64,000 bases of DNA from contig NZ_CP015772.1 in NCBI RefSeq assembly GCF_001654455.1, forward strand, positions 1,178,001 through 1,242,000, given 5' to 3'. Positions 1-64,000 of this stretch are shown in pieces. The stretch comes from Niabella ginsenosidivorans. Its GTDB lineage: Bacteria; Bacteroidota; Bacteroidia; Chitinophagales; Chitinophagaceae. Each line of letters starts with the position of its first letter. Positions within the stretch are counted from its first letter, which is position 1. Position numbers and translations under genes: made by a program. Under the pieces are notes generated by a model. The model saw only the letters and a list, made by a program, of their open reading frames with translations, was not told the DNA's origin and ran no database searches.

Positions 1-62
1 ATATCAACAGGTAGGAATGGCGGGCACCCTGGTTGTTTTACAGAAATTATAAGTTCCTGAAA

Positions 63-1391
63 ATGCATGCCGTTGCAACAAAAGAAAAAGCTGCTATTAC
101 TGTAAATAGCATTCGGAATACACGCGCTGTTCAGCCGAAGCGGGAAGTGAATCAACCTAATGACCCCGATAGCTATCGGGAAGAGCGGGAAGCAGATGCG
201 GTTGCAGACAAAGTAATGCGAATGTCTGTTCGGGGTACAATGCAGCGTAATTGTGCCCATTGCAAGGAAGAAGAAAAGAACGTACAACGAAAAGCAGTAA
301 GTCAGCAAATGCATGACATTGCAGGATCATCAGAGCAGTACAGCAGTAATATAACAGGAGGTGAGCCAATGCATATGGCTGATCAGCGTTTCTTCGGGTC
401 GGCACTAAACTATGATTTCTCTAAGGTACGCATTCATAAAGATCCGGTAGCCAATAACTCGGCCCGGTCTATTAATGCACGGGCTTATACAAAGGGAACC
501 GATATCGTATTCGGAAGCAATGAGTACCAACCCCAGACCGCGGTGGGTAAACGATTGCTGGCACACGAGCTGGCACATGTTATACAGCAGGAAGGAATAA
601 AAGAAAACGGGCTGATACAGCGCGATGCCGCAACGGACGGGAAGCAGGCCGAGTTGAATTTTAAGAATGACTGGCAAAACAACTTTTCCTATTATGACCA
701 GTTTATAACGATTGTTTCGCGTGTTTTTGATAAGGCCTTCAAAGGAAGTATCAGAGCCACAAAAAAGGATAAGGATGTCAGTGTTATACTGGGTGAAAAA
801 TTTGCAAAAGAGTCGGATGAACCCACCCGGTGGGGATATATAAAAACAGAGATCATTGATAAATTTGTTACGGTAGACCGCTTTGAAGATGTTGCCTATG
901 ATCCTACCCGGTCAAAGATCAATGAGATCAATCCGCCCTATGCGGCCGGTCAGTATTGCGCGCTGAACTGCCCGGCAACGGCCGCAGCACTTTCTGACTA
1001 TTTAAAGACAGGTAAGGTAAACAAAGCTATTTGCAATCCCCGGCAGGAAGGTACGCCCGGTTACGGCTTTGTGGTTGAAAAAAATACTTTTTCCAAAGCA
1101 GTGAACTGGAAGAATGCAGAAAAGCAGATCCGGGCACAGTTAAAAAAACATGGCAATTATGTAGTGGTGGAGGCCAAACGTAGTCAAAAGCAGATGGATG
1201 ACAATCACCTGGCAGAATATCATTATTTCACGGTTGTAAATGTAAAGGGAAAATTATTTGTGATCGATGCATTTGGCGGGGGTATTGTAACCGAGTACAT
1301 TCAGAATTACATCGATCAGAATATAATAGCAACCACCTATCGTCTTGTAAAAGGGGATTTTAAGGTAGAGGAATATATTCCAAAGAACTAA
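63..1391 (+). CDS. DUF4157 (eCIS core) protein with papain-like C-terminal domain
   Basis: A 442-residue protein if it starts at the ATG at 63; an upstream TTG at 33 is in frame but less likely. Residues about 25-60 hold the EAD-x-VADKVM segment, followed by a CxxC motif with a trailing acidic run and QRK. The DUF4157 core ends in HELAH (residues 167-171), an HExxH zinc-type motif. The C-terminal 240 residues contain Cys299/Cys303 (YCALNCPATA), His387 (YHYFTVVN) and Asp402 (FVIDAFGG), the Cys-His-Asp order of a papain-like fold as in Tox-PL or transglutaminase-type toxins. No signal peptide or membrane segment is seen. DUF4157 proteins are known as cargo or effectors of extracellular contractile injection systems; delivery by such a system is an inference here because no eCIS structural gene lies in the window. 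The catalytic assignment is by motif only. Confidence 0.8.
   Translation: MHAVATKEKAAITVNSIRNTRAVQPKREVNQPNDPDSYREEREADAVADKVMRMSVRGTMQRNCAHCKEEEKNVQRKAVSQQMHDIAGSSEQYSSNITGGEPMHMADQRFFGSALNYDFSKVRIHKDPVANNSARSINARAYTKGTDIVFGSNEYQPQTAVGKRLLAHELAHVIQQEGIKENGLIQRDAATDGKQAELNFKNDWQNNFSYYDQFITIVSRVFDKAFKGSIRATKKDKDVSVILGEKFAKESDEPTRWGYIKTEIIDKFVTVDRFEDVAYDPTRSKINEINPPYAAGQYCALNCPATAAALSDYLKTGKVNKAICNPRQEGTPGYGFVVEKNTFSKAVNWKNAEKQIRAQLKKHGNYVVVEAKRSQKQMDDNHLAEYHYFTVVNVKGKLFVIDAFGGGIVTEYIQNYIDQNIIATTYRLVKGDFKVEEYIPKN
165..180. repeat. Palindrome CCCGATAGCTATCGGG inside coding sequence
   Basis: A perfect 16-bp palindrome inside the DUF4157 gene, where it encodes part of the PDSYRE segment. A related copy with a mismatch lies at 3024-3039 in the second DUF4157 gene. 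Intergenic copies lie at 21411-21428 and 25456-25469 in the ribosomal operon. The third DUF4157 gene lacks it at the matching position. Confidence 0.7.
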
Positions 1392-1512
1392 GCAGCTTTA
1401 CCGGCTGATTCTATAAATGCATTGTGAAAACAAGTAACACCATTAATGATCAGGGAAGAATGTTTCCGAACCATTCACCAAAAACCGGTTTGTAAAACAA
1501 CCACTGCCGGGC

Positions 1513-1815
1513 ATGGTTTATTCCGGCAGTCGGCCCGTTCTGCATGCCGGTAATTCATCGCTGATTCAACGCCAGGAGAATGATAAGAAAAAGCAGGGGG
1601 ATCATGAGTTACCCAATTCCTTTTCGCCCGCTGAGCCTAAAACAGATGCGTTAAGTGGCGGTATTGCTACAGTAGCAGATAATCCTGGCGTCAATACCCC
1701 GCAGTTTACGATCCTGACAGATCAGCTGAAATTGAAACTATGGGACAGCCAGCCGGCAGCACTGAAGAGAAGGGCCATCGGTTTTGCAGGCGGCCAACAG
1801 CCCTTCTTCAATTGA
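1513..1815 (+). CDS. Hypothetical short ORF, possibly a gene remnant
   Basis: A 100-codon open frame lying between the first DUF4157 gene and the CHAP hydrolase. Its early SLIQRQ segment resembles the IQR-type segments near DUF4157 leaders, but no HExxH or CxxC motif is present. No -7 box was noticed just upstream and no known domain is visible. It may be the decayed tail of another cargo gene or a chance ORF. I do not recognise it. Confidence 0.25.
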   Translation: MVYSGSRPVLHAGNSSLIQRQENDKKKQGDHELPNSFSPAEPKTDALSGGIATVADNPGVNTPQFTILTDQLKLKLWDSQPAALKRRAIGFAGGQQPFFN

Positions 1816-1968
1816 TGTATCATTTGTTACCACGCCATTGCTTGAGATAGTGGTCAATCAAAAATGCTAAACTGATTACACAACAAATTCTGTTTTGTAC
1901 GGAACTCTGCCGCAAGGATCATCATAATAGTTTATAATTTTTTTACCTGCATTCTTAAACGATACATT

Positions 1969-2793
1969 ATGCAAAAGACAGCCTATCTAAAAGAATTGAC
2001 GATAAGCGCAACCCAAAAAAAGAATGGCGCCGAAAACACAAAAACCGATGTAAGAAAAATACAATCCTGGCTTACCCTTTATTCAATGGTGCATCCCATC
2101 GTGGCGACAGCAACAGGAATTGATGGCGATTTTGGCACCGCAACGGAAAAAGCGGTCATCAATTTTCAAAAAGCAACGGGGATCCCCCAATCGGGTATTG
2201 TAAATCAAAATACATTTTCGCTCCTTTGCGCACCCCTGGCAAATGCATTTACAGTACCTGTTGCCGGCAATGACCTGCGCCAGTTGGTCGTTAATACAGC
2301 AGTCCGGCATGCGCAGCAAAATCCTTTTGAATTGAATTATGCCGGCCAGTCGAACAAGGGCCCCTGGGTACGGGCTTATATGGACGGTAATGAAGGCACT
2401 CCCTGGTTCTGGTGCATGGGTTTTGTGCAAACCATTATTGACCAGGCGGCTTCCCGACTGGATAAAAACTTTAAGAAATTAATGCCGCTTACCTATAGTT
2501 GTGATACGGTAGGAACAACAGGATTACAAAAGGGCTTGTTAAGCCGTTATACAACGGTTCGGAGTAATCCTTCTGCTGTAAAACCCGGTGACATTTTTTT
2601 GCTGCAAAAAACACCGTACGACTGGGTGCATACCGGCATTATTACAGCAATTGGTACGGATGTATTTGAAACCGTGGAAGGAAATACCAACCAGGGCGGT
2701 TCCAGCAATGGTATTGCAGTGCTGAAAAGAATAAGGAACTTCCGGCAATCGAAGCTGGATGTTTTTTCAATTCAGCCATTGGTGGAACAATAA
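1969..2793 (+). CDS. Peptidoglycan-binding domain protein with CHAP/NlpC-like hydrolase domain
   Basis: A 274-residue protein. Residues about 25-90 form a PG_binding_1 repeat (VRKIQSWL, DGDFGTATEKAVINFQ, GIPQSGIVNQNTF). The C-terminal half is CHAP-like: Cys in WFWCMGFVQ near residue 149, a PGDIFLL strand, His in DWVHTGII near residue 222 and a VEGNTN segment, giving the usual Cys-His-polar order of amidase/endopeptidases. There is no signal peptide, so export would need lysis, a contractile system or another carrier. Its place between DUF4157 cargo genes suggests a wall-degrading member of the same accessory set, perhaps an effector or lysin. It could also be an endolysin acquired from a phage. 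Substrate bond unknown. Confidence 0.8.
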   Translation: MQKTAYLKELTISATQKKNGAENTKTDVRKIQSWLTLYSMVHPIVATATGIDGDFGTATEKAVINFQKATGIPQSGIVNQNTFSLLCAPLANAFTVPVAGNDLRQLVVNTAVRHAQQNPFELNYAGQSNKGPWVRAYMDGNEGTPWFWCMGFVQTIIDQAASRLDKNFKKLMPLTYSCDTVGTTGLQKGLLSRYTTVRSNPSAVKPGDIFLLQKTPYDWVHTGIITAIGTDVFETVEGNTNQGGSSNGIAVLKRIRNFRQSKLDVFSIQPLVEQ

Positions 2794-2819
2794 CAGGAAT
2801 CGTATACTACTTTTCTTCT

Positions 2820-4550
2820 ATGAAGCTACATATTACGGCATTAAGAACTTCAGAGCGGGATACCAGCTTTTGCAAAGGGCAGCATGCACGCCGGCAGGCC
2901 AGTACAGAAAAAGAGCCTGTTTTAAACGCATTTGATCATCTTAATACGGTGCGTAATTTCAGCTCAATGCATTTGCACCCGCCTGCCGTTCAGCCCGGGC
3001 TTTCCGTTAATCAATCCAATGACCCGGATAGCTATCGGGATGAGCAGGAAGCCGGTACGGTTGCAGAAAAAGTGATGCGTATGCCAGACAAGACCTGTAC
3101 TAAAACGTTATATAACTTGCAGCGCAGGTGCAGCCATTGCGAAGAGGAAGAGAAAAGCATACAGCGTAAGGAAACGGGTACAAAAGATAGCCCCGCTTCG
3201 GTCATTACTCAAGGTTATCTGGATAATTTATCCGGTGGTAAACCAATAACGGATAAGGAACGCAATGTTTTGGAATCAAAAATGGGGTATGATTTTTCTA
3301 AGATCCGCGTATATGATGACGCCCGGGCAAGCAGGTCTGCAGAAGAATTGAATGCACTGGCTTATACGCACGGTAATCATATTGTTTTTGCAAAGAATCA
3401 GTACAATCCGCAAACAGCAGCAGGGCGCCGGCTGCTGGTACATGAACTGGTACATACCATGCAGCAGGGCAATAGGATCCGGCGGGATGAGCGGAAAGAC
3501 AAGCAGGAAGATACCGATATTGTAAAGTTAAAAAAGAATATCAGCACCGGCGAATGGAAAGAAGCCTATCAATGGTTGAACGGGCAATGGATGAAAATAA
3601 TGCTGGAAAAATTAAACGGCCTTACGGAACCGGAGGTGGACGCGCTGATCAGTAATACAGACGCTGCTAAAAATGCCAAAGACAGTATGCTGAGCAAAGA
3701 AGGTCAGCTGCGCTGCCTGGCTGCCCTGCGCTGCGTAAAAGCGGCCAAAAAAGAAGACTGGCCCGATGCTGAAGTGGAAGCCACCGTAAAAATGGCAGTA
3801 ACGGTTCCTTTTGACCAGCGAAAAGAAATCATCATCTTTCTTTCAGCAGCCTCATCAAAGGCGGCTAAGAAGCTGCATGATGCGCTGAATAAGCCATTCC
3901 TGGGTTACACGGCATCTGCTTATGATTTTAGTGACCGGTTTCTGAAGCAATCGGACCGGCTTGGCTTTGAGGTAGAGCCCACAGCCAAAACGCTTCCGAC
4001 AACTTCCTGGACAGGCGATGATCCCGATCCGCAATCACCAAAGACAACGGATGAAGCGACGAGATCTTTTGAAAAATCGGATATGGTGTTCTTTTCCGGA
4101 CATCAATATGCTCAATATAAAAGGCCGGGCTTATATACAAATGATAACAGTGATAGTTGTTTTGACATCAGCGCTATTTCTAAAAAGATCAGCAGGGTAA
4201 AACTGGTTGCCAGCACCAGTTGCGCTACAATTTGTAAAGATGTAGCAAAGATTTATGAGAGCAAATTTCCCAACGCGCTCATACTTGGGTATAAATACAG
4301 CGCACCATTGAATGGCGGAAAGGTGAGCAGGGCATTCGGAGACAGCCTGATAAAAAAAGGTGCAATTGATCTGAGCACAAACGCCGGCCTGGATGCGGTT
4401 AGGGATTCCTGGAGAACCGTTACGCTGGCCAATCCCGGAAAGGAGGGCCAGCCGGGAATGCTGTTTGGAGGCAATGTGGAATTTTATAACGGCAAGAACT
4501 GGCAAACTGCAAAATCCGATAGCAGGGAGAATGATTGTCATTACCATTAA
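2820..4550 (+). CDS. DUF4157 (eCIS core) protein with caspase-like C-terminal domain
   Basis: A 576-residue protein beginning 26 nt after the CHAP hydrolase. The leader repeats the plan of the first DUF4157 gene: QPGLSVNQSND, an E-AGTVAEKVMRM segment, CSHC followed by acidic residues and QRK, then the DUF4157 core ending in HELVH (208-212). Residues about 225-400 are an alpha-helical linker of unknown fold. The C-terminal part has His428 in MVFFSGHQ and Cys468 in LVASTSCATIC, two hydrophobic strands each ending in a candidate catalytic residue. This matches the caspase/gingipain-like clan CD order (H-G then C-A/S). The assignment is from motif order alone and a structure prediction would decide it. 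No signal peptide is present. Confidence 0.72.
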   Translation: MKLHITALRTSERDTSFCKGQHARRQASTEKEPVLNAFDHLNTVRNFSSMHLHPPAVQPGLSVNQSNDPDSYRDEQEAGTVAEKVMRMPDKTCTKTLYNLQRRCSHCEEEEKSIQRKETGTKDSPASVITQGYLDNLSGGKPITDKERNVLESKMGYDFSKIRVYDDARASRSAEELNALAYTHGNHIVFAKNQYNPQTAAGRRLLVHELVHTMQQGNRIRRDERKDKQEDTDIVKLKKNISTGEWKEAYQWLNGQWMKIMLEKLNGLTEPEVDALISNTDAAKNAKDSMLSKEGQLRCLAALRCVKAAKKEDWPDAEVEATVKMAVTVPFDQRKEIIIFLSAASSKAAKKLHDALNKPFLGYTASAYDFSDRFLKQSDRLGFEVEPTAKTLPTTSWTGDDPDPQSPKTTDEATRSFEKSDMVFFSGHQYAQYKRPGLYTNDNSDSCFDISAISKKISRVKLVASTSCATICKDVAKIYESKFPNALILGYKYSAPLNGGKVSRAFGDSLIKKGAIDLSTNAGLDAVRDSWRTVTLANPGKEGQPGMLFGGNVEFYNGKNWQTAKSDSRENDCHYH

Positions 4551-4561
4551 AATCAAAACGG

Positions 4562-6142
4562 ATGACTACCTATTTACATAAGCAGGCAACTGCAAATACA
4601 CATGAGCCTGCCATCGCTAAATCAGCTAAAACGGATTTGGTAAAGACAAATGATGCCGAAGGCGCTGGTTTGCCGGAGCAGGAAGCTGTTGCTTTTGATT
4701 TTATGCGGTTTCCTATTCACCGGCCGGCCATTCAGCCAAAATTGACTATCAATGAGCCCGGAGATATCTTTGAGCAGGAGGCGGATGCTGTTGCTGAAAA
4801 AGTAATGCGCATGGAAGTGGCGGAAACGCAGGGAGAACAGGCAAAGATAGTTCAGCGAAAATGTGCAGCATGTGAAAAAGAGGACGAAGAACTGCAACGT
4901 AAGGAAAAAGGAAGGCACGCCGCAGAGCGAAAACCGGGGGAAGATGAAAAAGAAGAGGGCGAAAGGATCATTCAGCGTAAGGAACTGTCCGGGAAAAATC
5001 ATAAACAATACCCGCCTGCAGAAAACTACGTTACCCATTTATCAGGCGGCAGGCCATTAAACCCCGGTGATAAGCAATTTTTTGAATCCCGGATCGGGTA
5101 TGATTTTTCAAAGGTCAGAATTCATGATAATGCGTTGGCTCATGAATCTGCAAAAAGCATGAATGCGCTTGCCTATACTCACCGCAATCATATCGTTTTT
5201 GGAGCTAACCAGTATCAGCCCGGATCGGAAAAGGGAAGGCGGTTGCTGGCGCATGAGCTGGTGCATACCGTTCAGCAGGGAAGTACAGTGCATAACTTTG
5301 TACAAAGAGATCTTGCTGTGGAACCACCAGGGCCTGCAGCGGTTGCCCGGGAGCTGACCCCTGAAGAAATACAGGAAGCCATACGCTTTAACCAGCAGCG
5401 GTTCCGGAGCGGGGAGGAGATCCGTAATTTAAGAGATGTGCTGGGGATCAGTCCTGAACCACCGGTTATTGATGAGGAATTTGTGAATACGGTGGTTCAG
5501 TGGCAGGCAGAGAATAACAAAACACAGGATGGTAAAATAGGAGCGGATACGGCCCGCTTTCTCGGAAAAGAAATGCTGGCGGAATCCGCTACAGATGCAT
5601 CACAAAGAGGACCGGCCATTCAAATGCTGGAACGGGGCATTACTTTAACGCTTACAAATAATACCTATACGGATACGGCAACAACTTCACAAAAAAATAT
5701 CCGGTTTAATGTATCCGTTCCCGAGGGATTGAATATAAGGGATTATGCATTGGTGAATTTTATCCGGGGCCAGATACTGCGTGTTCCGGGCCCTGCAAAC
5801 CCTACGGTGACCATGTATGGAAATAATGTTCCTTATAACTTTGCGGCGGAACAGGTAGATTCGGTGGACACTGACCCCATTTACTGGAGCACCGCAGGCG
5901 CAAGGTGGAACTATAATGTTTCGGGAAGAACCTTTACAGCAACCGACAGCCCGGGCAGGGCGGACGGAACCTTTAACAGCGGTGACAGTGCCGATCTGAA
6001 TTTCCGGATTGCGTTGTTCCGTGTCAGGGATCTTCCGCTTACCACGACCGGAAACGTGGGCGCTGCCCGGTCGCTGGTTTCACGCAACTGGCGGTTCTCT
6101 GTTGTACGGGATGCCGTCACGGGCGTGATCTCGCATCCCTGA
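4562..6142 (+). CDS. DUF4157 (eCIS core) protein with peptidoglycan-binding-like and unknown C-terminal domains
   Basis: The ATG at 4562, 11 nt after the previous stop, gives 526 residues; an in-frame TTG at 4535 would overlap the upstream gene. The leader contains IQPKLTINEPGD, EQEADAVAEKVMRM, CAAC with an acidic tail and repeated QRKE. The DUF4157 core ends in HELVH (231-235). Next comes a region resembling a PG_binding repeat (VNTVVQWQAENNKTQDGKIGADTARFLG). The final 190 residues are rich in Thr, Asn and beta-prone segments and match nothing I recognise. The short spacing suggests co-transcription with the preceding gene. The C-terminal domain is either an unrecognised toxin or a structural module. 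Confidence 0.75.
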   Translation: MTTYLHKQATANTHEPAIAKSAKTDLVKTNDAEGAGLPEQEAVAFDFMRFPIHRPAIQPKLTINEPGDIFEQEADAVAEKVMRMEVAETQGEQAKIVQRKCAACEKEDEELQRKEKGRHAAERKPGEDEKEEGERIIQRKELSGKNHKQYPPAENYVTHLSGGRPLNPGDKQFFESRIGYDFSKVRIHDNALAHESAKSMNALAYTHRNHIVFGANQYQPGSEKGRRLLAHELVHTVQQGSTVHNFVQRDLAVEPPGPAAVARELTPEEIQEAIRFNQQRFRSGEEIRNLRDVLGISPEPPVIDEEFVNTVVQWQAENNKTQDGKIGADTARFLGKEMLAESATDASQRGPAIQMLERGITLTLTNNTYTDTATTSQKNIRFNVSVPEGLNIRDYALVNFIRGQILRVPGPANPTVTMYGNNVPYNFAAEQVDSVDTDPIYWSTAGARWNYNVSGRTFTATDSPGRADGTFNSGDSADLNFRIALFRVRDLPLTTTGNVGAARSLVSRNWRFSVVRDAVTGVISHP

Positions 6143-6190
6143 TCACCCCGAATTCAAACGTAATAATACACCGGGATCAATTATACTTTC

Positions 6191-6267
6191 GTCATACTGA
6201 GCGTAGCCGAAGCATCTCTTCAACTCTGAGACCTTTCGACTTCGCTATGCTGCGCTGTCAATGACAG
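6191..6267. repeat. Inverted repeat element of the GTCATnCTGA type
   Basis: Arm one starts GTCATACTGAGCGTAGCCGA and ends in CATCTC. Arm two is its imperfect reverse complement, ending in TGTCAATGACAG, with about 9 nt between them. Related sequences are at 16460-16490 (one arm) and 58669-58780 (two arms), so this is a dispersed REP-like family. It lies just downstream of the DUF4157 block. Confidence 0.75.
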
Positions 6268-7013
6268 ATTACATTATACGTTGAAAACCAATCCTACCTT
6301 AGTCATGTTGAATTTATTTCAGCATCTATGTATATGATCACTCAACAGACCCTGAAACAAAAACAGATCCTGGAACAGGTCCGGGATGACATCTTCAGGG
6401 TAACCCGTAAGAATGATTGTCATTGCCTCATCGTTTTTGCCCGCCTCCCGGAGGCTACGCTGTACACACAACTTTTTTTTATCATTTTTGAGGCTTGTAA
6501 TACTGAGCTGTCTTATTCAAGTTACAAAATCATCCGAAAATTCGAATGAGGTAATGACAGGCTTTCCTCTCTTCATTTTTTCAACCTTTTTCAATCGCCA
6601 CAAAAGGTTGGCAAAAAGGCTTGGCCAAAAGAATGCTCCGCCTTTTGGCTTCCCACGCACGCGAAGATTCCAATCGAAAAAGCAACCCCAAAATGCTAAT
6701 GAAGAGGTAGGCCGCAGACTCCACTGCCGGGCTGTTGTACAGTCATCACTGCGCTACTTTTTTACTGGAATGACTTGTTAAAAGATAAACATCTGTTGCG
6801 TAAAAAAGAGGCGCTATGAGCCGGTTGGCTGCAGTAGTCGTAATTATATTCCGGAATTGAAAACAAGAAAAACGCAGCGCATAATAATCAGAAACCCTTA
6901 TACCTGTTGGCAAAAGATATGTATACTGGATAGCTCCCGGAGGGCAGGTAGCGTAAATAAAAAACTCAATATGACAATCAAGGAACCTTTTGGGCCAGCC
7001 CCAAATGAATTAT
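6268..7013. other. Long stretch without a convincing gene
   Basis: Open frames of 73-122 codons occur here but have unusual composition, overlap each other and show no recognisable domain. The sequence AAAGGTTGGCAAAAAGGC and its surroundings look like eroded intergenic or mobile DNA. I see no tRNA or insertion sequence. Confidence 0.5.
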
Positions 7014-7021
7014 TATTTTTG
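7014..7021 (+). promoter_or_regulatory. Bacteroidota -7 box TATTTTTG for the small gene at 7048
   Basis: TATTTTTG matches TAnnTTTG exactly. A TTTG at 6989-6992 lies 21 nt upstream, where the -33 element is expected. The start codon of the small gene is 26 nt downstream. Confidence 0.55.
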
Positions 7022-7047
7022 ATCCCGGCTCATTATAAAATAAGGCT

Positions 7048-7254
7048 ATGCAAAAAAAAACTTCAAACAATAAAAAAAAGGCAGCCGTTATCCTGGAACA
7101 GTTAAATGAATGGATGGACGCTGTTTATAATAAGGATACAAATGAATTAGCCTCTACAGGCGAAGCCCAGGCCCGGATCCGGGATTACTTATTGCAACTG
7201 GACCGGTTAAAGGTGACCTATGTGCTTAAAAACGGGCGTTATATGCTTTTGTGA
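7048..7254 (+). CDS. Small hypothetical protein, 68 aa
   Basis: A lysine-rich N-terminus (QKKTSNNKKKAA) is followed by a probable helical region (VILEQLNEWMDAVYNKD, ARIRDYLLQLDRL) and a short beta-like tail. The gene has its own -7/-33 promoter and ends 13 nt before the convergent mutS stop. No known domain is recognised. The clean promoter and coding-like amino acid composition support a real gene. Confidence 0.55.
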   Translation: MQKKTSNNKKKAAVILEQLNEWMDAVYNKDTNELASTGEAQARIRDYLLQLDRLKVTYVLKNGRYMLL

Positions 7255-7267
7255 TGAGGTAGCAGCC

Positions 7268-9892
7268 TTATTTTATCTGCCCTTTAATTTCCTGCAGTTT
7301 CAGCAAGGCTTCAACGGGTGTTAACCGGTTGATATCAATATCAGCGAGTGATTTGCGTATCGCATCAAAAGTAGCACTGTGCGCATCAAAGATGGACAAC
7401 TGGAATTGGGGAACTGTTATGTCTTTCACTTTTTCCTTAACAGACCGGCCTTGTTCTTTTTCATCAACATGCTTATGTTCCAGCTGGGACAGGATTTCGT
7501 TGGCCCGGCTAATTAAAGAAGGGGGCATGCCTGCCATTTTTGCCACATGAATACCAAAACTATGGGTGCTGCCTCCACGGGCCAGTTTACGGAGAAAAAT
7601 AATTTTATTACCGATCTCTTTATTGGTAACGTGGTAGTTTTTGATACCCTCCATTTTTTCTTCCAGCTCGTTCAATTCATGATAGTGCGTTGCAAACAGT
7701 GTTTTAGGCTTGTGCGGAGATTCATGCAAATATTCTGCTATGCTCCAGGCTATTGAAATACCGTCATAGGTAGAAGTGCCGCGACCGATTTCATCGAGCA
7801 GCACAAGGCTTTTGTCAGTAATATTATTAATAATGGAGGCGGTTTCATTCATTTCTACCATAAATGTGCTTTCACCACCGCTTAAATTATCGGATGCTCC
7901 TACCCGGGTAAAGATCTTATCCGTTAAAGGAATTTTTGCCTCTGTTGCGGGTACAAAACTCCCCATATGTGCCATTAATGTGATCAGTGCCGTTTGCCGT
8001 AGCAGTGCCGATTTACCGCTCATGTTAGGTCCGGTAAGAATAATAATCTGCTGGCTGGTTTTGTTAAGCTCAAGGTCATTGTGGATGTAGCTCTCACCAA
8101 CAGGCAGGTTCCGTTCAATAACCGGGTGCCGGCCTTCTTTCACATTCCATTCAGCCCCTTCATATACCACCGGTTTTTTGTATTGGTACTGGATGGCATT
8201 GTGCGCAAAGCAGCAAAGACAATCCAGTACGGCAACCAGGTTCCCGTTGGTTTGAATGGGTGCCAGGTAATCGGATAGCTCGTTCAGCAAATGATCATAC
8301 AACTGCAGTTCCAGTACCAGGATCTTTTCTTCAGCTCCTGTGATCTTTTCTTCATATTCTTTTAATTCAGGTGTAATATAACGCTCCGCGTTGGCAAGCG
8401 TTTGTTTCCGGATCCATGAACCGGGCACCTTGTTTTTATGTACGTTGGTTACTTCAAGATAATAACCAAAGACATTATTAAAGCCGATCTTCAGGGAGCT
8501 GATCCCGGTGTGCTCGGCTTCTTTTGCCTGTAACTGTGTTAAATACGCTTTCCCGTTCTTCGATATATTTCTTAATTCATCCAATGCTGCCAGCACATTA
8601 TCCCGGATCATGCCTCCCTTTGCCGCAACCGCCGGCGGGTTCTCAATGATCTCCGAAAAAATTTTTTCGGCTATAAGCGGGCAGGAATTTAAGGCATCTC
8701 CGGTCCGTTGCAGATAGGGGTTGCTGTGCGCCAGGCAGATCTGTTTAATGATAGCTACCTGTTGCAGTCCTCTGGCCAGTTGTAATACCTCGCGCGGGTT
8801 AATTTTTTTGGCAGGTATTTTGGCTACCAGCCGCTCAATATCTCCACAGTGTTTAATGGCCTGTATCAGGGACTGTCTTAAGTCAGTATCCCTGATCAGC
8901 ACTTCTACTACCTCCAGCCGTTCATTGATCTTATGCACATCGATCAATGGAAAAACGATCCAGCGTTTCAGCAAACGCGCGCCCATAGGAGATGCGGTAT
9001 TATCCAGCACTTTCAAGAGGGTGTGTTGCTGGTCATTCTGGCCGCCGATCAGTTCCAGGTTGCGGATCGTAAATTTATCCATCCATAAAAAATCATTTTT
9101 ATGAATGCTGCCGATAACGGTAATATGCTGTAAGTTGGGGTGTTCTGTGTCCTTCAGGTAATGGATAAGGGCTCCCGCTGCAGTAATGCCCAGTTTTATT
9201 TCATCGATCCCGAATCCTTTTAAGGAATGGGTCTGGAAATGTTTTAATAAGATGTCCCGGGCGTAAGCCTCGTCAAAGATCCATTCATCTAACGTGTAGA
9301 TATAGGTTTTGCTTCCAAAATATTCTTTATATTTCTTTTGCTGGTGCCGCTGAAAAATAACTTCTGACGGGCGAAAGCTTTGTAGCAGCTTGTCTGTATA
9401 TTCCTGGTCGCCTTCCGCAATAAAAAATTCGCCGGTTGAGAGGTCTAAAAAAGCAAGCCCAAACACATCATCATCTGTAAAATGAATAGCCGCAAGAAAA
9501 TTATTACTGTTGTGCTCCAGCAGCTTGTCATTCATAGCGGTGCCGGGGGTCAGCATCTCTGTTACTCCCCGTTTCACAATGCCCCTGGCCTGTTTTGGGT
9601 CTTCCAACTGGTCACAGATCGCCACCCTGTAACCGGCTTTTACTAATTTATGCAGATAAGTGTCTAAAGAATGGTGCGGGAAGCCGGCCAGGTCTAAAGA
9701 GGCCGCTGCGCCGTTATTTCTTTTGGTCAATGTAATGCCAAGCACCTGGGAAGCAATAATCGCATCCTGGCCAAAAGTTTCATAAAAATCGCCCACCCGG
9801 AACAACAGGATTGCATCCGGGTATTTTTGTTTTATAGCCTTGTGCTGCTGCATCAGCGGCGTATCCAGGGGATTATTCTTTGCTTTAGCCAT
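7268..9892 (-). CDS. mutS: DNA mismatch repair protein MutS
   Basis: An 874-residue MutS starting at the ATG at 9892; an upstream TTG would fall inside the promoter box. The N-terminal mismatch-binding motif is FRVGDFYETFG (Phe-x-Glu). The connector, lever and clamp domains follow. The ATPase carries GPNMSGKS (Walker A), STFMVEMNE, LVLLDEIGRGTS (Walker B and signature) and ATHYHEL. Length fits the family. It recognises base mismatches and small loops and recruits MutL. The gene is monocistronic here, with a -7 box six nt before the start codon. Confidence 0.97.
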   Translation of the reverse strand: MAKAKNNPLDTPLMQQHKAIKQKYPDAILLFRVGDFYETFGQDAIIASQVLGITLTKRNNGAAASLDLAGFPHHSLDTYLHKLVKAGYRVAICDQLEDPKQARGIVKRGVTEMLTPGTAMNDKLLEHNSNNFLAAIHFTDDDVFGLAFLDLSTGEFFIAEGDQEYTDKLLQSFRPSEVIFQRHQQKKYKEYFGSKTYIYTLDEWIFDEAYARDILLKHFQTHSLKGFGIDEIKLGITAAGALIHYLKDTEHPNLQHITVIGSIHKNDFLWMDKFTIRNLELIGGQNDQQHTLLKVLDNTASPMGARLLKRWIVFPLIDVHKINERLEVVEVLIRDTDLRQSLIQAIKHCGDIERLVAKIPAKKINPREVLQLARGLQQVAIIKQICLAHSNPYLQRTGDALNSCPLIAEKIFSEIIENPPAVAAKGGMIRDNVLAALDELRNISKNGKAYLTQLQAKEAEHTGISSLKIGFNNVFGYYLEVTNVHKNKVPGSWIRKQTLANAERYITPELKEYEEKITGAEEKILVLELQLYDHLLNELSDYLAPIQTNGNLVAVLDCLCCFAHNAIQYQYKKPVVYEGAEWNVKEGRHPVIERNLPVGESYIHNDLELNKTSQQIIILTGPNMSGKSALLRQTALITLMAHMGSFVPATEAKIPLTDKIFTRVGASDNLSGGESTFMVEMNETASIINNITDKSLVLLDEIGRGTSTYDGISIAWSIAEYLHESPHKPKTLFATHYHELNELEEKMEGIKNYHVTNKEIGNKIIFLRKLARGGSTHSFGIHVAKMAGMPPSLISRANEILSQLEHKHVDEKEQGRSVKEKVKDITVPQFQLSIFDAHSATFDAIRKSLADIDINRLTPVEALLKLQEIKGQIK

Positions 9893-9898
9893 GACGCA

Positions 9899-9906
9899 CA
9901 AAAATA
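9899..9906 (-). promoter_or_regulatory. -7 box TATTTTTG of mutS
   Basis: On the minus strand TATTTTTG (TAnnTTTG) ends 6 nt before the mutS ATG, which puts the transcription start at or next to the start codon. Confidence 0.55.
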
Positions 9907-10040
9907 GGGCGAAAAGGCCATTTTAAAGGGACTGCCTGCCTGGTTTTTAAGAGGGTGCCGAAAAAAATAGCGCCTGATTTTTAAATAGTAAGCAACCTTA
10001 TGGCATAATTGTTGGTCTATGTTCATAAAATCTTAATATT

Positions 10041-10646
10041 ATGAAAAAGTTACTGCTTTCTGCCGTAGTGCTCGCTACGTTGGCAATGGGTGCAAATGCA
10101 CAAACACAAAAAGGCTATTATTTGATTGGTGGAGATATTGGTAATATCAGCGCTGATTTACAAAAAGGGGGATCCACGTTTGGGATAAGCGTTACTCCAA
10201 AGGCTGCATGGTTTATCCAGGATAATTTTGCGATCGGTGGCCAGGTAGGATTGGGATATCTTACAAAAAAACATGCTGGAAATACCTTTACTTATAATAT
10301 TGGTCCTTTGGCAAGGTATTATTTTGGAGATGCTCAAATGGAGAAAGTAAAAATTAATGCTCCGAAACCCGTTCGCTTTTTTGCAGAAGCAAATGCAGGC
10401 TTTGCCGGATCAAATACCAAAGTTCCAGGCGAAGATGCCGCTACTACAAACGGCTTTAATGTAGGCATCGGGCCAGGTGTGGCATTTTTTGTTAACGAGA
10501 ACATTGCTTTAGAGGCATTGGCAAAATATGATCTGACATTAGGTTTTGGTACAACTCCTACAATCAACCATATTAATGTGGGCGTTGGTTTCCAGATCTA
10601 CCTTCCCGGTTCTAAGTTGAAGGCAATTAAAAATGATATGAAGTAG
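10041..10646 (+). CDS. Outer membrane beta-barrel protein
   Basis: A 201-residue protein with a clear Sec signal peptide (MKKLLLSAVVLATLAMGANA, cleaved before Q). The mature part alternates short amphipathic strands (YYLIGGDIGNI, NFAIGGQVGLGYL, YNIGPLARYYF, VRFFAEANAGFAG, GFNVGIGPGVAFFV, INHINVGVGFQIYL) typical of the OMP_b-brl / OmpA-like 8-stranded barrel class. There is no OmpA peptidoglycan-binding tail. It should sit in the outer membrane; ligand and function are not evident. It is monocistronic, with a strong terminator just downstream. Confidence 0.85.
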   Translation: MKKLLLSAVVLATLAMGANAQTQKGYYLIGGDIGNISADLQKGGSTFGISVTPKAAWFIQDNFAIGGQVGLGYLTKKHAGNTFTYNIGPLARYYFGDAQMEKVKINAPKPVRFFAEANAGFAGSNTKVPGEDAATTNGFNVGIGPGVAFFVNENIALEALAKYDLTLGFGTTPTINHINVGVGFQIYLPGSKLKAIKNDMK

Positions 10647-10670
10647 TAACCAGTTATAGCAAAAAGTGCC

Positions 10671-10704
10671 AACCGTCCGGATTTATTTCCGGGCGGTTTT
10701 TTAT
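10671..10704 (+). terminator. Rho-independent terminator after the beta-barrel gene
   Basis: An 11-bp stem (AACCGTCCGGA with TCCGGGCGGTT, one G-T pair) closes a 6-nt loop and is followed by a T-rich run. It lies 24 nt after the stop codon. Confidence 0.85.
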
Positions 10705-10726
10705 TGCACTTTTCTTTAATGAGTTT

Positions 10727-10734
10727 TAATTTTG
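10727..10734 (+). promoter_or_regulatory. -7 box TAATTTTG upstream of the SpoU methyltransferase
   Basis: An exact TAnnTTTG match four nt before the ATG at 10739, with a TTG about 20 nt upstream as a candidate -33 element. The transcript is probably leaderless. Confidence 0.6.
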
Positions 10735-10738
10735 CAGT

Positions 10739-11269
10739 ATGCGAAAATTAAGTATGGAAGAATTGGGACGAAAGACCGTGGAAGAATTTAAGGAATCGGA
10801 AAAGATGCCGATTATTGTCGTATTGGAAAATATTAGAAGTGCTTATAATGTGGGCAGTGTGTTCCGCACCTGCGATGCTTTTTTGATAGAAGCAATCTAT
10901 ATTACGGGATATTCGGCAAAGCCGCCGCATAAGGAGATAAAAAAGACGGCCCTGGGGGCTGAGGAATCTGTTAGCTGGAAGCATTTTACCAGTGCCCCGG
11001 AAGCTATTGAAGCGCTGCACAGGAACGGATATACCATTTTGGCGATAGAACAGGTAGAAAACAGTAAAAAGCTTCATGAACTGCAATGGGATGGAAAAAG
11101 CAAGATAGCCCTGGTGTTTGGGAATGAAGTAACAGGTGTTGAGCAGCAGACGATCGCCTTATGTGATGATTGTCTTGAAATACCCCAGCTGGGCATGAAA
11201 CATTCCTTAAATATAGCCACTGCCGCCGGTGTGGTTTTATGGGAACTGGTAAGGAAAAGTATTCCCTGA
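10739..11269 (+). CDS. TrmH/SpoU family RNA 2'-O-methyltransferase
   Basis: A 176-residue SPOUT methyltransferase. Motif 1 is NIRSAYNVGSVFRTCDAF, motif 2 ALVFGNEVTGV, motif 3 IPQLGMKHSLNIATAAGVVLWE; together they form the trefoil-knot SAM site and carry the catalytic Arg/Asn residues. The enzyme lacks the extra N-terminal domain of RlmB. It transfers a methyl group to a ribose 2'-OH in tRNA or rRNA; the target nucleotide cannot be read from the sequence. The gene stands alone between a terminator and a repeat-rich spacer. Confidence 0.9.
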   Translation: MRKLSMEELGRKTVEEFKESEKMPIIVVLENIRSAYNVGSVFRTCDAFLIEAIYITGYSAKPPHKEIKKTALGAEESVSWKHFTSAPEAIEALHRNGYTILAIEQVENSKKLHELQWDGKSKIALVFGNEVTGVEQQTIALCDDCLEIPQLGMKHSLNIATAAGVVLWELVRKSIP

Positions 11270-11280
11270 TCCCGAGGTGC

Positions 11281-11400
11281 TATCGGCATTAACTATTAAT
11301 AGCTTATGGTTCATGACTAAAAGTCAATAGTGAATGGTGAATAGTCAATGGTTCATAGTTCATTGACATCTGATAACTGATCGCACAAATCTGAATTCTC
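11281..11400 (+). repeat. Spacer made of short degenerate repeats (GTTCATAG / AGTCAATAG / AACTGAT words)
   Basis: The spacer consists almost entirely of variants of GGTTCATAG, AGTCAATAGTGAATGG and CTGATAACTGA. The same words recur at 12370-12390, 12966-13045 and 17582-17650. It has no coding potential. Confidence 0.6.
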
Positions 11401-11427
11401 AATGCTTGCCGATTGCGTGAAGTCCGT

Positions 11428-11435
11428 TAATTTTG
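11428..11435 (+). promoter_or_regulatory. -7 box TAATTTTG upstream of ubiA-like gene
   Basis: An exact TAnnTTTG match four nt before the ATG at 11440, with TTG triplets about 14-18 nt upstream. Predicts a leaderless transcript. Confidence 0.6.
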
Positions 11436-11439
11436 CCCG

Positions 11440-12375
11440 ATGTCTGTTACAAAAAATTATCTGAGCCTGGTAAAGTTCTCGCACACCATTTTTGCCATGC
11501 CCTTTGCCTTTATTGGGTTTTTTCTGGGGATAAGGGATCTGGACATAAGTGATGCTTCGCCCAATGCTACAGGCATCATGCCCACCATGTGGAACAAGAC
11601 CCTCTATCTTTTCAGGGAAAAAGGCTGGTTGTTCTTGCTGGTGCTGTTATGCATGGTGTTTGCGAGGAACGCCGCAATGTCGTTCAACCGTTACCTGGAT
11701 CGTAAATATGATGCGCTGAATCCGCGGACGGCTGTGCGGGAAATACCCGCAGGCATTTTATCTGCCAAAAGTGTTTTATGGTTTGCCATCCTGAATGGCC
11801 TGCTTTTTATAGTGGCAACCTATTTCATCAACCGGATCTGCTTTTATTTGTCTCCAGTAGCGCTTCTGGTAGTGCTGGGGTACAGCTATACCAAGCGGTT
11901 TACCGCCTTATGCCACCTGGTGCTGGGGCTGGGATTATCATTGGCGCCCATAGGGGCCTACCTGGCTGTTACCGGGGTTTTTAATACATTGCCTGTATTG
12001 TTTGCATTTGCTGTGGTATTTTGGGTAAGCGGGTTTGATATTATTTATGCGTTGCAGGATGAACAGTTTGACCGTTCCAATAAATTATATTCCATCCCCT
12101 CGCAACTGGGTGGGCGGGGTGCATTACGGGTTTCTGAACTGCTGCACCTGTTGAGCGCGGCCTCCGTAATAGCGGCAGGTTTTTTAGGAGGCTTTGGATG
12201 GTTGTACTGGTGCGGTATTGCGGTGTTTGCAGGAATGCTGCTTTATCAGCATAGCATTGTAAAGCCCAATGACCTCAGGAGGGTCAACCTGGCATTTATG
12301 ACCGCCAACGGCATTGCATCCGTTGTATTTGCCGTATTTGTGATCGCGGATCTGTTTCTGGTGCAGGGTTCATAG
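11440..12375 (+). CDS. UbiA-family prenyltransferase (4-hydroxybenzoate polyprenyltransferase-like)
   Basis: A 311-residue integral membrane protein with about eight hydrophobic helices. The first Asp-rich motif is NRYLDRKYDALNPRT (NxxxDxxxD) and the second YALQDEQFDRSNKLYSIPSQLG, both binding Mg-prenyl diphosphate. It attaches a polyprenyl chain to an aromatic acceptor in the inner membrane. In Bacteroidota such proteins usually serve menaquinone synthesis by the futalosine route (MqnP-like) or a related quinone step; which one cannot be decided here. Just downstream, in repeat-like DNA, lies ruvX. Confidence 0.88.
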   Translation: MSVTKNYLSLVKFSHTIFAMPFAFIGFFLGIRDLDISDASPNATGIMPTMWNKTLYLFREKGWLFLLVLLCMVFARNAAMSFNRYLDRKYDALNPRTAVREIPAGILSAKSVLWFAILNGLLFIVATYFINRICFYLSPVALLVVLGYSYTKRFTALCHLVLGLGLSLAPIGAYLAVTGVFNTLPVLFAFAVVFWVSGFDIIYALQDEQFDRSNKLYSIPSQLGGRGALRVSELLHLLSAASVIAAGFLGGFGWLYWCGIAVFAGMLLYQHSIVKPNDLRRVNLAFMTANGIASVVFAVFVIADLFLVQGS

Positions 12376-12476
12376 TCAATGGTTCATGGTTTTGTAGACG
12401 ATCATTGGTTAAAAACGTTAACTTTTACATTGCTTATTTTATATTCCTTATTTCTCATTTTTCATTTCTCATTTCC

Positions 12477-12893
12477 ATGGCCCGGATCCTTGCAATAGAT
12501 TATGGTTTAAAACGAACAGGAATAGCGGTTACAGACCCGTTGCAGCTGATTGCAACCGGGCTTGCTACCATTAACTCCGGGGAACTGATCCCATTTTTAA
12601 AGAAATATTGTTTGCAGGAGCCGGTTGAAAAAATCATTATCGGTGACCCTAAAAACTGGGATGGCTCAGATACTCATGCTACGCCGCTGGTGAAAAAGGC
12701 TATCGCAGACATCAGAAAGCATTTCCCGGCTTTGCCGCTGGAAACGGTAGATGAGCGTTATACCTCCAAAATGGCAAAGGACGCCATGCTGGAAATGGGG
12801 CTGAAAAAAATGCAGCGCAGGAACAAGGCCCTGGTAGATGAAATTGCTGCTACTATTATGCTGCAGGAATATATGGGTAGGAGCGGGATGTGA
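12477..12893 (+). CDS. ruvX: Putative pre-16S rRNA nuclease / Holliday junction resolvase homologue (YqgF)
   Basis: The ATG at 12477 gives 138 residues; an upstream in-frame start would add a 24-residue hydrophobic stretch encoded by T-rich repeat DNA and is rejected. Motifs are ARILAIDYGLKRTGIAVTDP (RNase H-like Asp), KIIIGDPKNWDG, ETVDERYTSKMA (catalytic Glu) and ALVDEIAATIMLQEY (Asp). The family trims the 16S rRNA 5' end. Length matches. Confidence 0.93.
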   Translation: MARILAIDYGLKRTGIAVTDPLQLIATGLATINSGELIPFLKKYCLQEPVEKIIIGDPKNWDGSDTHATPLVKKAIADIRKHFPALPLETVDERYTSKMAKDAMLEMGLKKMQRRNKALVDEIAATIMLQEYMGRSGM

Positions 12894-12965
12894 AAATGTG
12901 GTAAATGCGGAGCTATGCTAATTTAGAAATGGGGCTATTGGGGAGTAGGCAGTAGGAGGCTTTGT

Positions 12966-13045
12966 TTATAGTCCATGGCCAATAGCCCATGGTTTTCTTC
13001 GACACTGAAAACTGATAGCTGATAACTGAAAACTGAAATCTAAAT
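12966..13045 (+). repeat. Simple repeat spacer upstream of def
   Basis: Words such as AGTCCATGG, ACTGATAGCTGATAACTGA and AAACTGAAAACTGAAATC repeat in series. The same vocabulary occurs at 11281-11400 and 17582-17650. It ends at the def promoter. Confidence 0.55.
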
Positions 13046-13051
13046 TCTCAT

Positions 13052-13059
13052 TACCTTTG
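13052..13059 (+). promoter_or_regulatory. -7 box TACCTTTG upstream of def
   Basis: An exact TAnnTTTG match five nt before the def ATG at 13065. Leaderless transcript predicted. Confidence 0.6.
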
Positions 13060-13064
13060 CAGCT

Positions 13065-13640
13065 ATGATATTACCAATTGTTGCATATGGCAACCCGATC
13101 TTAAGAAAAGTAGCAGCCGATATTGATGCCGGTTACCCTGGTTTACAGGAACTCATAGCATCTATGTGGGAAACCATGTATGCCAGCAATGGAGTGGGAC
13201 TGGCGGCTCCGCAGATCAATAAATCGATCCGTCTCTTTGTTGTAGACAGCCAGCAGATTATTGAAAATCTTGAAGAAGAGGACAAAGACCTTTATCCCGG
13301 TGATGAAGGTATAAAACAAGTCTTTATCAATGCCTATGTTGATGAAACAGAGGGCGAGCTATGGAGCTATAATGAAGGATGCCTGAGCATTCCCAAGATC
13401 CGGGAAGATATCCGCCGTAATGAAACGGTAACTATTACCTACCAGGATGAGCATTTTCAGCAGCATACGAAAACCTTTAGCGGCATTACTGCAAGGGTCA
13501 TTCTGCATGAATATGACCATATTGAAGGAAAATTGTTTATAGATTACCTGCCTCCTTTAAAAAAGAAGCTGATCAAAGGAAAGCTGAATGATATTTCCAC
13601 CGGGAAAATAAAAGTGGATTATAAGATGTCATTTAATTAA
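13065..13640 (+). CDS. def: Peptide deformylase
   Basis: A 191-residue type I-like deformylase. The three family motifs are present: GVGLAAPQIN, EGCLSIPKI and HEYDHIEGKLF. Cys and the two His bind the metal and Glu is catalytic. It removes the formyl group from the N-terminal Met of new proteins. An acidic insertion (ENLEEEDKDLYPGDEG) between motifs 1 and 2 is common in Bacteroidota. Confidence 0.96.
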   Translation: MILPIVAYGNPILRKVAADIDAGYPGLQELIASMWETMYASNGVGLAAPQINKSIRLFVVDSQQIIENLEEEDKDLYPGDEGIKQVFINAYVDETEGELWSYNEGCLSIPKIREDIRRNETVTITYQDEHFQQHTKTFSGITARVILHEYDHIEGKLFIDYLPPLKKKLIKGKLNDISTGKIKVDYKMSFN

Positions 13641-13671
13641 TACATGTTTTTATAAATCAGGCATTGTAAGC

Positions 13672-14445
13672 ATGAAAAAAGAGCTGTTTCTTATAGGTCT
13701 TTTGATGATTGTGGTTAACGGCTATACGCAGTCCAAAAAATATACGGTTGCCAACGCCCATTCCCATAATGATTATGAGCAGCGAAAACCTTTTTGGGAG
13801 GCATACCGCCACGGATTTGGTTCTGTTGAAGCAGATGTATTCCTCGTAAACCATCAGTTGGCGGTTGCGCATAATGCGAAGGACATCAGACCCGGCAGGG
13901 AACTGCGCTCTTTATACCTGGATCCGTTGCGGAGCTGTATCCGTAAAAATAACGGGTTCGTTTATGCTGATCCGCAAAAACAACTGAACCTTTTAATTGA
14001 TTGTAAAACAGCAGGGATTCCTACGCTGGATGCTATCATCAGGGAATTAAAAGAATATCCTGATATTATTGATAATAAAAGCATCCGGATCGTTATTACC
14101 GGCAACCAGCCCAATAAGGATTCCCTGTTCATATATCCCGCATTTATAGGTTTTGACGGGGATCTTACTTACCGTTATTCCGGAAAAAACCTGGACAGGG
14201 TAGTGCTTTTCAGCGCCAATTTCAGAGATTATTCACAATGGAATGGGGAGGGCATGCCGGACAGCGCTTCAAAAGCTGCTTTGGAAAAGGCCATCCTTGC
14301 CGCAGGACAGGCAGGCAAACCTATTCGTTTCTGGGGAGCCCCGGATAATGAAAATGCCTGGAAAATTTTTGAAGGAATGGGGGTAGGCTTCATCAATACA
14401 GATAAGATTGCAGCATTGAGCCAATTCCTGACGCACCGGTTTTAA
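13672..14445 (+). CDS. Secreted PI-PLC/glycerophosphodiester phosphodiesterase-like protein
   Basis: A 257-residue protein with an N-terminal signal sequence (MKKELFLIGLLMIVVNGYTQ). Next comes NAHSHNDYEQRKPFWEAYRHGFGSVEADVFL, the TIM-barrel phosphodiesterase start with His-Asn and Glu-x-Asp metal ligands, then LAVAHN with the second catalytic His. LLIDCK and FIGFDGDL strands follow. Likely periplasmic hydrolysis of a phosphodiester such as glycerophosphodiesters. Family members are sometimes mislabelled alkaline phosphatase. The gene shares its stop region with the convergent lipoprotein gene. Confidence 0.82.
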   Translation: MKKELFLIGLLMIVVNGYTQSKKYTVANAHSHNDYEQRKPFWEAYRHGFGSVEADVFLVNHQLAVAHNAKDIRPGRELRSLYLDPLRSCIRKNNGFVYADPQKQLNLLIDCKTAGIPTLDAIIRELKEYPDIIDNKSIRIVITGNQPNKDSLFIYPAFIGFDGDLTYRYSGKNLDRVVLFSANFRDYSQWNGEGMPDSASKAALEKAILAAGQAGKPIRFWGAPDNENAWKIFEGMGVGFINTDKIAALSQFLTHRF

Positions 14446-14933
14446 CGCTCGTTCAGTTGAATATTGCCTTGTTCCGTTTTGTTTACTGCAATCAGCAGAA
14501 CAGGGCGCATTGTAAAAGATTGCCGATCCGCTTTTCTGTTGATATATGAAAAAATGATATTGTTAGAAGAATCGCGCAGAAGGCTAACGGGAACAAGTAT
14601 GGTAGCCGTGTCTGTTTCCGGCTTTATAACCGCAATAACATACTCCCGGTCAAAATAAACAGGAGTTGGCCTTTTCTTCATGGTAGCAGCAGCTCCAAAT
14701 GTTTTTTCAAATTGGTCTTCTGACTCTATTTTTAACGGTACTGTCTGGTTTTTTACCGTATTCTTCAGAAAATAATGTTCCAATACTTTGTATGGAATAT
14801 CGGCTTGGGTAGCCGGGACTGCGGTTTTGCTGATCAGACTGTCGGCTGAGGATGTTTTCGGAGAATTATCGGGGCTTTGGCAGGCGGCAAGAAATAACCC
14901 GGCTGCAAAAAATGCCTTGATTTGGACTGTCAT
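14442..14933 (-). CDS. Hypothetical lipoprotein, 163 aa
   Basis: The N-terminus MTVQIKAFFAAGLFLAAC is a lipoprotein signal peptide with lipobox LAAC. A Ser/Thr-rich linker follows, then a beta-rich domain (FEKTFGAA, VYFDREYVIAVIKPETDT, ILVPVSLL, MRPVLLIAVNK). The layout is reminiscent of PrcB-like domains but similarity is weak. A near-match -7 box, TATCTTTA, sits at 14939-14946 (minus strand), five nt before the ATG. It probably faces the periplasm or outer membrane. Function unknown. Confidence 0.7.
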   Translation of the reverse strand: MTVQIKAFFAAGLFLAACQSPDNSPKTSSADSLISKTAVPATQADIPYKVLEHYFLKNTVKNQTVPLKIESEDQFEKTFGAAATMKKRPTPVYFDREYVIAVIKPETDTATILVPVSLLRDSSNNIIFSYINRKADRQSFTMRPVLLIAVNKTEQGNIQLNER

Positions 14934-14946
14934 AAGTATAAAGATA

Positions 14947-15203
14947 AAAAGAAATATTCAGTAAAGGGCCTGGTTTCCGGACGCCCTGTATCTGGTGCCG
15001 GTTCCGGATGATGGAAGATTGTTAATTCTATTTCATTGATTATTAAAGGTTAGTAATTATTATTGATGATTGCTGGTTTGTTCCATCTGGCTGTGCATTC
15101 CGGTTGTACTCTTTTTACAATCTGGCCGGGCCTACTTATTAAATTTTTTGCAGTAAAAAACGAAATATCTGTTTAAAAATTAGTTTATTTCAAAACGAGG
15201 CTG
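14947..15203. other. Intergenic region upstream of the ribosomal operon
   Basis: AT-rich, with no ORF of interest. It carries the divergent upstream regions of the lipoprotein gene and of rpsJ. Confidence 0.5.
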
Positions 15204-15211
15204 TACATTTG
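15204..15211 (+). promoter_or_regulatory. -7 box TACATTTG of the S10 ribosomal operon
   Basis: An exact TAnnTTTG match 29 nt before the rpsJ ATG. It implies rpsJ starts its own transcript and is not read through from rpsL-rpsG-fusA, which are absent upstream. Confidence 0.65.
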
Positions 15212-15214
15212 CAC

Positions 15215-15232
15215 TCCCAAATAAAATTGGGA
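15215..15232 (+). promoter_or_regulatory. 5'-end hairpin of the rpsJ leader
   Basis: TCCCAA-ATAAAA-TTGGGA forms a 6-bp stem starting three nt after the -7 box, so the mRNA would begin with a stem-loop. A similar arrangement occurs before map (27631-27654). Confidence 0.5.
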
Positions 15233-15240
15233 TTTATCCA

Positions 15241-15546
15241 ATGTCACAGAGAATCAGAATTAAATTACAGTCTTACGATCACAATTTAGTTGATAAATCG
15301 GCTGAAAAAATTGTGAAAACAGTGCGCAGCACTGGTGCAGTTGTTACAGGGCCTATTCCTTTGCCCACACACCGTAAAATATTTACTGTTTTACGCTCTC
15401 CTCACGTAAATAAAAAGAGCCGTGAGCAGTTTCAGCTGGCTACACACAAAAGATTATTGGATATTTATACTTCTTCTTCCCGCACGGTAGATGCTTTGTC
15501 AAAGCTGGATCTTCCAAGCGGTGTAGAGGTGGAGATCAAAGCCTAA
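15241..15546 (+). CDS. rpsJ: 30S ribosomal protein S10
   Basis: A 101-residue S10 of standard length ([50 protein letters not shown]). First gene of the S10-spc cluster. It binds the 16S rRNA 3' domain in the 30S head and also forms the NusB antitermination partner. The 280-nt spacer before rplC is unusually long and hairpin-rich. Confidence 0.98.
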
Positions 15547-15609
15547 GACCCGGCAGGGCTGACAAAGCCAGAGGCAATAGTTCTTTTTTAAACATTTTTC
15601 ATCTCTCAA

Positions 15610-15789
15610 TTCCCGAAAAGCGGGAAGAAAAGAGCTCTGAGATACACTTCTTAAGTAAAACTGAAGTAAAACATAAAAACAAGCCATTCAGGGTTTGTTT
15701 ACTACCGGTACTTCCCAATTCCGCAGTAAGCGGAAAACAACGGAAAAGGTCGGTAGCAAACGGGGATCGATTCCGGCAGATAGCCGGAA
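15610..15789 (+). promoter_or_regulatory. Three similar hairpins in the rpsJ-rplC spacer
   Basis: Three short stems of the form TTCC..GGAA with 5-nt loops lie at 15610-15626 (TTCCCG/CGGGAA, loop AAAAG), 15719-15735 (TTCCGC/GCGGAA, loop AGTAA) and 15771-15789 (TTCCGGC/GCCGGAA, loop AGATA). They could be an autoregulatory leader of rplC-rplD or repeats of a palindromic family. Confidence 0.55.
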
Positions 15790-15826
15790 GTCCCAATAAT
15801 CCTGCAAGGCATAAAACTACATAACA

Positions 15827-16444
15827 ATGAAAGGTATTATTGGGAAAAAATTGGGAATGACCAGTATCTATGATCCCTCAGGTAAGCAAACAGCCTGCAC
15901 GATCATTGAGGCAGGTCCTTGTGTTGTAACTCAGGTAAAGACATCTGATTCAGACGGCTACAACGCCTTACAGATCTCTTTTGGCGATAAAAAAGAAAAT
16001 CGCACATTGCTTTCTGAAAAAAACCACTTCGCCAAAGCTAACACTTCCGCAAAAAAATTCTCAAAAGAGTTCAGGGATTATTCCATAGAAAAAAATTTAG
16101 GGGACACTATTACTGTTGACATCTTTGAAGAAGGTGAAAAAGTAGATGTAGTAGGTACTACAAAAGGTAAAGGGTTCCAGGGTGTGGTAAAACGCCATGG
16201 TTTCCATGGGGTAGGTGAGCAGTCGCACGGTCAGCATGACCGCCAGCGTGCTCCCGGTTCATTGGGTAACTCTTCCGATGCCAGCCGTGTAATGAAAGGT
16301 ATGCGTATGGCAGGCCGTATGGGTGGCGACAGGGTAAAGCTGAAAGGCCTGAAAGTAGTAAAGATCTTCCCTGAAAAAAATTACATTCTGGTAAGCGGTT
16401 CAGTACCGGGCCATATCGGTTCTATAGTTTTCATTCAAAAATAG
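15827..16444 (+). CDS. rplC: 50S ribosomal protein L3
   Basis: A 205-residue L3. It starts [16 protein letters not shown]; the central [19 protein letters not shown] and RAPGSLG segments are the extended loop that reaches the peptidyl transferase centre, and [18 protein letters not shown] closes it. It is one of the first proteins assembled on 23S rRNA. Length is normal. Confidence 0.98.
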
Positions 16445-16459
16445 GTCAACATTATTAAT

Positions 16460-16490
16460 GTCATCCTGAGCTTGACGAAGGATAAAATCA
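16460..16490. repeat. Single arm of the GTCATnCTGA repeat between rplC and rplD
   Basis: GTCATCCTGAGCTTGACGAA resembles the arms of the elements at 6191 and 58669. No second arm is seen nearby. It lies inside the ribosomal operon, six nt before rplD. Confidence 0.55.
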
Positions 16491-16496
16491 TAGAAA

Positions 16497-17138
16497 ATGC
16501 AAATTGAAGTTTTAAATATAGAAGGTAAAGGCACCGGCCGTTCCATAGAGTTGCCTGATGATATTTTTGGCGCTGAGCCCAATAATCATGTCATTTATCT
16601 GGCTGTAAAGCAATATTTAGCTGCCCAGCGCCAGGGGACGCACAAAGTAAAGACCCGTGCAGAAGTGCATGGCGCCAGCAGAAAACTGCATAAACAAAAA
16701 GGAACCGGTGGCAGCCGTAAAGGAAATATCCGGAACCCTTTGTACAAAGGCGGTGGTACTATCTTTGGTCCCAAGCCGCGTGATTACAGCTTTAAACTGA
16801 ACAAGAAAGTAAAAGATCTTGCCAAGATCTCCGCACTTTCCTATAAGGCCAAAGAAAATGCTATTGTTGTTGTGGAAGATGTAAACCTGGATGCTCCCAA
16901 AACAAAAACATTAGCCACAGCATTGAGCAAGTGGAATGTAGGTGATAAAAAATCATTGTTCATTTTGCCTGAGCCCAATGAGAATGTGGAGCTGTCCCTG
17001 CGCAATGTGCCTTCAGTGCTGGCAATGCCGTTGAGCGATATCAATACTTATGATATTGTGAATTCTGAGGTGCTGGTGCTTTCTGAGGGGGCTGCAAAAA
17101 TATTTTCTGAAGATTTAGAAGAGGCTGTAGAAGCTTAA
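16497..17138 (+). CDS. rplD: 50S ribosomal protein L4
   Basis: A 213-residue L4 with the conserved RAEVHGASRKLHKQKGTGGSRKGN and FGPKPRDYSFKLNKK loop that lines the exit tunnel. In enteric bacteria L4 also represses its own operon; whether that holds here is unknown. Start ATG at 16497 follows a repeat arm without an SD sequence. Confidence 0.97.
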   Translation: MQIEVLNIEGKGTGRSIELPDDIFGAEPNNHVIYLAVKQYLAAQRQGTHKVKTRAEVHGASRKLHKQKGTGGSRKGNIRNPLYKGGGTIFGPKPRDYSFKLNKKVKDLAKISALSYKAKENAIVVVEDVNLDAPKTKTLATALSKWNVGDKKSLFILPEPNENVELSLRNVPSVLAMPLSDINTYDIVNSEVLVLSEGAAKIFSEDLEEAVEA

Positions 17139-17281
17139 TATAAATGTGATAATGTGCTGATTTGAAAATCTGAGAATGGAGATCAGCATAAAACAAAGAG
17201 TTCTTGATTTAAAAAAGGGGATAAGGAGAACAATAACAGATTTTCAAATTTCCGGATTTTCAAATTTTCAAATTTTATAGG
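17139..17281 (+). repeat. Inverted-repeat spacer between rplD and rplW
   Basis: The left half contains GATTTGAAAATCTGAGAATGG and the right half a series of ATTTTCAAATTT words ending at the rplW start. The halves are partly complementary and could fold into a long AT-rich hairpin. The same design recurs at 20131, 20685, 23660 and 24367. Confidence 0.55.
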
Positions 17282-17581
17282 ATGAAACCGTCTGAGATAT
17301 TAATAAAACCGATTTTAACCGAAAAAGCAAATGCCCAGCAGGAAAAACTGCGCCGGTATGCTTTTAAGGTGGCAAAAAAATCCAATAAGCTGGAGATCAA
17401 AAAAGCGATCGAAGCTTTTTACGGTGTTACCGTTACCAGCGTCAATACAGTTGTTGCACCTGCAAAAAATAAGACCCGCTATACAAAGGCCGGTTTTATT
17501 CAGGGCCGCAAATCCGGTTACAAAAAAGCGTATGTAACCGTAGCAGAAGGAGAGGAGATCGATCTGTATGCAAACATTTAA
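17282..17581 (+). CDS. rplW: 50S ribosomal protein L23
   Basis: A 99-residue L23 (ILIKPILTEKANAQQE, YAFKVAKKSNKLEIKKAIEAFYGVTV, KAYVTVAEGEEIDLY). It sits at the tunnel exit and docks trigger factor and SRP. Typical length. Confidence 0.97.
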   Translation: MKPSEILIKPILTEKANAQQEKLRRYAFKVAKKSNKLEIKKAIEAFYGVTVTSVNTVVAPAKNKTRYTKAGFIQGRKSGYKKAYVTVAEGEEIDLYANI

Positions 17582-17718
17582 GTTCATAGCTAATAACATA
17601 TAGTTCACAGAAAGCAACCATGAACTATCATATGAACCATTAACTGAAATAGAAAGGCAATCAACCGCCGCGAAGTGTTGGAACTTTTAAAGCGAATAGA
17701 AGTAAAAGAAAATTTAAG
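17582..17718 (+). repeat. Spacer with GTTCATAG-type words between rplW and rplB
   Basis: Variants of AGTTCATAGC, CATGAACTATCATATGAACC and TTAACTGAAATAG occur, the same vocabulary as the spacers near ubiA and def. CATGAACTAT and ATAGTTCA-type words are complementary, so a hairpin is possible. Confidence 0.45.
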
Positions 17719-18558
17719 ATGTCAGTAAAAAAGTATAAACCGGTAACCGCCGGTACCCGCTGGAGAATCGGAAACTCGTTTTCTGAAATCACTACGAACC
17801 AGCCCGAAAAAAGCCTGGTGGAAACCAAGAAGAGCACAGGCGGTCGTAACTCTTCCGGTCACTTAACCATGCGTTACAGAGGGGGTGGTCATAAAAAGAA
17901 ATATCGTATTATAGATTTCAAGAGAAATAAGCATGATATTGCTGCAAAGGTGGTAAGCATTGAATATGATCCCAACCGTACAGCCTTTATTGCGCTTTTG
18001 GAATATGCTGATGGAGAGAAGCGTTATATCCTTGCTCCCCAGGGGCTGACTGTTGGCGCTGAAGTGATCAGCGGTAACATGGTAGCTCCTGAAATCGGGA
18101 ATGCTTTACAACTGAAGAACATGCCGTTGGGTACCAATGTGCATAATATTGAGCTGAACCCTGGACAGGGCGGAAAAATTTCCCGTAGTGCCGGTGCTTC
18201 CGCCCAGCTGACCAACAAGGAAGAGAAATACGCGGTATTGAAAATGCCTTCCGGCGAATTACGGAAAGTGCTGATTAACTGTTTTGCTACGGTAGGTGTG
18301 GTAAGCAATAGCGATCACAGCCTGCAAAGCATGGGTAAGGCAGGAAGAAACAGGTGGAGAGGGATCCGCCCAAGGAACCGTGGTGTTGCCATGAACCCCG
18401 TAGATCACCCGATGGGTGGTGGTGAAGGTAGAGCTTCCGGTGGTCACCCACGCAGCCGTACCGGTAAATATGCCAAAGGTGAAAAAACAAGAACTGTTGG
18501 CAAAGCAAGCGATAAGTTAATTATCCAGCGCAAAAACGGTAGCAAACTGGCTAAATAG
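17719..18558 (+). CDS. rplB: 50S ribosomal protein L2
   Basis: A 279-residue L2. Diagnostic segments are [23 protein letters not shown], the SH3-like barrel and the C-terminal [16 protein letters not shown] with the His that sits near the peptidyl transferase centre. Normal length. Confidence 0.98.
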
Positions 18559-18594
18559 TAATCAGTAATCAGTAATCAGAAATCAGAAATAAAC
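18559..18594 (+). repeat. Short tandem repeat between rplB and rpsS
   Basis: About four tandem copies of a 7-nt unit near AATCAGT/AATCAGA separate the genes. Confidence 0.7.
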
Positions 18595-18598
18595 AAAT

Positions 18599-18868
18599 AT
18601 GGCTCGTTCGATAAAAAAAGGTCCTTATGTAGCAACTCACCTGGAAAAGAAAGTGCTGGCTATTAATGAAGGAAAAGGGAAAAAGGCTGTAATAAAAACC
18701 TGGAGCCGCCGCTCTACCATTACGCCTGATTTTGTTGGCCACACTTTTGCAGTGCATAACGGAAATAAATTCATACCGGTATATGTTACAGAGTTTATGG
18801 TAGGTCATAAGCTGGGTGAATTTGCGCCAACCCGCAATTTTAAAGGGCATGCGGGCGATAAAAAATAA
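18599..18868 (+). CDS. rpsS: 30S ribosomal protein S19
   Basis: An 89-residue S19 ([46 protein letters not shown]). It pairs with S13 in the 30S head. Standard length. Confidence 0.98.
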
Positions 18869-18906
18869 TTATAAAAAAGAACGCATCAATTAAGAAATTA
18901 ATTATA

Positions 18907-19362
18907 ATGGAAGCAGTAGCAAAACTTAGAAATTATCCAACATCTCCCCGTAAAATGAGGCTGTTGGCTGATTTGATCCGCGGCCAGAAAGTGGATTTGG
19001 TATTGGCCGAATTAGAGCACAATCCCAAACACCCTGCCGTTCCTTTGCGCAAATTGGTTTTAAGCGCCATTGTGAACTGGAAGCAGGCAAATGAAGGCGC
19101 TGATGAGTCTGGATTGGTTGTAAAAACGATTTATGTGGATGGTGGCAGAACTTTAAAGCGCATGCGCCCTGCACCCCAGGGACGTGGCTACCGCGTTCGT
19201 AAACGTAGCAACCACGTAACATTAGTGGTAGATGTGGCGGGTGAAGATAAAAAAGCTGCAAAGAAAGCAAAAGCTGTTGCAAAAAAAGAAGAAGCTCCCA
19301 AAGCTCCTGTAAAAAAGAAGGCTGCTGCAAAAAAGTCAACAAAAGAATCTAAAAAAGCATAA
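18907..19362 (+). CDS. rplV: 50S ribosomal protein L22 with long basic tail
   Basis: A 151-residue L22. The first 110 residues are the normal domain, including [21 protein letters not shown], the beta-hairpin that lines the exit tunnel. A further 35-40 residues of Lys, Ala and Glu ([21 protein letters not shown]) form a low-complexity tail absent from the shortest L22 proteins. The tail is probably disordered and rRNA- or solvent-facing. The rpsC start follows after nine nt. Confidence 0.97.
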
Positions 19363-19371
19363 CCAATAAAT

Positions 19372-20130
19372 ATGGGTCAAAAAGCAAATCCAATTGGTAA
19401 CAGATTAGGTATCATCCGCGGATGGGAATCTAACTGGTATGGAAGCAAAAAAGACTTTGCTTCTAAGTTAATCGAAGACAATAAGATCAGAACTTACCTG
19501 AATGCGCGCATTAACAAGGGAGGAATCTCTAAAATTGTTATCGAAAGAACCTTAGGTAAGTTAATTATAACCATTCATACATCCAAGCCGGGCATCATCA
19601 TTGGTAAAGGTGGTGGAGAAGTAGATCGCATCAAAGAAGAGCTGAAGAAATTAACACATAATGATGATGTGCAGATCAACATTCTGGAGATCCGCCGCCC
19701 GGAAACTGACGCGATGATTGTGGGGGATACCATCGCCCGCCAGATCGAAAACCGGATCAACTTCAAACGCGCCACAAAAATGGCCATTGCATCTGCATTG
19801 CGTATGGGTGCGGAAGGGATCAAGGTAAAGCTGAGCGGTCGTTTGGGAGGCGCTGAAATTGCCCGCAGCGAAGAGTTCAAGCAGGGCCGAGTTCCTTTGC
19901 ATACTTTTCGTATGGATATTGATTATGCAAACGTATTTGCTCAGACTGTTTACGGAAAAATTGGGATCAAGGTTTGGATCTGTAAAGGTGAGGTTTTAGC
20001 AAAACGTGATCTGAATCCGAACTTTATCTCCGGAAATGATAAAAATGTAGGGGGCGGAGACAGGAGAGAGCATCGCAGGGATGACCGGAGAGGTGATCGC
20101 CGCGGAGGCGGAAGAGACAGAAAAAATTAA
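19372..20130 (+). CDS. rpsC: 30S ribosomal protein S3 with Arg/Gly/Asp-rich tail
   Basis: A 252-residue S3. It has the [17 protein letters not shown] start, the KH domain ([20 protein letters not shown]) and the C-terminal [16 protein letters not shown]. The last 30 residues are a low-complexity [20 protein letters not shown] tail. S3 forms the mRNA entry site. Immediately after the stop begins a spacer repeat. Confidence 0.98.
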
Positions 20131-20134
20131 TTAA

Positions 20135-20261
20135 TGTGTAGATGTGGAAATCAGGAAATGTGAAAATTTATGGTTCCTGTTATCCATCTTATAAAATAGT
20201 TATTTGGTTGTGAGGGTTCATTTTCACATTCTCACATTTTCAAATTTTCAAATTAAGAAAG
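20135..20261 (+). repeat. Spacer repeat copy 1 (rpsC-rplP)
   Basis: A 127-nt element beginning TGTGTAGATGTGGAAATC and ending CAAATTTTCAAATTAAGAAAG just before the rplP ATG. A copy of the same length and roughly 80% identity by eye follows rplP at 20685-20811. Its left and right ends are partly complementary (AATGTGAAAAT versus ATTTTCACATT). Confidence 0.85.
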
Positions 20262-20684
20262 ATGTTACAACCGAAGAGAACGAAGCACAGGAAAATGCAG
20301 AAAGGCCGCATGAAGGGCAATGCGAAAAGAGGTACTACCATTTCGTTTGGTTCTTATGCGTTAAAAGCCCTGGATGCTCACTGGATTACTGATCGTCAGA
20401 TTGAGGCTGCACGTCAGGCATTGACCCGTAGTATGAAAAGAGAGGGAAATGTCTGGATCCGTATTTTCCCTGATAAACCCATTACAAAGAAACCTGCTGA
20501 AGTACGTATGGGTAAAGGTAAAGGGAACCTGGAATACTGGGCTGCTGTTGTACAACCCGGCCGTATCATTTTTGAGGTGGACGGTGTTAGTGAAGAAGTG
20601 GCCCGCCAGGCACTGGCGCTGGCGTCCGGTAAGCTACCCATTAAGACCAAGTTCACCATGCGCAGGGATTTAGTGACACACTAA
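20262..20684 (+). CDS. rplP: 50S ribosomal protein L16
   Basis: A 140-residue L16 ([61 protein letters not shown]). It helps position the A-site tRNA elbow. The gene is bracketed by two copies of the same spacer element, and its stop codon lies in the TAATGTGTAG start of the second copy. Confidence 0.98.
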
Positions 20685-20811
20685 TGTGTAGATGTGGAAA
20701 TCCGGGAATGTGAAAATTTGTGTTTCCTGGTATCCATCGAATATAATAGATGTTGGGTTGTGAGAGTTTATTTTCACATTCGCACATTCGCAAATTTTCA
20801 AATTAAATAAG
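20685..20811 (+). repeat. Spacer repeat copy 2 (rplP-rpmC)
   Basis: 127 nt, from TGTGTAGATGTGGAAATCCG to CAAATTTTCAAATTAAATAAG. Direct-repeat partner of 20135-20261. The central parts diverge more than the ends, as expected for a hairpin-conserving element. Confidence 0.85.
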
Positions 20812-21027
20812 ATGTCAAAGAAAAAAGAATTTATAGACAGCATAAAAGGGTTAAGCGTTGAAGACTTAAAGGTTCAGTTGGAGCAATCTAAACAACGGCT
20901 TAAAAAGCTGGAGTTTGCGCACGCCATCTCTCCGCTTGAAAACCCGATGTCTATCAGGGCGCTTCGTAAAGATATCGCCAGGATTGAAACGTTTTTAAAA
21001 CAAAACAGCGAAGCTGCAAAAGCTTAG
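20812..21027 (+). CDS. rpmC: 50S ribosomal protein L29
   Basis: A 71-residue L29, two helices (DSIKGLSVEDLKVQLEQSKQRLKKLEFAHAI, NPMSIRALRKDIARIETFL). It lies near the exit tunnel next to L23. Confidence 0.96.
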   Translation: MSKKKEFIDSIKGLSVEDLKVQLEQSKQRLKKLEFAHAISPLENPMSIRALRKDIARIETFLKQNSEAAKA

Positions 21028-21060
21028 TAGCAATTTAGTACAAGCCAAAAGGTAAATAAA

Positions 21061-21318
21061 ATGTCTGAAAGAAATTTAAGAAAAACAAGAATAGGTGTGG
21101 TTACCAGCAACAAGATGACTAAAACCATTACAGTTGCGGTAGAAAGAAAAGTAAAACACCCTATTTACGGTAAGTTCCTTAAAAAAACGACCCGGTTTCA
21201 TGCTCATGATGAAAAAAATGAGTGCAGTATTGGGGACACTGTTAAAATTATGGAAACCCGCCCCCTGAGCAAATTAAAGCGCTGGAGATTGGTGGAAGTG
21301 ATTGAAAAGGTGAAATAA
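21061..21318 (+). CDS. rpsQ: 30S ribosomal protein S17
   Basis: An 85-residue S17, an OB-fold protein ([52 protein letters not shown]). Standard length. Confidence 0.97.
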
Positions 21319-21410
21319 GATCGGGTATTGAGCTGTCAGTGTTCAGTATTTTTTAAAAAGGTATAATTTTTTTATAAACAGATATTGGGGAATGAGTAGC
21401 TTGAATCTCA

Positions 21411-21428
21411 TTCCGATAGCTATCGGAA
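21411..21428. repeat. Palindrome TTCCGATAGCTATCGGAA in the rpsQ-rplN spacer
   Basis: A perfect 18-bp palindrome flanked by GAATCTCA words. A sister copy with similar flanks occurs at 25456-25469. Confidence 0.7.
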
Positions 21429-21453
21429 CCCCGAATCTCAAATCTCAAATAAA

Positions 21454-21822
21454 ATGATTCAGCAAGAAAGCCGGTTGAACGTGGCCGATAACAGTGGAGC
21501 TAAAGAAGTGCTTTGTATTCGCGTACTGGGCAACAGCGGTCAGCGTTATGCAAAGATTGGCGATAAAATAGTTGTAACGGTTAAAGACGCTACACCTGCT
21601 GGCGGTATTAAAAAAGGTACGGTTGCAAAAGCAGTTATTGTGCGCACTACAAACAAGCTGCGCCGTAAAGACGGGTCTTACATCCGCTTTGACGACAATG
21701 CAGTAGTGATCTTAAACGCAGCTGACGAACCAAGAGGTACGCGTATTTTTGGACCGGTAGCCCGTGAGCTTCGTGATAAAGGGTATATGAGAATTGTTTC
21801 ATTAGCTCCCGAAGTACTGTAA
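21454..21822 (+). CDS. rplN: 50S ribosomal protein L14
   Basis: A 122-residue L14 ([72 protein letters not shown]). It forms an intersubunit bridge. First gene of the classical spc part. Standard length. Confidence 0.98.
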
Positions 21823-21887
21823 GCTAAGCAATTTAAAAATAAAGCGAACTGCATTTTGCAGTTTGCAACAAGCATAAAGAAAATAAA

Positions 21888-22247
21888 ATGAGCAAAAGAT
21901 TTAAACCTAAGTACAATATTAAAAAAGGTGATCTGGTTATTGTTATCAGCGGTGCTGCAAAGCCCCGCAAAGATGATAACGGTAAGTATGAATATAAACC
22001 CCGTTTGGTAAAAGAGGTTCTGGTGGAGGATGGAAAAGTGCTGGTAGAAGGAGTGAACATTAAAACCAAACATACAAAGCCTTCCGCTCAGAATACAAAA
22101 GGCGGTATTGTAAAAACCGAAGCTCCTATTCATATAAGCAACGTAATGTTGTGGGATGCAAAAGCCAAAGCGCCTTCTAAAGTAAAACGTGTTCGGGAAG
22201 AAGGGAAAACACAGCGCATCTTCAAGAAATCAGGAGAAAAAATCTAA
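21888..22247 (+). CDS. rplX: 50S ribosomal protein L24
   Basis: A 119-residue L24 with the KOW motif ([28 protein letters not shown]). An assembly initiator protein of the 50S subunit. The KOW region carries an insertion typical of the phylum. Confidence 0.96.
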
Positions 22248-22280
22248 TCTTTTGTGTTAAGCAAAATAAAGTAATAGACC

Positions 22281-22856
22281 ATGAGTACTAAAACATATAT
22301 TCCCAGGCTGGCCACAAAATATAAAAATGAAGTGGTACCTGCATTGGTTAAAAAATTCGCTTACAAATCAGTAATGCAGGCTCCGAAGCTTGAAAAGATT
22401 TGCATCAACCGTGGTGTGAACGGCGCGGTAACCGATAAAAAGCTGGTTGATATTGCCGTTGATGAACTGACCACCATTACCGGTCAGAAAGCGGTGGTAA
22501 CCAATTCCAAAAAAGATATCTCCAATTTCAAGCTGCGCAGGAACATGCCGATTGGCGCACGTGTTACTTTACGCGGTGAAAAAATGTATGAGTTCCTGGA
22601 CCGCCTGATTGCTGTAGCATTGCCCCGTGTACGGGATTTCAAAGGCGTTAATGAGAAATCTTTTGACGGCCGCGGGAATTATACCATGGGTGTTACAGAG
22701 CAGATCATTTTTCCCGAGATCGATATCGATAAGGTGAATAAGATCACCGGTATGGATATCACTTTCGTTACAACAGCCCATACTGATGAAGAGGCATATG
22801 AGTTGCTGAAAGAGCTGGGAGTTCCATTCAGGAATGCAAGAAAATCTGCTGAATAA
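22281..22856 (+). CDS. rplE: 50S ribosomal protein L5
   Basis: A 191-residue L5 ([50 protein letters not shown]). It binds 5S rRNA. Standard length. Confidence 0.97.
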
Positions 22857-22883
22857 TAAATATAAAATTGAAATTCATATAAA

Positions 22884-23153
22884 ATGGCAAAAACTTCAAT
22901 TATAGCCCGTCAGAAAAAAAGAGAAAAAATGGTGGAGCAATACGCCGCTAAAAGAGAGGAGCTGAAAAAAGCCGGTGATTATGCCGCTTTGGACAAGCTT
23001 CCTAAGAACTCTTCCAAAGTGCGTTTGAAAAACCGTTGCCAGTTAACAGGTCGTCCTAAAGGTTATGTGCGGTACTTTGGTATTTCGAGGGTTGCCTTAA
23101 GAGACATGGCGCTGAATGGCAAAATTCCCGGGTTGAAAAAAGCAAGCTGGTAG
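22884..23153 (+). CDS. rpsN: 30S ribosomal protein S14, zinc-free type
   Basis: An 89-residue S14 of the long form. It has only one Cys ([20 protein letters not shown]) and lacks the CxxC pairs of the short zinc form. Located in the 30S head. Confidence 0.97.
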
Positions 23154-23260
23154 TTTCTGTATATTTTTCCCTGAAAGGGATGCTACAAAGCCGTAAGACA
23201 GGGTATGGGCTTTTAAAATAAACCACCCACTAAATTTAGAACTGAAATAATTCATATAAA

Positions 23261-23659
23261 ATGGTAACAGATCCAATTGCAGATTTTTTAACAAGAATAC
23301 GTAACGCTCAAATGGCAGGCCACCGCATAGTGGAGATCCCTGCATCTAACCTTAAGAAACGTATGACTGAGATTTTATACAACCAGGGCTATATCCTGAA
23401 ATATAAGTTTGAAGAGGATCATAAGCAAGGTGTTATTAAAATAGCGTTGAAGTATGATGCAACTACCAAGCAGCCCGCCATTCAAAGCCTGGAAAGGGTT
23501 AGCCGGCCAGGTTTGCGCCAGTATGCAAAACCTGCAGAGATCCGCCGGGTAAAAAACGGCCTGGGCATTGCTATTCTGTCTACTTCAAAAGGAGTAATGA
23601 CTGATAAGGATGCAAAAGCGCAGAATGTGGGCGGGGAAGTTCTTTGTCACATTTATTAA
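23261..23659 (+). CDS. rpsH: 30S ribosomal protein S8
   Basis: A 132-residue S8 (TDPIADFLTRIRNAQMAGH, VSRPGLRQYAKPAEIRRVKNGLGIAILSTSKGVMTD). In enteric bacteria S8 represses the spc operon. Standard length. Confidence 0.97.
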   Translation: MVTDPIADFLTRIRNAQMAGHRIVEIPASNLKKRMTEILYNQGYILKYKFEEDHKQGVIKIALKYDATTKQPAIQSLERVSRPGLRQYAKPAEIRRVKNGLGIAILSTSKGVMTDKDAKAQNVGGEVLCHIY

Positions 23660-23811
23660 GTGATCTATATAAGGGGTTGAAAATTTGAGAATGGTTTTCA
23701 GATCCCCGAAACAAAAGGGTGCATGATAATTTAAGTTTTTTATACGATAACTGAAAACAGGCACGCTCACATTTTCAAATTATTAAATTTCCAAATTTTC
23801 AAATTAAGATT
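23660..23811 (+). repeat. Inverted-repeat spacer between rpsH and rplF
   Basis: The left part has GTTGAAAATTTGAGAATGG, the right part CTCACATTTTCAAATTATTAAATTTCCAAATTTTCAAATT cut off by the rplF start. The arms are partly complementary. A GATAACTGAAAAC word like those near def is also present. Confidence 0.55.
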
Positions 23812-24366
23812 ATGTCTCGTATAGGTAAAAAAGTAATCGCTGTTCCTGCCGGAGTAACTGTTACTGTAGGCGCTGACAATGTTGTTACAGTAAAAGGTAA
23901 GAAAGGTGAGTTAAAACAGTCTGTTAGCCCTGATATTAAGGTAGAGGTTAAAGATGGTGAGGTAGTGGTTACGCGTCCGTCTGACCAGATCCAGCACCGT
24001 GCACTGCATGGTTTAACCCGTGCGCTGGTGGCCAATCTTGTAGAAGGTGTGACGAATGGTTTTGAAAAGAAAATGGAATTAGTGGGGGTAGGTTTCAAAG
24101 CTACTAACCAGGGGAATGTATTAGATCTTTCTCTGGGGTATTCTCACAATATCATTTTTGATATTCCCAAGGAATTGACGGTAGCTACTGAAACCGTAAA
24201 AGGACAGAATCCGACCATAACAATCAGCGGTGCTGATAAACAACTGGTAGGCGCCGTTTGTGCCAAAATCCGGAGTCTGCGTAAGCCGGAGCCTTATAAA
24301 GGAAAAGGAGTACGCTTTGCAGGTGAAGTAGTACGCAAGAAAGCCGGTAAATCAGCTGGTAAATAA
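23812..24366 (+). CDS. rplF: 50S ribosomal protein L6
   Basis: A 184-residue L6 with duplicated fold (MSRIGKKVIAVPAGV, LVANLVEGVTNGFEKKMELVGVGFKA, IRSLRKPEPYKGKGVRF). It sits at the factor-binding centre. Standard length. Confidence 0.98.
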   Translation: MSRIGKKVIAVPAGVTVTVGADNVVTVKGKKGELKQSVSPDIKVEVKDGEVVVTRPSDQIQHRALHGLTRALVANLVEGVTNGFEKKMELVGVGFKATNQGNVLDLSLGYSHNIIFDIPKELTVATETVKGQNPTITISGADKQLVGAVCAKIRSLRKPEPYKGKGVRFAGEVVRKKAGKSAGK

Positions 24367-24486
24367 ATAATTTGAAGATTTGAAAATGAATTAATTTGAA
24401 AGTTTAGTCATTAATCATTCTCAAATTTTCAAATCCACAAATTTTCAAATTATTCCTGGCAGTATCAGGGAGAAAAATAAAAAGCA
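24367..24486 (+). repeat. Inverted-repeat spacer between rplF and rplR
   Basis: The left arm AATAATTTGAAGATTTGAAA is matched by the reverse complement of the right arm (AATAATTTGAAAATTTGTGG...GAATG). The left arm includes the end of the rplF stop region. It is the clearest hairpin-forming member of the spacer family. Confidence 0.65.
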
Positions 24487-24843
24487 ATGTCAAACGCAAA
24501 AGTTAAAAGAAGAACCAGTATCCGCCGCAGCATTCGCGCAAAGATCAGCGGTACCACGCAAAAGCCAAGACTGGCAGTATTTCGCAGCAACACTGATATT
24601 TATGCTCAGCTGATTGATGATGAGAAGGGAGTTACCATAGCAGCTGCCTCTACAAAAGATAAAGATATTAAAGCGCAGGCAGGTACCAAATCTGAGAAAA
24701 GTAAATTAGTAGGCGCAGCCATTGCACGTAAAGCGGCTGATCTGAATGTGAAGACCGTTGTTTTTGACAGAGGCGGTTATTTGTACCACGGACGAGTAAA
24801 ATCTGTGGCTGAAGGAGCCAGAGAAGGCGGGTTGCAATTTTAA
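24487..24843 (+). CDS. rplR: 50S ribosomal protein L18
   Basis: A 118-residue L18 ([63 protein letters not shown]). 5S rRNA partner of L5. Standard length. Confidence 0.98.
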
Positions 24844-24870
24844 AAAGTTATTCAATTCTAAAACGAAATA

Positions 24871-25389
24871 ATGTCAACAGTTAATTTCAACAATGTTAAA
24901 GCCGGCGACCTTGAATTAAAAGATAAGGTTGTAGCTATAAATCGTGTAGTAAAAACAACTAAAGGTGGCCGCGCATTCAGCTTTTCTGCATTGGTTGTGG
25001 TTGGGGATGGTAATGGTGTTGTAGGGCATGGGTTAGGCAAGGCTAAGGAAGTTCAGGAAGCTATTACTAAAGGAATAGAAGACGCTAAGAAAAACCTTAT
25101 TAAAATCCCTGTAATGAAGGGCACCATCCCTCATGATCAGTGGGCTAAGGAAGGGGCAGCAAAAGTAATGATAAAACCAGCTTCTGCAGGTACGGGTGTA
25201 ATAGCAGGAGGGTCTATGCGCGCGGTGCTGGAAGCAGCCGGTCTTACTGATGTTTTGGCGAAAAGCCTGGGCTCTGCAAATCCGCACAACGTGGTTAAAG
25301 CTACTTTTAAGGCTTTGGCAATGATGAGGGAGCCAGTAAGCATCGCCAAGACCCGTTCATTAGGTTTAAAGAAAGTATTCAACGGATAA
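24871..25389 (+). CDS. rpsE: 30S ribosomal protein S5
   Basis: A 172-residue S5 ([73 protein letters not shown]). It helps decoding accuracy and mRNA unwinding. Standard length. Confidence 0.98.
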
Positions 25390-25455
25390 TGAAATGTTTA
25401 TGATTGGAGGCTTAAAGTTTGAGGTTCGCTAAAAATCTCAATCTCAAACCTCATA

Positions 25456-25469
25456 CCGATAGCTATCGG
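25456..25469. repeat. Palindrome CCGATAGCTATCGG in the rpsE-rpmD spacer
   Basis: A 14-bp palindrome between AATCTCAAACCTCATA and GGACAAAATCTGAGATT. The flanks AATCTCA and TGAGATT are themselves complementary, so a larger hairpin can form. Confidence 0.65.
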
Positions 25470-25485
25470 GACAAAATCTGAGATT

Positions 25486-25665
25486 ATGAAAAAGATAAAA
25501 GTTACTTTAGTAAAAAGCCCAATTGACCGCCCCGAAAGGCAGAAACTTACTTTAAAAGCATTGGGTCTTAACAAAACTAATAGCAGTAAAGAAGTAGAAG
25601 CTACTCCACAGATCCTGGGTATGATCCGTAAAGTGGAGCACATGGTGAAGGTGGAAGAGCTTTAA
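25486..25665 (+). CDS. rpmD: 50S ribosomal protein L30
   Basis: A 59-codon gene found by reading the spacer between rpsE and rplO. The protein starts MKKIKVTLVKSPIDRPERQK, continues with LTLKALGLNKTNSSKEVEAT and ends in IRKVEHMVKVEEL, a complete L30. Position in the operon (S5-L30-L15) is the standard one. Confidence 0.96.
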   Translation: MKKIKVTLVKSPIDRPERQKLTLKALGLNKTNSSKEVEATPQILGMIRKVEHMVKVEEL

Positions 25666-25739
25666 TAGCGCTACCTGTAAAAATTATTTTTAAATAGGCG
25701 AGCCTCCTGCTTTGAGGCGCAAGTAAAAACAAAAGCAAA

Positions 25740-26189
25740 ATGAAACTACATGAATTAAAACCTGCAAAAGGTTCAGTACACAAGGAGAAAAGAATTGGTC
25801 GTGGTGAAGGAAGCGGTTATGGCGGCACATCCACTAAAGGTAATAAAGGAGGGCAGAGCCGTGCAGGTTACAAAAGAAAAATGGGGCACGAAGGCGGACA
25901 GATGCCAATCCAGCGCCGTACACCCAAAAGAGGGTTTAAAAATCCGGATAAAATTGTTTACAAAGTCATCAATATTGGTCAGATAGACCAGTGGGCGGAA
26001 ACACACAATATCACTGATTTTTCTGAAGAAAATCTTTATCACCTGGGCTTTATTGGCAAAACAGACAGGGTAAAGGTGTTAGGTAACGGGGAAATTAAGG
26101 GAAAATTCAACTTTAAAGTTCACGCGATCAGCGAAAAAGCTAAGGCGGCAATCGAAGCAGCGGGCGGAACTGTTGAAATTTTGAAATAA
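25740..26189 (+). CDS. rplO: 50S ribosomal protein L15
   Basis: A 149-residue L15 (MKLHELKPAKGSVHKEKRIGRGEGSG, GGTSTKGNKGGQSRAGYKRKMGHEGGQMPIQRRTPKRGF). Standard length. A small hairpin with a T-rich tail follows it. Confidence 0.98.
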   Translation: MKLHELKPAKGSVHKEKRIGRGEGSGYGGTSTKGNKGGQSRAGYKRKMGHEGGQMPIQRRTPKRGFKNPDKIVYKVINIGQIDQWAETHNITDFSEENLYHLGFIGKTDRVKVLGNGEIKGKFNFKVHAISEKAKAAIEAAGGTVEILK

Positions 26190-26208
26190 TTTCTCAAAAA
26201 TAAATTTT

Positions 26209-26230
26209 GACGCACGTAGTGCGTCTTTTA
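26209..26230 (+). terminator. Hairpin with T-run between rplO and secY
   Basis: GACGCAC-GTA-GTGCGTC forms a perfect 7-bp stem, followed by TTTTAATTTT. It looks like an intrinsic terminator or attenuator placed inside the operon, 34 nt before the secY start. Partial termination could lower secY relative to ribosomal proteins. Confidence 0.65.
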
Positions 26231-26263
26231 ATTTTGGAGAATTGACAACTTAAGAAGAATCAG

Positions 26264-27601
26264 GTGAAAAATTTAATCAAAACATTAAAAAATATATGGA
26301 GCATTGAAGAGCTTAGGAGTAAGATCCTTTTCACTTTGGTGCTTACAGCGGTATATCGTGTCGGTGCGCATATTGTATTACCTGGTATTAATCCGGTTGC
26401 ACTGGAGCAGTTTAGCAAAGCCAACCAAAGCGGTATCCTGGACTTGATCAATACCTTTGCCGGAGGTGCTTTTAACCAGGCCTCTATTTTTGCATTGGGT
26501 ATTATGCCCTATATCACCGCCTCTATCTTCATACAACTGATGACGGTGCTGGTGCCTTCTTTCCAGAAGATGCAGAAAGAAGGGGAAAGCGGGCGCAATA
26601 AGATCAATCAGATCACCCGGTACCTTACAGTTGCCGTAACACTGGTTCAGGCATTTGCATATATTGCCTACCTGCATCAGACCGCGGGTCCTGCAATTGT
26701 AGCCGGGTACGGATCTTTTAATTTTACGCTTACTACTGTTGTAGTGCTTACTTCAGGTACATTATTTGTAATGTGGCTGGGCGAAAAAATAACGGATAAG
26801 GGATTGGGCAATGGTACATCGCTCATTATTATGGTGGGCATCCTGGCACGTCTTCCACAGGCGCTTACACAGGAATTAGCGTTCCGCTCTACCCGTACCG
26901 GTGATATCCTGATCTTCATTATTGAAATTGCCTTGTATATTGCCATCAACCTTGGCTGTATTGTTCTGGTACAGGGCGTAAGAAAAGTACCTGTGAACTA
27001 TGCAAAGCAAATTGTCGGCAATCGCCAGTTTGGCGGTGCCCGCCAGTTCCTGCCTTTAAAGGTAAATGCAGCGGGTGTAATGCCCATTATCTTTGCCCAG
27101 GCCATTATGTTTGTGCCCACCTTGTTTACAATGGGCAGCAAAAATGCTGATTTAGGCAGGATGTTTACAGATCATACCAATGGCTGGTATATGCTCATTT
27201 ATGCCACTGTAGTGATCGGTTTTACCTTTCTGTACACAGCACTGATCTTTAATCCCAAGCAGATTGCTGATAACCTTAAGCAGAATAACGGGTTTATTCC
27301 GGGGGTAAAGCCCGGTCAGCCTACTACTGATTATATTGGTACGATCATGGACCGGATCACATTCCCGGGTGCAGTTCTGTTGGCCCTGGTGGGTATTTTA
27401 CCGGGTATTATTCAAAAAATATTCGGAATGACCCAGGGATTTGCAATGTTCTTTGGCGGTACCTCCCTGCTGATTATGGTTGGAGTAATTCTTGATACCC
27501 TGCAACAGGTGGAAACACAATTGATGATGCGCCAGTATGACGGTTTGATGAAAAGCGGCCGTATACAGGGGCGCCAGAGCTCCTCTGCCATTCAGATTTA
27601 A
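26264..27601 (+). CDS. secY: Protein translocase subunit SecY
   Basis: A 445-residue SecY with ten hydrophobic segments, the plug region and conserved IVLPGINP, GIMPYITASIFIQLM and QMMRQYDGLMKSGRIQGR-type tail elements. The start codon is GTG at 26264. It forms the SecYEG channel in the inner membrane. The GTG start and the upstream attenuator-like hairpin both point to reduced expression compared with the ribosomal genes. Confidence 0.97.
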   Translation: MKNLIKTLKNIWSIEELRSKILFTLVLTAVYRVGAHIVLPGINPVALEQFSKANQSGILDLINTFAGGAFNQASIFALGIMPYITASIFIQLMTVLVPSFQKMQKEGESGRNKINQITRYLTVAVTLVQAFAYIAYLHQTAGPAIVAGYGSFNFTLTTVVVLTSGTLFVMWLGEKITDKGLGNGTSLIIMVGILARLPQALTQELAFRSTRTGDILIFIIEIALYIAINLGCIVLVQGVRKVPVNYAKQIVGNRQFGGARQFLPLKVNAAGVMPIIFAQAIMFVPTLFTMGSKNADLGRMFTDHTNGWYMLIYATVVIGFTFLYTALIFNPKQIADNLKQNNGFIPGVKPGQPTTDYIGTIMDRITFPGAVLLALVGILPGIIQKIFGMTQGFAMFFGGTSLLIMVGVILDTLQQVETQLMMRQYDGLMKSGRIQGRQSSSAIQI

Positions 27602-27620
27602 TTAGTTCTGAGAAATTTAA

Positions 27621-27628
27621 TAACTTTG
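27621..27628 (+). promoter_or_regulatory. -7 box TAACTTTG upstream of map
   Basis: Exact TAnnTTTG match. The hairpin at 27631-27654 begins two nt downstream, so the map transcript would start in or at the stem. Confidence 0.5.
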
Positions 27629-27630
27629 CA

Positions 27631-27659
27631 GTCCCGCAACGTGAGTTGCGGGACTTTTT
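27631..27659 (+). terminator. Strong hairpin with T-run between secY and map
   Basis: GTCCCGCAAC-GTGA-GTTGCGGGAC is a perfect 10-bp stem followed by TTTTT. It is an excellent intrinsic terminator for secY. Because a -7 box lies directly in front, it could instead, or also, be a 5'-end stem-loop of the map mRNA. Confidence 0.75.
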
Positions 27660-27669
27660 AATGAACAGT

Positions 27670-28482
27670 ATGATAAAGGTAAAAACGGATGACCAGGTGG
27701 AGCTGATGCGCAAAAGCGCATTACTGGTGAGCAGAACATTGACAGAAGTTGCGAAAATACTGAAACCGGGCATCACTACTTTAAGTCTTGATAAAATAAT
27801 AGGTGAATTTATAAGGGATCATAAGGCTGAGCCGTCTTTCCTGAATTATAACGGGTATCCTTTTAATTCCTGCATTTCTGTAAATGATGTTGTGGTGCAT
27901 GGTTTCCCCAATAAAACCGAGCTCAGGAACGGGGATATTGTTTCCATTGATGTAGGTGTTATACTTGATAAATGGCATGGTGACCATGCCTACACGTTTG
28001 TGATCGGTACGCCCGGCCCGGAGGCAGAGCAACTGGTAGCGGTAACAAAAGCATCCCTATATAAAGGAATCGAAAAAGCCACCACGGCTGGCCGGATAGG
28101 CGATATTGGAGCTGCTATACAGGAGTATACTGAAAAAAAACATGGCTACGGTGTGGTCAGGGAACTGGTAGGGCATGGGCTGGGACAGAAAATGCACGAG
28201 GATCCTCAGGTACCCAATTATGGAAGAAGAGGCAATGGAATGAAATTGCCCAGTGGCCTGGTGCTGGCTATTGAACCAATGATTAACCTGGGAGCAAAGG
28301 ATGTATTTACCGAAAGCGATGGATGGACCGTTCGTACAAAAGACGGGAAGCCTTCTGTTCATTTTGAACACGATGTTTGCGTAAGGCCACGCAAAGCAGA
28401 TATCCTTTCTAACTACGCAACGATTGAGGAGGCCGAAAGAAATAATCCCGAGTTGTTTGTTTGCCAATTAAAGCCAGAATAA
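27670..28482 (+). CDS. map: Methionine aminopeptidase, type I
   Basis: 270 residues from the ATG at 27670 (MIKVKTDDQVELMRKSALL, the usual family start); an ATG at 27661 would add three residues. Metal ligands are in VSIDVGVILDKWHGDHAYTF (Asp, Asp), GHGLGQKMHEDP (His) and the later Glu residues in AIEPMINLG and HFEHDVCV. It removes the initiator Met after deformylation by Def. Downstream, infA and the alpha-operon genes expected in many Bacteroidota are missing. Confidence 0.96.
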   Translation: MIKVKTDDQVELMRKSALLVSRTLTEVAKILKPGITTLSLDKIIGEFIRDHKAEPSFLNYNGYPFNSCISVNDVVVHGFPNKTELRNGDIVSIDVGVILDKWHGDHAYTFVIGTPGPEAEQLVAVTKASLYKGIEKATTAGRIGDIGAAIQEYTEKKHGYGVVRELVGHGLGQKMHEDPQVPNYGRRGNGMKLPSGLVLAIEPMINLGAKDVFTESDGWTVRTKDGKPSVHFEHDVCVRPRKADILSNYATIEEAERNNPELFVCQLKPE

Positions 28483-28584
28483 AAAATAAATCTTACTTTC
28501 GGTTTGCAATGGTTTTATACCCCGGTTTGCCTTTAAAAGCACCGGGTGTTAGTGCTTGTGAACAGGTCTGTTACTAATTAAATA

Positions 28585-28614
28585 TATTAGTCATATTTTT
28601 TTACCTGACTAATA
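28585..28614. promoter_or_regulatory. Inverted repeat TATTAGTCA-N12-TGACTAATA upstream of the hybrid kinase
   Basis: A perfect 9-bp inverted repeat with a 12-nt T-rich spacer, 26 nt before the kinase ATG. Candidate operator, or weak map terminator. Confidence 0.45.
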
Positions 28615-28640
28615 GGATTTATACTGTAACTTCAATTATT

Positions 28641-31301
28641 ATGGCCAGCCCTTTTTTAAGAAAAGTTTCTGAGAGAAATACGATTATTATTTTTTTGGGC
28701 TTAAGTATGATCATACTTGTGGGGCTGGGTATTTATGCCAATACTTACACCTTCCGGTACAAACAGTCTATGAAGAGCACTACAGAAAAAGGAATTTTGA
28801 TCGGTAAGGCTGAGCAGATCCTTTTTGAGGTACAGGAGCTGCAAAACAATTTGCGCGGTTACCTGGTTACTTCCGATCCTAGTTATCTTAATTCCTTTAA
28901 AGTAGCTGAGCGAATGGTACGGCTAAACCTGCTGCAGATAAAGCCGCTTGCTTTGTCCCAGGATCAGATGGGGCAGTTTACGGAGATTAGTTCCCTGGTA
29001 GAACAGGAAATAAGCCTTGCAAAGAATATCATTGCCATCCAGGCAGACACAACATCGGCAGCAAAGGCCAATGTACTGTCGGCTAATAAAGACGAGCATT
29101 ACCTGTCTGCCAATATTAAGAGCAAACTGTTAGCGCTTATTAGCGATCAAAGAGCCAAACAGAACATCGATCTGGCTCTGGAAAAAAGAAATTCAAATTT
29201 TGATAAGGTCGTTTTTGTAATAACGCTAAGCATTTTAGTGTCTGTCACCATTTTATTGCTGTTGCTGTTCTATATTTTAAAAACCTACAAGCGCCTTACA
29301 TCTACCGAGAAGCTCTTGCTGCAATCGCAGTTGCGGTTAGAGAATATCCTGGATATGCTTCCTATCGGCATTTTCATTGTAAATGCGTTAAACAGGGAAT
29401 ACCATGCCAACCACAAAGCAACTGAACTGCTGGACAGCGGGCTGGCTGCCGATGGTTATTTAGCAGAAGAAGTTGAACATACAACTGAAAAGGACCGTTT
29501 GGGGAAAGATCTGATGGAAACGCTGCTTATATCGAAAGCATTGAACGGGGAGCATCATATTGGTATCAACCGCCTTATTCTAAAAAAAGATAATAGCGAG
29601 CTGCCTTTAAGGGTAAGTGCAACACCTTTGTATAACGATAATAACCAGATAGAATATGCCATTTCCGTATTTGATGATATTACCAGTATTAAAAATGTTG
29701 AAAATGAGTTGATAGAGGCAAAGAAGCTGGTTGAGCAATCGCTCCGGTTAAAGGAATCTTTTCTTACAAACATGAGCCATGAAATAAGAACGCCCATGAA
29801 CGCGATCCTTGGCTTTACAGAATTATTAGCCAGGAAGGACCTTGGGCCACAACAAAATGAATACGTAAGAACCATCCAGTCGTCAAGCGATAACCTGCTC
29901 CGGCTTTTAAATGATATCCTGGATTTTTCAAAGCTGGAAGCGGATATGCTTGTATTTGAAGAGCAGCCCATTTCTATTAATGACATTGTTGTATCTATCT
30001 GTGATCTTCTGATGCCAAAAGCTGTCAGCAAAGGAATCTCTTTAAGTTACCTTTGCGACCCCTCGATTCCAAAAGTGGTTACAGGCGATTCTGTAAGGCT
30101 GAACCAGGTAATTACCAACATTGTTGGTAATGCAATAAAGTTTACAGACCAGGGCAGTGTGAGTATCCTTGTAAAATTCCTGAAAGCGGATCAGGACAGG
30201 ACCTTTATTGAATTTACGGTTAAAGATACCGGCATAGGAATTGCTGCCGACAAAATTGCGTCTGTTTTCAACAGGTTTGAACAGGCTGATACGGAAACTT
30301 CAAGGCATTATGGAGGAACAGGACTGGGGCTAAGCATTGCCAAGCATATTATTGAATCCCAAAAAGGAACTATAAACGTAGCCAGTCAACCGGGGGTAGG
30401 AACCACCTTTACATTTGTCATTCCTTTCAAGTTCTTTAATGAAACAGATGGTAAGATTGATAAAGTAGAAGAGCGCCTGCCGATTGACGAGCATTTCATG
30501 CATTCTGTGAAGGTTTTGCTGGTTGAAGACAATTTATTTAACCGTAAATTAATGCAGGGCATTTTTAAAGAATATTATCTTACGATTGATATGGCTGAGA
30601 ACGGGAAAAGCGCGCTGGAGCGATTGCTTTCCGTTGACTATGATGTGATCCTTATGGACATTGAAATGCCTGAAATGAACGGTTATGAAACATCCAGAAT
30701 TATAAGGAATGAATTAAAGCTGAATACGCCTATTATTGCGCTGACCGCTCACGCCATGGCCGGGGAGCGCGAAAAATGCCTGCAGGCGGGCATGAACGAT
30801 TATCTTACGAAACCTGTAAACGTTAACCAGCTGTTTGAAAAGATCTACAGCATCATGCGCTTCGGGGAAACGGACCCCGCTGCTAATGAAAAGAACAGGA
30901 TGCCGGAACAAAAAGAGGCGCCGGCAACTGAAGGAGGCACACCCGGTTTCAATAATGCCGTAGACCTCAGCTATCTCAGGGAAATATCAAGCGGGAACAA
31001 AGAGTTTGAAAAAGAAATGATTGAACTATTGCTTGCTGAAATTCCTGAACAGATTGAAAGCCTGACCACTGCCGTTGCCGCAGAGGATTTCCAGGAGATT
31101 AAGATATATGCTCACAAGCTTAAATCACTGGTGCCGATAGTAGGAGCACCGGATACAGCTCCTTTTTTCAGCGACCTGGAAGATAAAGCGGTTAAAAAAG
31201 TATTGGATAAAGAGGACACCGCCCTTTTTTACAGGATCATGACCCGTTTAAACACCTGCATCAACCAGCTAAAGCAGATGCTGGAAAATGAATATGCCTG
31301 A
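28641..31301 (+). CDS. Hybrid sensor histidine kinase/response regulator (BarA-like)
   Basis: An 886-residue membrane kinase. TM1 is near residues 14-34, then a periplasmic region with CHASE3 features (LFEVQELQNNLRGYLVT), TM2 near 190-212, a PAS-like domain, HisKA with His380 (NMSHEIRTPMNAILGF), HATPase with NIVGNAIKFTD, DTGIGI and GGTGLGLSIAKHI, a receiver with Asp673 (VILMDIEMPEMNG) and Lys in YLTKPVN, and an HPt domain with His near 823 (YAHKLKS). The whole phosphorelay is in one chain. A partner regulator is not adjacent; the stand-alone receiver at 45827 is one possibility but unproven. The signal is unknown. Confidence 0.92.
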   Translation: MASPFLRKVSERNTIIIFLGLSMIILVGLGIYANTYTFRYKQSMKSTTEKGILIGKAEQILFEVQELQNNLRGYLVTSDPSYLNSFKVAERMVRLNLLQIKPLALSQDQMGQFTEISSLVEQEISLAKNIIAIQADTTSAAKANVLSANKDEHYLSANIKSKLLALISDQRAKQNIDLALEKRNSNFDKVVFVITLSILVSVTILLLLLFYILKTYKRLTSTEKLLLQSQLRLENILDMLPIGIFIVNALNREYHANHKATELLDSGLAADGYLAEEVEHTTEKDRLGKDLMETLLISKALNGEHHIGINRLILKKDNSELPLRVSATPLYNDNNQIEYAISVFDDITSIKNVENELIEAKKLVEQSLRLKESFLTNMSHEIRTPMNAILGFTELLARKDLGPQQNEYVRTIQSSSDNLLRLLNDILDFSKLEADMLVFEEQPISINDIVVSICDLLMPKAVSKGISLSYLCDPSIPKVVTGDSVRLNQVITNIVGNAIKFTDQGSVSILVKFLKADQDRTFIEFTVKDTGIGIAADKIASVFNRFEQADTETSRHYGGTGLGLSIAKHIIESQKGTINVASQPGVGTTFTFVIPFKFFNETDGKIDKVEERLPIDEHFMHSVKVLLVEDNLFNRKLMQGIFKEYYLTIDMAENGKSALERLLSVDYDVILMDIEMPEMNGYETSRIIRNELKLNTPIIALTAHAMAGEREKCLQAGMNDYLTKPVNVNQLFEKIYSIMRFGETDPAANEKNRMPEQKEAPATEGGTPGFNNAVDLSYLREISSGNKEFEKEMIELLLAEIPEQIESLTTAVAAEDFQEIKIYAHKLKSLVPIVGAPDTAPFFSDLEDKAVKKVLDKEDTALFYRIMTRLNTCINQLKQMLENEYA

Positions 31302-31663
31302 AGCATCCGGGAAAGCGACCCCGGTAACGTTGACGGCAGATCTTGTTGACTTTCGTATTACCCGGCAGGGAATGCTGTTAAAAGCTTTTGTTTTTGGGTA
31401 CCGCATGGCTCCTTTCTTAGGACAGCGTACAAAATAATATTTTTTCTTGGAATATTATATAATATATTTATATTAGCAATGATGATCGCTTCTTATCTAA
31501 GTACATGATCGGCAAATACGGTTTTGAAGCTTCAGCTGTGTATTTATTTTATATTATAAAGCTATGAAGCCTATGTAATATACCGGGTTCTTTTGTCTTA
31601 GTTGAATTTAATAAAAGGGTAGTATTTATTTCTATCCCGTTAAACCAATCTTCTGTTTATATC
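31302..31663. other. AT-rich intergenic region before the GT61 gene
   Basis: About 360 nt with runs such as GGAATATTATATAATATATT and TATTTATTTTATATTATAAA. No gene or clear terminator was found. Confidence 0.5.
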
Positions 31664-32836
31664 ATGAGCTCACTTAAAAACATAGCTAAAAAGATCATAA
31701 AAAAAATATGGGGGAAAACGTCTGTCAGCCATACCTACTGGAACTTCAGAGGGTTTTCTTTATTAACCGCCGGAGAAACAAAGCAGCTCCTTGAGCCTTA
31801 TTGTATAAAAGTTGTACCCAAATCATCTGTTGATTTACCGGAGATCACAGACGAAAACGACCCCCGGAATGTAATCTATAAGGCAAATAAATTTACCTCG
31901 GAAGAAGTTTATGTATGGCAGCATGAATTGAAAAACGGCTTTATTTCAAAACATGGTTCTATTGTAATAGATCATAAGGTGCTTTGTACAGATTGGGACC
32001 ACCGGGGGTTTGAACATCAGTTTTGGAAAAGGGATAAACGCCCCTCTAAATTCACCAAAACAGTCATCCCCTTATTAAGCCATCACCAGGATATGAATAG
32101 CCCGTCGGTGCTTACGGGGTATTATGATTTTGTATTGATGGTGGCCGCAAAGCTAAGCAGGATCAAAGATACTCTTAAGGAGGAAGACATCCGCGATATT
32201 GTTATTACATACCACTCGTTTGGAGGGCATTATGAAAAACAATATCTGGAACTATTAGGTTTTAATCCGGATAACTACATTGACAGCCGCACGTATAAAC
32301 TTTCGGCAGAAAGAGTGATTTTCGGGAATTGTGGTACCTGGAAACCGAATGTAAATGAAATCCTTTCGCTGAAAAGAAATATTGAAAGCCGGCTGAATAT
32401 CTCAGATATGACACCGTCTGCAGGCAACAGGGTATATATCAGCAGAAAGGGCAGGCGGGAGATTGAAAATGAAGGCGAATTGATTGAATTGCTGAAGAAG
32501 TTTAATTTTATGATAATTGAAGATAAAGGAAGAAGCGTTGAAGAGCAGATCGATATATACAGGAACGCTTCTTTTATCATCGGACCGCACGGTGCGTCAT
32601 TTGCCAATGTTATATGGTGTAAACCCGGCACGTATTTATATGAACTTTTTTCAAAAAGCTGGGCGCCCGACTACTTTCTTTACCTGGCCAAAATAAACGA
32701 TATGCAGTATGCAGCTTATCAGGATGACACTCATGAGGAGATCACCGATGACTTATTTGAAGCGTTATGCCAGGATATTTATGTGTCGATCCCAAAATTA
32801 AAAGTCAGTTTAGAAAACATATTGGGCAAACTTTGA
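31664..32836 (+). CDS. Glycosyltransferase family 61 protein
   Basis: A 390-residue protein with a basic N-terminus (LKNIAKKIIKKIWGK), no signal peptide and the GT61 (DUF563) signature FIIGPHGASFANVIWCKPGTYLYELF, preceded by RVYISRKGRR. Such enzymes transfer pentoses or hexoses in capsule or polysaccharide pathways. It stands alone but in the same direction as the NRPS-PKS and EPS genes. Donor and acceptor unknown. Confidence 0.85.
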   Translation: MSSLKNIAKKIIKKIWGKTSVSHTYWNFRGFSLLTAGETKQLLEPYCIKVVPKSSVDLPEITDENDPRNVIYKANKFTSEEVYVWQHELKNGFISKHGSIVIDHKVLCTDWDHRGFEHQFWKRDKRPSKFTKTVIPLLSHHQDMNSPSVLTGYYDFVLMVAAKLSRIKDTLKEEDIRDIVITYHSFGGHYEKQYLELLGFNPDNYIDSRTYKLSAERVIFGNCGTWKPNVNEILSLKRNIESRLNISDMTPSAGNRVYISRKGRREIENEGELIELLKKFNFMIIEDKGRSVEEQIDIYRNASFIIGPHGASFANVIWCKPGTYLYELFSKSWAPDYFLYLAKINDMQYAAYQDDTHEEITDDLFEALCQDIYVSIPKLKVSLENILGKL

Positions 32837-33284
32837 TTATTGTAATAACTGTTAAAAGTAACAGTGACTCGGTGAGAATGAAGAAAGAGCAGCTGAACCC
32901 GGTACAGGAGAATATGATTAGGGGCTTTGTATGAGTGTACGGGCCAAAGCTCCGGAACGCATAGTCAGCGGATCACTTATTTTCATAAAAAAGGGATTTT
33001 CATTTTCCATAACTGGGCTCTATTTGTTCGCATAAACTCCTGTTAAAGCCAGCCAGGAAAAACTGAGCGGATAAGCGATATTTCCTCAAAGAGTGCCTGC
33101 TCTTTCTGTTTTTTGTCCGGATAATCCATCGCAAAAAAAATTATTACTATTTTATAACATGAGTTGTTTTTGTTTTTAATAAAGAAAAGATGGATGACGG
33201 CCCTTTCCAAATGTTTAAGTTCACAAATATAGAGATCTGCTTTTCGTTTATCAGTAACCCATATTGGCGATATGAATAAAATAA
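32837..33284. other. Long non-coding region upstream of the NRPS-PKS genes
   Basis: No ORF of note. A 7-bp hairpin (ACTGTTA-AAAG-TAACAGT) starts near 32848, just after the GT61 gene, without a T-run. The region is AT-rich and may hold regulator sites, but none is recognisable. Confidence 0.45.
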
Positions 33285-33300
33285 TAAATTTGTATCTTTG
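33285..33300 (+). promoter_or_regulatory. Tandem -7 boxes TAAATTTG-TATCTTTG upstream of the NRPS-PKS genes
   Basis: Two exact TAnnTTTG boxes abut (33285-33292 and 33293-33300). They lie about 255 nt before the NRPS start, so the transcript would have a long 5' leader. Confidence 0.55.
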
Positions 33301-33555
33301 AGCAGAAGAGGCAATTACTTCTTAAAAAGAAGCCTTCTATTTAAAACTCAATGTACAATAGCATATATAGCTAAAACACACTGATTTAAAAAATATGAAA
33401 AGCGGCTCTTAAGAAATAATTCCAAAATATGATCTTTTGACCTGGTTATTTTGCGATTGATTTAGAAGACCAATCTACTTGTAAAGGCTAGCTTATGAAG
33501 CTTGGGTAAATTGACGACTATAAACCAAATTTTATTTAACATAAGGGGGTTAACA

Positions 33556-36500
33556 ATGAATGAGGAATCTGAATTTCCGGATGAGCGTAATGAGCAGGTT
33601 GGATTTCCCAATTGTACGCTTATTGATTTGCTGAATGCCCAGGTATGTAAAACACCCGACCGGATTGCTGTGGTTTGTGATGGGCAGCAACTTACGTATG
33701 CCCAGTTGGATGCCCGGGTGAACCGCCTGGCCTGTTATCTGCGTACCAGGAACATTCAAAATGAAGAACTGGTTGGTATCTGCATTGAGCGCAGCCTGGA
33801 AATGATTATCGGGATGCTGGCCATCGTAAAAGCCGGAGCCGCTTACGTGCCAATGGATCCGGACGCTCCCAGGGAGCGCATAGGATATATGCTGGAAGAT
33901 TGCCGGTCAAAAATAATTATCAGTACGTCCAACCTGAAAGGGCGCGTAGAAGGATTTGATGGTATCAGCCCCGTTTACCTGGATCTGCTTGAAGGTGAAC
34001 CTGAACAATACGATACGCAACCGCCTGTTACCGGAATCGATGCCGGCAGCCTTTTGTATGTGATCTATACATCCGGCAGCACCGGAAAGCCCAAAGGGGT
34101 GCTGATTGAGCACCGGAACGTGGTACGGTTATTTTTTAATGATGCACCTTTGTTTGAATTTACGGAAAACGATGTTTGGACCATGTTCCATTCCTTCAAC
34201 TTTGATTTTTCAGTGTGGGAAATGTATGGTGCTTTATTGTTTGGGGGAAAGCTGGTTGTTGTAAAAAAGGAAGTAGCTAAGGATCCTTCTCTTTTTTATG
34301 AACTGATGAAGAAAGAGGGCGTAACCCTGTTAAATCAGACCCCTTCTGCTTTTAACGCCCTGCAGGAGGTGGTTTTGCGGAAAGAACCCCTGAAGAGCCT
34401 GCGTTATGTGATTTTTGGCGGAGAAGCTTTATACCCTGCCATTCTTAAAAGATGGTATGAGACTTACACCTGGTGCCACATTATTAACATGTATGGGATC
34501 ACTGAAACAACCGTGCATGTGACCTATAAAGAGATAACAGCAAAAGAGATTGCAGCCAATGTAAGTGATATTGGTACACCCATTCCGACCCTTTCCTGTC
34601 TTATCCTTGACGAGCAGTTGAATATTGTTCCCGAAAATGTGGTGGGAGAGTTGTGCGTAGGGGGCGCAGGCGTTGCAAGAGGCTACCTGAACCGCCCGGA
34701 ACTAACAGCAGAACGGTTTATTGAAAATCCTTATAAAAAAGGCAGGCGCCTGTACCGCTCGGGCGACCTGGCAAAGCGGTTACCAGACGGCAGCCTGGAA
34801 TATATAGGCAGGAGAGATAACCAGGTCAAAATAAGAGGCTATCGTATAGAACTGGGAGAAATTGAAAGCCGTCTGCAGGAAGTGGACGGCATAAAACAGG
34901 CTGTAGTGGTAGTAAAAGAGCGGCAGGAGGGGGGAAAATACCTGGTAGGCTATTTTACAAAAGGCGCTGGCGGAACCGAACCCGAGAGGGCATATATACG
35001 TAAACAGCTAAGCAGGGCATTGCCGGATTATATGATACCCGATTTTTTTGTGGAGCTGGATGTAATACCCCTTACAAGTAATGGCAAAGTAGATAAAAGA
35101 GCGCTTCCGGAGCCTGATGTAAGGGCTATGCAAAAGGGCCTCTATGTTGCGCCTGTAACAGAAACAGAGCATCAGCTGGTCAATGGCTGGCAAAAAGTAC
35201 TGGGTATTCCTAAAATAGGGGTAGAAGATAATTTTTTTGAGTTGGGAGGGAACTCTTTACTGGCTCAAAAGCTGGTAACAGTCTTAAAAGAGGAGTATCA
35301 TTTTGAAATCCCCATTACAAGGCTCTACCAGAGCCCTACAATAAGCGGGCTTCAGCAATTTTTAAAAGGCAACAAAGGTGTTTTGCGCACGCACCGGAAA
35401 AAGAACAGGAGCACAGGTGCAGATGCTGTTGCGGTGATTGGCATGGAATGTAATTTTCCCGGAGCCGGTTCGGTTGAAGCCTTTTGGAATAATCTGAAAG
35501 AAGGAAAGGAAACCATTACATTTTTTAAGCAGGAGGAACTGGATGCAGCTATTCCTGCAGCTATAAAAAACAATACGGATTATGTTGCGGCAAGAGGCAT
35601 TATTAATGAAGTGCCGTTTTTTGATGCCGAATTTTTCGGTATTAGTCCCCGGTTGGCAGAACTGATGGATCCCCAGCATCGCCTGTTTTTACAGGCATGC
35701 AGGAACCTGCTGGAAAAAACCGGGTACCTGCCGGGGAAAAGAGCATCAGTCACCGGAGTATTTGCAGGATGCAGCACCAATACTTATTTTAATAACAATG
35801 TAGTCTGGCACAAGGATAAAATAGCCCTTCAGGGCAGCATACCTGTAATTTCGGTTTCGGATAAAGATTATGTAAGCAGCCGTGTAAGTTATCAGTTAAA
35901 TCTTTCAGGTCCTGCTGTAAATGTGAACACAGCCTGCTCCACTTCACTGGTAGCCATTGTACAGGCCGTGGAGAGTTTAAGGGCAGGTCAGTGCGATACG
36001 GCTATAGCAGGCGGCGCGGCCATTACAGTGCCTGTAAGCAGCGGCCACCTGTATGAGGAAGGATCCATGCTAAGCGCAGACGGGCATTGCCGCCCCTTTG
36101 ACGCGGATGCAAAGGGAACTGTGTTCAGCGATGGTGTGGGTGCCGTATTGCTGAAGCGGCTTGATGATGCTGTTGAGGATGGAGATACGATCTATGCCGT
36201 TATAAAAGGTGTTGGGATCAACAATGACGGAGGCCATAAAGGAAGCTTTACAGCCCCCAGTGCTGAAGGCCAGGCTGCCGCCATTTCAATGGCTTATGCC
36301 GATGCGGAAATTGATCCGGGGAATGTATCCTATATTGAAACGCATGGAACAGCCACGCCGTTAGGAGACCCTATTGAAATAGAAGGGCTGAAGCTTGCTT
36401 TTGGTAAGCAGGAGCGGAGGCAGTTCTGTGCAATAGGCTCGGTTAAAAGCAATTTCGGGCATTTGACGCATGCTGCGGGTGTGGCAGGATTTATTAAAAC

Positions 36501-39500
36501 AGTGCTGTCCATATATTACCGGCAATTACCCCCTTCCATCAACTTTGATAAGCCCAATCCGCGGATTGATTTTGAATCGACTCCTTTTAGGGTAAACAAC
36601 ACATTAAAGGATTGGGCCAGTCAGGGAAAAAGGATCGCCGGGGTCAGTTCGTTTGGTGTTGGCGGTACAAATGCGCATATAGTGCTGGAAGAATTTGAAG
36701 GGAAACCGGTTATGGAAGCTTCTTCCGTAGGAGAGCTTCTGCCACAATTGATCTGCTGGTCTGCTCATAACAGGGAGAGCTGTACAGCTTATGCAGACCG
36801 GTTAAAAGAATTCCTGCAAATGCATCAGGACGTTTCCCTGCGGGATGTAGCCTATTCCCTGCAGGTTACACGGCAGGAGATGAGGGTGCGGAATTTTATA
36901 GTAGCCAAAGATGTAAAGGAGCTTATAGCCCGGTTAAATGAAAAGGAAGCCGTTGCGGCTGCGGCCCAACTGCTTAAAGAAAAAAAGGCCAACGTGGTAT
37001 TCCTGTTCCCGGGGCAGGGAAACCAGTATCCCAATATGGGGCAGGAGCTTTATAATACTGAAGCCGTTTACAGGGAAGCAGTGGATCAATGTGCTGTTCT
37101 ACTCCGGGAATATATGGGTGAGGACATCCGCAATATTATTTTCACCAATGATGACGGGGCTGCAGAAAAGCTGAAGAATACAAAATATGCGCAGCCTGCC
37201 ATCTTTACCACCTCTTACGCTCTTGCAAAGTTGTATATGAGCTGGGGCGTTACACCGGTTGCCTTTGCAGGGCACAGTGTTGGTGAATTTGTGGGGGCCC
37301 ATCTGGCAGGTGTCTTTTCGTTGCCGGATGTGCTGAGAATTGTAGCCGAACGGGGCCGTTTAATAAGTGAACTGGCTCCCGGCAGCATGCTTTCTGTGCG
37401 TGCATCACAGGAAAGGGTAAAAGAATTGCTGCCGCAGCAGCTTTCCATTGCTGCCCAGAATGCAACAGAGTTATGTGTTGTTTCCGGAGAATCAGCAGTC
37501 ATCAGCCAGTTTGCGCAGCAGCTTACGGAGGCCGGTATCATCAATAAGCCTTTAAAAACCAGTCATGCTTTTCACTCTTCCATGATGGACCCGGTGGTTC
37601 CGGTGCTGGAAGCAGTGGTAGCAACAACAACCATGAATGTGCCGCAGGTACCGGTTATGTCTACCGTAACGGCAGCATGGCTAAAAGACAGTGAAGCTAC
37701 CAGCGCGGCGTACTGGGCCAATCATGCAAGGGAAACGGTACGGTTTGGAAGCGCATTAAAGAACCTGCAACAGGACTTAAACCCCCTGTTCCTTGAAACC
37801 GGGCCGGGTACCTCGTCTACGATTTTTGCAAAGCAGAATGGAATCAGCGAAGGTGCTTTTGCCGCATTAAATACCAATTCCCAGCCAACCGGGGAAATCG
37901 TTGCTGCAAAAAATGCCCTGGGAAAATTGTGGCAGTACGGGGCAACAATAAACTGGGCCGGTATATATAAAGGCAAACGCCTTCATTTACTTCAAAATCT
38001 TCCTACTTATGCATACAACAAAAAACAGCTTTGGGTGGACCCACCTCCACCTGTGCAGCCTTCATTAGCACAGCCACCAGTTGTTCCTATGCAAAATACA
38101 ACAATGATCACTACATCAACAACACCTGAAATGAAACGGAAAGAAACGCTGTTAGAGAAATTAAAAGATATTATAGAATCAGCATCGGGGATCCCCGTTG
38201 CCGACGCCAACCCACAGAGCAACTTTGCCGAATTAGGTCTGGACTCTTTACTGCTGACTCAATTAACCTCCAGCCTGAAAAAGGAATTTGCAATTCCCGT
38301 AACTTTCCGGCAACTGAGCGAGGATTTTGACAGCCTTGACAAACTTGCTGCATTTTATGATGAACATTTACCGGCTCACCTGTTCAGGAGCACTGTAAGC
38401 GAGGCCCAACAGCCGGTTAACGCTGTAAACGGTACAACGCCTGCGCCGGCAGCGCCTGTGATGGCGGCACCTGGTGGTATGCAGCCGGTTGGAGCTGATA
38501 TGATGAGCCTCATCACGCTTCAGTTGCAACTGCTGACCCAGCAGGTAGCAATGATGCAAAACGGCAACGGTGCAGCTGCCCATATAGCAGCAACGCCCCC
38601 CGCGCCTCCTGTACAAAGCCCGGTTGCCACAACACCCGGTACAGGAACAGGAGATGAGCTTACTGCAGAGGAAAAAGCTGAATTAAAAAAGCCCTTTGGA
38701 GCCACTGCACGTATAGACAGAAGAGCTACAGCAATGACGGATCAGCAGCAACAATTTATTGCCGACTTTATAGCAGCTTATAATAAAAAAACTGCCGGAA
38801 GCAAAAAGTATACACAGGAGCACCGGGCAAAGATGGCGGACCCTAGGGTGGTTTCGGGCTTTAAGCCATATACGAAGGAAATGGTTTACTCCATTGTGGT
38901 AAAGAGGTCGAAAGGCTGTTATCTATGGGATATTGATGACAATAAATACATAGATGCCTTAAATGGTTTTGGTTCTAATTTCCTGGGCTACCAGCCGGAT
39001 TATGTAAAAGAAGCCATCCTGAAACAGGTAGAAGAGGGCTATGAAATAGGACCCCAGCATGTTTTGGCCGGGGAGGTTTCTGATCTTATCTGTGAATTGA
39101 CCGGCATGGAACGGGCTGCTTTGTGCAATACGGGATCCGAGGCTGTTTTAGGGGCGATGCGCATTGCACGTACCGTTACCGGAAGGGATACAATTGTTGC
39201 ATTTACCGGTTCGTACCATGGCATTATGGATGAGGTATTGGTACGGGGCAGCAAAAAGCTGAAGACCTATCCTGCAGCATCCGGAATACTGGCCGATAAT
39301 GTGCAGCATATGCTGATCCTTGAATACGGTACAGAAGCTACCTTAAATATTATTAAGGAAAAAGCCGGTGAGATTGCTGCTGTTCTGGTAGAACCGGTAC
39401 AAAGCCGCCGCCCGGAATTTATACCGGTAGAGTTTCTAAAAGACCTGAGAAAGCTGACAGCAGCCAATGATATTGCGCTTATTTTTGATGAAGTGATCAC

Positions 39501-40254
39501 CGGTTTCCGCAGCCATTTAGGTGGGGTACAGGCCTTGTTTGGGATCCGGGCTGATATTGCTACCTACGGAAAAGTGGCAGGGGGCGGAATCTCCATCGGG
39601 ATTATTGCCGGGAGCAAAAAATATATGGATGCCCTGGATGGAGGCTTCTGGCAATATGGCGATGCTTCGATACCTGAAGTGGGGGTGACTTATTTTGCCG
39701 GAACGTTTGTGCGCCACCCGCTGGCTTTGGCCACAACACTGGCCACCTTAAAATACCTGAAGGCTCAGGGCTCTTCCTTACAGGAGTCATTGAATGAAAG
39801 GACCGCCCTGCTGGCAAAGCGGTTAAATACTATTGCAGAAAAATATCGTGTACCAATCTATGTGGTGCATTTTGCCTCATTATGGAAAGTGAAATTCAAA
39901 GAAGAATATGCGTATTACGAGCTTCTTTTTGCGCTGATGCGGATGCGGAATATTCATATTTGGGACCTGTTCCCCTGCTTTTTAACAACAGCGCATACCG
40001 GGGAAGATATAGAGGCTATTTGCCAGGCATTTGAAGAAAGTATTGCTGAATTGTGCAATGCCGGTTTCATACCCCAGGCCATAGCACCGGCAGGTAATGG
40101 ACAGCATGCACGCACAGGCATTCTGGACAACAGTCATCCGCCGGTCCCGGGCGCAAGATTGGGAAAAGACAGGAGCGGGAACCCCGCCTGGTTTGTTCCG
40201 GATGATACCAACCCCGGAAAATATTTACAAATATCATTGGATGGAAATAAATGA
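33556..40254 (+). CDS. Hybrid NRPS-PKS: A(Thr)-PCP-KS-AT(malonyl)-ACP-aminotransferase
   Basis: A 2232-residue megasynthase. The ATG at 33556 is chosen because an AGGGGG sequence lies 10 nt upstream. Order: adenylation domain (A3 YTSGSTGKPKG near 170, A7 YRSGDL, A10 NGKVDKR), PCP (FELGGNSLL near 560-572), ketosynthase (Cys in NTACSTS near 791, His in ETHGTATPLGD and KSNFGHLTHAAG), acyltransferase (GHSVGE near 1238, HAFH near 1336, a malonyl signature), ACP (LGLDSLLL near 1560), and a PLP class III aminotransferase (about 1775-2170; NTGSEA, FDEVITGF, Lys in YGKVAGGG). The code read by eye is D-F-W-N-I-G-M-V-H (Thr). No condensation or ketoreductase domain. It should load Thr, add malonyl and transaminate the beta-keto. 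An ATGA overlap leads to the next gene. It needs a phosphopantetheinyl transferase encoded elsewhere. Confidence 0.93.
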   Translation: MNEESEFPDERNEQVGFPNCTLIDLLNAQVCKTPDRIAVVCDGQQLTYAQLDARVNRLACYLRTRNIQNEELVGICIERSLEMIIGMLAIVKAGAAYVPMDPDAPRERIGYMLEDCRSKIIISTSNLKGRVEGFDGISPVYLDLLEGEPEQYDTQPPVTGIDAGSLLYVIYTSGSTGKPKGVLIEHRNVVRLFFNDAPLFEFTENDVWTMFHSFNFDFSVWEMYGALLFGGKLVVVKKEVAKDPSLFYELMKKEGVTLLNQTPSAFNALQEVVLRKEPLKSLRYVIFGGEALYPAILKRWYETYTWCHIINMYGITETTVHVTYKEITAKEIAANVSDIGTPIPTLSCLILDEQLNIVPENVVGELCVGGAGVARGYLNRPELTAERFIENPYKKGRRLYRSGDLAKRLPDGSLEYIGRRDNQVKIRGYRIELGEIESRLQEVDGIKQAVVVVKERQEGGKYLVGYFTKGAGGTEPERAYIRKQLSRALPDYMIPDFFVELDVIPLTSNGKVDKRALPEPDVRAMQKGLYVAPVTETEHQLVNGWQKVLGIPKIGVEDNFFELGGNSLLAQKLVTVLKEEYHFEIPITRLYQSPTISGLQQFLKGNKGVLRTHRKKNRSTGADAVAVIGMECNFPGAGSVEAFWNNLKEGKETITFFKQEELDAAIPAAIKNNTDYVAARGIINEVPFFDAEFFGISPRLAELMDPQHRLFLQACRNLLEKTGYLPGKRASVTGVFAGCSTNTYFNNNVVWHKDKIALQGSIPVISVSDKDYVSSRVSYQLNLSGPAVNVNTACSTSLVAIVQAVESLRAGQCDTAIAGGAAITVPVSSGHLYEEGSMLSADGHCRPFDADAKGTVFSDGVGAVLLKRLDDAVEDGDTIYAVIKGVGINNDGGHKGSFTAPSAEGQAAAISMAYADAEIDPGNVSYIETHGTATPLGDPIEIEGLKLAFGKQERRQFCAIGSVKSNFGHLTHAAGVAGFIKTVLSIYYRQLPPSINFDKPNPRIDFESTPFRVNNTLKDWASQGKRIAGVSSFGVGGTNAHIVLEEFEGKPVMEASSVGELLPQLICWSAHNRESCTAYADRLKEFLQMHQDVSLRDVAYSLQVTRQEMRVRNFIVAKDVKELIARLNEKEAVAAAAQLLKEKKANVVFLFPGQGNQYPNMGQELYNTEAVYREAVDQCAVLLREYMGEDIRNIIFTNDDGAAEKLKNTKYAQPAIFTTSYALAKLYMSWGVTPVAFAGHSVGEFVGAHLAGVFSLPDVLRIVAERGRLISELAPGSMLSVRASQERVKELLPQQLSIAAQNATELCVVSGESAVISQFAQQLTEAGIINKPLKTSHAFHSSMMDPVVPVLEAVVATTTMNVPQVPVMSTVTAAWLKDSEATSAAYWANHARETVRFGSALKNLQQDLNPLFLETGPGTSSTIFAKQNGISEGAFAALNTNSQPTGEIVAAKNALGKLWQYGATINWAGIYKGKRLHLLQNLPTYAYNKKQLWVDPPPPVQPSLAQPPVVPMQNTTMITTSTTPEMKRKETLLEKLKDIIESASGIPVADANPQSNFAELGLDSLLLTQLTSSLKKEFAIPVTFRQLSEDFDSLDKLAAFYDEHLPAHLFRSTVSEAQQPVNAVNGTTPAPAAPVMAAPGGMQPVGADMMSLITLQLQLLTQQVAMMQNGNGAAAHIAATPPAPPVQSPVATTPGTGTGDELTAEEKAELKKPFGATARIDRRATAMTDQQQQFIADFIAAYNKKTAGSKKYTQEHRAKMADPRVVSGFKPYTKEMVYSIVVKRSKGCYLWDIDDNKYIDALNGFGSNFLGYQPDYVKEAILKQVEEGYEIGPQHVLAGEVSDLICELTGMERAALCNTGSEAVLGAMRIARTVTGRDTIVAFTGSYHGIMDEVLVRGSKKLKTYPAASGILADNVQHMLILEYGTEATLNIIKEKAGEIAAVLVEPVQSRRPEFIPVEFLKDLRKLTAANDIALIFDEVITGFRSHLGGVQALFGIRADIATYGKVAGGGISIGIIAGSKKYMDALDGGFWQYGDASIPEVGVTYFAGTFVRHPLALATTLATLKYLKAQGSSLQESLNERTALLAKRLNTIAEKYRVPIYVVHFASLWKVKFKEEYAYYELLFALMRMRNIHIWDLFPCFLTTAHTGEDIEAICQAFEESIAELCNAGFIPQAIAPAGNGQHARTGILDNSHPPVPGARLGKDRSGNPAWFVPDDTNPGKYLQISLDGNK

Positions 40255-43200
40255 TCGGTATAGAAGTGAATACAGAGCCCTTAGTTGATTTTGACCCCTT
40301 TGCCGGAAATGCGATCGAAAAAGTAGTACCAACTACTGAATCACAAAAGGAAATTTTTGCATCCTGCATACTGGGAGGAACCGAAGCGAACCTTGCTTAT
40401 AATGAATCCCTGTCGCTGGAATTTACCGGCAATGTACAGGGAAAAATAATGAATGAATGCCTGGATGAACTGATCCGGCGGCATGAGTCACTGCGGGCTT
40501 CTTTCAGCAATGACGGATCAAAAATGATGATCTATGAATCGCAACCGGTCCCGCTGCATCAGGAAGATCTTAGCGCGCAGGAACCATGTGCGCAACAGGC
40601 CTTTTTACAAATGTACCACCAGCAGGACGCTGCAACCGCATTTGATCTTTTAAATGGCCCGCTGATCCGTTTTGCGCTGTTTGCGTTATCCCGCAACAGG
40701 CACCTGCTTACGATCAGCGCACATCATATTGTTTGCGACGGGTGGTCTTTTGGTATTTTGCTGGAAGATTTAAGCAGGCTGTACAATGCCAGGATTTCAG
40801 GGGAGCCCTTATCCACCCGGCTGATGCAATTCAGTGATTATGCCATTCATTCCGCCACATTCCGGGAATCGCCGGAATACAAGGCAACAGTAGCTTACTG
40901 GAAACGGGAATATGAAGGCAATATACCGGTGTTTGAAATACCTCCGGACTATCCGCGTCCACCCCTAAGAACCTATAAAAGCCGGAGAGATGATTTTGTA
41001 CTTCCTGCTGCAACTGCAGCGGCTATAAAGAAGGCAGGAGCAAAGTACGGGAGCAGTTTTGTAAACACCCTGATGGCGGCTTTTGAAATATTATTATATA
41101 AGTATACCGGGCACCGGGAAATCGTGATCGGCTTACCCACCGCCGGACAGGCCGCCACAGAGATGTATGATCTGATAGGGCATTGCGTTAATCTGCTGCC
41201 TTTAAGGAGCCAACCGGACCCGGCCCTGAGTTTTGCTGAATACCTGAAGCAACGGAAGTCCAAAACGCTCCGGGATTATGAACATCAGCAATTTACCTTC
41301 GGAACATTTTTAAAGGAGCTGAAAATACCGCGCGATCCGTCCCGCATGCCACTGGTCCCAGTGTCTTTTAATATTGACATGGGAATGGATATGCAGGTGT
41401 CCTTTAAAGATCTGGATTATCAATTGATCCATAATAAACGGGCAGCAGAAACCTTTGAATTGTTTTTAAATATTGCAGACGGAGAAGAGGGGTATGTATT
41501 TCAATGGTCATATAATGCACAGTTGTATAAGCCGTCCACTATAAAGGGCCTGATGGATAAATACTGCTACCTGCTTTCGCAGATCGTGGATAACGCAGAG
41601 CAAAAGATCGGCAACCTGCGGCTGGAAGATGAAAAAGAACTAACCGCTTACTGGCAAAACTGGAATAACCGGGTTAAGGCAATACCGGAACCCGCAACAA
41701 TAATAGAAAAGATCAACCGTACCTGTTTAGAGCATCCTGATCGAACAGCCCTGTATTATGGAGGGCAATCACTAAGCTACAGGGAAATTTATGAGCGGTC
41801 CAATCAGATGGCGCATTACCTGATCGCATCCGGAATGCTGCCGGGTGCTGTGGTAGGTATAGCCATGGAAAGAGGAATAGATCTGATCATCTCCATCCTG
41901 GGCGTGCTTAAGGCAGGCGGGGTCTTTCTGCCACTGGATCCGCAATATGCCCGGGAGCGTATTGAATACATGGTTGGCAATGCCGGGGCGCAGCTGTTGC
42001 TGACCACACCGCTGTTTTCAGGGAAGCTGCAAACAGAAGCCCGGGAGATCTGTGTGCAGGATATCAGCAAGGAGCTGTCAGGTTGCCCGGTTACCCTGCC
42101 GGAAGTGACCGTTACAGCAGATTCACTGGTTTATATTTTATATACTTCAGGCTCTACCGGCAGGCCAAAAGGAGTAATGATCGCCAACAGGTCATTGATC
42201 AATTATATCAGTTGGGCTGTTGATTACTACCTGAAAGGCGCAGCGGCCGTATTCCCTTTATATACTTCCATCTCTTTTGACCTTACCATCACTTCGATTT
42301 TTTCACCACTGGTATCGGGCAGCCTGTTCAAGATATATGAAGAGGAGGAGCCGGCATCCCTGCTGGAAAAGATCTTTACAGATCAGGAAGTGAATGTGAT
42401 CAAGCTAACACCTTCACATCTGCGGTTAGTAAAGGATAGCGCACTTATCCGGAAAAGCCTTCCCGGGCAGCATCTAAGGCTGATCGTTGGCGGAGAGGAC
42501 CTGGAAACCGCTTTGGCAAAAGAGGTATATGACCTTTGCAAAGGGAAGGTGGAGATCTATAATGAGTATGGCCCTACGGAGGCCACGGTGGGATGTATGA
42601 TCCATGAATATACGCCCGCGGAGCAGCGGCCTTCAGTGCCGATAGGGGTGCCCATCTCAAATGCCCGCATCTATTTGCTGGATAACACGTTACAGTTGGT
42701 GCCAAAGGGTATTAACGGCGAGATTTATATTGGGGGTGATTGCGTGGCCCTGGGCTATTACAGGAATGCGGAACTGACAAAAGAGCGTTTTTTAGAAGAT
42801 CCGTTTGTGCCGGGAGGAAGAATGTATAAAACAGGCGATAATGCGGTAATGCAGGAAGAGGATGTGCTGTTGTTTAAAGGACGTATAGATGACCAGGTAA
42901 AGCTGAGAGGGTACCGGATAGAGCCGGGAGAGATCGATTATCATCTTTCAGGGCTGGCAGGTATAAAAAATGCCGTAACCCTAGTAAGGGAGGATAGCCC
43001 GGGTAAGGGATACCTGGCATCTTATGTAGTATTGCAAGAGCCGGAAGAAGCACCGGAGCTGTTAAAGAAAAAATGGAGGGAAGCGTTGCGCAGCAAGCTG
43101 CCGGACTATATGGTGCCCGGCGTGTTTGTGATTTTAGAGAAGCTGCCGCTTACAGGTAACGGGAAAATTGATAAGCGGGCACTACCGGCACCTGTGTTTG

Positions 43201-44261
43201 ATGCAAAGCCCGGTAAGAAGCTGAGCAACCGGCCGCTTTCAGCACTGGAAAGCCGGATAAAACAGATCTGGGAAGAAGAGCTGGGCATACAGCAACTGTC
43301 TCTTTCAGATGACTTTTTTGAGCTGGGCGGACATTCGCTCACCGCCATTAAGATCATGACGCGGATAAAGGACGAAACAGGGGTGAACCTTCCCATTTCA
43401 ACGCTTTTTGAACACTCAACCCTGGCGGCTGTTATCGGCCTGTTGCAGGAGAACGAGATCGAAATAGGGAAAAAAGTGCTGGTACCTATAAAAACAACGG
43501 GTTCGCTGCCCCCCATTTACTTAATTCATGGCGGCGCGTTAAATATTCTTTTGTATAAGCAACTGGCGCCGTTTTTAAATGAGGATCAGCCTCTATATGG
43601 TATCCAGGCATTAGGGCTGGACGGCGACCTTTCCTGCCTGGACAGCATAGAAGAGATTACGGCACGCTACCTGACTGAGGTACTGGCCCAAAATCCTGAC
43701 GGGCCTTATATCATCATTGGCTATTCCTTTGGAGGTCTTGTGGCTTATGAAATGGCGCGTCAGTTGTTAGCAATAGGAAAAACAATCCGGCTGCTGGGTA
43801 TTATGGATACCAACGTAAGTGGTTTTAATGCTCCAAACGGAAAAAAGAGCAGGTTATTAATGCATGCAAAGCGGCAGATTAAGAAAGCCCTGTTTATAGG
43901 TGGCAACCTGTTCCGGTATCCGAAAGATGTAATCGCCTACCAGTGGCTGATTTTTAATAAGAAGTTTAATAAGGATTTCCGGGAGGAGCCGGAAGAACAG
44001 GTCTATGACTATGATAGTAAAGTATTGGAAGCCTATGAAAGGGCCTATAATAACTATAAGATAGCTCCGCTGAATGTCGTTATTCATTTGTTCCGTGTAA
44101 AAGAACGTATTTATTTTGTAGATGATCCGCTGTATCTTGGATGGAAAAGATATGCCTCCGGTGGGGTAGTGGTACATGACGTGGCAGGAGATCATAAGAC
44201 ATTTTTGCTGCCGCCTAATAATAAAACGCTGATGAACATTGTACAGAAAAGTATAAAATAA
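40251..44261 (+). CDS. NRPS: C-A(Asn-like)-PCP-TE termination module
   Basis: A 1336-residue NRPS beginning inside the upstream stop (ATGA). Condensation domain, residues about 20-460, with HHIVCDG near 157. Adenylation domain about 470-960 with LYTSGSTGRPKG near 630-641; the code read by eye is D-L-T-K-I-G-E-V-G, one position from the published Asn code DLTKLGEVG. PCP with FELGGHSLTA near 1023-1032. Type I thioesterase from about 1080, with GYSFGG near 1156 (catalytic Ser) and GDHKTFL near 1313 (His). The C domain should join the upstream diamino acyl chain to Asn and the TE should release it by hydrolysis or cyclisation. No MbtH-like protein or epimerase is in the window. Confidence 0.92.
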   Translation: MIGIEVNTEPLVDFDPFAGNAIEKVVPTTESQKEIFASCILGGTEANLAYNESLSLEFTGNVQGKIMNECLDELIRRHESLRASFSNDGSKMMIYESQPVPLHQEDLSAQEPCAQQAFLQMYHQQDAATAFDLLNGPLIRFALFALSRNRHLLTISAHHIVCDGWSFGILLEDLSRLYNARISGEPLSTRLMQFSDYAIHSATFRESPEYKATVAYWKREYEGNIPVFEIPPDYPRPPLRTYKSRRDDFVLPAATAAAIKKAGAKYGSSFVNTLMAAFEILLYKYTGHREIVIGLPTAGQAATEMYDLIGHCVNLLPLRSQPDPALSFAEYLKQRKSKTLRDYEHQQFTFGTFLKELKIPRDPSRMPLVPVSFNIDMGMDMQVSFKDLDYQLIHNKRAAETFELFLNIADGEEGYVFQWSYNAQLYKPSTIKGLMDKYCYLLSQIVDNAEQKIGNLRLEDEKELTAYWQNWNNRVKAIPEPATIIEKINRTCLEHPDRTALYYGGQSLSYREIYERSNQMAHYLIASGMLPGAVVGIAMERGIDLIISILGVLKAGGVFLPLDPQYARERIEYMVGNAGAQLLLTTPLFSGKLQTEAREICVQDISKELSGCPVTLPEVTVTADSLVYILYTSGSTGRPKGVMIANRSLINYISWAVDYYLKGAAAVFPLYTSISFDLTITSIFSPLVSGSLFKIYEEEEPASLLEKIFTDQEVNVIKLTPSHLRLVKDSALIRKSLPGQHLRLIVGGEDLETALAKEVYDLCKGKVEIYNEYGPTEATVGCMIHEYTPAEQRPSVPIGVPISNARIYLLDNTLQLVPKGINGEIYIGGDCVALGYYRNAELTKERFLEDPFVPGGRMYKTGDNAVMQEEDVLLFKGRIDDQVKLRGYRIEPGEIDYHLSGLAGIKNAVTLVREDSPGKGYLASYVVLQEPEEAPELLKKKWREALRSKLPDYMVPGVFVILEKLPLTGNGKIDKRALPAPVFDAKPGKKLSNRPLSALESRIKQIWEEELGIQQLSLSDDFFELGGHSLTAIKIMTRIKDETGVNLPISTLFEHSTLAAVIGLLQENEIEIGKKVLVPIKTTGSLPPIYLIHGGALNILLYKQLAPFLNEDQPLYGIQALGLDGDLSCLDSIEEITARYLTEVLAQNPDGPYIIIGYSFGGLVAYEMARQLLAIGKTIRLLGIMDTNVSGFNAPNGKKSRLLMHAKRQIKKALFIGGNLFRYPKDVIAYQWLIFNKKFNKDFREEPEEQVYDYDSKVLEAYERAYNNYKIAPLNVVIHLFRVKERIYFVDDPLYLGWKRYASGGVVVHDVAGDHKTFLLPPNNKTLMNIVQKSIK

Positions 44262-44288
44262 TTGTATAAATAAAATTTTAAAAATTGT

Positions 44289-45611
44289 ATGAAAATAGCA
44301 GTAGTTGGAACCGGTTATGTTGGGTTGGTTACGGGTACCTGTTTTGCCGAAACAGGCAATCATGTTACCTGTGTTGATATTGACAGGAATAAGATAGAGG
44401 CGTTGCAGAAAGGCATTACGCCCATTTATGAGCCGGGTCTGGAAGTGCTGCTGGCCAGGAACATAAAAGAAGAGCGTATTGCTTTTACTGATAATTTAAA
44501 AGAGGCGGTTGAAGAAGCCGTCGTGATCTTCCTGGCATTGCCAACGCCATCAGATCAGGATGGGTCTGCAGACCTTAAATATGTGCTCCAGGTAGCAGAG
44601 CAGCTGGGGGATCTGATCACCTCTTATAAGGTTGTTGTTAATAAGAGCACGGTACCGGTGGGCACCAGCGAAAAAGTAGCAGCAGTGCTTTCAAAAAAAA
44701 TAGCACCGGAGTTATTTGATGTGGTTTCCAATCCTGAATTTTTAAGGGAAGGGGTAGCTGTAGAAGACTTTCTGAAGCCGGAAAGGGTGGTGGTGGGCAC
44801 CCGGTCAGAAAAGGCCACAAAGATTATGGCGGATCTGTATAACCCTTTCGTACGTCAGGGCAATCCTATTTATTTTATGGATCCGCGCAGTGCGGAAATG
44901 ACCAAGTATGCTGCCAATTCCTTCCTTGCAATGAAAATTTCATTTATGAACGAGATCGCCAATTTATGTGAGCGCACAGGTGCCAATGTAGACTGGGTAC
45001 GGATGGGAATCGGAAGTGATCACCGGATAGGCAAGCGCTTTCTTTTCCCGGGTATTGGTTATGGCGGCAGCTGCTTTCCCAAAGATGTTTTGGCGCTGAA
45101 CCTTACCGCCAGGGAGCATGAATACGATTTTCAGCTTCTGCAATCTGTTTTGACAGTAAATAAACACCAGAAAAAAGTCATCGTTCAAAAGATAAAACGG
45201 CATTTTAAGGATGCGCTTCAGGGAAAGCGGTTCGCAATATGGGGGCTGGCATTTAAACCGGAAACTGATGACATCAGGGATGCCCCTTCCCTGGAGATTA
45301 TTGAAGCATTGCTGAATGAAGGAGCCACCCTCAACGTTTATGACCCTGTGGCAATGGAAAATGTTCGAGGCAGGTTTGGTAACAGGATCACCTATTCTGC
45401 CAATCAGTACGAAGCACTGGATGGGGCAGACGCATTGCTGATCTTAACGGAATGGAGCGAGTTCAGAAACCCTGACTTTGATAAAATGAAAGATCTTTTA
45501 AAAACGCATACTATATTTGATGGCAGGAATGTATATGCTCTTGATAAAATGGAAGAATTGAATTTTCATTATGAAAGTATCGGCAGGGCAGTAATTAATA
45601 ATAAAGCCTGA
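44289..45611 (+). CDS. ugd: UDP-glucose 6-dehydrogenase
   Basis: A 440-residue enzyme oxidising UDP-glucose to UDP-glucuronate. The NAD-binding motif is VVGTGYVGLVTGTCFAE; the catalytic Cys is in GIGYGGSCFPKDV; the C-terminal domain has AFKPETDDIRDAPS. It starts 27 nt after the NRPS stop, in the same direction, so it may share a transcript. It supplies uronic acid to the EPS pathway that follows. Substrate could be another UDP-sugar. A hairpin (CCTGATC/GATCAGG) follows the stop. Confidence 0.95.
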   Translation: MKIAVVGTGYVGLVTGTCFAETGNHVTCVDIDRNKIEALQKGITPIYEPGLEVLLARNIKEERIAFTDNLKEAVEEAVVIFLALPTPSDQDGSADLKYVLQVAEQLGDLITSYKVVVNKSTVPVGTSEKVAAVLSKKIAPELFDVVSNPEFLREGVAVEDFLKPERVVVGTRSEKATKIMADLYNPFVRQGNPIYFMDPRSAEMTKYAANSFLAMKISFMNEIANLCERTGANVDWVRMGIGSDHRIGKRFLFPGIGYGGSCFPKDVLALNLTAREHEYDFQLLQSVLTVNKHQKKVIVQKIKRHFKDALQGKRFAIWGLAFKPETDDIRDAPSLEIIEALLNEGATLNVYDPVAMENVRGRFGNRITYSANQYEALDGADALLILTEWSEFRNPDFDKMKDLLKTHTIFDGRNVYALDKMEELNFHYESIGRAVINNKA

Positions 45612-45628
45612 TCAAATAACAGATCAGG
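45607..45628 (+). terminator. Hairpin at the end of ugd, uncertain terminator
   Basis: CCTGATC-AAATAACA-GATCAGG, 7-bp stem with an 8-nt loop overlapping the stop codon, but no T-run follows. Confidence 0.35.
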
Positions 45629-45826
45629 TAAATTGAACGATTAGATTGGGTACAGAGAGTAAAATGAAACCGGGTCATTGTAAATAGATGTGAATTTGGT
45701 GTTTTTATCGAAGAACTAAGGCGTTTCATCGAAAAACTGGATCTCCGGCAGATAAAAACTGTAGCTTTAGTTTCAAGAAGGTTGGTCCTTTAAAACTGAT
45801 TTTAAGTTAATTAACACAACTGTAAA

Positions 45827-46213
45827 ATGAACTCTAAGCATCTACTAATTGTTGACGATGAACCTGCAATTCTGAAATTGCTGCAATTTATCTTATCAAA
45901 AGACTACACCGTTACGCTTAAAAGCAACGGTTTGGAAGCAGTCCTCTGGTTGGAAGAAGGCAATAAGCCTGATTTAATTATACTTGACATCAATATGCCT
46001 TATTTCAACGGGCAGGATTTCTTTAAGTCTTTAAAGGTAAGCGGGTTGTTCCAGGGAATACCTGTAATCATCCTCACCGGTCATACAGATGTTGACCGTC
46101 TTAAAGCCGAGCTGGAATTCCCCGTGAATACTATCATCTCAAAACCCTTTAACCCAACAATCCTTCAAAATGCAGTCAGATCTCTCCTTACGCCAAAACC
46201 TGAAGTATACTAA
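45827..46213 (+). CDS. Stand-alone response regulator receiver domain
   Basis: A 128-residue CheY-like protein: acidic pocket in LIVDDEPAIL, phosphoacceptor Asp in LIILDINMPYFNG, switch Thr in VIILTGH and Lys in IISKPFNP. It has no output domain. Its 3' end overlaps the start of the sugar-transferase gene by 44 nt, so translation of the two is probably coupled. It may control the enzyme's activity by protein contact rather than transcription. The kinase partner is not adjacent. Confidence 0.92.
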   Translation: MNSKHLLIVDDEPAILKLLQFILSKDYTVTLKSNGLEAVLWLEEGNKPDLIILDINMPYFNGQDFFKSLKVSGLFQGIPVIILTGHTDVDRLKAELEFPVNTIISKPFNPTILQNAVRSLLTPKPEVY

Positions 46214-47276
46214 ATCCAGCATTGTCAACACCAATGAATTGGCTTACATCGGAAAAAAATACGTAACAGACGTAACATTGCCGCTTCAGGAGCGCCACGG
46301 GTTTCTTGTTGATAAATTTGAATCGGTTGAAGAGTTTCATGCCTTTCTGAAAGGCAGTTCGATCCTCGAAAGCCCGGGGGTGATTTTGCTGGAGGAGGAT
46401 GACAGCATGGATGTCCGGTCTGTGCTGAGCGAACTCCGGACAAACCCTTTAACGGGCGGTGCCATCATTATTTTTCTTGCTTCAAAGCCCCGGAATACTG
46501 ATTTTTACCGGGAGCTAAAAGTTAACGATAGCTATAATGCCCCTTATGATCCGGGCATGATCGCTGAACGGATCAATTTTTTGCTGCGGCTTAAGATTGC
46601 TCTATCCAATAATACCAGGGTAACAGCAACAGCCGTGCCACAGTATAAAATGGCATTTGGCAAACGCCTTTTAGACATCTTAGTGGCTGCATCCGGGCTA
46701 ATCATCCTGTCGCCTTTAATGCTGATCATTGCTCTTCTGGTAAAACTCTCCGGGAAGGGCCCTGTTATTTATAAAAGTAAACGTGCGGGTACCGGCTATA
46801 AAATATTTGATTTTTACAAATTCCGCACCATGTACGCAGACGCTGATCAGAAACTAAAGAACCTTAGTTCCACCAATAACCAGTACGGGAATGCCTCCGA
46901 TAAAGCGCCTCAGGCGTTTGTAAAAATTTTAAATGACCCCAGAATTACACCCATAGGCGCTTTTTTACGTAAAACCAGTCTGGATGAACTGCCTCAGCTT
47001 TTTAATGTATTAAAAGGAGACATGTCTTTGGTAGGCAACCGGCCGCTGCCGCTTTATGAAGCGGAAATGCTGACATCCGATCAGTTCGCCATGCGTTTCC
47101 TGGGCCCTGCCGGAATTACCGGTCTGTGGCAGATCAGTAAAAGAGGGAAGGCTGAAATGTCGAGCGAAGAGCGGATCGCCCTTGATAACCATTATGCCCA
47201 ATACACTTCCTTCTGGATGGATTTCAAAATCGTATTGAAAACCATACCAGCCATGCTGCAAAAAGAAAAAGTATAA
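46170..47276 (+). CDS. Pseudo-receiver/polyprenyl-phosphate sugar-1-phosphate transferase fusion
   Basis: A 368-residue protein with two parts. The N-terminal 140 residues look receiver-like (ESVEEFHAFLKGSS, VILLEEDDSMD, AIIIFLASKPRN) but the phosphoacceptor position is Glu (ILLE for ILLD). The C-terminal part is a PglC/WcaJ-type transferase: a hydrophobic re-entrant helix (LLDILVAASGLIILSPLM), FYKFRTM and RKTSLDELPQLFNVLKGDMSLVGNRP. It should transfer a sugar phosphate to undecaprenyl phosphate, the first step of EPS repeat-unit assembly at the inner membrane. Start ATG at 46170 lies inside the receiver gene. Confidence 0.88.
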   Translation: MQSDLSLRQNLKYTKSSIVNTNELAYIGKKYVTDVTLPLQERHGFLVDKFESVEEFHAFLKGSSILESPGVILLEEDDSMDVRSVLSELRTNPLTGGAIIIFLASKPRNTDFYRELKVNDSYNAPYDPGMIAERINFLLRLKIALSNNTRVTATAVPQYKMAFGKRLLDILVAASGLIILSPLMLIIALLVKLSGKGPVIYKSKRAGTGYKIFDFYKFRTMYADADQKLKNLSSTNNQYGNASDKAPQAFVKILNDPRITPIGAFLRKTSLDELPQLFNVLKGDMSLVGNRPLPLYEAEMLTSDQFAMRFLGPAGITGLWQISKRGKAEMSSEERIALDNHYAQYTSFWMDFKIVLKTIPAMLQKEKV

Positions 47277-47302
47277 TTATACGAACTTTTAAACCACTTA
47301 TA

Positions 47303-47995
47303 ATGAGGATACGCTATTTCTTCTTTCTGATGACCTGTTTTGTAAGCATAACTGCCCTGGCTCAGGAATCGATCATTGGTGATATTGATAATGATCTGCT
47401 CGCAAAATATATTGCCCTTGCGAAGCAGAACTTTCCGAGAGTAAAGGCGTTTCATGCAAGAGAAGACCGTGCAAAATATATGGCTAATGCTGCTTCTATG
47501 GGATGGTTTGATATTATTAATGTTGGATATTACTACTATCCCAACAGTTCTTCAAAAGGAGTGGGAGGAAATGTGAGCCCCGGCGGGCAAATTGTTACAA
47601 ACGGATTTATGGTAGGCGTGAGCGCCAATATAGGTGCTTTGCTGTCTAGACCATCTACTGTTAAAGCGGCAAAGGCTGAGGTAAAATCCGCAAAAGCCGA
47701 AACGGAGGAGTATGATATAACCCTGGCCAGCGATGTAAGAGCGAAATATTATGATTATCTTTCCAGTAAAAAGCAACTGGCAATCCGAAATCTGGCTGCT
47801 CAAAGCCTGAAGGGGATTCAGGCAGATGCCCAGCAAAAATATGAGCGGGGGGAGATTGCTATTGATGCCTATACCACTGCAAAGAACTCTGCTACTGAAG
47901 CAGATGCCCAGGCATTAACAGCAGAAGTTACTTACCTCAAAGCTAAGGATGCTCTGGAAGGAGTGATTGGAGCAAAACTCGAATCTATAAAATAA
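47303..47995 (+). CDS. Short TolC-like periplasmic coiled-coil protein
   Basis: A 230-residue protein with a signal peptide (RIRYFFFLMTCFVSITALAQ). The body resembles one half of a TolC/OEP monomer: a beta-hairpin segment (FMVGVSANIGALLSRP) and long helices (VKAAKAEVKSAKAETEEYDITLASDV, GIQADAQQKYERGEIAIDAY, AKNSATEADAQALTAEVTYLKAKDALEGV). Full TolC proteins are about twice as long. It could form an oligomeric channel with the Wzc-like protein or act as an adaptor. Confidence 0.75.
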   Translation: MRIRYFFFLMTCFVSITALAQESIIGDIDNDLLAKYIALAKQNFPRVKAFHAREDRAKYMANAASMGWFDIINVGYYYYPNSSSKGVGGNVSPGGQIVTNGFMVGVSANIGALLSRPSTVKAAKAEVKSAKAETEEYDITLASDVRAKYYDYLSSKKQLAIRNLAAQSLKGIQADAQQKYERGEIAIDAYTTAKNSATEADAQALTAEVTYLKAKDALEGVIGAKLESIK

Positions 47996-48024
47996 TAAAA
48001 ATTTAAGAATTAAGGATAGCCTAA

Positions 48025-50235
48025 ATGAATCTAAATCTAAACCTGAAAGAGTTTTTAAAGTATTTGTCACGTTTTAAGTGGCTTTTAATTGTTGTTCCCA
48101 TTCTATGTGTAGGGCTCGCCTATTTTTTATCAAAAAAGGCGGCGCGAAAATATGTATCAGATACACTAATAGCCACAGGAATCACTAACCAGTTCCAGCA
48201 AACACTTACAGAAGGCCAGAATCTGGATTATTTTAAAATAAGTCAGCGGTTTGGGAATCTTTTGGAAATGATCAAATCCAGACGGATGATCAGTGCGCTT
48301 TCTTATGAACTGATCCTGCACGACCTTAAAAATCCAAAAGAAGCATTTATTCCGGTTTCCGGTGTTGTTAAAGAATATACACCTGATGAATTGAATAAAC
48401 TCATCCAGGAATATCAGCAAAGGCTTGACGCACATACACTGATTTCAATTGCAGATAATGCAGGTATGAAATTATATGATATCCTGAAATCTAAAAGATA
48501 TGATGAGGAATCCATTCTGAAGAACTTATCCGTAGCAAGAAACGGAGAAAGCGACTTTATTAAATTGTCCTATATTTCTAATAACCCCAGACTTTCCGCT
48601 TTTGTTGTAAATACGCTGGCAGATAACTTTATAGACTATTATACCAACATGAGTACAGCAGGAGAAAGAAAGTCGCTTGCTATACTGGACACAGTTTTAA
48701 GGACCCGGCAGGTAGCATTGGAAAGAAAAGGCGCTGCATTAACTTATTCTGCTGCTTCTTCTAATGCAACCGTTAAGAATGAGATCGTAGCTCAAAAAAA
48801 GTCGGATATGGCGTATCAGCAAATTACCGAGGCTCAATCTCAGAGAAATCAGACTATGCGCACAATTAGCTCTTTGGAAGGCGCGATCACTGAAATTGAC
48901 CAGAAGCTTAAAGGTGCTGGAGGTTATCTGACCCCCGGGGCTCTTACGGATAATAGCGAGATTGTAAGAATTGATAATCAGTTAAAGACTGCTAACAGGA
49001 ACTATATAAATAATAATTTTCAGGCATCCGACAAAAGAAAAATAGATTCTCTTCAGGAAATCAGAACTTCTTTGATCACAGCCGCCTCTAAAAAAGGAAA
49101 TACAAATCCTGCTGTAATCAGACAGAATTTAATAGAACAACGGATCAAGCTTGAAAATGACCTGGCTTCCGCCAAAAGTACTCTTAACACTATTGACCGG
49201 CAGTTGAATGCTTTGCAAAGCACCGCTGGTCCGATTGTGGCAGCTACAACTCCTGATAACAGTGCCGGACAGGCATTGGCCCGAGATGTAGAAATTGCCT
49301 CAAAGGATTATGCAGATGCCCAGGAAAAATACCAGCAGGCTGAGCTGGCCTCAAAAACAGGCGTTAATCTTGCAGTGGTGGAGCCGGGAGTACCAGGGCC
49401 ACCAGAGCCATCCAAGACACTTTTGTTTGCAGGATTGGCTGGTTTCTCAGGATTGATGATCAGCCTGGTAGGCATCTTTCTTACCTTTGCTTTAAATAAA
49501 ACCTCAAATACACCCCAGGAACTTGAAATTAAATTGCATCAGCATGTATTAGGATGGTTAAATGACCTGGGCGAAGAAGACAAAGACCTTCGTAAAATAT
49601 GGAAAGATAAAGGTTCCACAGCGTCCTATTCAGTTTATAAAGATGCTCTGAGATCTTTGAGGTTTGAGTTAAATAAATTTATAAAGCCAGGTAAAAACGT
49701 AATTGGCATTACTAGTGTATTACCCGGAGAAGGGAAAACCTTTGTTGCGGGTAGCCTGAGTTATGCCTTCGCAATGATGGGCAAAAATGTGCTGGTCATT
49801 TGTGAAAAAAATGATTCTATTTCGGATCTGGTTATAGGCCGGCGTTTTAATGAAGATCCGCCTCAAAAATTTGAATCATTTTTAGTTAAGAAAGAAATAC
49901 AGATTGAAGACCGGATCACTATTTTGAATAAAAATGCGAGCAGCAGCTCCCTCCTGGAGTTGAGAGATGGCAGGAGTCTTGAAGCAGGGTTTAAAATACT
50001 CAAGGAAACTTTCGATGTTATTGTTGTAGATATTGGTAGCGCGTATGATATTTATAATATGAAAGAGTGGTTGATGTTCTGTGATTACAGCATTGCTGTT
50101 TTTGAAGCAGGGAACAAAGTGGCCGAAAAGCACCATGATGTGGCAGCGCTTTTATCTTCATACGAAGGTTTTTTAGGGTGGACCCTGAATAAAGTAAAAA
50201 TTCAGAATGTGAAAGGTCTTGTTGAAAAAATGTAA
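48025..50235 (+). CDS. Wzz/Wzc-type polysaccharide chain-length and export protein with degenerate kinase motifs
   Basis: A 736-residue PCP-family protein. TM1 near residues 16-33 (WLLIVVPILCVGLAYFL), a long periplasmic coiled-coil region, TM2 near 472-492 (LLFAGLAGFSGLMISLVGIF), then a cytoplasmic P-loop domain with GITSVLPGEGKTFVAG (Walker A near 567-575). Walker A' reads VLVICEKND and Walker B IVVDIGS; the usual Asp of VLLIDxD is missing and there is no Tyr-rich tail. So the kinase may be inactive and the protein may act as an ATP-binding scaffold for Wzy-dependent chain length control and export. It is followed five nt later by the polymerase gene. Confidence 0.85.
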   Translation: MNLNLNLKEFLKYLSRFKWLLIVVPILCVGLAYFLSKKAARKYVSDTLIATGITNQFQQTLTEGQNLDYFKISQRFGNLLEMIKSRRMISALSYELILHDLKNPKEAFIPVSGVVKEYTPDELNKLIQEYQQRLDAHTLISIADNAGMKLYDILKSKRYDEESILKNLSVARNGESDFIKLSYISNNPRLSAFVVNTLADNFIDYYTNMSTAGERKSLAILDTVLRTRQVALERKGAALTYSAASSNATVKNEIVAQKKSDMAYQQITEAQSQRNQTMRTISSLEGAITEIDQKLKGAGGYLTPGALTDNSEIVRIDNQLKTANRNYINNNFQASDKRKIDSLQEIRTSLITAASKKGNTNPAVIRQNLIEQRIKLENDLASAKSTLNTIDRQLNALQSTAGPIVAATTPDNSAGQALARDVEIASKDYADAQEKYQQAELASKTGVNLAVVEPGVPGPPEPSKTLLFAGLAGFSGLMISLVGIFLTFALNKTSNTPQELEIKLHQHVLGWLNDLGEEDKDLRKIWKDKGSTASYSVYKDALRSLRFELNKFIKPGKNVIGITSVLPGEGKTFVAGSLSYAFAMMGKNVLVICEKNDSISDLVIGRRFNEDPPQKFESFLVKKEIQIEDRITILNKNASSSSLLELRDGRSLEAGFKILKETFDVIVVDIGSAYDIYNMKEWLMFCDYSIAVFEAGNKVAEKHHDVAALLSSYEGFLGWTLNKVKIQNVKGLVEKM

Positions 50236-50240
50236 CATTC

Positions 50241-51683
50241 ATGAGCCCTCATACTTTAAATAATTCTGGATTTTCAAAAGGAGAAATTGGGTTTATTTCA
50301 GCTGGCTTAATTATACTGATTGCATCAGTTATTTTAGCTGTTTTAACACAGTCTGTTCTTTTCTTTTTTTTACCCGTTTTGATTTTATTGGGTATTGTTT
50401 TTCTTGTTTTATTATTTAGAGAGCCTTTAATTGGCTTATTTACATCTCTTGCATATAGTTTTTTGTTTGTAATACTGGACCGAGAGGTTGGAGGAATGTC
50501 TTATGGAACGTTAAATGAAGCGTTACTTATATCTACCTGGTTAAGTGTCTGGTATAATTCTGGTCGGTACGATTTTAAAGTATTGAACAATAATTTAGTA
50601 TGGCTTTCTCTGATTTGGTTTATTATCAGCGTGATGGAGCTGGGTAACCCTAATGGAGGAAGTTTTCAGGGGTGGATGCAGGAAATAAGAACTTCGGCAT
50701 TATATCCGCTTTTAATAGCGCCTTTGGGATGCTTATTAATTAACACAAGAAAAAAGTTGAACTACTTTTTAATTCTGTTACTGTTACTGTCATTTATTGC
50801 AAGCCTGAATGGGATAAAACAGATAAAAATAGGATTGAGCCCAGGTGAGCAGCGGTTCCTGGATGAGGGAGCCTCATCCACGCATTTGCTTTTCGGGAAG
50901 TTAAGGGTTTTTTCATTTTTTTCGGATGCAGGTCAATTTGGAGCTTCTCAGGCTCAGTTTGTAGTATTAGGAATTGTGCTGGCTATTGGTTTAAGAGGAA
51001 CATTGAAAAAAACGCTACTATTTATTTTGGGAGCTATTTCCTTTTACGGGTTGTTAATCTCCGGAACAAGGGGGGCTTTATTTGCCTTAATGGCCGGGAT
51101 CTTTTGCGCCTTATTGCTAAGCAAGAACTATAAGGTGCTCATTATTGGAGGCATCATTGCCATAGGGTTTATAGGAATGTTGAAATATACTTATATTGGT
51201 AATTCTAATTATAATATATACCGGTTACGGACAGCACTTGATCCGGAGGATGCTTCTTTGAATGTACGTTTAAATAATCAGGCTAAACTAGCAGATTATA
51301 TGGCATCACGTCCTTTCGGAGGCGGGTTGGGTGTTATAGGTACCTGGGGTGTAAAATATAATGCAGATAAATTTCTTTCCACCATACCGCCGGATAGCTA
51401 TTGGGTAAAAGTATGGGCAATGTATGGTATTATCGGCTTTATAATATTCTTTAGTTTCTGGATGTATCTTATCGGTAAATGTTGTGGAATGATCTGGAAT
51501 GTAAAGGATCAGAATCTGAGGTTGAAACTGATTGCCCTGATTTCTGGAGTGGTAGGCATTTTTTTGTGTAGTTATGGAAATGAAGTAATGAATACAATGC
51601 CTTCCCTGAACGTAATACAGCTTTCTATGGGAACCGTGTATATAATGTGTCTGAATTACAGAAAGGAACAGCAGGCTTCATAA
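50241..51683 (+). CDS. O-antigen polymerase/ligase-like membrane protein (Wzy-like)
   Basis: A 480-residue protein with about 11-12 hydrophobic segments and a long loop between residues 150 and 250. The LLISGTRGALFALMAG stretch matches the O-antigen ligase/polymerase (Wzy_C) core, with a further conserved FGGGLGVIGTWG loop. In the Wzx/Wzy pathway it polymerises lipid-linked repeat units in the periplasm. Ligase activity cannot be excluded. It begins right after the Wzc-like gene. Confidence 0.8.
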   Translation: MSPHTLNNSGFSKGEIGFISAGLIILIASVILAVLTQSVLFFFLPVLILLGIVFLVLLFREPLIGLFTSLAYSFLFVILDREVGGMSYGTLNEALLISTWLSVWYNSGRYDFKVLNNNLVWLSLIWFIISVMELGNPNGGSFQGWMQEIRTSALYPLLIAPLGCLLINTRKKLNYFLILLLLLSFIASLNGIKQIKIGLSPGEQRFLDEGASSTHLLFGKLRVFSFFSDAGQFGASQAQFVVLGIVLAIGLRGTLKKTLLFILGAISFYGLLISGTRGALFALMAGIFCALLLSKNYKVLIIGGIIAIGFIGMLKYTYIGNSNYNIYRLRTALDPEDASLNVRLNNQAKLADYMASRPFGGGLGVIGTWGVKYNADKFLSTIPPDSYWVKVWAMYGIIGFIIFFSFWMYLIGKCCGMIWNVKDQNLRLKLIALISGVVGIFLCSYGNEVMNTMPSLNVIQLSMGTVYIMCLNYRKEQQAS

Positions 51684-51707
51684 GCATCCATTTTAAACAT
51701 TTAATAT

Positions 51708-51830
51708 ATGCCAGTTGCTTTTTTTGCAGTGCCCGGGATAATATCTTTGCTTTGGGGCATATACATGGGATTGATCTTTTATAAAGAGGTGAAGCGTCCC
51801 CGTTCCCGTTGGCAATCGAACAGAAGTTAA
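51708..51830 (+). CDS. Small membrane protein, 40 aa
   Basis: A 40-codon ORF fitting the gap between the polymerase and the acyltransferase. It starts MPVAFFAVPGIISLLWGIYM, one membrane helix, and ends with a basic tail (YKEVKRPRSRWQSNRS). The stop is five nt before the acyltransferase ATG at 51836, an operon-like spacing. It may be a small subunit of the polymerase or export complex. No homologue is recognised. Confidence 0.5.
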   Translation: MPVAFFAVPGIISLLWGIYMGLIFYKEVKRPRSRWQSNRS

Positions 51831-51835
51831 TTATT

Positions 51836-52453
51836 ATGGAATCGTTAAAAAAAAAGATCAAATCTGTTCCAGCGCTGAAAAAAACAGCGCAATGGTTGTT
51901 GAATGCTGAGCATGATCCTCGCCCAAGATGGTTAATCCGGGCGTTTGTTAATCCTTTTGTTCATAAAAAAGGCGGGGGTTCTATCGTCAGAAAATATTCA
52001 CGAATGGATCTTTTCCCTTTTAATAAGTTTTTTCTTGGGGAATGCGCTATTATAGAAGACTATGCAGTAATCAATAATGGAGTGGGAGATGTAGAAATCG
52101 GCAGTCACTCTATTATTGGGGTCGGTTGTGTTGTAATTGGCCCTATATCTGTAGGTAAACACGTCATGTTTGCCCAGCATGTAGTGGCATCCGGGCTCAA
52201 TCATGGTTATCAGGACATTCATCAACCCATCAGCCATCAGCAGGTGGAATGCAAAAGAATTATTGTGGAAGATGAAGTTTGGATAGGGGCGAACAGCGTA
52301 ATAACTGCAGGGGTTACTTTAGGAAAGCATTCAGTTGTGGGCGCAGGCAGCGTAGTAACGAAAGATGTGCCTCCATTTTCAATCGTGGCTGGGAATCCTG
52401 CCAGGGTTATTAAACAATATAATAACGTATCTAAAAACTGGGAAAGGGTTTAA
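51836..52453 (+). CDS. Left-handed beta-helix O-acetyltransferase (WcaF/NodL-like)
   Basis: 205 residues from the ATG at 51836; an upstream TTG start would overlap the small ORF. The centre has hexapeptide repeats (VEIGSHSIIGVGCVVIGPISVGKHV, VWIGANSVITAGVTLGKHSVVGAGSVVTKDV) and the GLNHGYQDIHQPI loop with the catalytic His. It likely acetylates or acylates a sugar of the EPS repeat unit using acyl-CoA. The neighbouring glycosyltransferases support an EPS role. Confidence 0.9.
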   Translation: MESLKKKIKSVPALKKTAQWLLNAEHDPRPRWLIRAFVNPFVHKKGGGSIVRKYSRMDLFPFNKFFLGECAIIEDYAVINNGVGDVEIGSHSIIGVGCVVIGPISVGKHVMFAQHVVASGLNHGYQDIHQPISHQQVECKRIIVEDEVWIGANSVITAGVTLGKHSVVGAGSVVTKDVPPFSIVAGNPARVIKQYNNVSKNWERV

Positions 52454-52457
52454 ACGT

Positions 52458-53621
52458 ATGTATACATTCTGGCTCATTTTGCAGGTTATTTTCACAGTAC
52501 CTTTTTGGTTTCCGTTTTTGCTGTTTATAATATATCAGATCAGGAAGAGAATTCAATGGCAAACGACTCCTGGCGGGTGGGATCATTATGATATCGGCGT
52601 GATTATTACAGCTTATCAGCAAATGGACCTGGTAGAAGATGCTGTAGCATCAATTTTAAAATCAACCTATGACAATTATCTTATTTATGTTGTGGCTGAT
52701 GCTTGCGACATTACCGGCGTTTCATTTAAGTCAGACAGAGTTATTCTGCTGCGACCTGAGAAGGTACTGTCCAGTAATACAAAATCACATTTTTTTGCTA
52801 TAGAAAATTTTAGACGCGCCCATAATATTATTACAATTATTGACAGCGATAATTTGGTAGATCCACACTATCTTTCTGAAATAGCGAATAAAATGGAGGA
52901 AGGCTTTGATGCAGTTCAGGGAGTGCGCGCTGCCCGGAATTTGAACACAGTGTATGCCTGTTTGGATGAAGCAGGAGATATCTTTTACAGGTTTATTGAC
53001 CGCCTGCTTTTATATGGAACAGGATCTTCTGCTTCGTTGGCCGGTTCAGGAATGGCATTTGATACCGAAGTTTATAAGAAAATGTTCCGCAACTTTACTG
53101 CTTCCGGAGCAGGGTTTGATAAATACCTGCAGTATCAGTTAGTGAATCAGGGATATCGTATTGCGTTTACCAGCAATGCAATTGTATATGATGGGAAAAC
53201 TGATAATCCGGAACAACTAGTGAAACAACGTGCCCGTTGGATCAATGCATGGTTTAAGCATTGGGTATTGGGAGTAAAACTGTTTTTTAAGTCAATATTC
53301 CGCCTGAACTGGAATCAGTTTGCTTTTAGCATAATGATTATTCGCCCACCCCTGTTTATGCTGGCTTTTCTAAGCGCTGTAATGGTTCTGCTAAACTTGT
53401 TGTTTACTCCCGCAGGTTTGCTGATATGGACCTGTTCATTCGTTTTTTTTATATTCCTTTTTTTCTACGCATTGGATACTTTTAAAGCAAAACCCTCAAT
53501 ATATCAGTCGCTTAAACAAATACCCCGTTTTATGTATTATCAGGTTGTTGCGCTTTTCAAAGCCAAAAAGGCGAATACGCTTTCTGTTGCAACAAAACAT
53601 AATGTAAAAGCCTATAAATAA
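52458..53621 (+). CDS. Membrane-linked family 2 glycosyltransferase
   Basis: 387 residues from the ATG at 52458, four nt after the acyltransferase stop. An N-terminal helix (FWLILQVIFTVPFWFPFLLFIIY) precedes a GT-A domain: VIITAYQQMDLVEDAV, TIIDSDNLVDP (DxD), QRARWINAWFKHW (QxxRW-like). Two C-terminal helices follow. This is the processive or membrane GT2 type. It should add or extend a sugar on the lipid-linked EPS unit from the cytoplasmic side. Confidence 0.88.
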   Translation: MYTFWLILQVIFTVPFWFPFLLFIIYQIRKRIQWQTTPGGWDHYDIGVIITAYQQMDLVEDAVASILKSTYDNYLIYVVADACDITGVSFKSDRVILLRPEKVLSSNTKSHFFAIENFRRAHNIITIIDSDNLVDPHYLSEIANKMEEGFDAVQGVRAARNLNTVYACLDEAGDIFYRFIDRLLLYGTGSSASLAGSGMAFDTEVYKKMFRNFTASGAGFDKYLQYQLVNQGYRIAFTSNAIVYDGKTDNPEQLVKQRARWINAWFKHWVLGVKLFFKSIFRLNWNQFAFSIMIIRPPLFMLAFLSAVMVLLNLLFTPAGLLIWTCSFVFFIFLFFYALDTFKAKPSIYQSLKQIPRFMYYQVVALFKAKKANTLSVATKHNVKAYK

Positions 53622-53653
53622 TAAATTTTCCGTAAGGTAATTAATGTTGAATA

Positions 53654-54862
53654 ATGCTAAAGAATAAAGATATTATTATTGTTGGGCAACAGCCCTGGGA
53701 TACTGAAATAGGCAGCAACTGTAAAGATATTGCACTGGAGCTTAGCAAGAATAACCGGATATTATATGTAAATTCTCCTTTGGACCGTATCACTAAGGTC
53801 AGATATGGAACGGATCCGAAAGTTAAGAAGAGGATTGATATAATCGCCGGCCGTTTGCCGGGGATTGAGAAAATTAAAGAAAATCTGTATAATTTATATC
53901 CCGACTGTCTGGTTGAATCCATCAATTGGATCTCTTCCACAAAACTATTCAAATTCTTTAACCGACGGAATAACCGCAAATTTGCTAACTCTATATTGGA
54001 TGCCATTCATAAACTATGCTTTAAAGACTATTTATTATTTAATGATAATGAAATTTTTAAGGCATTTTATCTGAAAGAGTTCCTAAAGCCGTCTCTTTCT
54101 GCCTATTATTCACGGGACAATATTGTAGGAGTGAAATACTGGGCAAAGCATGGTGTTCAGCTTGAGCCGGAACTGATGGCAAAAAGCGATTTGTGCCTGG
54201 CCAATTCAGAATATTTAAGGTCGTATTGCAAAACCTTTAATCCTGACTCTTTTTATGTAGGCCAGGGGTGCGATTTTACCTATTTCAAGGACGAAGGACT
54301 GAAACCGTCTCCTGAAATCCTGGCTATTCCGAAGCCAATTATAGGATACATTGGTGCATTATGGAACTCCAGGCTTGATCTGGCTTTACTAGAACGAATT
54401 GCAGAAGAAAAAAATGACTGGAGTCTTGTCTTTATTGGAGCAGAAGATGAAGAATTCGCAGCCAGCAGGTTACATACAATGCCCAATGTGTATTTTCTGG
54501 GCACAAAGAAACCTGAAACGTTGGCTTCCTATATTAAGGGATTTGACGTATGTATGAATCCTCAATACATAAACCCTATTACTGTTGGCAACTATCCAAG
54601 AAAAATAGATGAATATCTGGCTTTGGGAAAACCTACTATTGCCACAAAAACAGAACCGATGCTGGACTTTAAAGAATATGTTTTTTTAGCTGAAGATGGG
54701 GATGGCTATATAAGAGGGATTCAGGAATTGCTGGATACAGATGCGCCTGAACTTCAGGAAGCGAGAAAAAAGTTCGCATTGTCACACAGTTGGGAACGAA
54801 GCATTCAACTGATCCTGGACGCCTACGGGCAAACGGCAGCCAGAAAAGGAATAACGCTTTGA
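53654..54862 (+). CDS. GT-B glycosyltransferase (group 1/GT4-like)
   Basis: A 402-residue enzyme: N-terminal IIIVGQQPWDTEIGSNCKDIALEL domain, then IGYIGALWNSRLDLALLERIA, NVYFLGTKKPETLASYIKGFDVCMNPQ and a PRKIDEYLALGKPTIATK nucleotide-sugar-binding stretch. It resembles TuaH-like or group 1 glycosyltransferases of EPS clusters. The C-terminal codons lie in a bidirectional-type hairpin shared with the convergent deacetylase gene. Confidence 0.88.
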   Translation: MLKNKDIIIVGQQPWDTEIGSNCKDIALELSKNNRILYVNSPLDRITKVRYGTDPKVKKRIDIIAGRLPGIEKIKENLYNLYPDCLVESINWISSTKLFKFFNRRNNRKFANSILDAIHKLCFKDYLLFNDNEIFKAFYLKEFLKPSLSAYYSRDNIVGVKYWAKHGVQLEPELMAKSDLCLANSEYLRSYCKTFNPDSFYVGQGCDFTYFKDEGLKPSPEILAIPKPIIGYIGALWNSRLDLALLERIAEEKNDWSLVFIGAEDEEFAASRLHTMPNVYFLGTKKPETLASYIKGFDVCMNPQYINPITVGNYPRKIDEYLALGKPTIATKTEPMLDFKEYVFLAEDGDGYIRGIQELLDTDAPELQEARKKFALSHSWERSIQLILDAYGQTAARKGITL

Positions 54863-54884
54863 TATCTTTTCCTTAAGCGTTATT
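54850..54884. terminator. Bidirectional terminator-like hairpin between convergent genes
   Basis: AATAACGCTT (54850-54859) and AAGCGTTATT (54875-54884) form a perfect 10-bp stem. The stem includes the last codons of the glycosyltransferase and of the deacetylase. TTTTTT follows on the plus strand at about 54894. Confidence 0.55.
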
Positions 54885-56106
54885 GCCAGATCGTTTTTTG
54901 TTTGAAAATATTTACTAACCCTGTTTCAGGGTTAAAAGTAGCTTTATCAATACCGTTTAAATTTTTAATATTTGTAATCTTTGCTTTGGAAGTTACAATA
55001 AAACTAAGATCACGCCAACGAAAGCGGTCAGGGAGCGTTTTTGGGTCAATAACTACTTTTAAAATATTAGCTTCCGTTTTATAGGTTATTGGAAGTTTCG
55101 CCATAACTCTGTATTCCATGATCTCTCTTGTAGAAAGAAACAGAATATTGTCTTTTGTAACAGAAGAAAAATTATCCAGTATGTTTTGAAGATTATTTAT
55201 ATTCACTTTATGCGACCCTAACCGGAAATAGGAATTCTTACGGGTAATAAGGGTAGCAGTGGCGCTTTTAACATCGGTCTCCATTTTTGACCAGTCGTCG
55301 TTAAAGATTCTGTTAAAGGCGCTGAACGTTAAAGGCGCAAGATTGAAAGAGGCTACTTTTTGATAATCACCTAAGCCGGGAGCCAGATTATCAAAAGTAC
55401 TTTCAGAGCTTGAAAATAAATATCCGAAATTTTTGGCTGCTGTAGGAAATCCGGAATAGTTAACCGGTACAACAGCACCGTTCATATTATAATTGATCTT
55501 CTGAAGAATAAGCGCATTCATTTCGGAAATATTTTTAGCCCAGTCGGTACCGTTATTATAATTTCCGGTTGGTTCATGATATAAGCTATGATTTTCTATA
55601 TCCCAGCCTAGCCCGATCATCGTTTTCATTTGTGCATAGGTTACATAGTAATCTCCCATAGTTCCCATCTCCTGGTTATTATAATTACTTCGTCCGATAA
55701 CCGCTAATGCAGCGGCATAAGGGACATTGTTACCACAGCCATCAGTATAAAATTTGCCTTTTAACAACTCTTCAGCTTTTAAAGCATCTAAACTATTGTC
55801 ATCAAATTCAAGGCTAACCCATCCATTTTTGTTGTACTTGAGCTCGGCCACAGTAGCTTTTGCATCATCTGCAGTGTTGGAAAATACAACTTCAAAGCTC
55901 ATTTTAGTCGGATCTAACGGCTCCGGGCTGGTATTGTCATGATGAGAGGTATCTGTTTTATTCGTTGTTGAGCTGTCCTCGGGAGGTAAATTATAGGAGC
56001 CGGGGGTGAGCTGTCCATGGTTTTCTCCTTTCTGGCAGGATTCGGCACAAAATGAGAATGTTATAACCACTAATCCCAGCAATAAATGCATTTTTAAATA
56101 ATCCAT
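54880..56106 (-). CDS. Polysaccharide deacetylase-like lipoprotein
   Basis: A 408-residue protein with a signal peptide and Cys in a lipobox-like FSFC segment (or nearby ESC), then a Ser/Thr/Asp-rich linker. The NodB-type metal motifs are visible: WVSLEFDDNSLDA (Asp-Asp) and WDIENHSLYHEP (His-x3-His). A C-terminal beta domain follows. It probably removes N-acetyl or O-acetyl groups from extracellular polysaccharide. The EFDD form differs from the classic TFDDG, so activity is likely but not certain. Confidence 0.78.
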   Translation of the reverse strand: MDYLKMHLLLGLVVITFSFCAESCQKGENHGQLTPGSYNLPPEDSSTTNKTDTSHHDNTSPEPLDPTKMSFEVVFSNTADDAKATVAELKYNKNGWVSLEFDDNSLDALKAEELLKGKFYTDGCGNNVPYAAALAVIGRSNYNNQEMGTMGDYYVTYAQMKTMIGLGWDIENHSLYHEPTGNYNNGTDWAKNISEMNALILQKINYNMNGAVVPVNYSGFPTAAKNFGYLFSSSESTFDNLAPGLGDYQKVASFNLAPLTFSAFNRIFNDDWSKMETDVKSATATLITRKNSYFRLGSHKVNINNLQNILDNFSSVTKDNILFLSTREIMEYRVMAKLPITYKTEANILKVVIDPKTLPDRFRWRDLSFIVTSKAKITNIKNLNGIDKATFNPETGLVNIFKQKTIWQ

Positions 56107-56287
56107 TTAATAATAATACTTATTTAATTTCTACAAAAAATAAATTAAAGTGTGTATTTTACAGGATTTGCAACTGCAGGAGGGAGTGATTATCAATACA
56201 ATCACATATTGGTGAATATTAGCAAAAACTGTTCCATATTATTATAGAAATTTATAATAAATGTTGCAAAAGCAATATTTAGCTCTA

Positions 56288-57523
56288 CTATTGATCTGTC
56301 CTTACTTCGCTTTTCGAAAAAAACTGGATTATTTTTTGATAAAAGCGCTTCGGCCAGTTTTTATCCATAAATGGCTTTTCAAGCAGCAGAAAGCAAAATG
56401 CGCTGATGATCAGGATTAAAGGTATAAAAATTAATAATTGAAGTAGAAGGTTGGGCGCGTAAAACTGGGTAAAATGGATTTTTTTGGTAATGGCGATCAG
56501 CAGTTCTGAAAAAGGCAGATGAATGAGATAAATAGTATAGCACATTCCTCCGATGGCAGTGATCCACCTGTTGCATAAAAAACGGTTTACATAACGACTT
56601 TTAAAAGCTGAATAGAAAAACAGGAATAACGCAGTTACAACCAATATCCTGCTATACCAGACAAAATCCCAACTCCAGCCAAATAGCAATGTGATTAGCG
56701 CTATTATTGCGATGACATCAAACCTGCCGTTGCCTTTTATTGGTGTACTATTCCAATCCTCAAGGAAAATATCAGCAAGGAAAAAGCCTACCAGAAAATA
56801 ATGCAAATGCCCTAAAATAGTAAAATTGTAAGGACGGGCATAAAATTGCAGGTATTGCTGAAGCAGCATCAAAACTGTTACAGCCACCAGGTTAATGACC
56901 CTGCGCCTCATTTTGTTTTTAACACTGAAAAACAGATAAGACAGGAAGGGCGCCAGTATATAAAACTGAACCTCTATTTCCAGTGTCCAGGTAGGGGGAT
57001 CAAAGGGAGACCATTCTTTATATATGAGTGTATGCGTATAAGTTATATTGGCCAGGTAATGTGGAAAATAGCTGCTGAAACTTTCATGCCGGGCAAACAG
57101 GAATAGTATGAAAAAAACAGACATCCAGATAATATAGGGGGGCTCAAGCCGGGTAAGCCTGCGCCAGAAATAATTTTTCAGTGGTACCTTCTTCTTCTGC
57201 TTCAGGTAATGAGACGCAAAAGGCAGCGCCAGGATAAATCCGCTAATTACAAAGAAGATATAAACACCTAAAAAGCCTCTTGAAGCTAAAAAAGACAAAA
57301 AATTTCCTTCCTCTGGTTTGGCAAAGTTGATAGACGTATTGCGTTCGAAACGTTCCGTCATATGTTGTATAAGCACAGGGATAATAGCAACAAAACGTAA
57401 ACCATCGATTTCGTTGATGAATTTGCCGCCTGATGTCACTCGTCTTAATTTTTCAGGGATCGATAAAAAATGTTTTCGCAAAATGCTGAGTGCATATTGG
57501 GTGGTTGCTTTTTTATCAATCAT
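56288..57523 (-). CDS. Acyltransferase family 3 (OafA-like) membrane protein
   Basis: A 411-residue protein with about ten membrane segments. Diagnostic sites are EIDGLRFVAIIPVLIQH (catalytic His region), FFVISGFILALPF and the FWRRLTRLEPPYIIW motif. It O-acylates exported glycans from the membrane. A -7 box TATGTTTG lies at 57570-57577 (minus strand), about 46 nt before the ATG. Confidence 0.9.
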   Translation of the reverse strand: MIDKKATTQYALSILRKHFLSIPEKLRRVTSGGKFINEIDGLRFVAIIPVLIQHMTERFERNTSINFAKPEEGNFLSFLASRGFLGVYIFFVISGFILALPFASHYLKQKKKVPLKNYFWRRLTRLEPPYIIWMSVFFILFLFARHESFSSYFPHYLANITYTHTLIYKEWSPFDPPTWTLEIEVQFYILAPFLSYLFFSVKNKMRRRVINLVAVTVLMLLQQYLQFYARPYNFTILGHLHYFLVGFFLADIFLEDWNSTPIKGNGRFDVIAIIALITLLFGWSWDFVWYSRILVVTALFLFFYSAFKSRYVNRFLCNRWITAIGGMCYTIYLIHLPFSELLIAITKKIHFTQFYAPNLLLQLLIFIPLILIISAFCFLLLEKPFMDKNWPKRFYQKIIQFFSKSEVRTDQ

Positions 57524-57569
57524 TGCTTTCCTGCTTTAGGTATCATTCTTCGTCATTTTAGATTGTAAA

Positions 57570-57577
57570 CAAACATA
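57570..57577 (-). promoter_or_regulatory. -7 box TATGTTTG upstream of the acyltransferase gene
   Basis: Exact TAnnTTTG match on the minus strand. The start codon lies about 46 nt downstream, so a short leader is expected. Confidence 0.45.
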
Positions 57578-57720
57578 AATATTGCTAATTAGGATGGAAA
57601 TACTTACTTGTCGAAGCCTTCGTATAACCTGTATAAACTCTATTTACAAGTTACCCTTTCAGAGAGTAAGTATACGAATTTTTGGCAGCAGTAAAAAATA
57701 GCCGATCCTGATTAATAATT

Positions 57721-58455
57721 CTATGTGGTTTTTGGTGTAAAAATAAAATTAGTCTTTTTTTGGTCAGTAAAATCAATGAGTTGGGAGCCTTCAAAAACCT
57801 TTACCGAATACCCCAGTTCCTTTAAAAAATCTATTACTATGTTCCTGTTTTCATTGGGCCAAAGTTCGCAATAAATAACCGGCTTGTGCTGCAGTAGTAT
57901 TTGCCGGGCACCTTTAAGAACATGGTATTCAAAATTCTCAACATCAATCTTTATAGCTACAATCTTTTTTTCAGTTTGTAAAACTGACACATCATCAAGT
58001 TTTGACATCGGGATCTCACAAATATCGCCTGTGTTCCAATCATCCTGAAGCTCTTCCACATAGGCGTGGCTTAACCCCTGCATTCGTACACCTTTGATAA
58101 TGGGAGTAACCAGTTTTAATATTCCGTTTTCTTCACCCAGTGCAATCTTATGCAGTTGGGCATTGTTTACTTTATAAAATTTCACTATTCGCTCAAGGGC
58201 ATTACAGTTAGAAGGAATCGGCTCAAAAGCATGTATACGCTCCTTTGGAAATTTTTGGGCGAATGGTATAGTAGTAATTCCGATGTTGGCGCCAACATCC
58301 AGAATGGTACCAGCCGGTATCAGGTTCATAAATTCAAAAAATTCAGGTTCAAATGCCTGACCCTTGAAGAAAGAAATCTTGGCTCTCGAAAAATAAAAAA
58401 GATAATTCTCATATCCCAAGATTTTTTGCAGAAAGCTTTGCAGTATTTTTTTCAT
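57721..58455 (-). CDS. FkbM-family methyltransferase
   Basis: A 244-residue SAM-dependent methyltransferase: GTILDVGANIGITTIPFAQ (motif I), IHAFEPIPSNCNALERIV, IKIDVENFEYHVLKGA and PVIYCELWPNEN. The family methylates hydroxyl groups of sugars and lipids. In this cluster it may methylate an EPS sugar. Confidence 0.9.
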   Translation of the reverse strand: MKKILQSFLQKILGYENYLFYFSRAKISFFKGQAFEPEFFEFMNLIPAGTILDVGANIGITTIPFAQKFPKERIHAFEPIPSNCNALERIVKFYKVNNAQLHKIALGEENGILKLVTPIIKGVRMQGLSHAYVEELQDDWNTGDICEIPMSKLDDVSVLQTEKKIVAIKIDVENFEYHVLKGARQILLQHKPVIYCELWPNENRNIVIDFLKELGYSVKVFEGSQLIDFTDQKKTNFIFTPKTT

Positions 58456-58863
58456 AAACCTAGTTTTGAGTACTTATATAAGTAAAGATAATAATTTATA
58501 GTATAGTTAGTACACAATTTATAGGGAAACCCGGTTGGGTCATTCACCGAATTCATAATTACAGTAGCATAGATTGTTTTTCTGACAAAAAGGGCAAATG
58601 ATCAAGCTTAAATTGCTTTACTGCTTTGAACAGGGCTACAAATAGAGGCTGTCAAAATAAAGAAAGCCGTCATTCTGAAGCGAAGCGAAACGGAGAAATC
58701 TCATAATCAATACAAAACATTTTATGAGATTTACCTTCGGTGAAAAAGTTCTCGGCTACACTACGTTTCGAAATGACGACTTTTGATACACCCTCAGTTG
58801 ACTTATAATTATCCTGAGAGAAGATGGTGTCTACATCCATCTATCTCTTCCTATTTCTGTTTA
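58456..58863. other. Intergenic region containing a repeat element
   Basis: No gene seen. It contains the two-armed element at 58669-58780 and otherwise AT-rich sequence. Confidence 0.5.
58669..58780. repeat. Two-armed inverted repeat of the GTCATnCTGA family
   Basis: The left arm GTCATTCTGAAGCGAAGCGA is matched on the right by an imperfect complement ending in TTTCGAAATGAC. Inside, ATCTCATAA and TTATGAGAT form a second stem. Same family as 6191-6267 and 16460-16490. Confidence 0.75.
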
Positions 58864-60420
58864 TCAGGGTTTAATAAAAACCGGGGCACCCGTAAGAGCT
58901 ATTTTATTTGTAGCTTGAGCCGCTTTTTCATCCCAACTATAAATTTTAGAAGTTGACTTTATACCAAAAGATGCCGGGAAGGTATAGGTCGAAGTAACTG
59001 ATTCCGAATTGCCTGATGCCTTTGCCCATAAAACATAGATGTAATTTTTTTCACTGGCGGAATAGAATGCACCCCCGTCTATATTAGATGGTAAACTCAT
59101 GGATTGGGTTTTTGTTTTATCAAATAGTCTGTCTTTTAGCAACCGGCTTGTTGTACGCCAGGAAATTCCGGATGAATTCATTACTACATTATATGGACCT
59201 GAGGTGATTTTTTGATAAAAACCCATGGTTTGGTAAGGATCGGTAGCCGCATCATATGTTTCCGTTTCTGCTATCTGGTACATGTATATACCGCGAATAT
59301 TGGCTTTTTGTGATGACACGGCAGCTTTTATCATAAAATTGCGCTGAGCCTCATCTGAACCAATGTAACCACTCAAGGCCTTTCGGGGAATATTGCATTC
59401 TGTTATGATATAATCTTTTTTATTGGCATATTGATATTTGGTAAGTACAGACTCAAAAGTATTTTTTCTGTCTGTGATTGCCTTAGCTGCAGCATCAGAA
59501 TTTTTGTTATTTCCTAAATAATACATGGGATATATATGAAAACTAACGCAATCAAATAAGGCGCCGCCTTTATCAGGGTAAGCTGTGGCTACTGCTCCGC
59601 CTTTGGGATTATCCGTATTTCTTAATACAGCATCTAAAAACCCCTCGTATCCAATACCGCCTAAACATACGAGATCTGTAGGGTCAAGCTTTTTTACGAT
59701 CTCATGTGTTATCCGTAGCATTCTTACATAACTCTGTATAGGAGCATAAAATCCTACAAGATCACAAGGATCAGGATCGGCTTTTACCCAGGCATCGTTC
59801 GGATACCAGTTATTCGTAAAATCCGGTTCATTCCATACTTCCCAAAATTTTACATATGGGCCATAAGTCTTAACTACGTCATATACATATTTCGCGTAAT
59901 AATTATTGGCATTGACGCTTCCATCCTGGTTCCAGATGGGTTCATAAAGATTGGCAAAAGTTTCAGATTCGTGTGTTGCACAATACTTGGTTTTGTCCTT
60001 ATGCGCATCACTCGGACCATTAAGAAAAACCACATTGTCTTTTGCTCCCAACTGCTGGTAATATTTAAAAGTACTTAACCGGTTAGTAAGACCCCATTGT
60101 GCCAGGAAACTTTCATAAAGCGCAGGGCGCAAACTATTTACTCCGACACCCGGTGTATTTGTAGAGCCAATGAGAATTTCGGCTAATTTTTCATCAGGCC
60201 AATTGGCACCATAGTAACCCATATTAGAACCATACAAAAATAGGTTCCCTGTAGGAAGGGGAAGCGTTGCTGGCACGCTGTCACTTTTGGGAGGATTTGT
60301 TATGGAAGAATCTACCGGGGTTGGAATATTGGTGAAGTTTTGAGTTTTAGAACAAGAAAAGAAAGAAATGCTAAAAATTACAGCTAAAATAAAGCTGGCG
60401 AGGGGGAGGACCGGGCGCAT
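58864..60420 (-). CDS. Glycoside hydrolase-like lipoprotein (clan GH-A type)
   Basis: A 518-residue protein with a lipoprotein signal (SISFFSCS lipobox region). A TIM-barrel-like chain contains FWEVWNEPDF (acid/base Glu in NEP) and YIITECNIPR (nucleophile Glu), plus FDCVSFHIYP, as in clan A cellulase/xylanase-type families. It probably cleaves an extracellular polysaccharide and may edit the EPS made by this locus. The exact GH family and substrate are not determined. Located on the minus strand between the FkbM gene and wzx. Confidence 0.72.
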   Translation of the reverse strand: MRPVLPLASFILAVIFSISFFSCSKTQNFTNIPTPVDSSITNPPKSDSVPATLPLPTGNLFLYGSNMGYYGANWPDEKLAEILIGSTNTPGVGVNSLRPALYESFLAQWGLTNRLSTFKYYQQLGAKDNVVFLNGPSDAHKDKTKYCATHESETFANLYEPIWNQDGSVNANNYYAKYVYDVVKTYGPYVKFWEVWNEPDFTNNWYPNDAWVKADPDPCDLVGFYAPIQSYVRMLRITHEIVKKLDPTDLVCLGGIGYEGFLDAVLRNTDNPKGGAVATAYPDKGGALFDCVSFHIYPMYYLGNNKNSDAAAKAITDRKNTFESVLTKYQYANKKDYIITECNIPRKALSGYIGSDEAQRNFMIKAAVSSQKANIRGIYMYQIAETETYDAATDPYQTMGFYQKITSGPYNVVMNSSGISWRTTSRLLKDRLFDKTKTQSMSLPSNIDGGAFYSASEKNYIYVLWAKASGNSESVTSTYTFPASFGIKSTSKIYSWDEKAAQATNKIALTGAPVFIKP

Positions 60421-60607
60421 GAAATAAAAGATTTTGATTTTAAGAAAAAATTACAATTGACTTAGTATAGTGAATTATTTTAATGTTTTGGTCTATTCAA
60501 AAACACTGCCAAATATTTGATAAGAAAGAATATTACCTGCGCAGATAGCTGGAATTAAGAATTTTGGGAAAGGTGTTATATGTTAACTAATTGAATATTA
60601 GAAATAT

Positions 60608-61945
60608 TTATATATTTTTTGAGGAAGAGCTTTTTTTTGTTAAATATTTCTTAACAAGTTCGGGGTAAAATTGGACCGCATAATAAACGGAATTTTTAGT
60701 ATTAATATTAAAGTTTTTCTTTAAAAAATACCTACAAACCAGAAAACCTACAAAACTGCTTACCAGACTAGAATATGCAGCGCCAAAAATTCCGAACTCC
60801 TTTATTAAAATTAAATTAGATATAACGATTACTGCTGTGAGGATCAACAGCATATAAAAATTTAATTTAGATTTTCCGGTTGAGTTCAAAATAGTGCCCC
60901 CCTGCCTTCCATAAGGGCTAAATAAGCATCCTAACAATGTAATTCTAAGAAGGGAAATCGATTCCTCATATTTTTCTCCTCCTAAAAAATGTATCACAAT
61001 ACCAGAGAAAAAAAGTAAACAAAGAACAATGGGAATTTGAATAGCAAGGATAATACCCACTGACTTTTCATAAAGATACTTAATGTCCGTTTCTCCTTTA
61101 GTTGCTGCCATTTTTGAACTCTGGGGATACAAAATTGTTGCCATAGCCGAAGACGGTATATCTACTACGTTGGAAATTCGGACAGCGATATTGAAGATAC
61201 CACTGGCTGTTTTGGAGAGCATTGAACCCAGCATCATTTGATCAATAGTGCCGGCGAGCATAGAACTTAAGGTGACTCCAAAAGTGAATTTCCCAAAATT
61301 AAAAATTTTTTTCCCCCAGATTTTATCAAATCTTAAAGAATAATTGATCCTTTTGTAAGAGCATAGCAATGCTATCAGCATTGCTATGCCAACGCTAAAA
61401 ACCTGAATAGCTACAAGTGTTTGTAATTTTGTGGGAGTCTTGGTAATCCAGCAATAGATTACAAAGCTTAAAAAAATAAGTTGGCGGGCTGTATTGGAAA
61501 GGAAATTACCTGTAAAACTTAAATGGGCTTGTTCAATACAATTTACCTGGTTCAAAACTGACGAAAAGATTAATGCAACTAAATACAAATGAAACATACT
61601 GTTTATTTCGGCAGATTTCCAACTTTGACCAAGCCAGGAACCGATTGCCAGCAACAGGATTGTTATCAGAATGGTCATGCTCATATTAATGACGAAGGTT
61701 GCCGTATTAATTTTTTTTTGGTCTGAAGGCATGCTTGATGTGAGGTATTTGACCAATGCCTCTTGAGTAAGGCCGTTTCTTGCAATTTCCAAAACGCTGA
61801 TGGTAGCTAAAAAAAGCACCCATGTGCCATATTCTTCAGGTGATAGTACACGTACCAGTATATACAGGCTCAGGAAACCAAAAAATACAGTAAATAATTG
61901 CTGGGCAATGTTAATGATCCCATTTTTAATCCAGTAATTAGGCAT
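60608..61945 (-). CDS. Polysaccharide flippase (Wzx-like)
   Basis: A 445-residue protein with about 12-14 hydrophobic helices (IAQQLFTVFFGFLSLYILVRVLSPEEYGTW, FSSVLNQVNCIEQAHLSF, SMLAGTIDQMMLGSMLS). The PEEYGTW start is typical of the MATE-like oligosaccharide flippase superfamily. It should flip undecaprenyl-linked repeat units to the periplasm for Wzy. It is placed opposite to the main EPS operon but completes the pathway. Confidence 0.85.
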   Translation of the reverse strand: MPNYWIKNGIINIAQQLFTVFFGFLSLYILVRVLSPEEYGTWVLFLATISVLEIARNGLTQEALVKYLTSSMPSDQKKINTATFVINMSMTILITILLLAIGSWLGQSWKSAEINSMFHLYLVALIFSSVLNQVNCIEQAHLSFTGNFLSNTARQLIFLSFVIYCWITKTPTKLQTLVAIQVFSVGIAMLIALLCSYKRINYSLRFDKIWGKKIFNFGKFTFGVTLSSMLAGTIDQMMLGSMLSKTASGIFNIAVRISNVVDIPSSAMATILYPQSSKMAATKGETDIKYLYEKSVGIILAIQIPIVLCLLFFSGIVIHFLGGEKYEESISLLRITLLGCLFSPYGRQGGTILNSTGKSKLNFYMLLILTAVIVISNLILIKEFGIFGAAYSSLVSSFVGFLVCRYFLKKNFNINTKNSVYYAVQFYPELVKKYLTKKSSSSKNI

Positions 61946-62402
61946 CTAGTAGTCCGGATTTTATATAGTTATATAATGCAAGATATCTTAAATAATAATA
62001 TATAGTGATATTTTTCTTTTGAAAGTATATTGATATTATTGTAGTTTACTACAAGAATTAACTGATCATTAATCGGTACTGTTACAGGGGATTTAGGAAA
62101 CAACCAAAGTAAGGAGAAATGGAAAAGGTTCACAAAAGAAACCATATATCAAAAGAGTTGTATGTACCCCTTACGGTAGTTTTTTTATAAGCCCATGCAA
62201 CTGTTTTAAGACTGTATATTCTGGAAAAGGCTGCCGTAAATAATCGTTACTAAAGATTGATCCCGGTTACTCTCCCTTTTAAAATGGGGAAAAATCGTGC
62301 TACTTTGTCTTCATCCATAAATCCCCCAGAATTATTTTTTTATTTTAGAACAAAAAACCCTAAATTCATGAGGACATTCTGAGATAAGTTTAAAATTTAA
62401 AT
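61946..62402. other. Divergent intergenic region between wzx and the beta-helix gene
   Basis: AT-rich, 457 nt. It contains the palindrome TTGTAGT-TT-ACTACAA at 62039-62054, an operator-like site. No ORF is recognised and no -7 box is clear. Confidence 0.45.
62039..62054. promoter_or_regulatory. Palindrome TTGTAGT-TT-ACTACAA
   Basis: A perfect 7-bp inverted repeat with a 2-nt centre, upstream of wzx (minus) and of the beta-helix gene (plus). Possible regulator binding site; function inferred only from symmetry. Confidence 0.35.
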
Positions 62403-64000
62403 ATGCCTGACTATCTACCGATCCTACAGTTTTTTAAAACAGCATCAACTACTTTGCCCGAGGTAGGCAAAGAGCTTTATATTGAAAGTATTAATGCAAA
62501 TAATGAAGTAGCTACAGTTGGATTCAAAACTCCTGGAATAAATGTTGCAGGGCAGGCAACATTAGTGAATGGTTCTGCAGAAGTTCCGTATAATATAGAT
62601 CAGGCTACCCAAATGGTAATAGTGAGTTATGAATCAATTAACGGAACACCTGGTGTGCTATACTGTAGTGAAGCAGATTATATTGTATCCGGCGGGTTTA
62701 TAATAAAAAGTACAAGCACTGCTGATAATAGCACAGTTAATTATCTGGTTGTTCTTAAACCTGTTATAGAAAAATTAGCAACACCTGTTATTACTTTAAA
62801 TAGTAAATCAGATACTACTGCTGATTTAAGTATTACAACTATACCTAATGCTACAAATTATATCTGGTATAAGGATGCTGTACAGGTACAAAGCAGTAGC
62901 GGCACTACTTTAAGCCTTACAGGGCTTACAGCAGCTACAATTTATAATATTACATGTAAAGCTCAGGCTTCAGGTTATACTGATAGTGACTTAGGCCAAT
63001 ACAATTTACAAACTAATGCTGAGCAAAATAGAGTATTTACACTAACGGCTGAAAATAGCCAAATACAGTTTGATGGTGACGATTTTTACGACAATGGTAT
63101 TAAAATAATATTGCAAGATAACGATGTACTTTTAATACCTGCCGGTAGCTATACATATATAGATCTAGAGAACATAGTCTTACCGGAAGGCCAAAGGGTG
63201 TATATAAGAAATTCCGGCGGTGTTGTAGAACTCACCGGACTGTCTACATTAGAGATGTCTAATATTAATGGTGTAACTATTAGCGGAGATGGTGCGCTGG
63301 GTACAGAATATGGATTTTGGTTTCATGATAATTCATATCGTGCCATGTATTTTAGCGGCAGTAATCTTACTATTGCTAATATGAAGTTTGAGAATATTGG
63401 AGACTATACAATATATTATAATGACAAAGACAAAATATATGATCCTTCTGACTCTTCAACATGGAGTGAAAATGTGAAGTTTTCAAACCTGTACTTTGAT
63501 AACACCGGTTCTCTACAGGCAGATGGAGGATTTCCTGAAACATCTAATGAAAGTCATACAGGTATTAAAAAGAATTGGGAAGTGAGCTATTGTACGTTTA
63601 TAAATGCAGATTGGGGTGCATTAGTTTATATAGGTTCTGTTGAAGACGTAGATATACATCATATTATCTTTAATAATATTAACGCCACCAATAACAATCA
63701 TAATGGCATAATATTCGTAAAGGGTAATGGAAAAGTGCATCACTGTAAATGTACTAACCATCAGGGAAATATGGTAAGATTCTGGAATTTTAACTTTACT
63801 TCCAATGCAAATAAAATAGCTGAAGTATTCCATAACAAAATTTACCATAGTAGGAAATACAGTGGTATGGAAATAAGCCCACAACCTTACATGTTTGAAA
63901 GCCCTTATTTCTATCCCACTAATGCTAAAGTATACAATAATACAGTTGGGGATATGAACTATGAAAATAATGACTTCCCCGGTAGACTGGTTGATTTTTA
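62403..64000 (+). CDS. Large beta-helix protein with fibronectin-like domain, 3' end beyond window
   Basis: Open for 532 codons from the ATG at 62403 to the window end, read directly without a stop. It begins MPDYLPILQFFKTASTT and has no signal peptide. Residues about 120-205 resemble a fibronectin type III unit (TPVITLNSKSDTTADLSI, GTTLSLTGLTAATIYNITCKA). From about 210 the sequence has rungs of a right-handed parallel beta-helix (ITNV-like steps such as NLTIANMKFENI, VKFSNLYFDN, WEVSYCTFINADW, VDIHHIIFNNI, GKVHHCKCTNH). Third codon positions are mostly A/T, unlike neighbours. It may be a tail-spike-like or cell-surface pectate-lyase-like protein; the N-terminus without signal favours a phage- or contractile-system-type part. 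I do not recognise the family. Confidence 0.75.
   Translation, partial: MPDYLPILQFFKTASTTLPEVGKELYIESINANNEVATVGFKTPGINVAGQATLVNGSAEVPYNIDQATQMVIVSYESINGTPGVLYCSEADYIVSGGFIIKSTSTADNSTVNYLVVLKPVIEKLATPVITLNSKSDTTADLSITTIPNATNYIWYKDAVQVQSSSGTTLSLTGLTAATIYNITCKAQASGYTDSDLGQYNLQTNAEQNRVFTLTAENSQIQFDGDDFYDNGIKIILQDNDVLLIPAGSYTYIDLENIVLPEGQRVYIRNSGGVVELTGLSTLEMSNINGVTISGDGALGTEYGFWFHDNSYRAMYFSGSNLTIANMKFENIGDYTIYYNDKDKIYDPSDSSTWSENVKFSNLYFDNTGSLQADGGFPETSNESHTGIKKNWEVSYCTFINADWGALVYIGSVEDVDIHHIIFNNINATNNNHNGIIFVKGNGKVHHCKCTNHQGNMVRFWNFNFTSNANKIAEVFHNKIYHSRKYSGMEISPQPYMFESPYFYPTNAKVYNNTVGDMNYENNDFPGRLVDF

Follow-up and report, generated by a model that had tools for sequence, protein, structure and literature searches.

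MycA, the mycosubtilin/iturin synthase, starts from a fatty acid, and single amino acids are known to occur on bacterial polysaccharides. In the mycosubtilin and iturin synthases an aminotransferase (AMT) stands between the PKS and NRPS modules (PMC3870968), and the table of the same paper, Milano et al. 2013, lists Pedobacter heparinus C6XWU5 as A-CP-KS-AT-CP-PLP1, with the predicted product Nrp-Mal-Gly-Pk; the word "exopolysaccharide" is absent from its main text (PMC3870968). Our literature search, which covered its sources in part, found no description there of an exopolysaccharide (EPS) operon with an NRPS-PKS line among its components. The window analysed here, i.e., the whole stretch of 64,000 nucleotides, holds such a line (Table 1). 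The interpretation drawn from the earlier note, a compact pathway that stands by itself and lacks precedent, is not supported: the layout of protein 1, including its Aminotran_3 domain, is identical to that catalogued in 2013 for C6XWU5, with the same aminotransferase class (Pfam matches against the table of PMC3870968), the pair belongs, as one variant, to a two-protein family that is widespread, and in the genus it is embedded in an EPS operon. C6XWU5 differs from the window's protein in its listed specificity, "Nrp", and in the Gly of its product, which is predicted only (PMC3870968).

Table 1. Coordinates of the assembly line and the surrounding EPS genes in the window
Feature	Position	Strand	Basis or remark
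Assembly-line protein 1, A(DFWNIGMVH)-PCP-KS-AT-ACP-AMT, 2232 aa	33556..40254	+	ORF, Pfam, pocket code, motifs
AMT part, C-terminal tail included; codon of PLP lysine 39571-39573	38770..40251	+	best match of known structure: mycosubtilin synthase AMT, E 2e-118
Assembly-line protein 2, C-A(DLTKIGEVG)-PCP-TE, 1336 aa	40251..44261	+	ORF, Pfam, pocket code, motifs
Hybrid histidine kinase, CHASE3-PAS-HisKA-HATPase-receiver-Hpt	28641..31301	+	67% identical copy precedes G008 line
GT61-family glycosyltransferase	31664..32836	+	copies directly upstream of line: G004 72%, G001 76% identical
UDP-glucose/GDP-mannose dehydrogenase, TuaD-like but below that model's cut-off	44289..45611	+	27 bases behind protein 2
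Response regulator, head of EPS operon	45827..46213	+	
Polyprenyl-phosphate sugar transferase (PF02397)	46170..47276	+	EPS marker for co-occurrence counts
OEP/TolC-like outer-membrane export protein	47303..47995	+	
Wzz/Wzc-like chain-length protein, kinase-like part included	48025..50235	+	
Wzy-type polymerase/ligase (PF04932)	50241..51683	+	
Hexapeptide-repeat transferase	51809..52453	+	
GT2 glycosyltransferase	52365..53621	+	
GT4-type glycosyltransferase	53654..54862	+	
Wzx-type flippase (PF13440/PF01943)	60608..61945	-	

The reading frame of protein 1 can start at 33502 (TTG) or 33556 (ATG), ends at 40254 and shares a 4-base overlap with that of protein 2. Pfam matches run AMP-binding (2e-96), PP-binding, ketoacyl-synt (6e-70), Acyl_transf_1 (4e-46), PP-binding and Aminotran_3 (5e-49) in the first protein and Condensation (5e-86), AMP-binding (4e-75), PP-binding and Thioesterase (2e-22) in the second, with no KR domain among the matches of either; the condensation-domain match is the only one in the whole single-contig genome of 5.63 Mb. 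A set of active-site motifs, sought by exact match, was found throughout: Cys/His/His of the KS, GHSVGE and HAFH of the AT, three carrier serines, the Asp and PLP lysine of the AMT, HHxxxDG of the C domain and Ser/Asp/His of the TE. Pocket codes were recomputed by script from motif-anchored positions, on GrsA numbering, and read DFWNIGMVH in protein 1 and DLTKIGEVG in protein 2, which we take to be Thr-type and Asn-type codes, the two expected of a Thr-Mal-Asn line. The AMT follows KS-AT-ACP and precedes the C domain, which sits on the next protein; its homology to the mycosubtilin AMT (6kfm) extends across the whole domain and its lysine motif TYGKVAGGG aligns with TYGKIIGGG, as in mycosubtilin-type in-line AMTs (GSA aminotransferase class). 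Given that this motif is aligned and the catalytic motifs are intact, a broken aminotransferase was rejected. What the earlier note had read from the letters holds up well: the order A-PCP-KS-AT-ACP-aminotransferase then C-A-PCP-TE in two overlapping genes and the absence of a KR are borne out, both codes were reproduced, the HAFH motif supports its malonyl-type AT, the residues of the KS and AMT active sites, which it had singled out for checking, are in place, and its mycosubtilin/iturin-like built-in aminotransferase agrees with the homology, aligned lysine and motifs.

Its sequence marks the pair as an NRPS-PKS line of two proteins in which all the catalytic motifs sought are present, and from the observed domains, motifs, domain order and genetic context we infer its substrates, its amination in vivo and its mode of release. 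Whereas MycA begins with a fatty acid, this line loads an amino acid through A-PCP, and the unit expected is a beta,gamma-diamino acid. Protein 1 would adenylate and load the amino acid, Thr by its code, the KS would make one extension with malonate supplied by the HAFH-type AT and, as no ketoreductase is present, the AMT would swap the beta-ketone for an amine, giving 3,4-diamino-5-hydroxyhexanoyl-ACP. Protein 2 would condense this unit with Asn and the TE would release the product, either linear C10H20N4O5 (computed mass 276.1434) if hydrolysed or C10H18N4O4 (258.1328) if cyclised. Pocket codes are predictions, the earlier note put DLTKIGEVG one position from the Asn code and gamma-amino thioesters can cyclise, all of which would fit a different chemistry, in which the A domains activate other residues or the gamma-amine forms a lactam (e.g., C6H12N2O2 before Asn joins) and no Thr-Mal-Asn product arises. 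We consider this distinctly unlikely, as both codes recur within the genus (Thr-type in two A domains of G004, Asn-type in G001, G002, G004 and G013) and every catalytic motif sought was found.

On one side of the synthetase pair lies the hybrid sensor kinase, on the other the response regulator/sugar transferase of the EPS operon. The genes for both proteins and those for the UDP-sugar dehydrogenase, regulator, sugar transferase, exporter, Wzz/Wzc and Wzy all point the same way, and the gaps between them do not exceed 215 bases. The locus combines Wzz/Wzc, Wzy and Wzx with a sugar transferase and glycosyltransferases, as expected of a Wzx/Wzy-type EPS locus. Neither Bacteroidetes-type promoter patterns nor sigma-70-like sites did better than chance, and transcription units were thus judged from gene spacing only. 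With three PF01648 matches in the genome, a missing phosphopantetheinyl transferase (PPTase) was rejected; one of these genes (262 aa; 49 bits) lies ca. 3.0 kb past the window end, beyond the EPS genes. At five other genus loci the far flanks that were read showed no PPTase. Wzx/Wzy-type EPS operons of two other genera (G118 and G130, both absent from the 38 family genomes matching P0001) have the same core order (kinase-regulator-sugar transferase-OEP-Wzz/Wzc-Wzy-GTs), but in them no synthetase separates the kinase from the regulator next to it. As hybrid kinase and regulator flank the line both in the window and in G008, the product might act as a signal or regulator and adjust EPS production through these two adjacent proteins. 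However, a kinase-regulator pair also heads synthetase-free EPS operons, and the G008 kinase is 67% identical despite a different line (no starter A, no AMT, Gly-type code), which makes such a role very improbable.

Line and EPS marker were found together in 8 of the 17 genus genomes, neither in 8, and the line alone in one (G016); the 1-in-12870 figure for this pattern excludes G016, and a hand calculation that includes it gives 9 in 24310. The line of G016 sits on a 4.6-kb contig. Five family genomes outside the genus have a close Wzy and no line. The location of the line inside a polysaccharide cluster in the genus suggests that its molecule belongs to the slime coat and is not a free-standing antibiotic, and most likely 3,4-diamino-5-hydroxyhexanoyl-Asn is made as part of the EPS programme. 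That this Thr-Mal-Asn product serves the EPS locus as a basic amide-linked substituent or a co-exported partner has, in our estimate, about an even chance, while its attachment to the polysaccharide, the weakest step, is doubtful. No ligase or transferase for attaching it was identified.

The SecY of the window points to Chitinophagaceae as its family, with 67% identity to that of Chitinophaga against 51-58% to those of six other named Bacteroidota-type genomes. Relatives of the line number at least 80 loci, the best 40 of which (L046-L085) were read for architecture and L086-L125 (at most 36% identity) left out. In addition, 38 family genomes match P0001 (cut-off 1e-180), and the 20 fetched were picked because their matches extend into the AMT (G379 qualified but was left out; genus members and partial matches such as G424, G444 and G364 were not added). 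All 20 carry the same kind of two-protein pair with other pocket codes, and the family (A-PCP-KS-AT-ACP-AMT / C-A(-insert)-PCP-TE) also occurs at Pedobacter, Spirosoma and Winogradskyella loci; relatives being common, an orphan architecture was rejected. In this Bacteroidota family starters are mostly Pro-like or Asp/Asn-like and second codes Gly-type, in contrast to the Thr-/Asn-type codes of the window, and an EPS operon is usually absent beside the line, whereas the window's line is inside one.

Linkage to polysaccharide genes is seen again in Pedobacter, Spirosoma, Ideonella, Xylophilus and other groups, but not in most of the relatives examined. At the Spirosoma locus L049 the synthetase frame begins 13 bases behind a Wzz/Wzc-like gene, which has 19% identity to the window's gene and a GNVR match below its cut-off. 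With distance cut-offs picked after data inspection and in related genomes, 8 of 22 named genomes among the matches listed (loci L046-L066 and L068 of the at least 80) have PF02397 no more than 40 kb from the line (expected 1.4), and 10 of the 20 family genomes have a PF13440 flippase at most 10 kb away (expected 0.43). For the other 14 of the 22 among the matches listed, no PF02397 was found within 40 kb on the line's contig, which is too short in some; contigs were paired by their length in this count, and all further hits possibly within 40 kb by coordinates were checked and are on contigs of a different length. EPS markers besides the flippase were flagged near the line only in G158 and G434, and in none of the other 18 fetched family genomes within 15-20 kb (less at contig ends); the 20 profiles used were each built from up to seven sequences, and thus unlike EPS genes may be missed. 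Based on these two of 20 genomes, and on the cytochrome genes that adjoin the line in Winogradskyella (L051), EPS adjacency was rejected as a general family property.

In a tree of 47 of the 49 AMT rows (two detached L155 aminotransferases were dropped; fragments such as those of G003 were not included), placing the EPS label takes 9 changes, of which well-supported branches force 6 or more. Shuffled labels are less clustered (mean 12.9 changes; 2 of 500 as low), a single origin of the linkage is not supported, and line and EPS genes appear often to part and meet. These changes, together with most relatives examined lying outside EPS operons, often in a short cluster that includes a PPTase and/or flippase, speak for a stand-alone secreted metabolite (e.g., an inhibitor, chelator or antibiotic), with line and EPS genes being neighbours only through joint gain or loss as one genomic island. 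We regard this as a serious possibility that falls somewhat short of even, since the line sits between the operon's kinase and regulator, is linked in all 8 genus genomes with the EPS marker and separately in Spirosoma, Ideonella, Xylophilus and LIN-94 (among the matches listed), and has a Wzx-type flippase recurring nearby.

Taking the line as part of the EPS programme, one could speculate that the TE or a partner hands diamino-hydroxyhexanoyl-Asn to an EPS sugar and that the line is a swappable "charge module" of the slime, by which members of the genus change how their coat is decorated, whether by exchanging A domains, gaining a module or losing the amination, with repeated origin in other groups; we think this rather unlikely. 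If the line does decorate the polymer, it would provide a new means of tuning the charge of the surface, and aminated polysaccharides would gain a genetic handle; otherwise it remains, with two proteins and naturally exchanged A domains, a compact route to beta,gamma-diamino acids. Three genus lines (those of G008 and G002 and the second line of G004) have no AMT, and amination is thus not essential to any EPS role.

As had been proposed in an earlier note, the two proteins form a compact assembly line, and this enzyme reading is good: their domain matches bear out the suggested order, no ketoreductase is found among their Pfam matches (also as suggested), and all 16 catalytic motifs sought by motif search are present. 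The reported pocket codes, DFWNIGMVH in the first A domain and DLTKIGEVG in the second, were returned unchanged by a script with motif-anchored positions; read in what we take to be GrsA numbering, they presumably denote Thr and Asn. The in-line aminotransferase (AMT) is of the mycosubtilin kind, as claimed, the mycosubtilin synthase AMT (6kfm) aligning over the full length (E 2e-118) so that the lysine motifs coincide. The single-contig genome has one condensation-domain match. Judging from domain function, protein 1 would load Thr and add a single malonyl unit, the beta-ketone would be aminated to 3,4-diamino-5-hydroxyhexanoyl-ACP, and this unit would be joined to Asn and released (predicted C10H20N4O5, computed mass 276.1434, or cyclised C10H18N4O4, 258.1328).

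Features of the synthetase locus and its surroundings (window positions unless a contig is named)
Feature	Coordinates	Remarks
Hybrid histidine kinase	28641-31301	upstream of line
GT61 glycosyltransferase	31664-32836	upstream of line
Protein 1	33556-40254	A-PCP-KS-AT-ACP-AMT; ORF open, complete
Protein 2	40251-44261	C-A-PCP-TE; ORF open, complete
UDP-sugar dehydrogenase		27 bases 3' of protein 2, same strand
Wzx flippase	60608-61945	opposite strand to EPS genes
PPTase gene (262 aa)	G000:C1:1245014-1245802	about 3.0 kb past window end

The stand-alone pathway framing of that note is not borne out, as the line sits in an exopolysaccharide (EPS) gene neighbourhood in the window and in the genus; on the best-supported reading, an EPS operon has recruited a beta-aminating NRPS-PKS line. 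Behind the UDP-sugar dehydrogenase, genes for a response regulator, a polyprenyl-phosphate sugar transferase and an OEP exporter are followed, on the same strand, by those for a Wzz/Wzc-like protein, Wzy, a hexapeptide transferase and glycosyltransferases. Given the position of the PPTase gene past the window end, the EPS genes stand between the line and a PPTase; none was flagged in the far flanks read for five genus members (G001, G002, G004, G008, G012).

At 26264-28641 the ribosomal-protein operon breaks off, secY and map being its last genes. From the end of map it is 158 bases to the start of the hybrid kinase, whereas ribosomal protein S11 is encoded about 1 Mb off (G000:C1:215797); the EPS/synthetase region occupies this break. 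For two minus-strand proteins (54880-56106 and 58864-60420), neither Pfam nor NCBIfam gave a match at 0.001. The one at 54880-56106 is about 25% like a protein encoded next to the line in two Pedobacter loci; of that Pedobacter protein, one copy has a below-cut-off polysaccharide deacetylase family match. Elsewhere in the genome, next to a GT14-like glycosyltransferase gene, lies the gene of an A-PCP-TE protein that consists of one module and has a Gly-like code (G000:C1:617232-619865; L027 1477-4110); its TE and the TE of protein 2 share 44% identity.

Among 17 genus genomes, protein 1 was matched in nine (1e-200) and the EPS sugar transferase (PF02397) in eight (1e-80), all eight within the nine; at these cut-offs neither occurs in the other eight, and the ninth line match (G016) is on a 4,610-base contig. 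Line and marker share one neighbourhood in 8/8 genomes with both, and with G016 dropped an overlap this complete would arise by chance with a probability of 1 in 12870, uncorrected for shared ancestry. In two members of other genera of the family (G118, G130) kinase, regulator and sugar transferase are adjacent with no synthetase between, an arrangement resembling the uninserted state.

Beyond the genus, four Pedobacter genomes have a like EPS operon on the contig of the line, at a distance of 29-38 kb (computed by hand), and in Spirosoma (L049) only 13 bases separate the synthetase frame from the Wzz/Wzc-like gene ahead of it, which is itself preceded by an OEP gene. With distance cut-offs chosen after looking and uniform placement assumed, PF02397 lies within 15 kb of the line in 4/22 named genomes (L049, L053, L060, L063; expected 0.65) and within 40 kb in 8/22 (expected 1.4), both among the matches listed, near it in 5 of 17 genera after collapsing (1.09 expected, P 0.003), and a PF13440 flippase within 10 kb in 10/20 family genomes and 4/9 genera (expected 0.43 genomes). 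Nine changes of the EPS label are required on the AMT tree, at least six of them forced by supported branches. However, in 18/20 family genomes no EPS operon was found near the line, over a stretch of 15-20 kb or as far as the contig reached, nor PF02397 within 40 kb in 14/22 named genomes among the matches listed, some on short contigs. Also counting against the link, a close Wzy is encoded in five family genomes from other genera, none of which was matched in the search for the line, lines without AMT occur in the same EPS setting, and no enzyme attaching the product to a polymer is known. In five g111 genomes (L176, L177, L178, L180, L183) a Wzx-type flippase gene (Pfam check on L176), possibly for a dedicated exporter, directly adjoins the synthetase pair; in the stretches read, neither a PPTase nor any further EPS marker was flagged.

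Relatives were sought by an AMT-alignment scan of named genomes and a protein search of 394 same-family genomes (38 matches at 1e-180), and both searches show the same kind of protein pair to be widespread. All 20 family genomes fetched keep the domain order of protein 1 with C-A-PCP-TE next; nine have an A-domain insert in the latter part, and G392 has a second C-A-PCP after protein 1. Since an A-CP-KS-AT-CP-PLP1 entry for Pedobacter heparinus is also catalogued in Milano et al. 2013 (PMC3870968), the architecture was, going by that entry, already known. No report of a product of the A-CP-KS-AT-CP-aminotransferase architecture was found in the literature, searched at listing level. Protein 1 is a single ORF in 16/22 named loci counted, among the matches listed; its A-PCP part is separate in L057, L060, L063, L064 and L065, and L066 has a C domain at the start. 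Starter codes include DVQ... (presumably Pro-like), D.TK... (presumably Asp/Asn-like) and others, Thr-type ones occurring in the window, G004 and Ideonella (L053); second codes are mostly of the DILQ.GMIW type, which we take to be Gly.

Within the genus, G004 has two lines side by side, and the AMT is gone but the C-terminal tail of protein 1 kept in its second line (L036) and in those of G008 (L040) and G002 (L041), G008 also lacking the starter A domain in the protein 1 frame. In such AMT-free lines the product would stay a beta-keto compound, no processing step being evident. The second-module A-PCP of G004 (L037 1-3899), with a Thr-type code, has its closest counterpart in the A-PCP of the first module in the window (56% identity), so that A-domain exchange is likely. 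Five other EPS loci of the genus (L252, L254, L255, L256, L258) encode a presumably oxidoreductase-like protein, usually with a small partner, in which a motif resembling YDAIVIGSGISGG is found; this protein was not seen in the EPS locus of the window.
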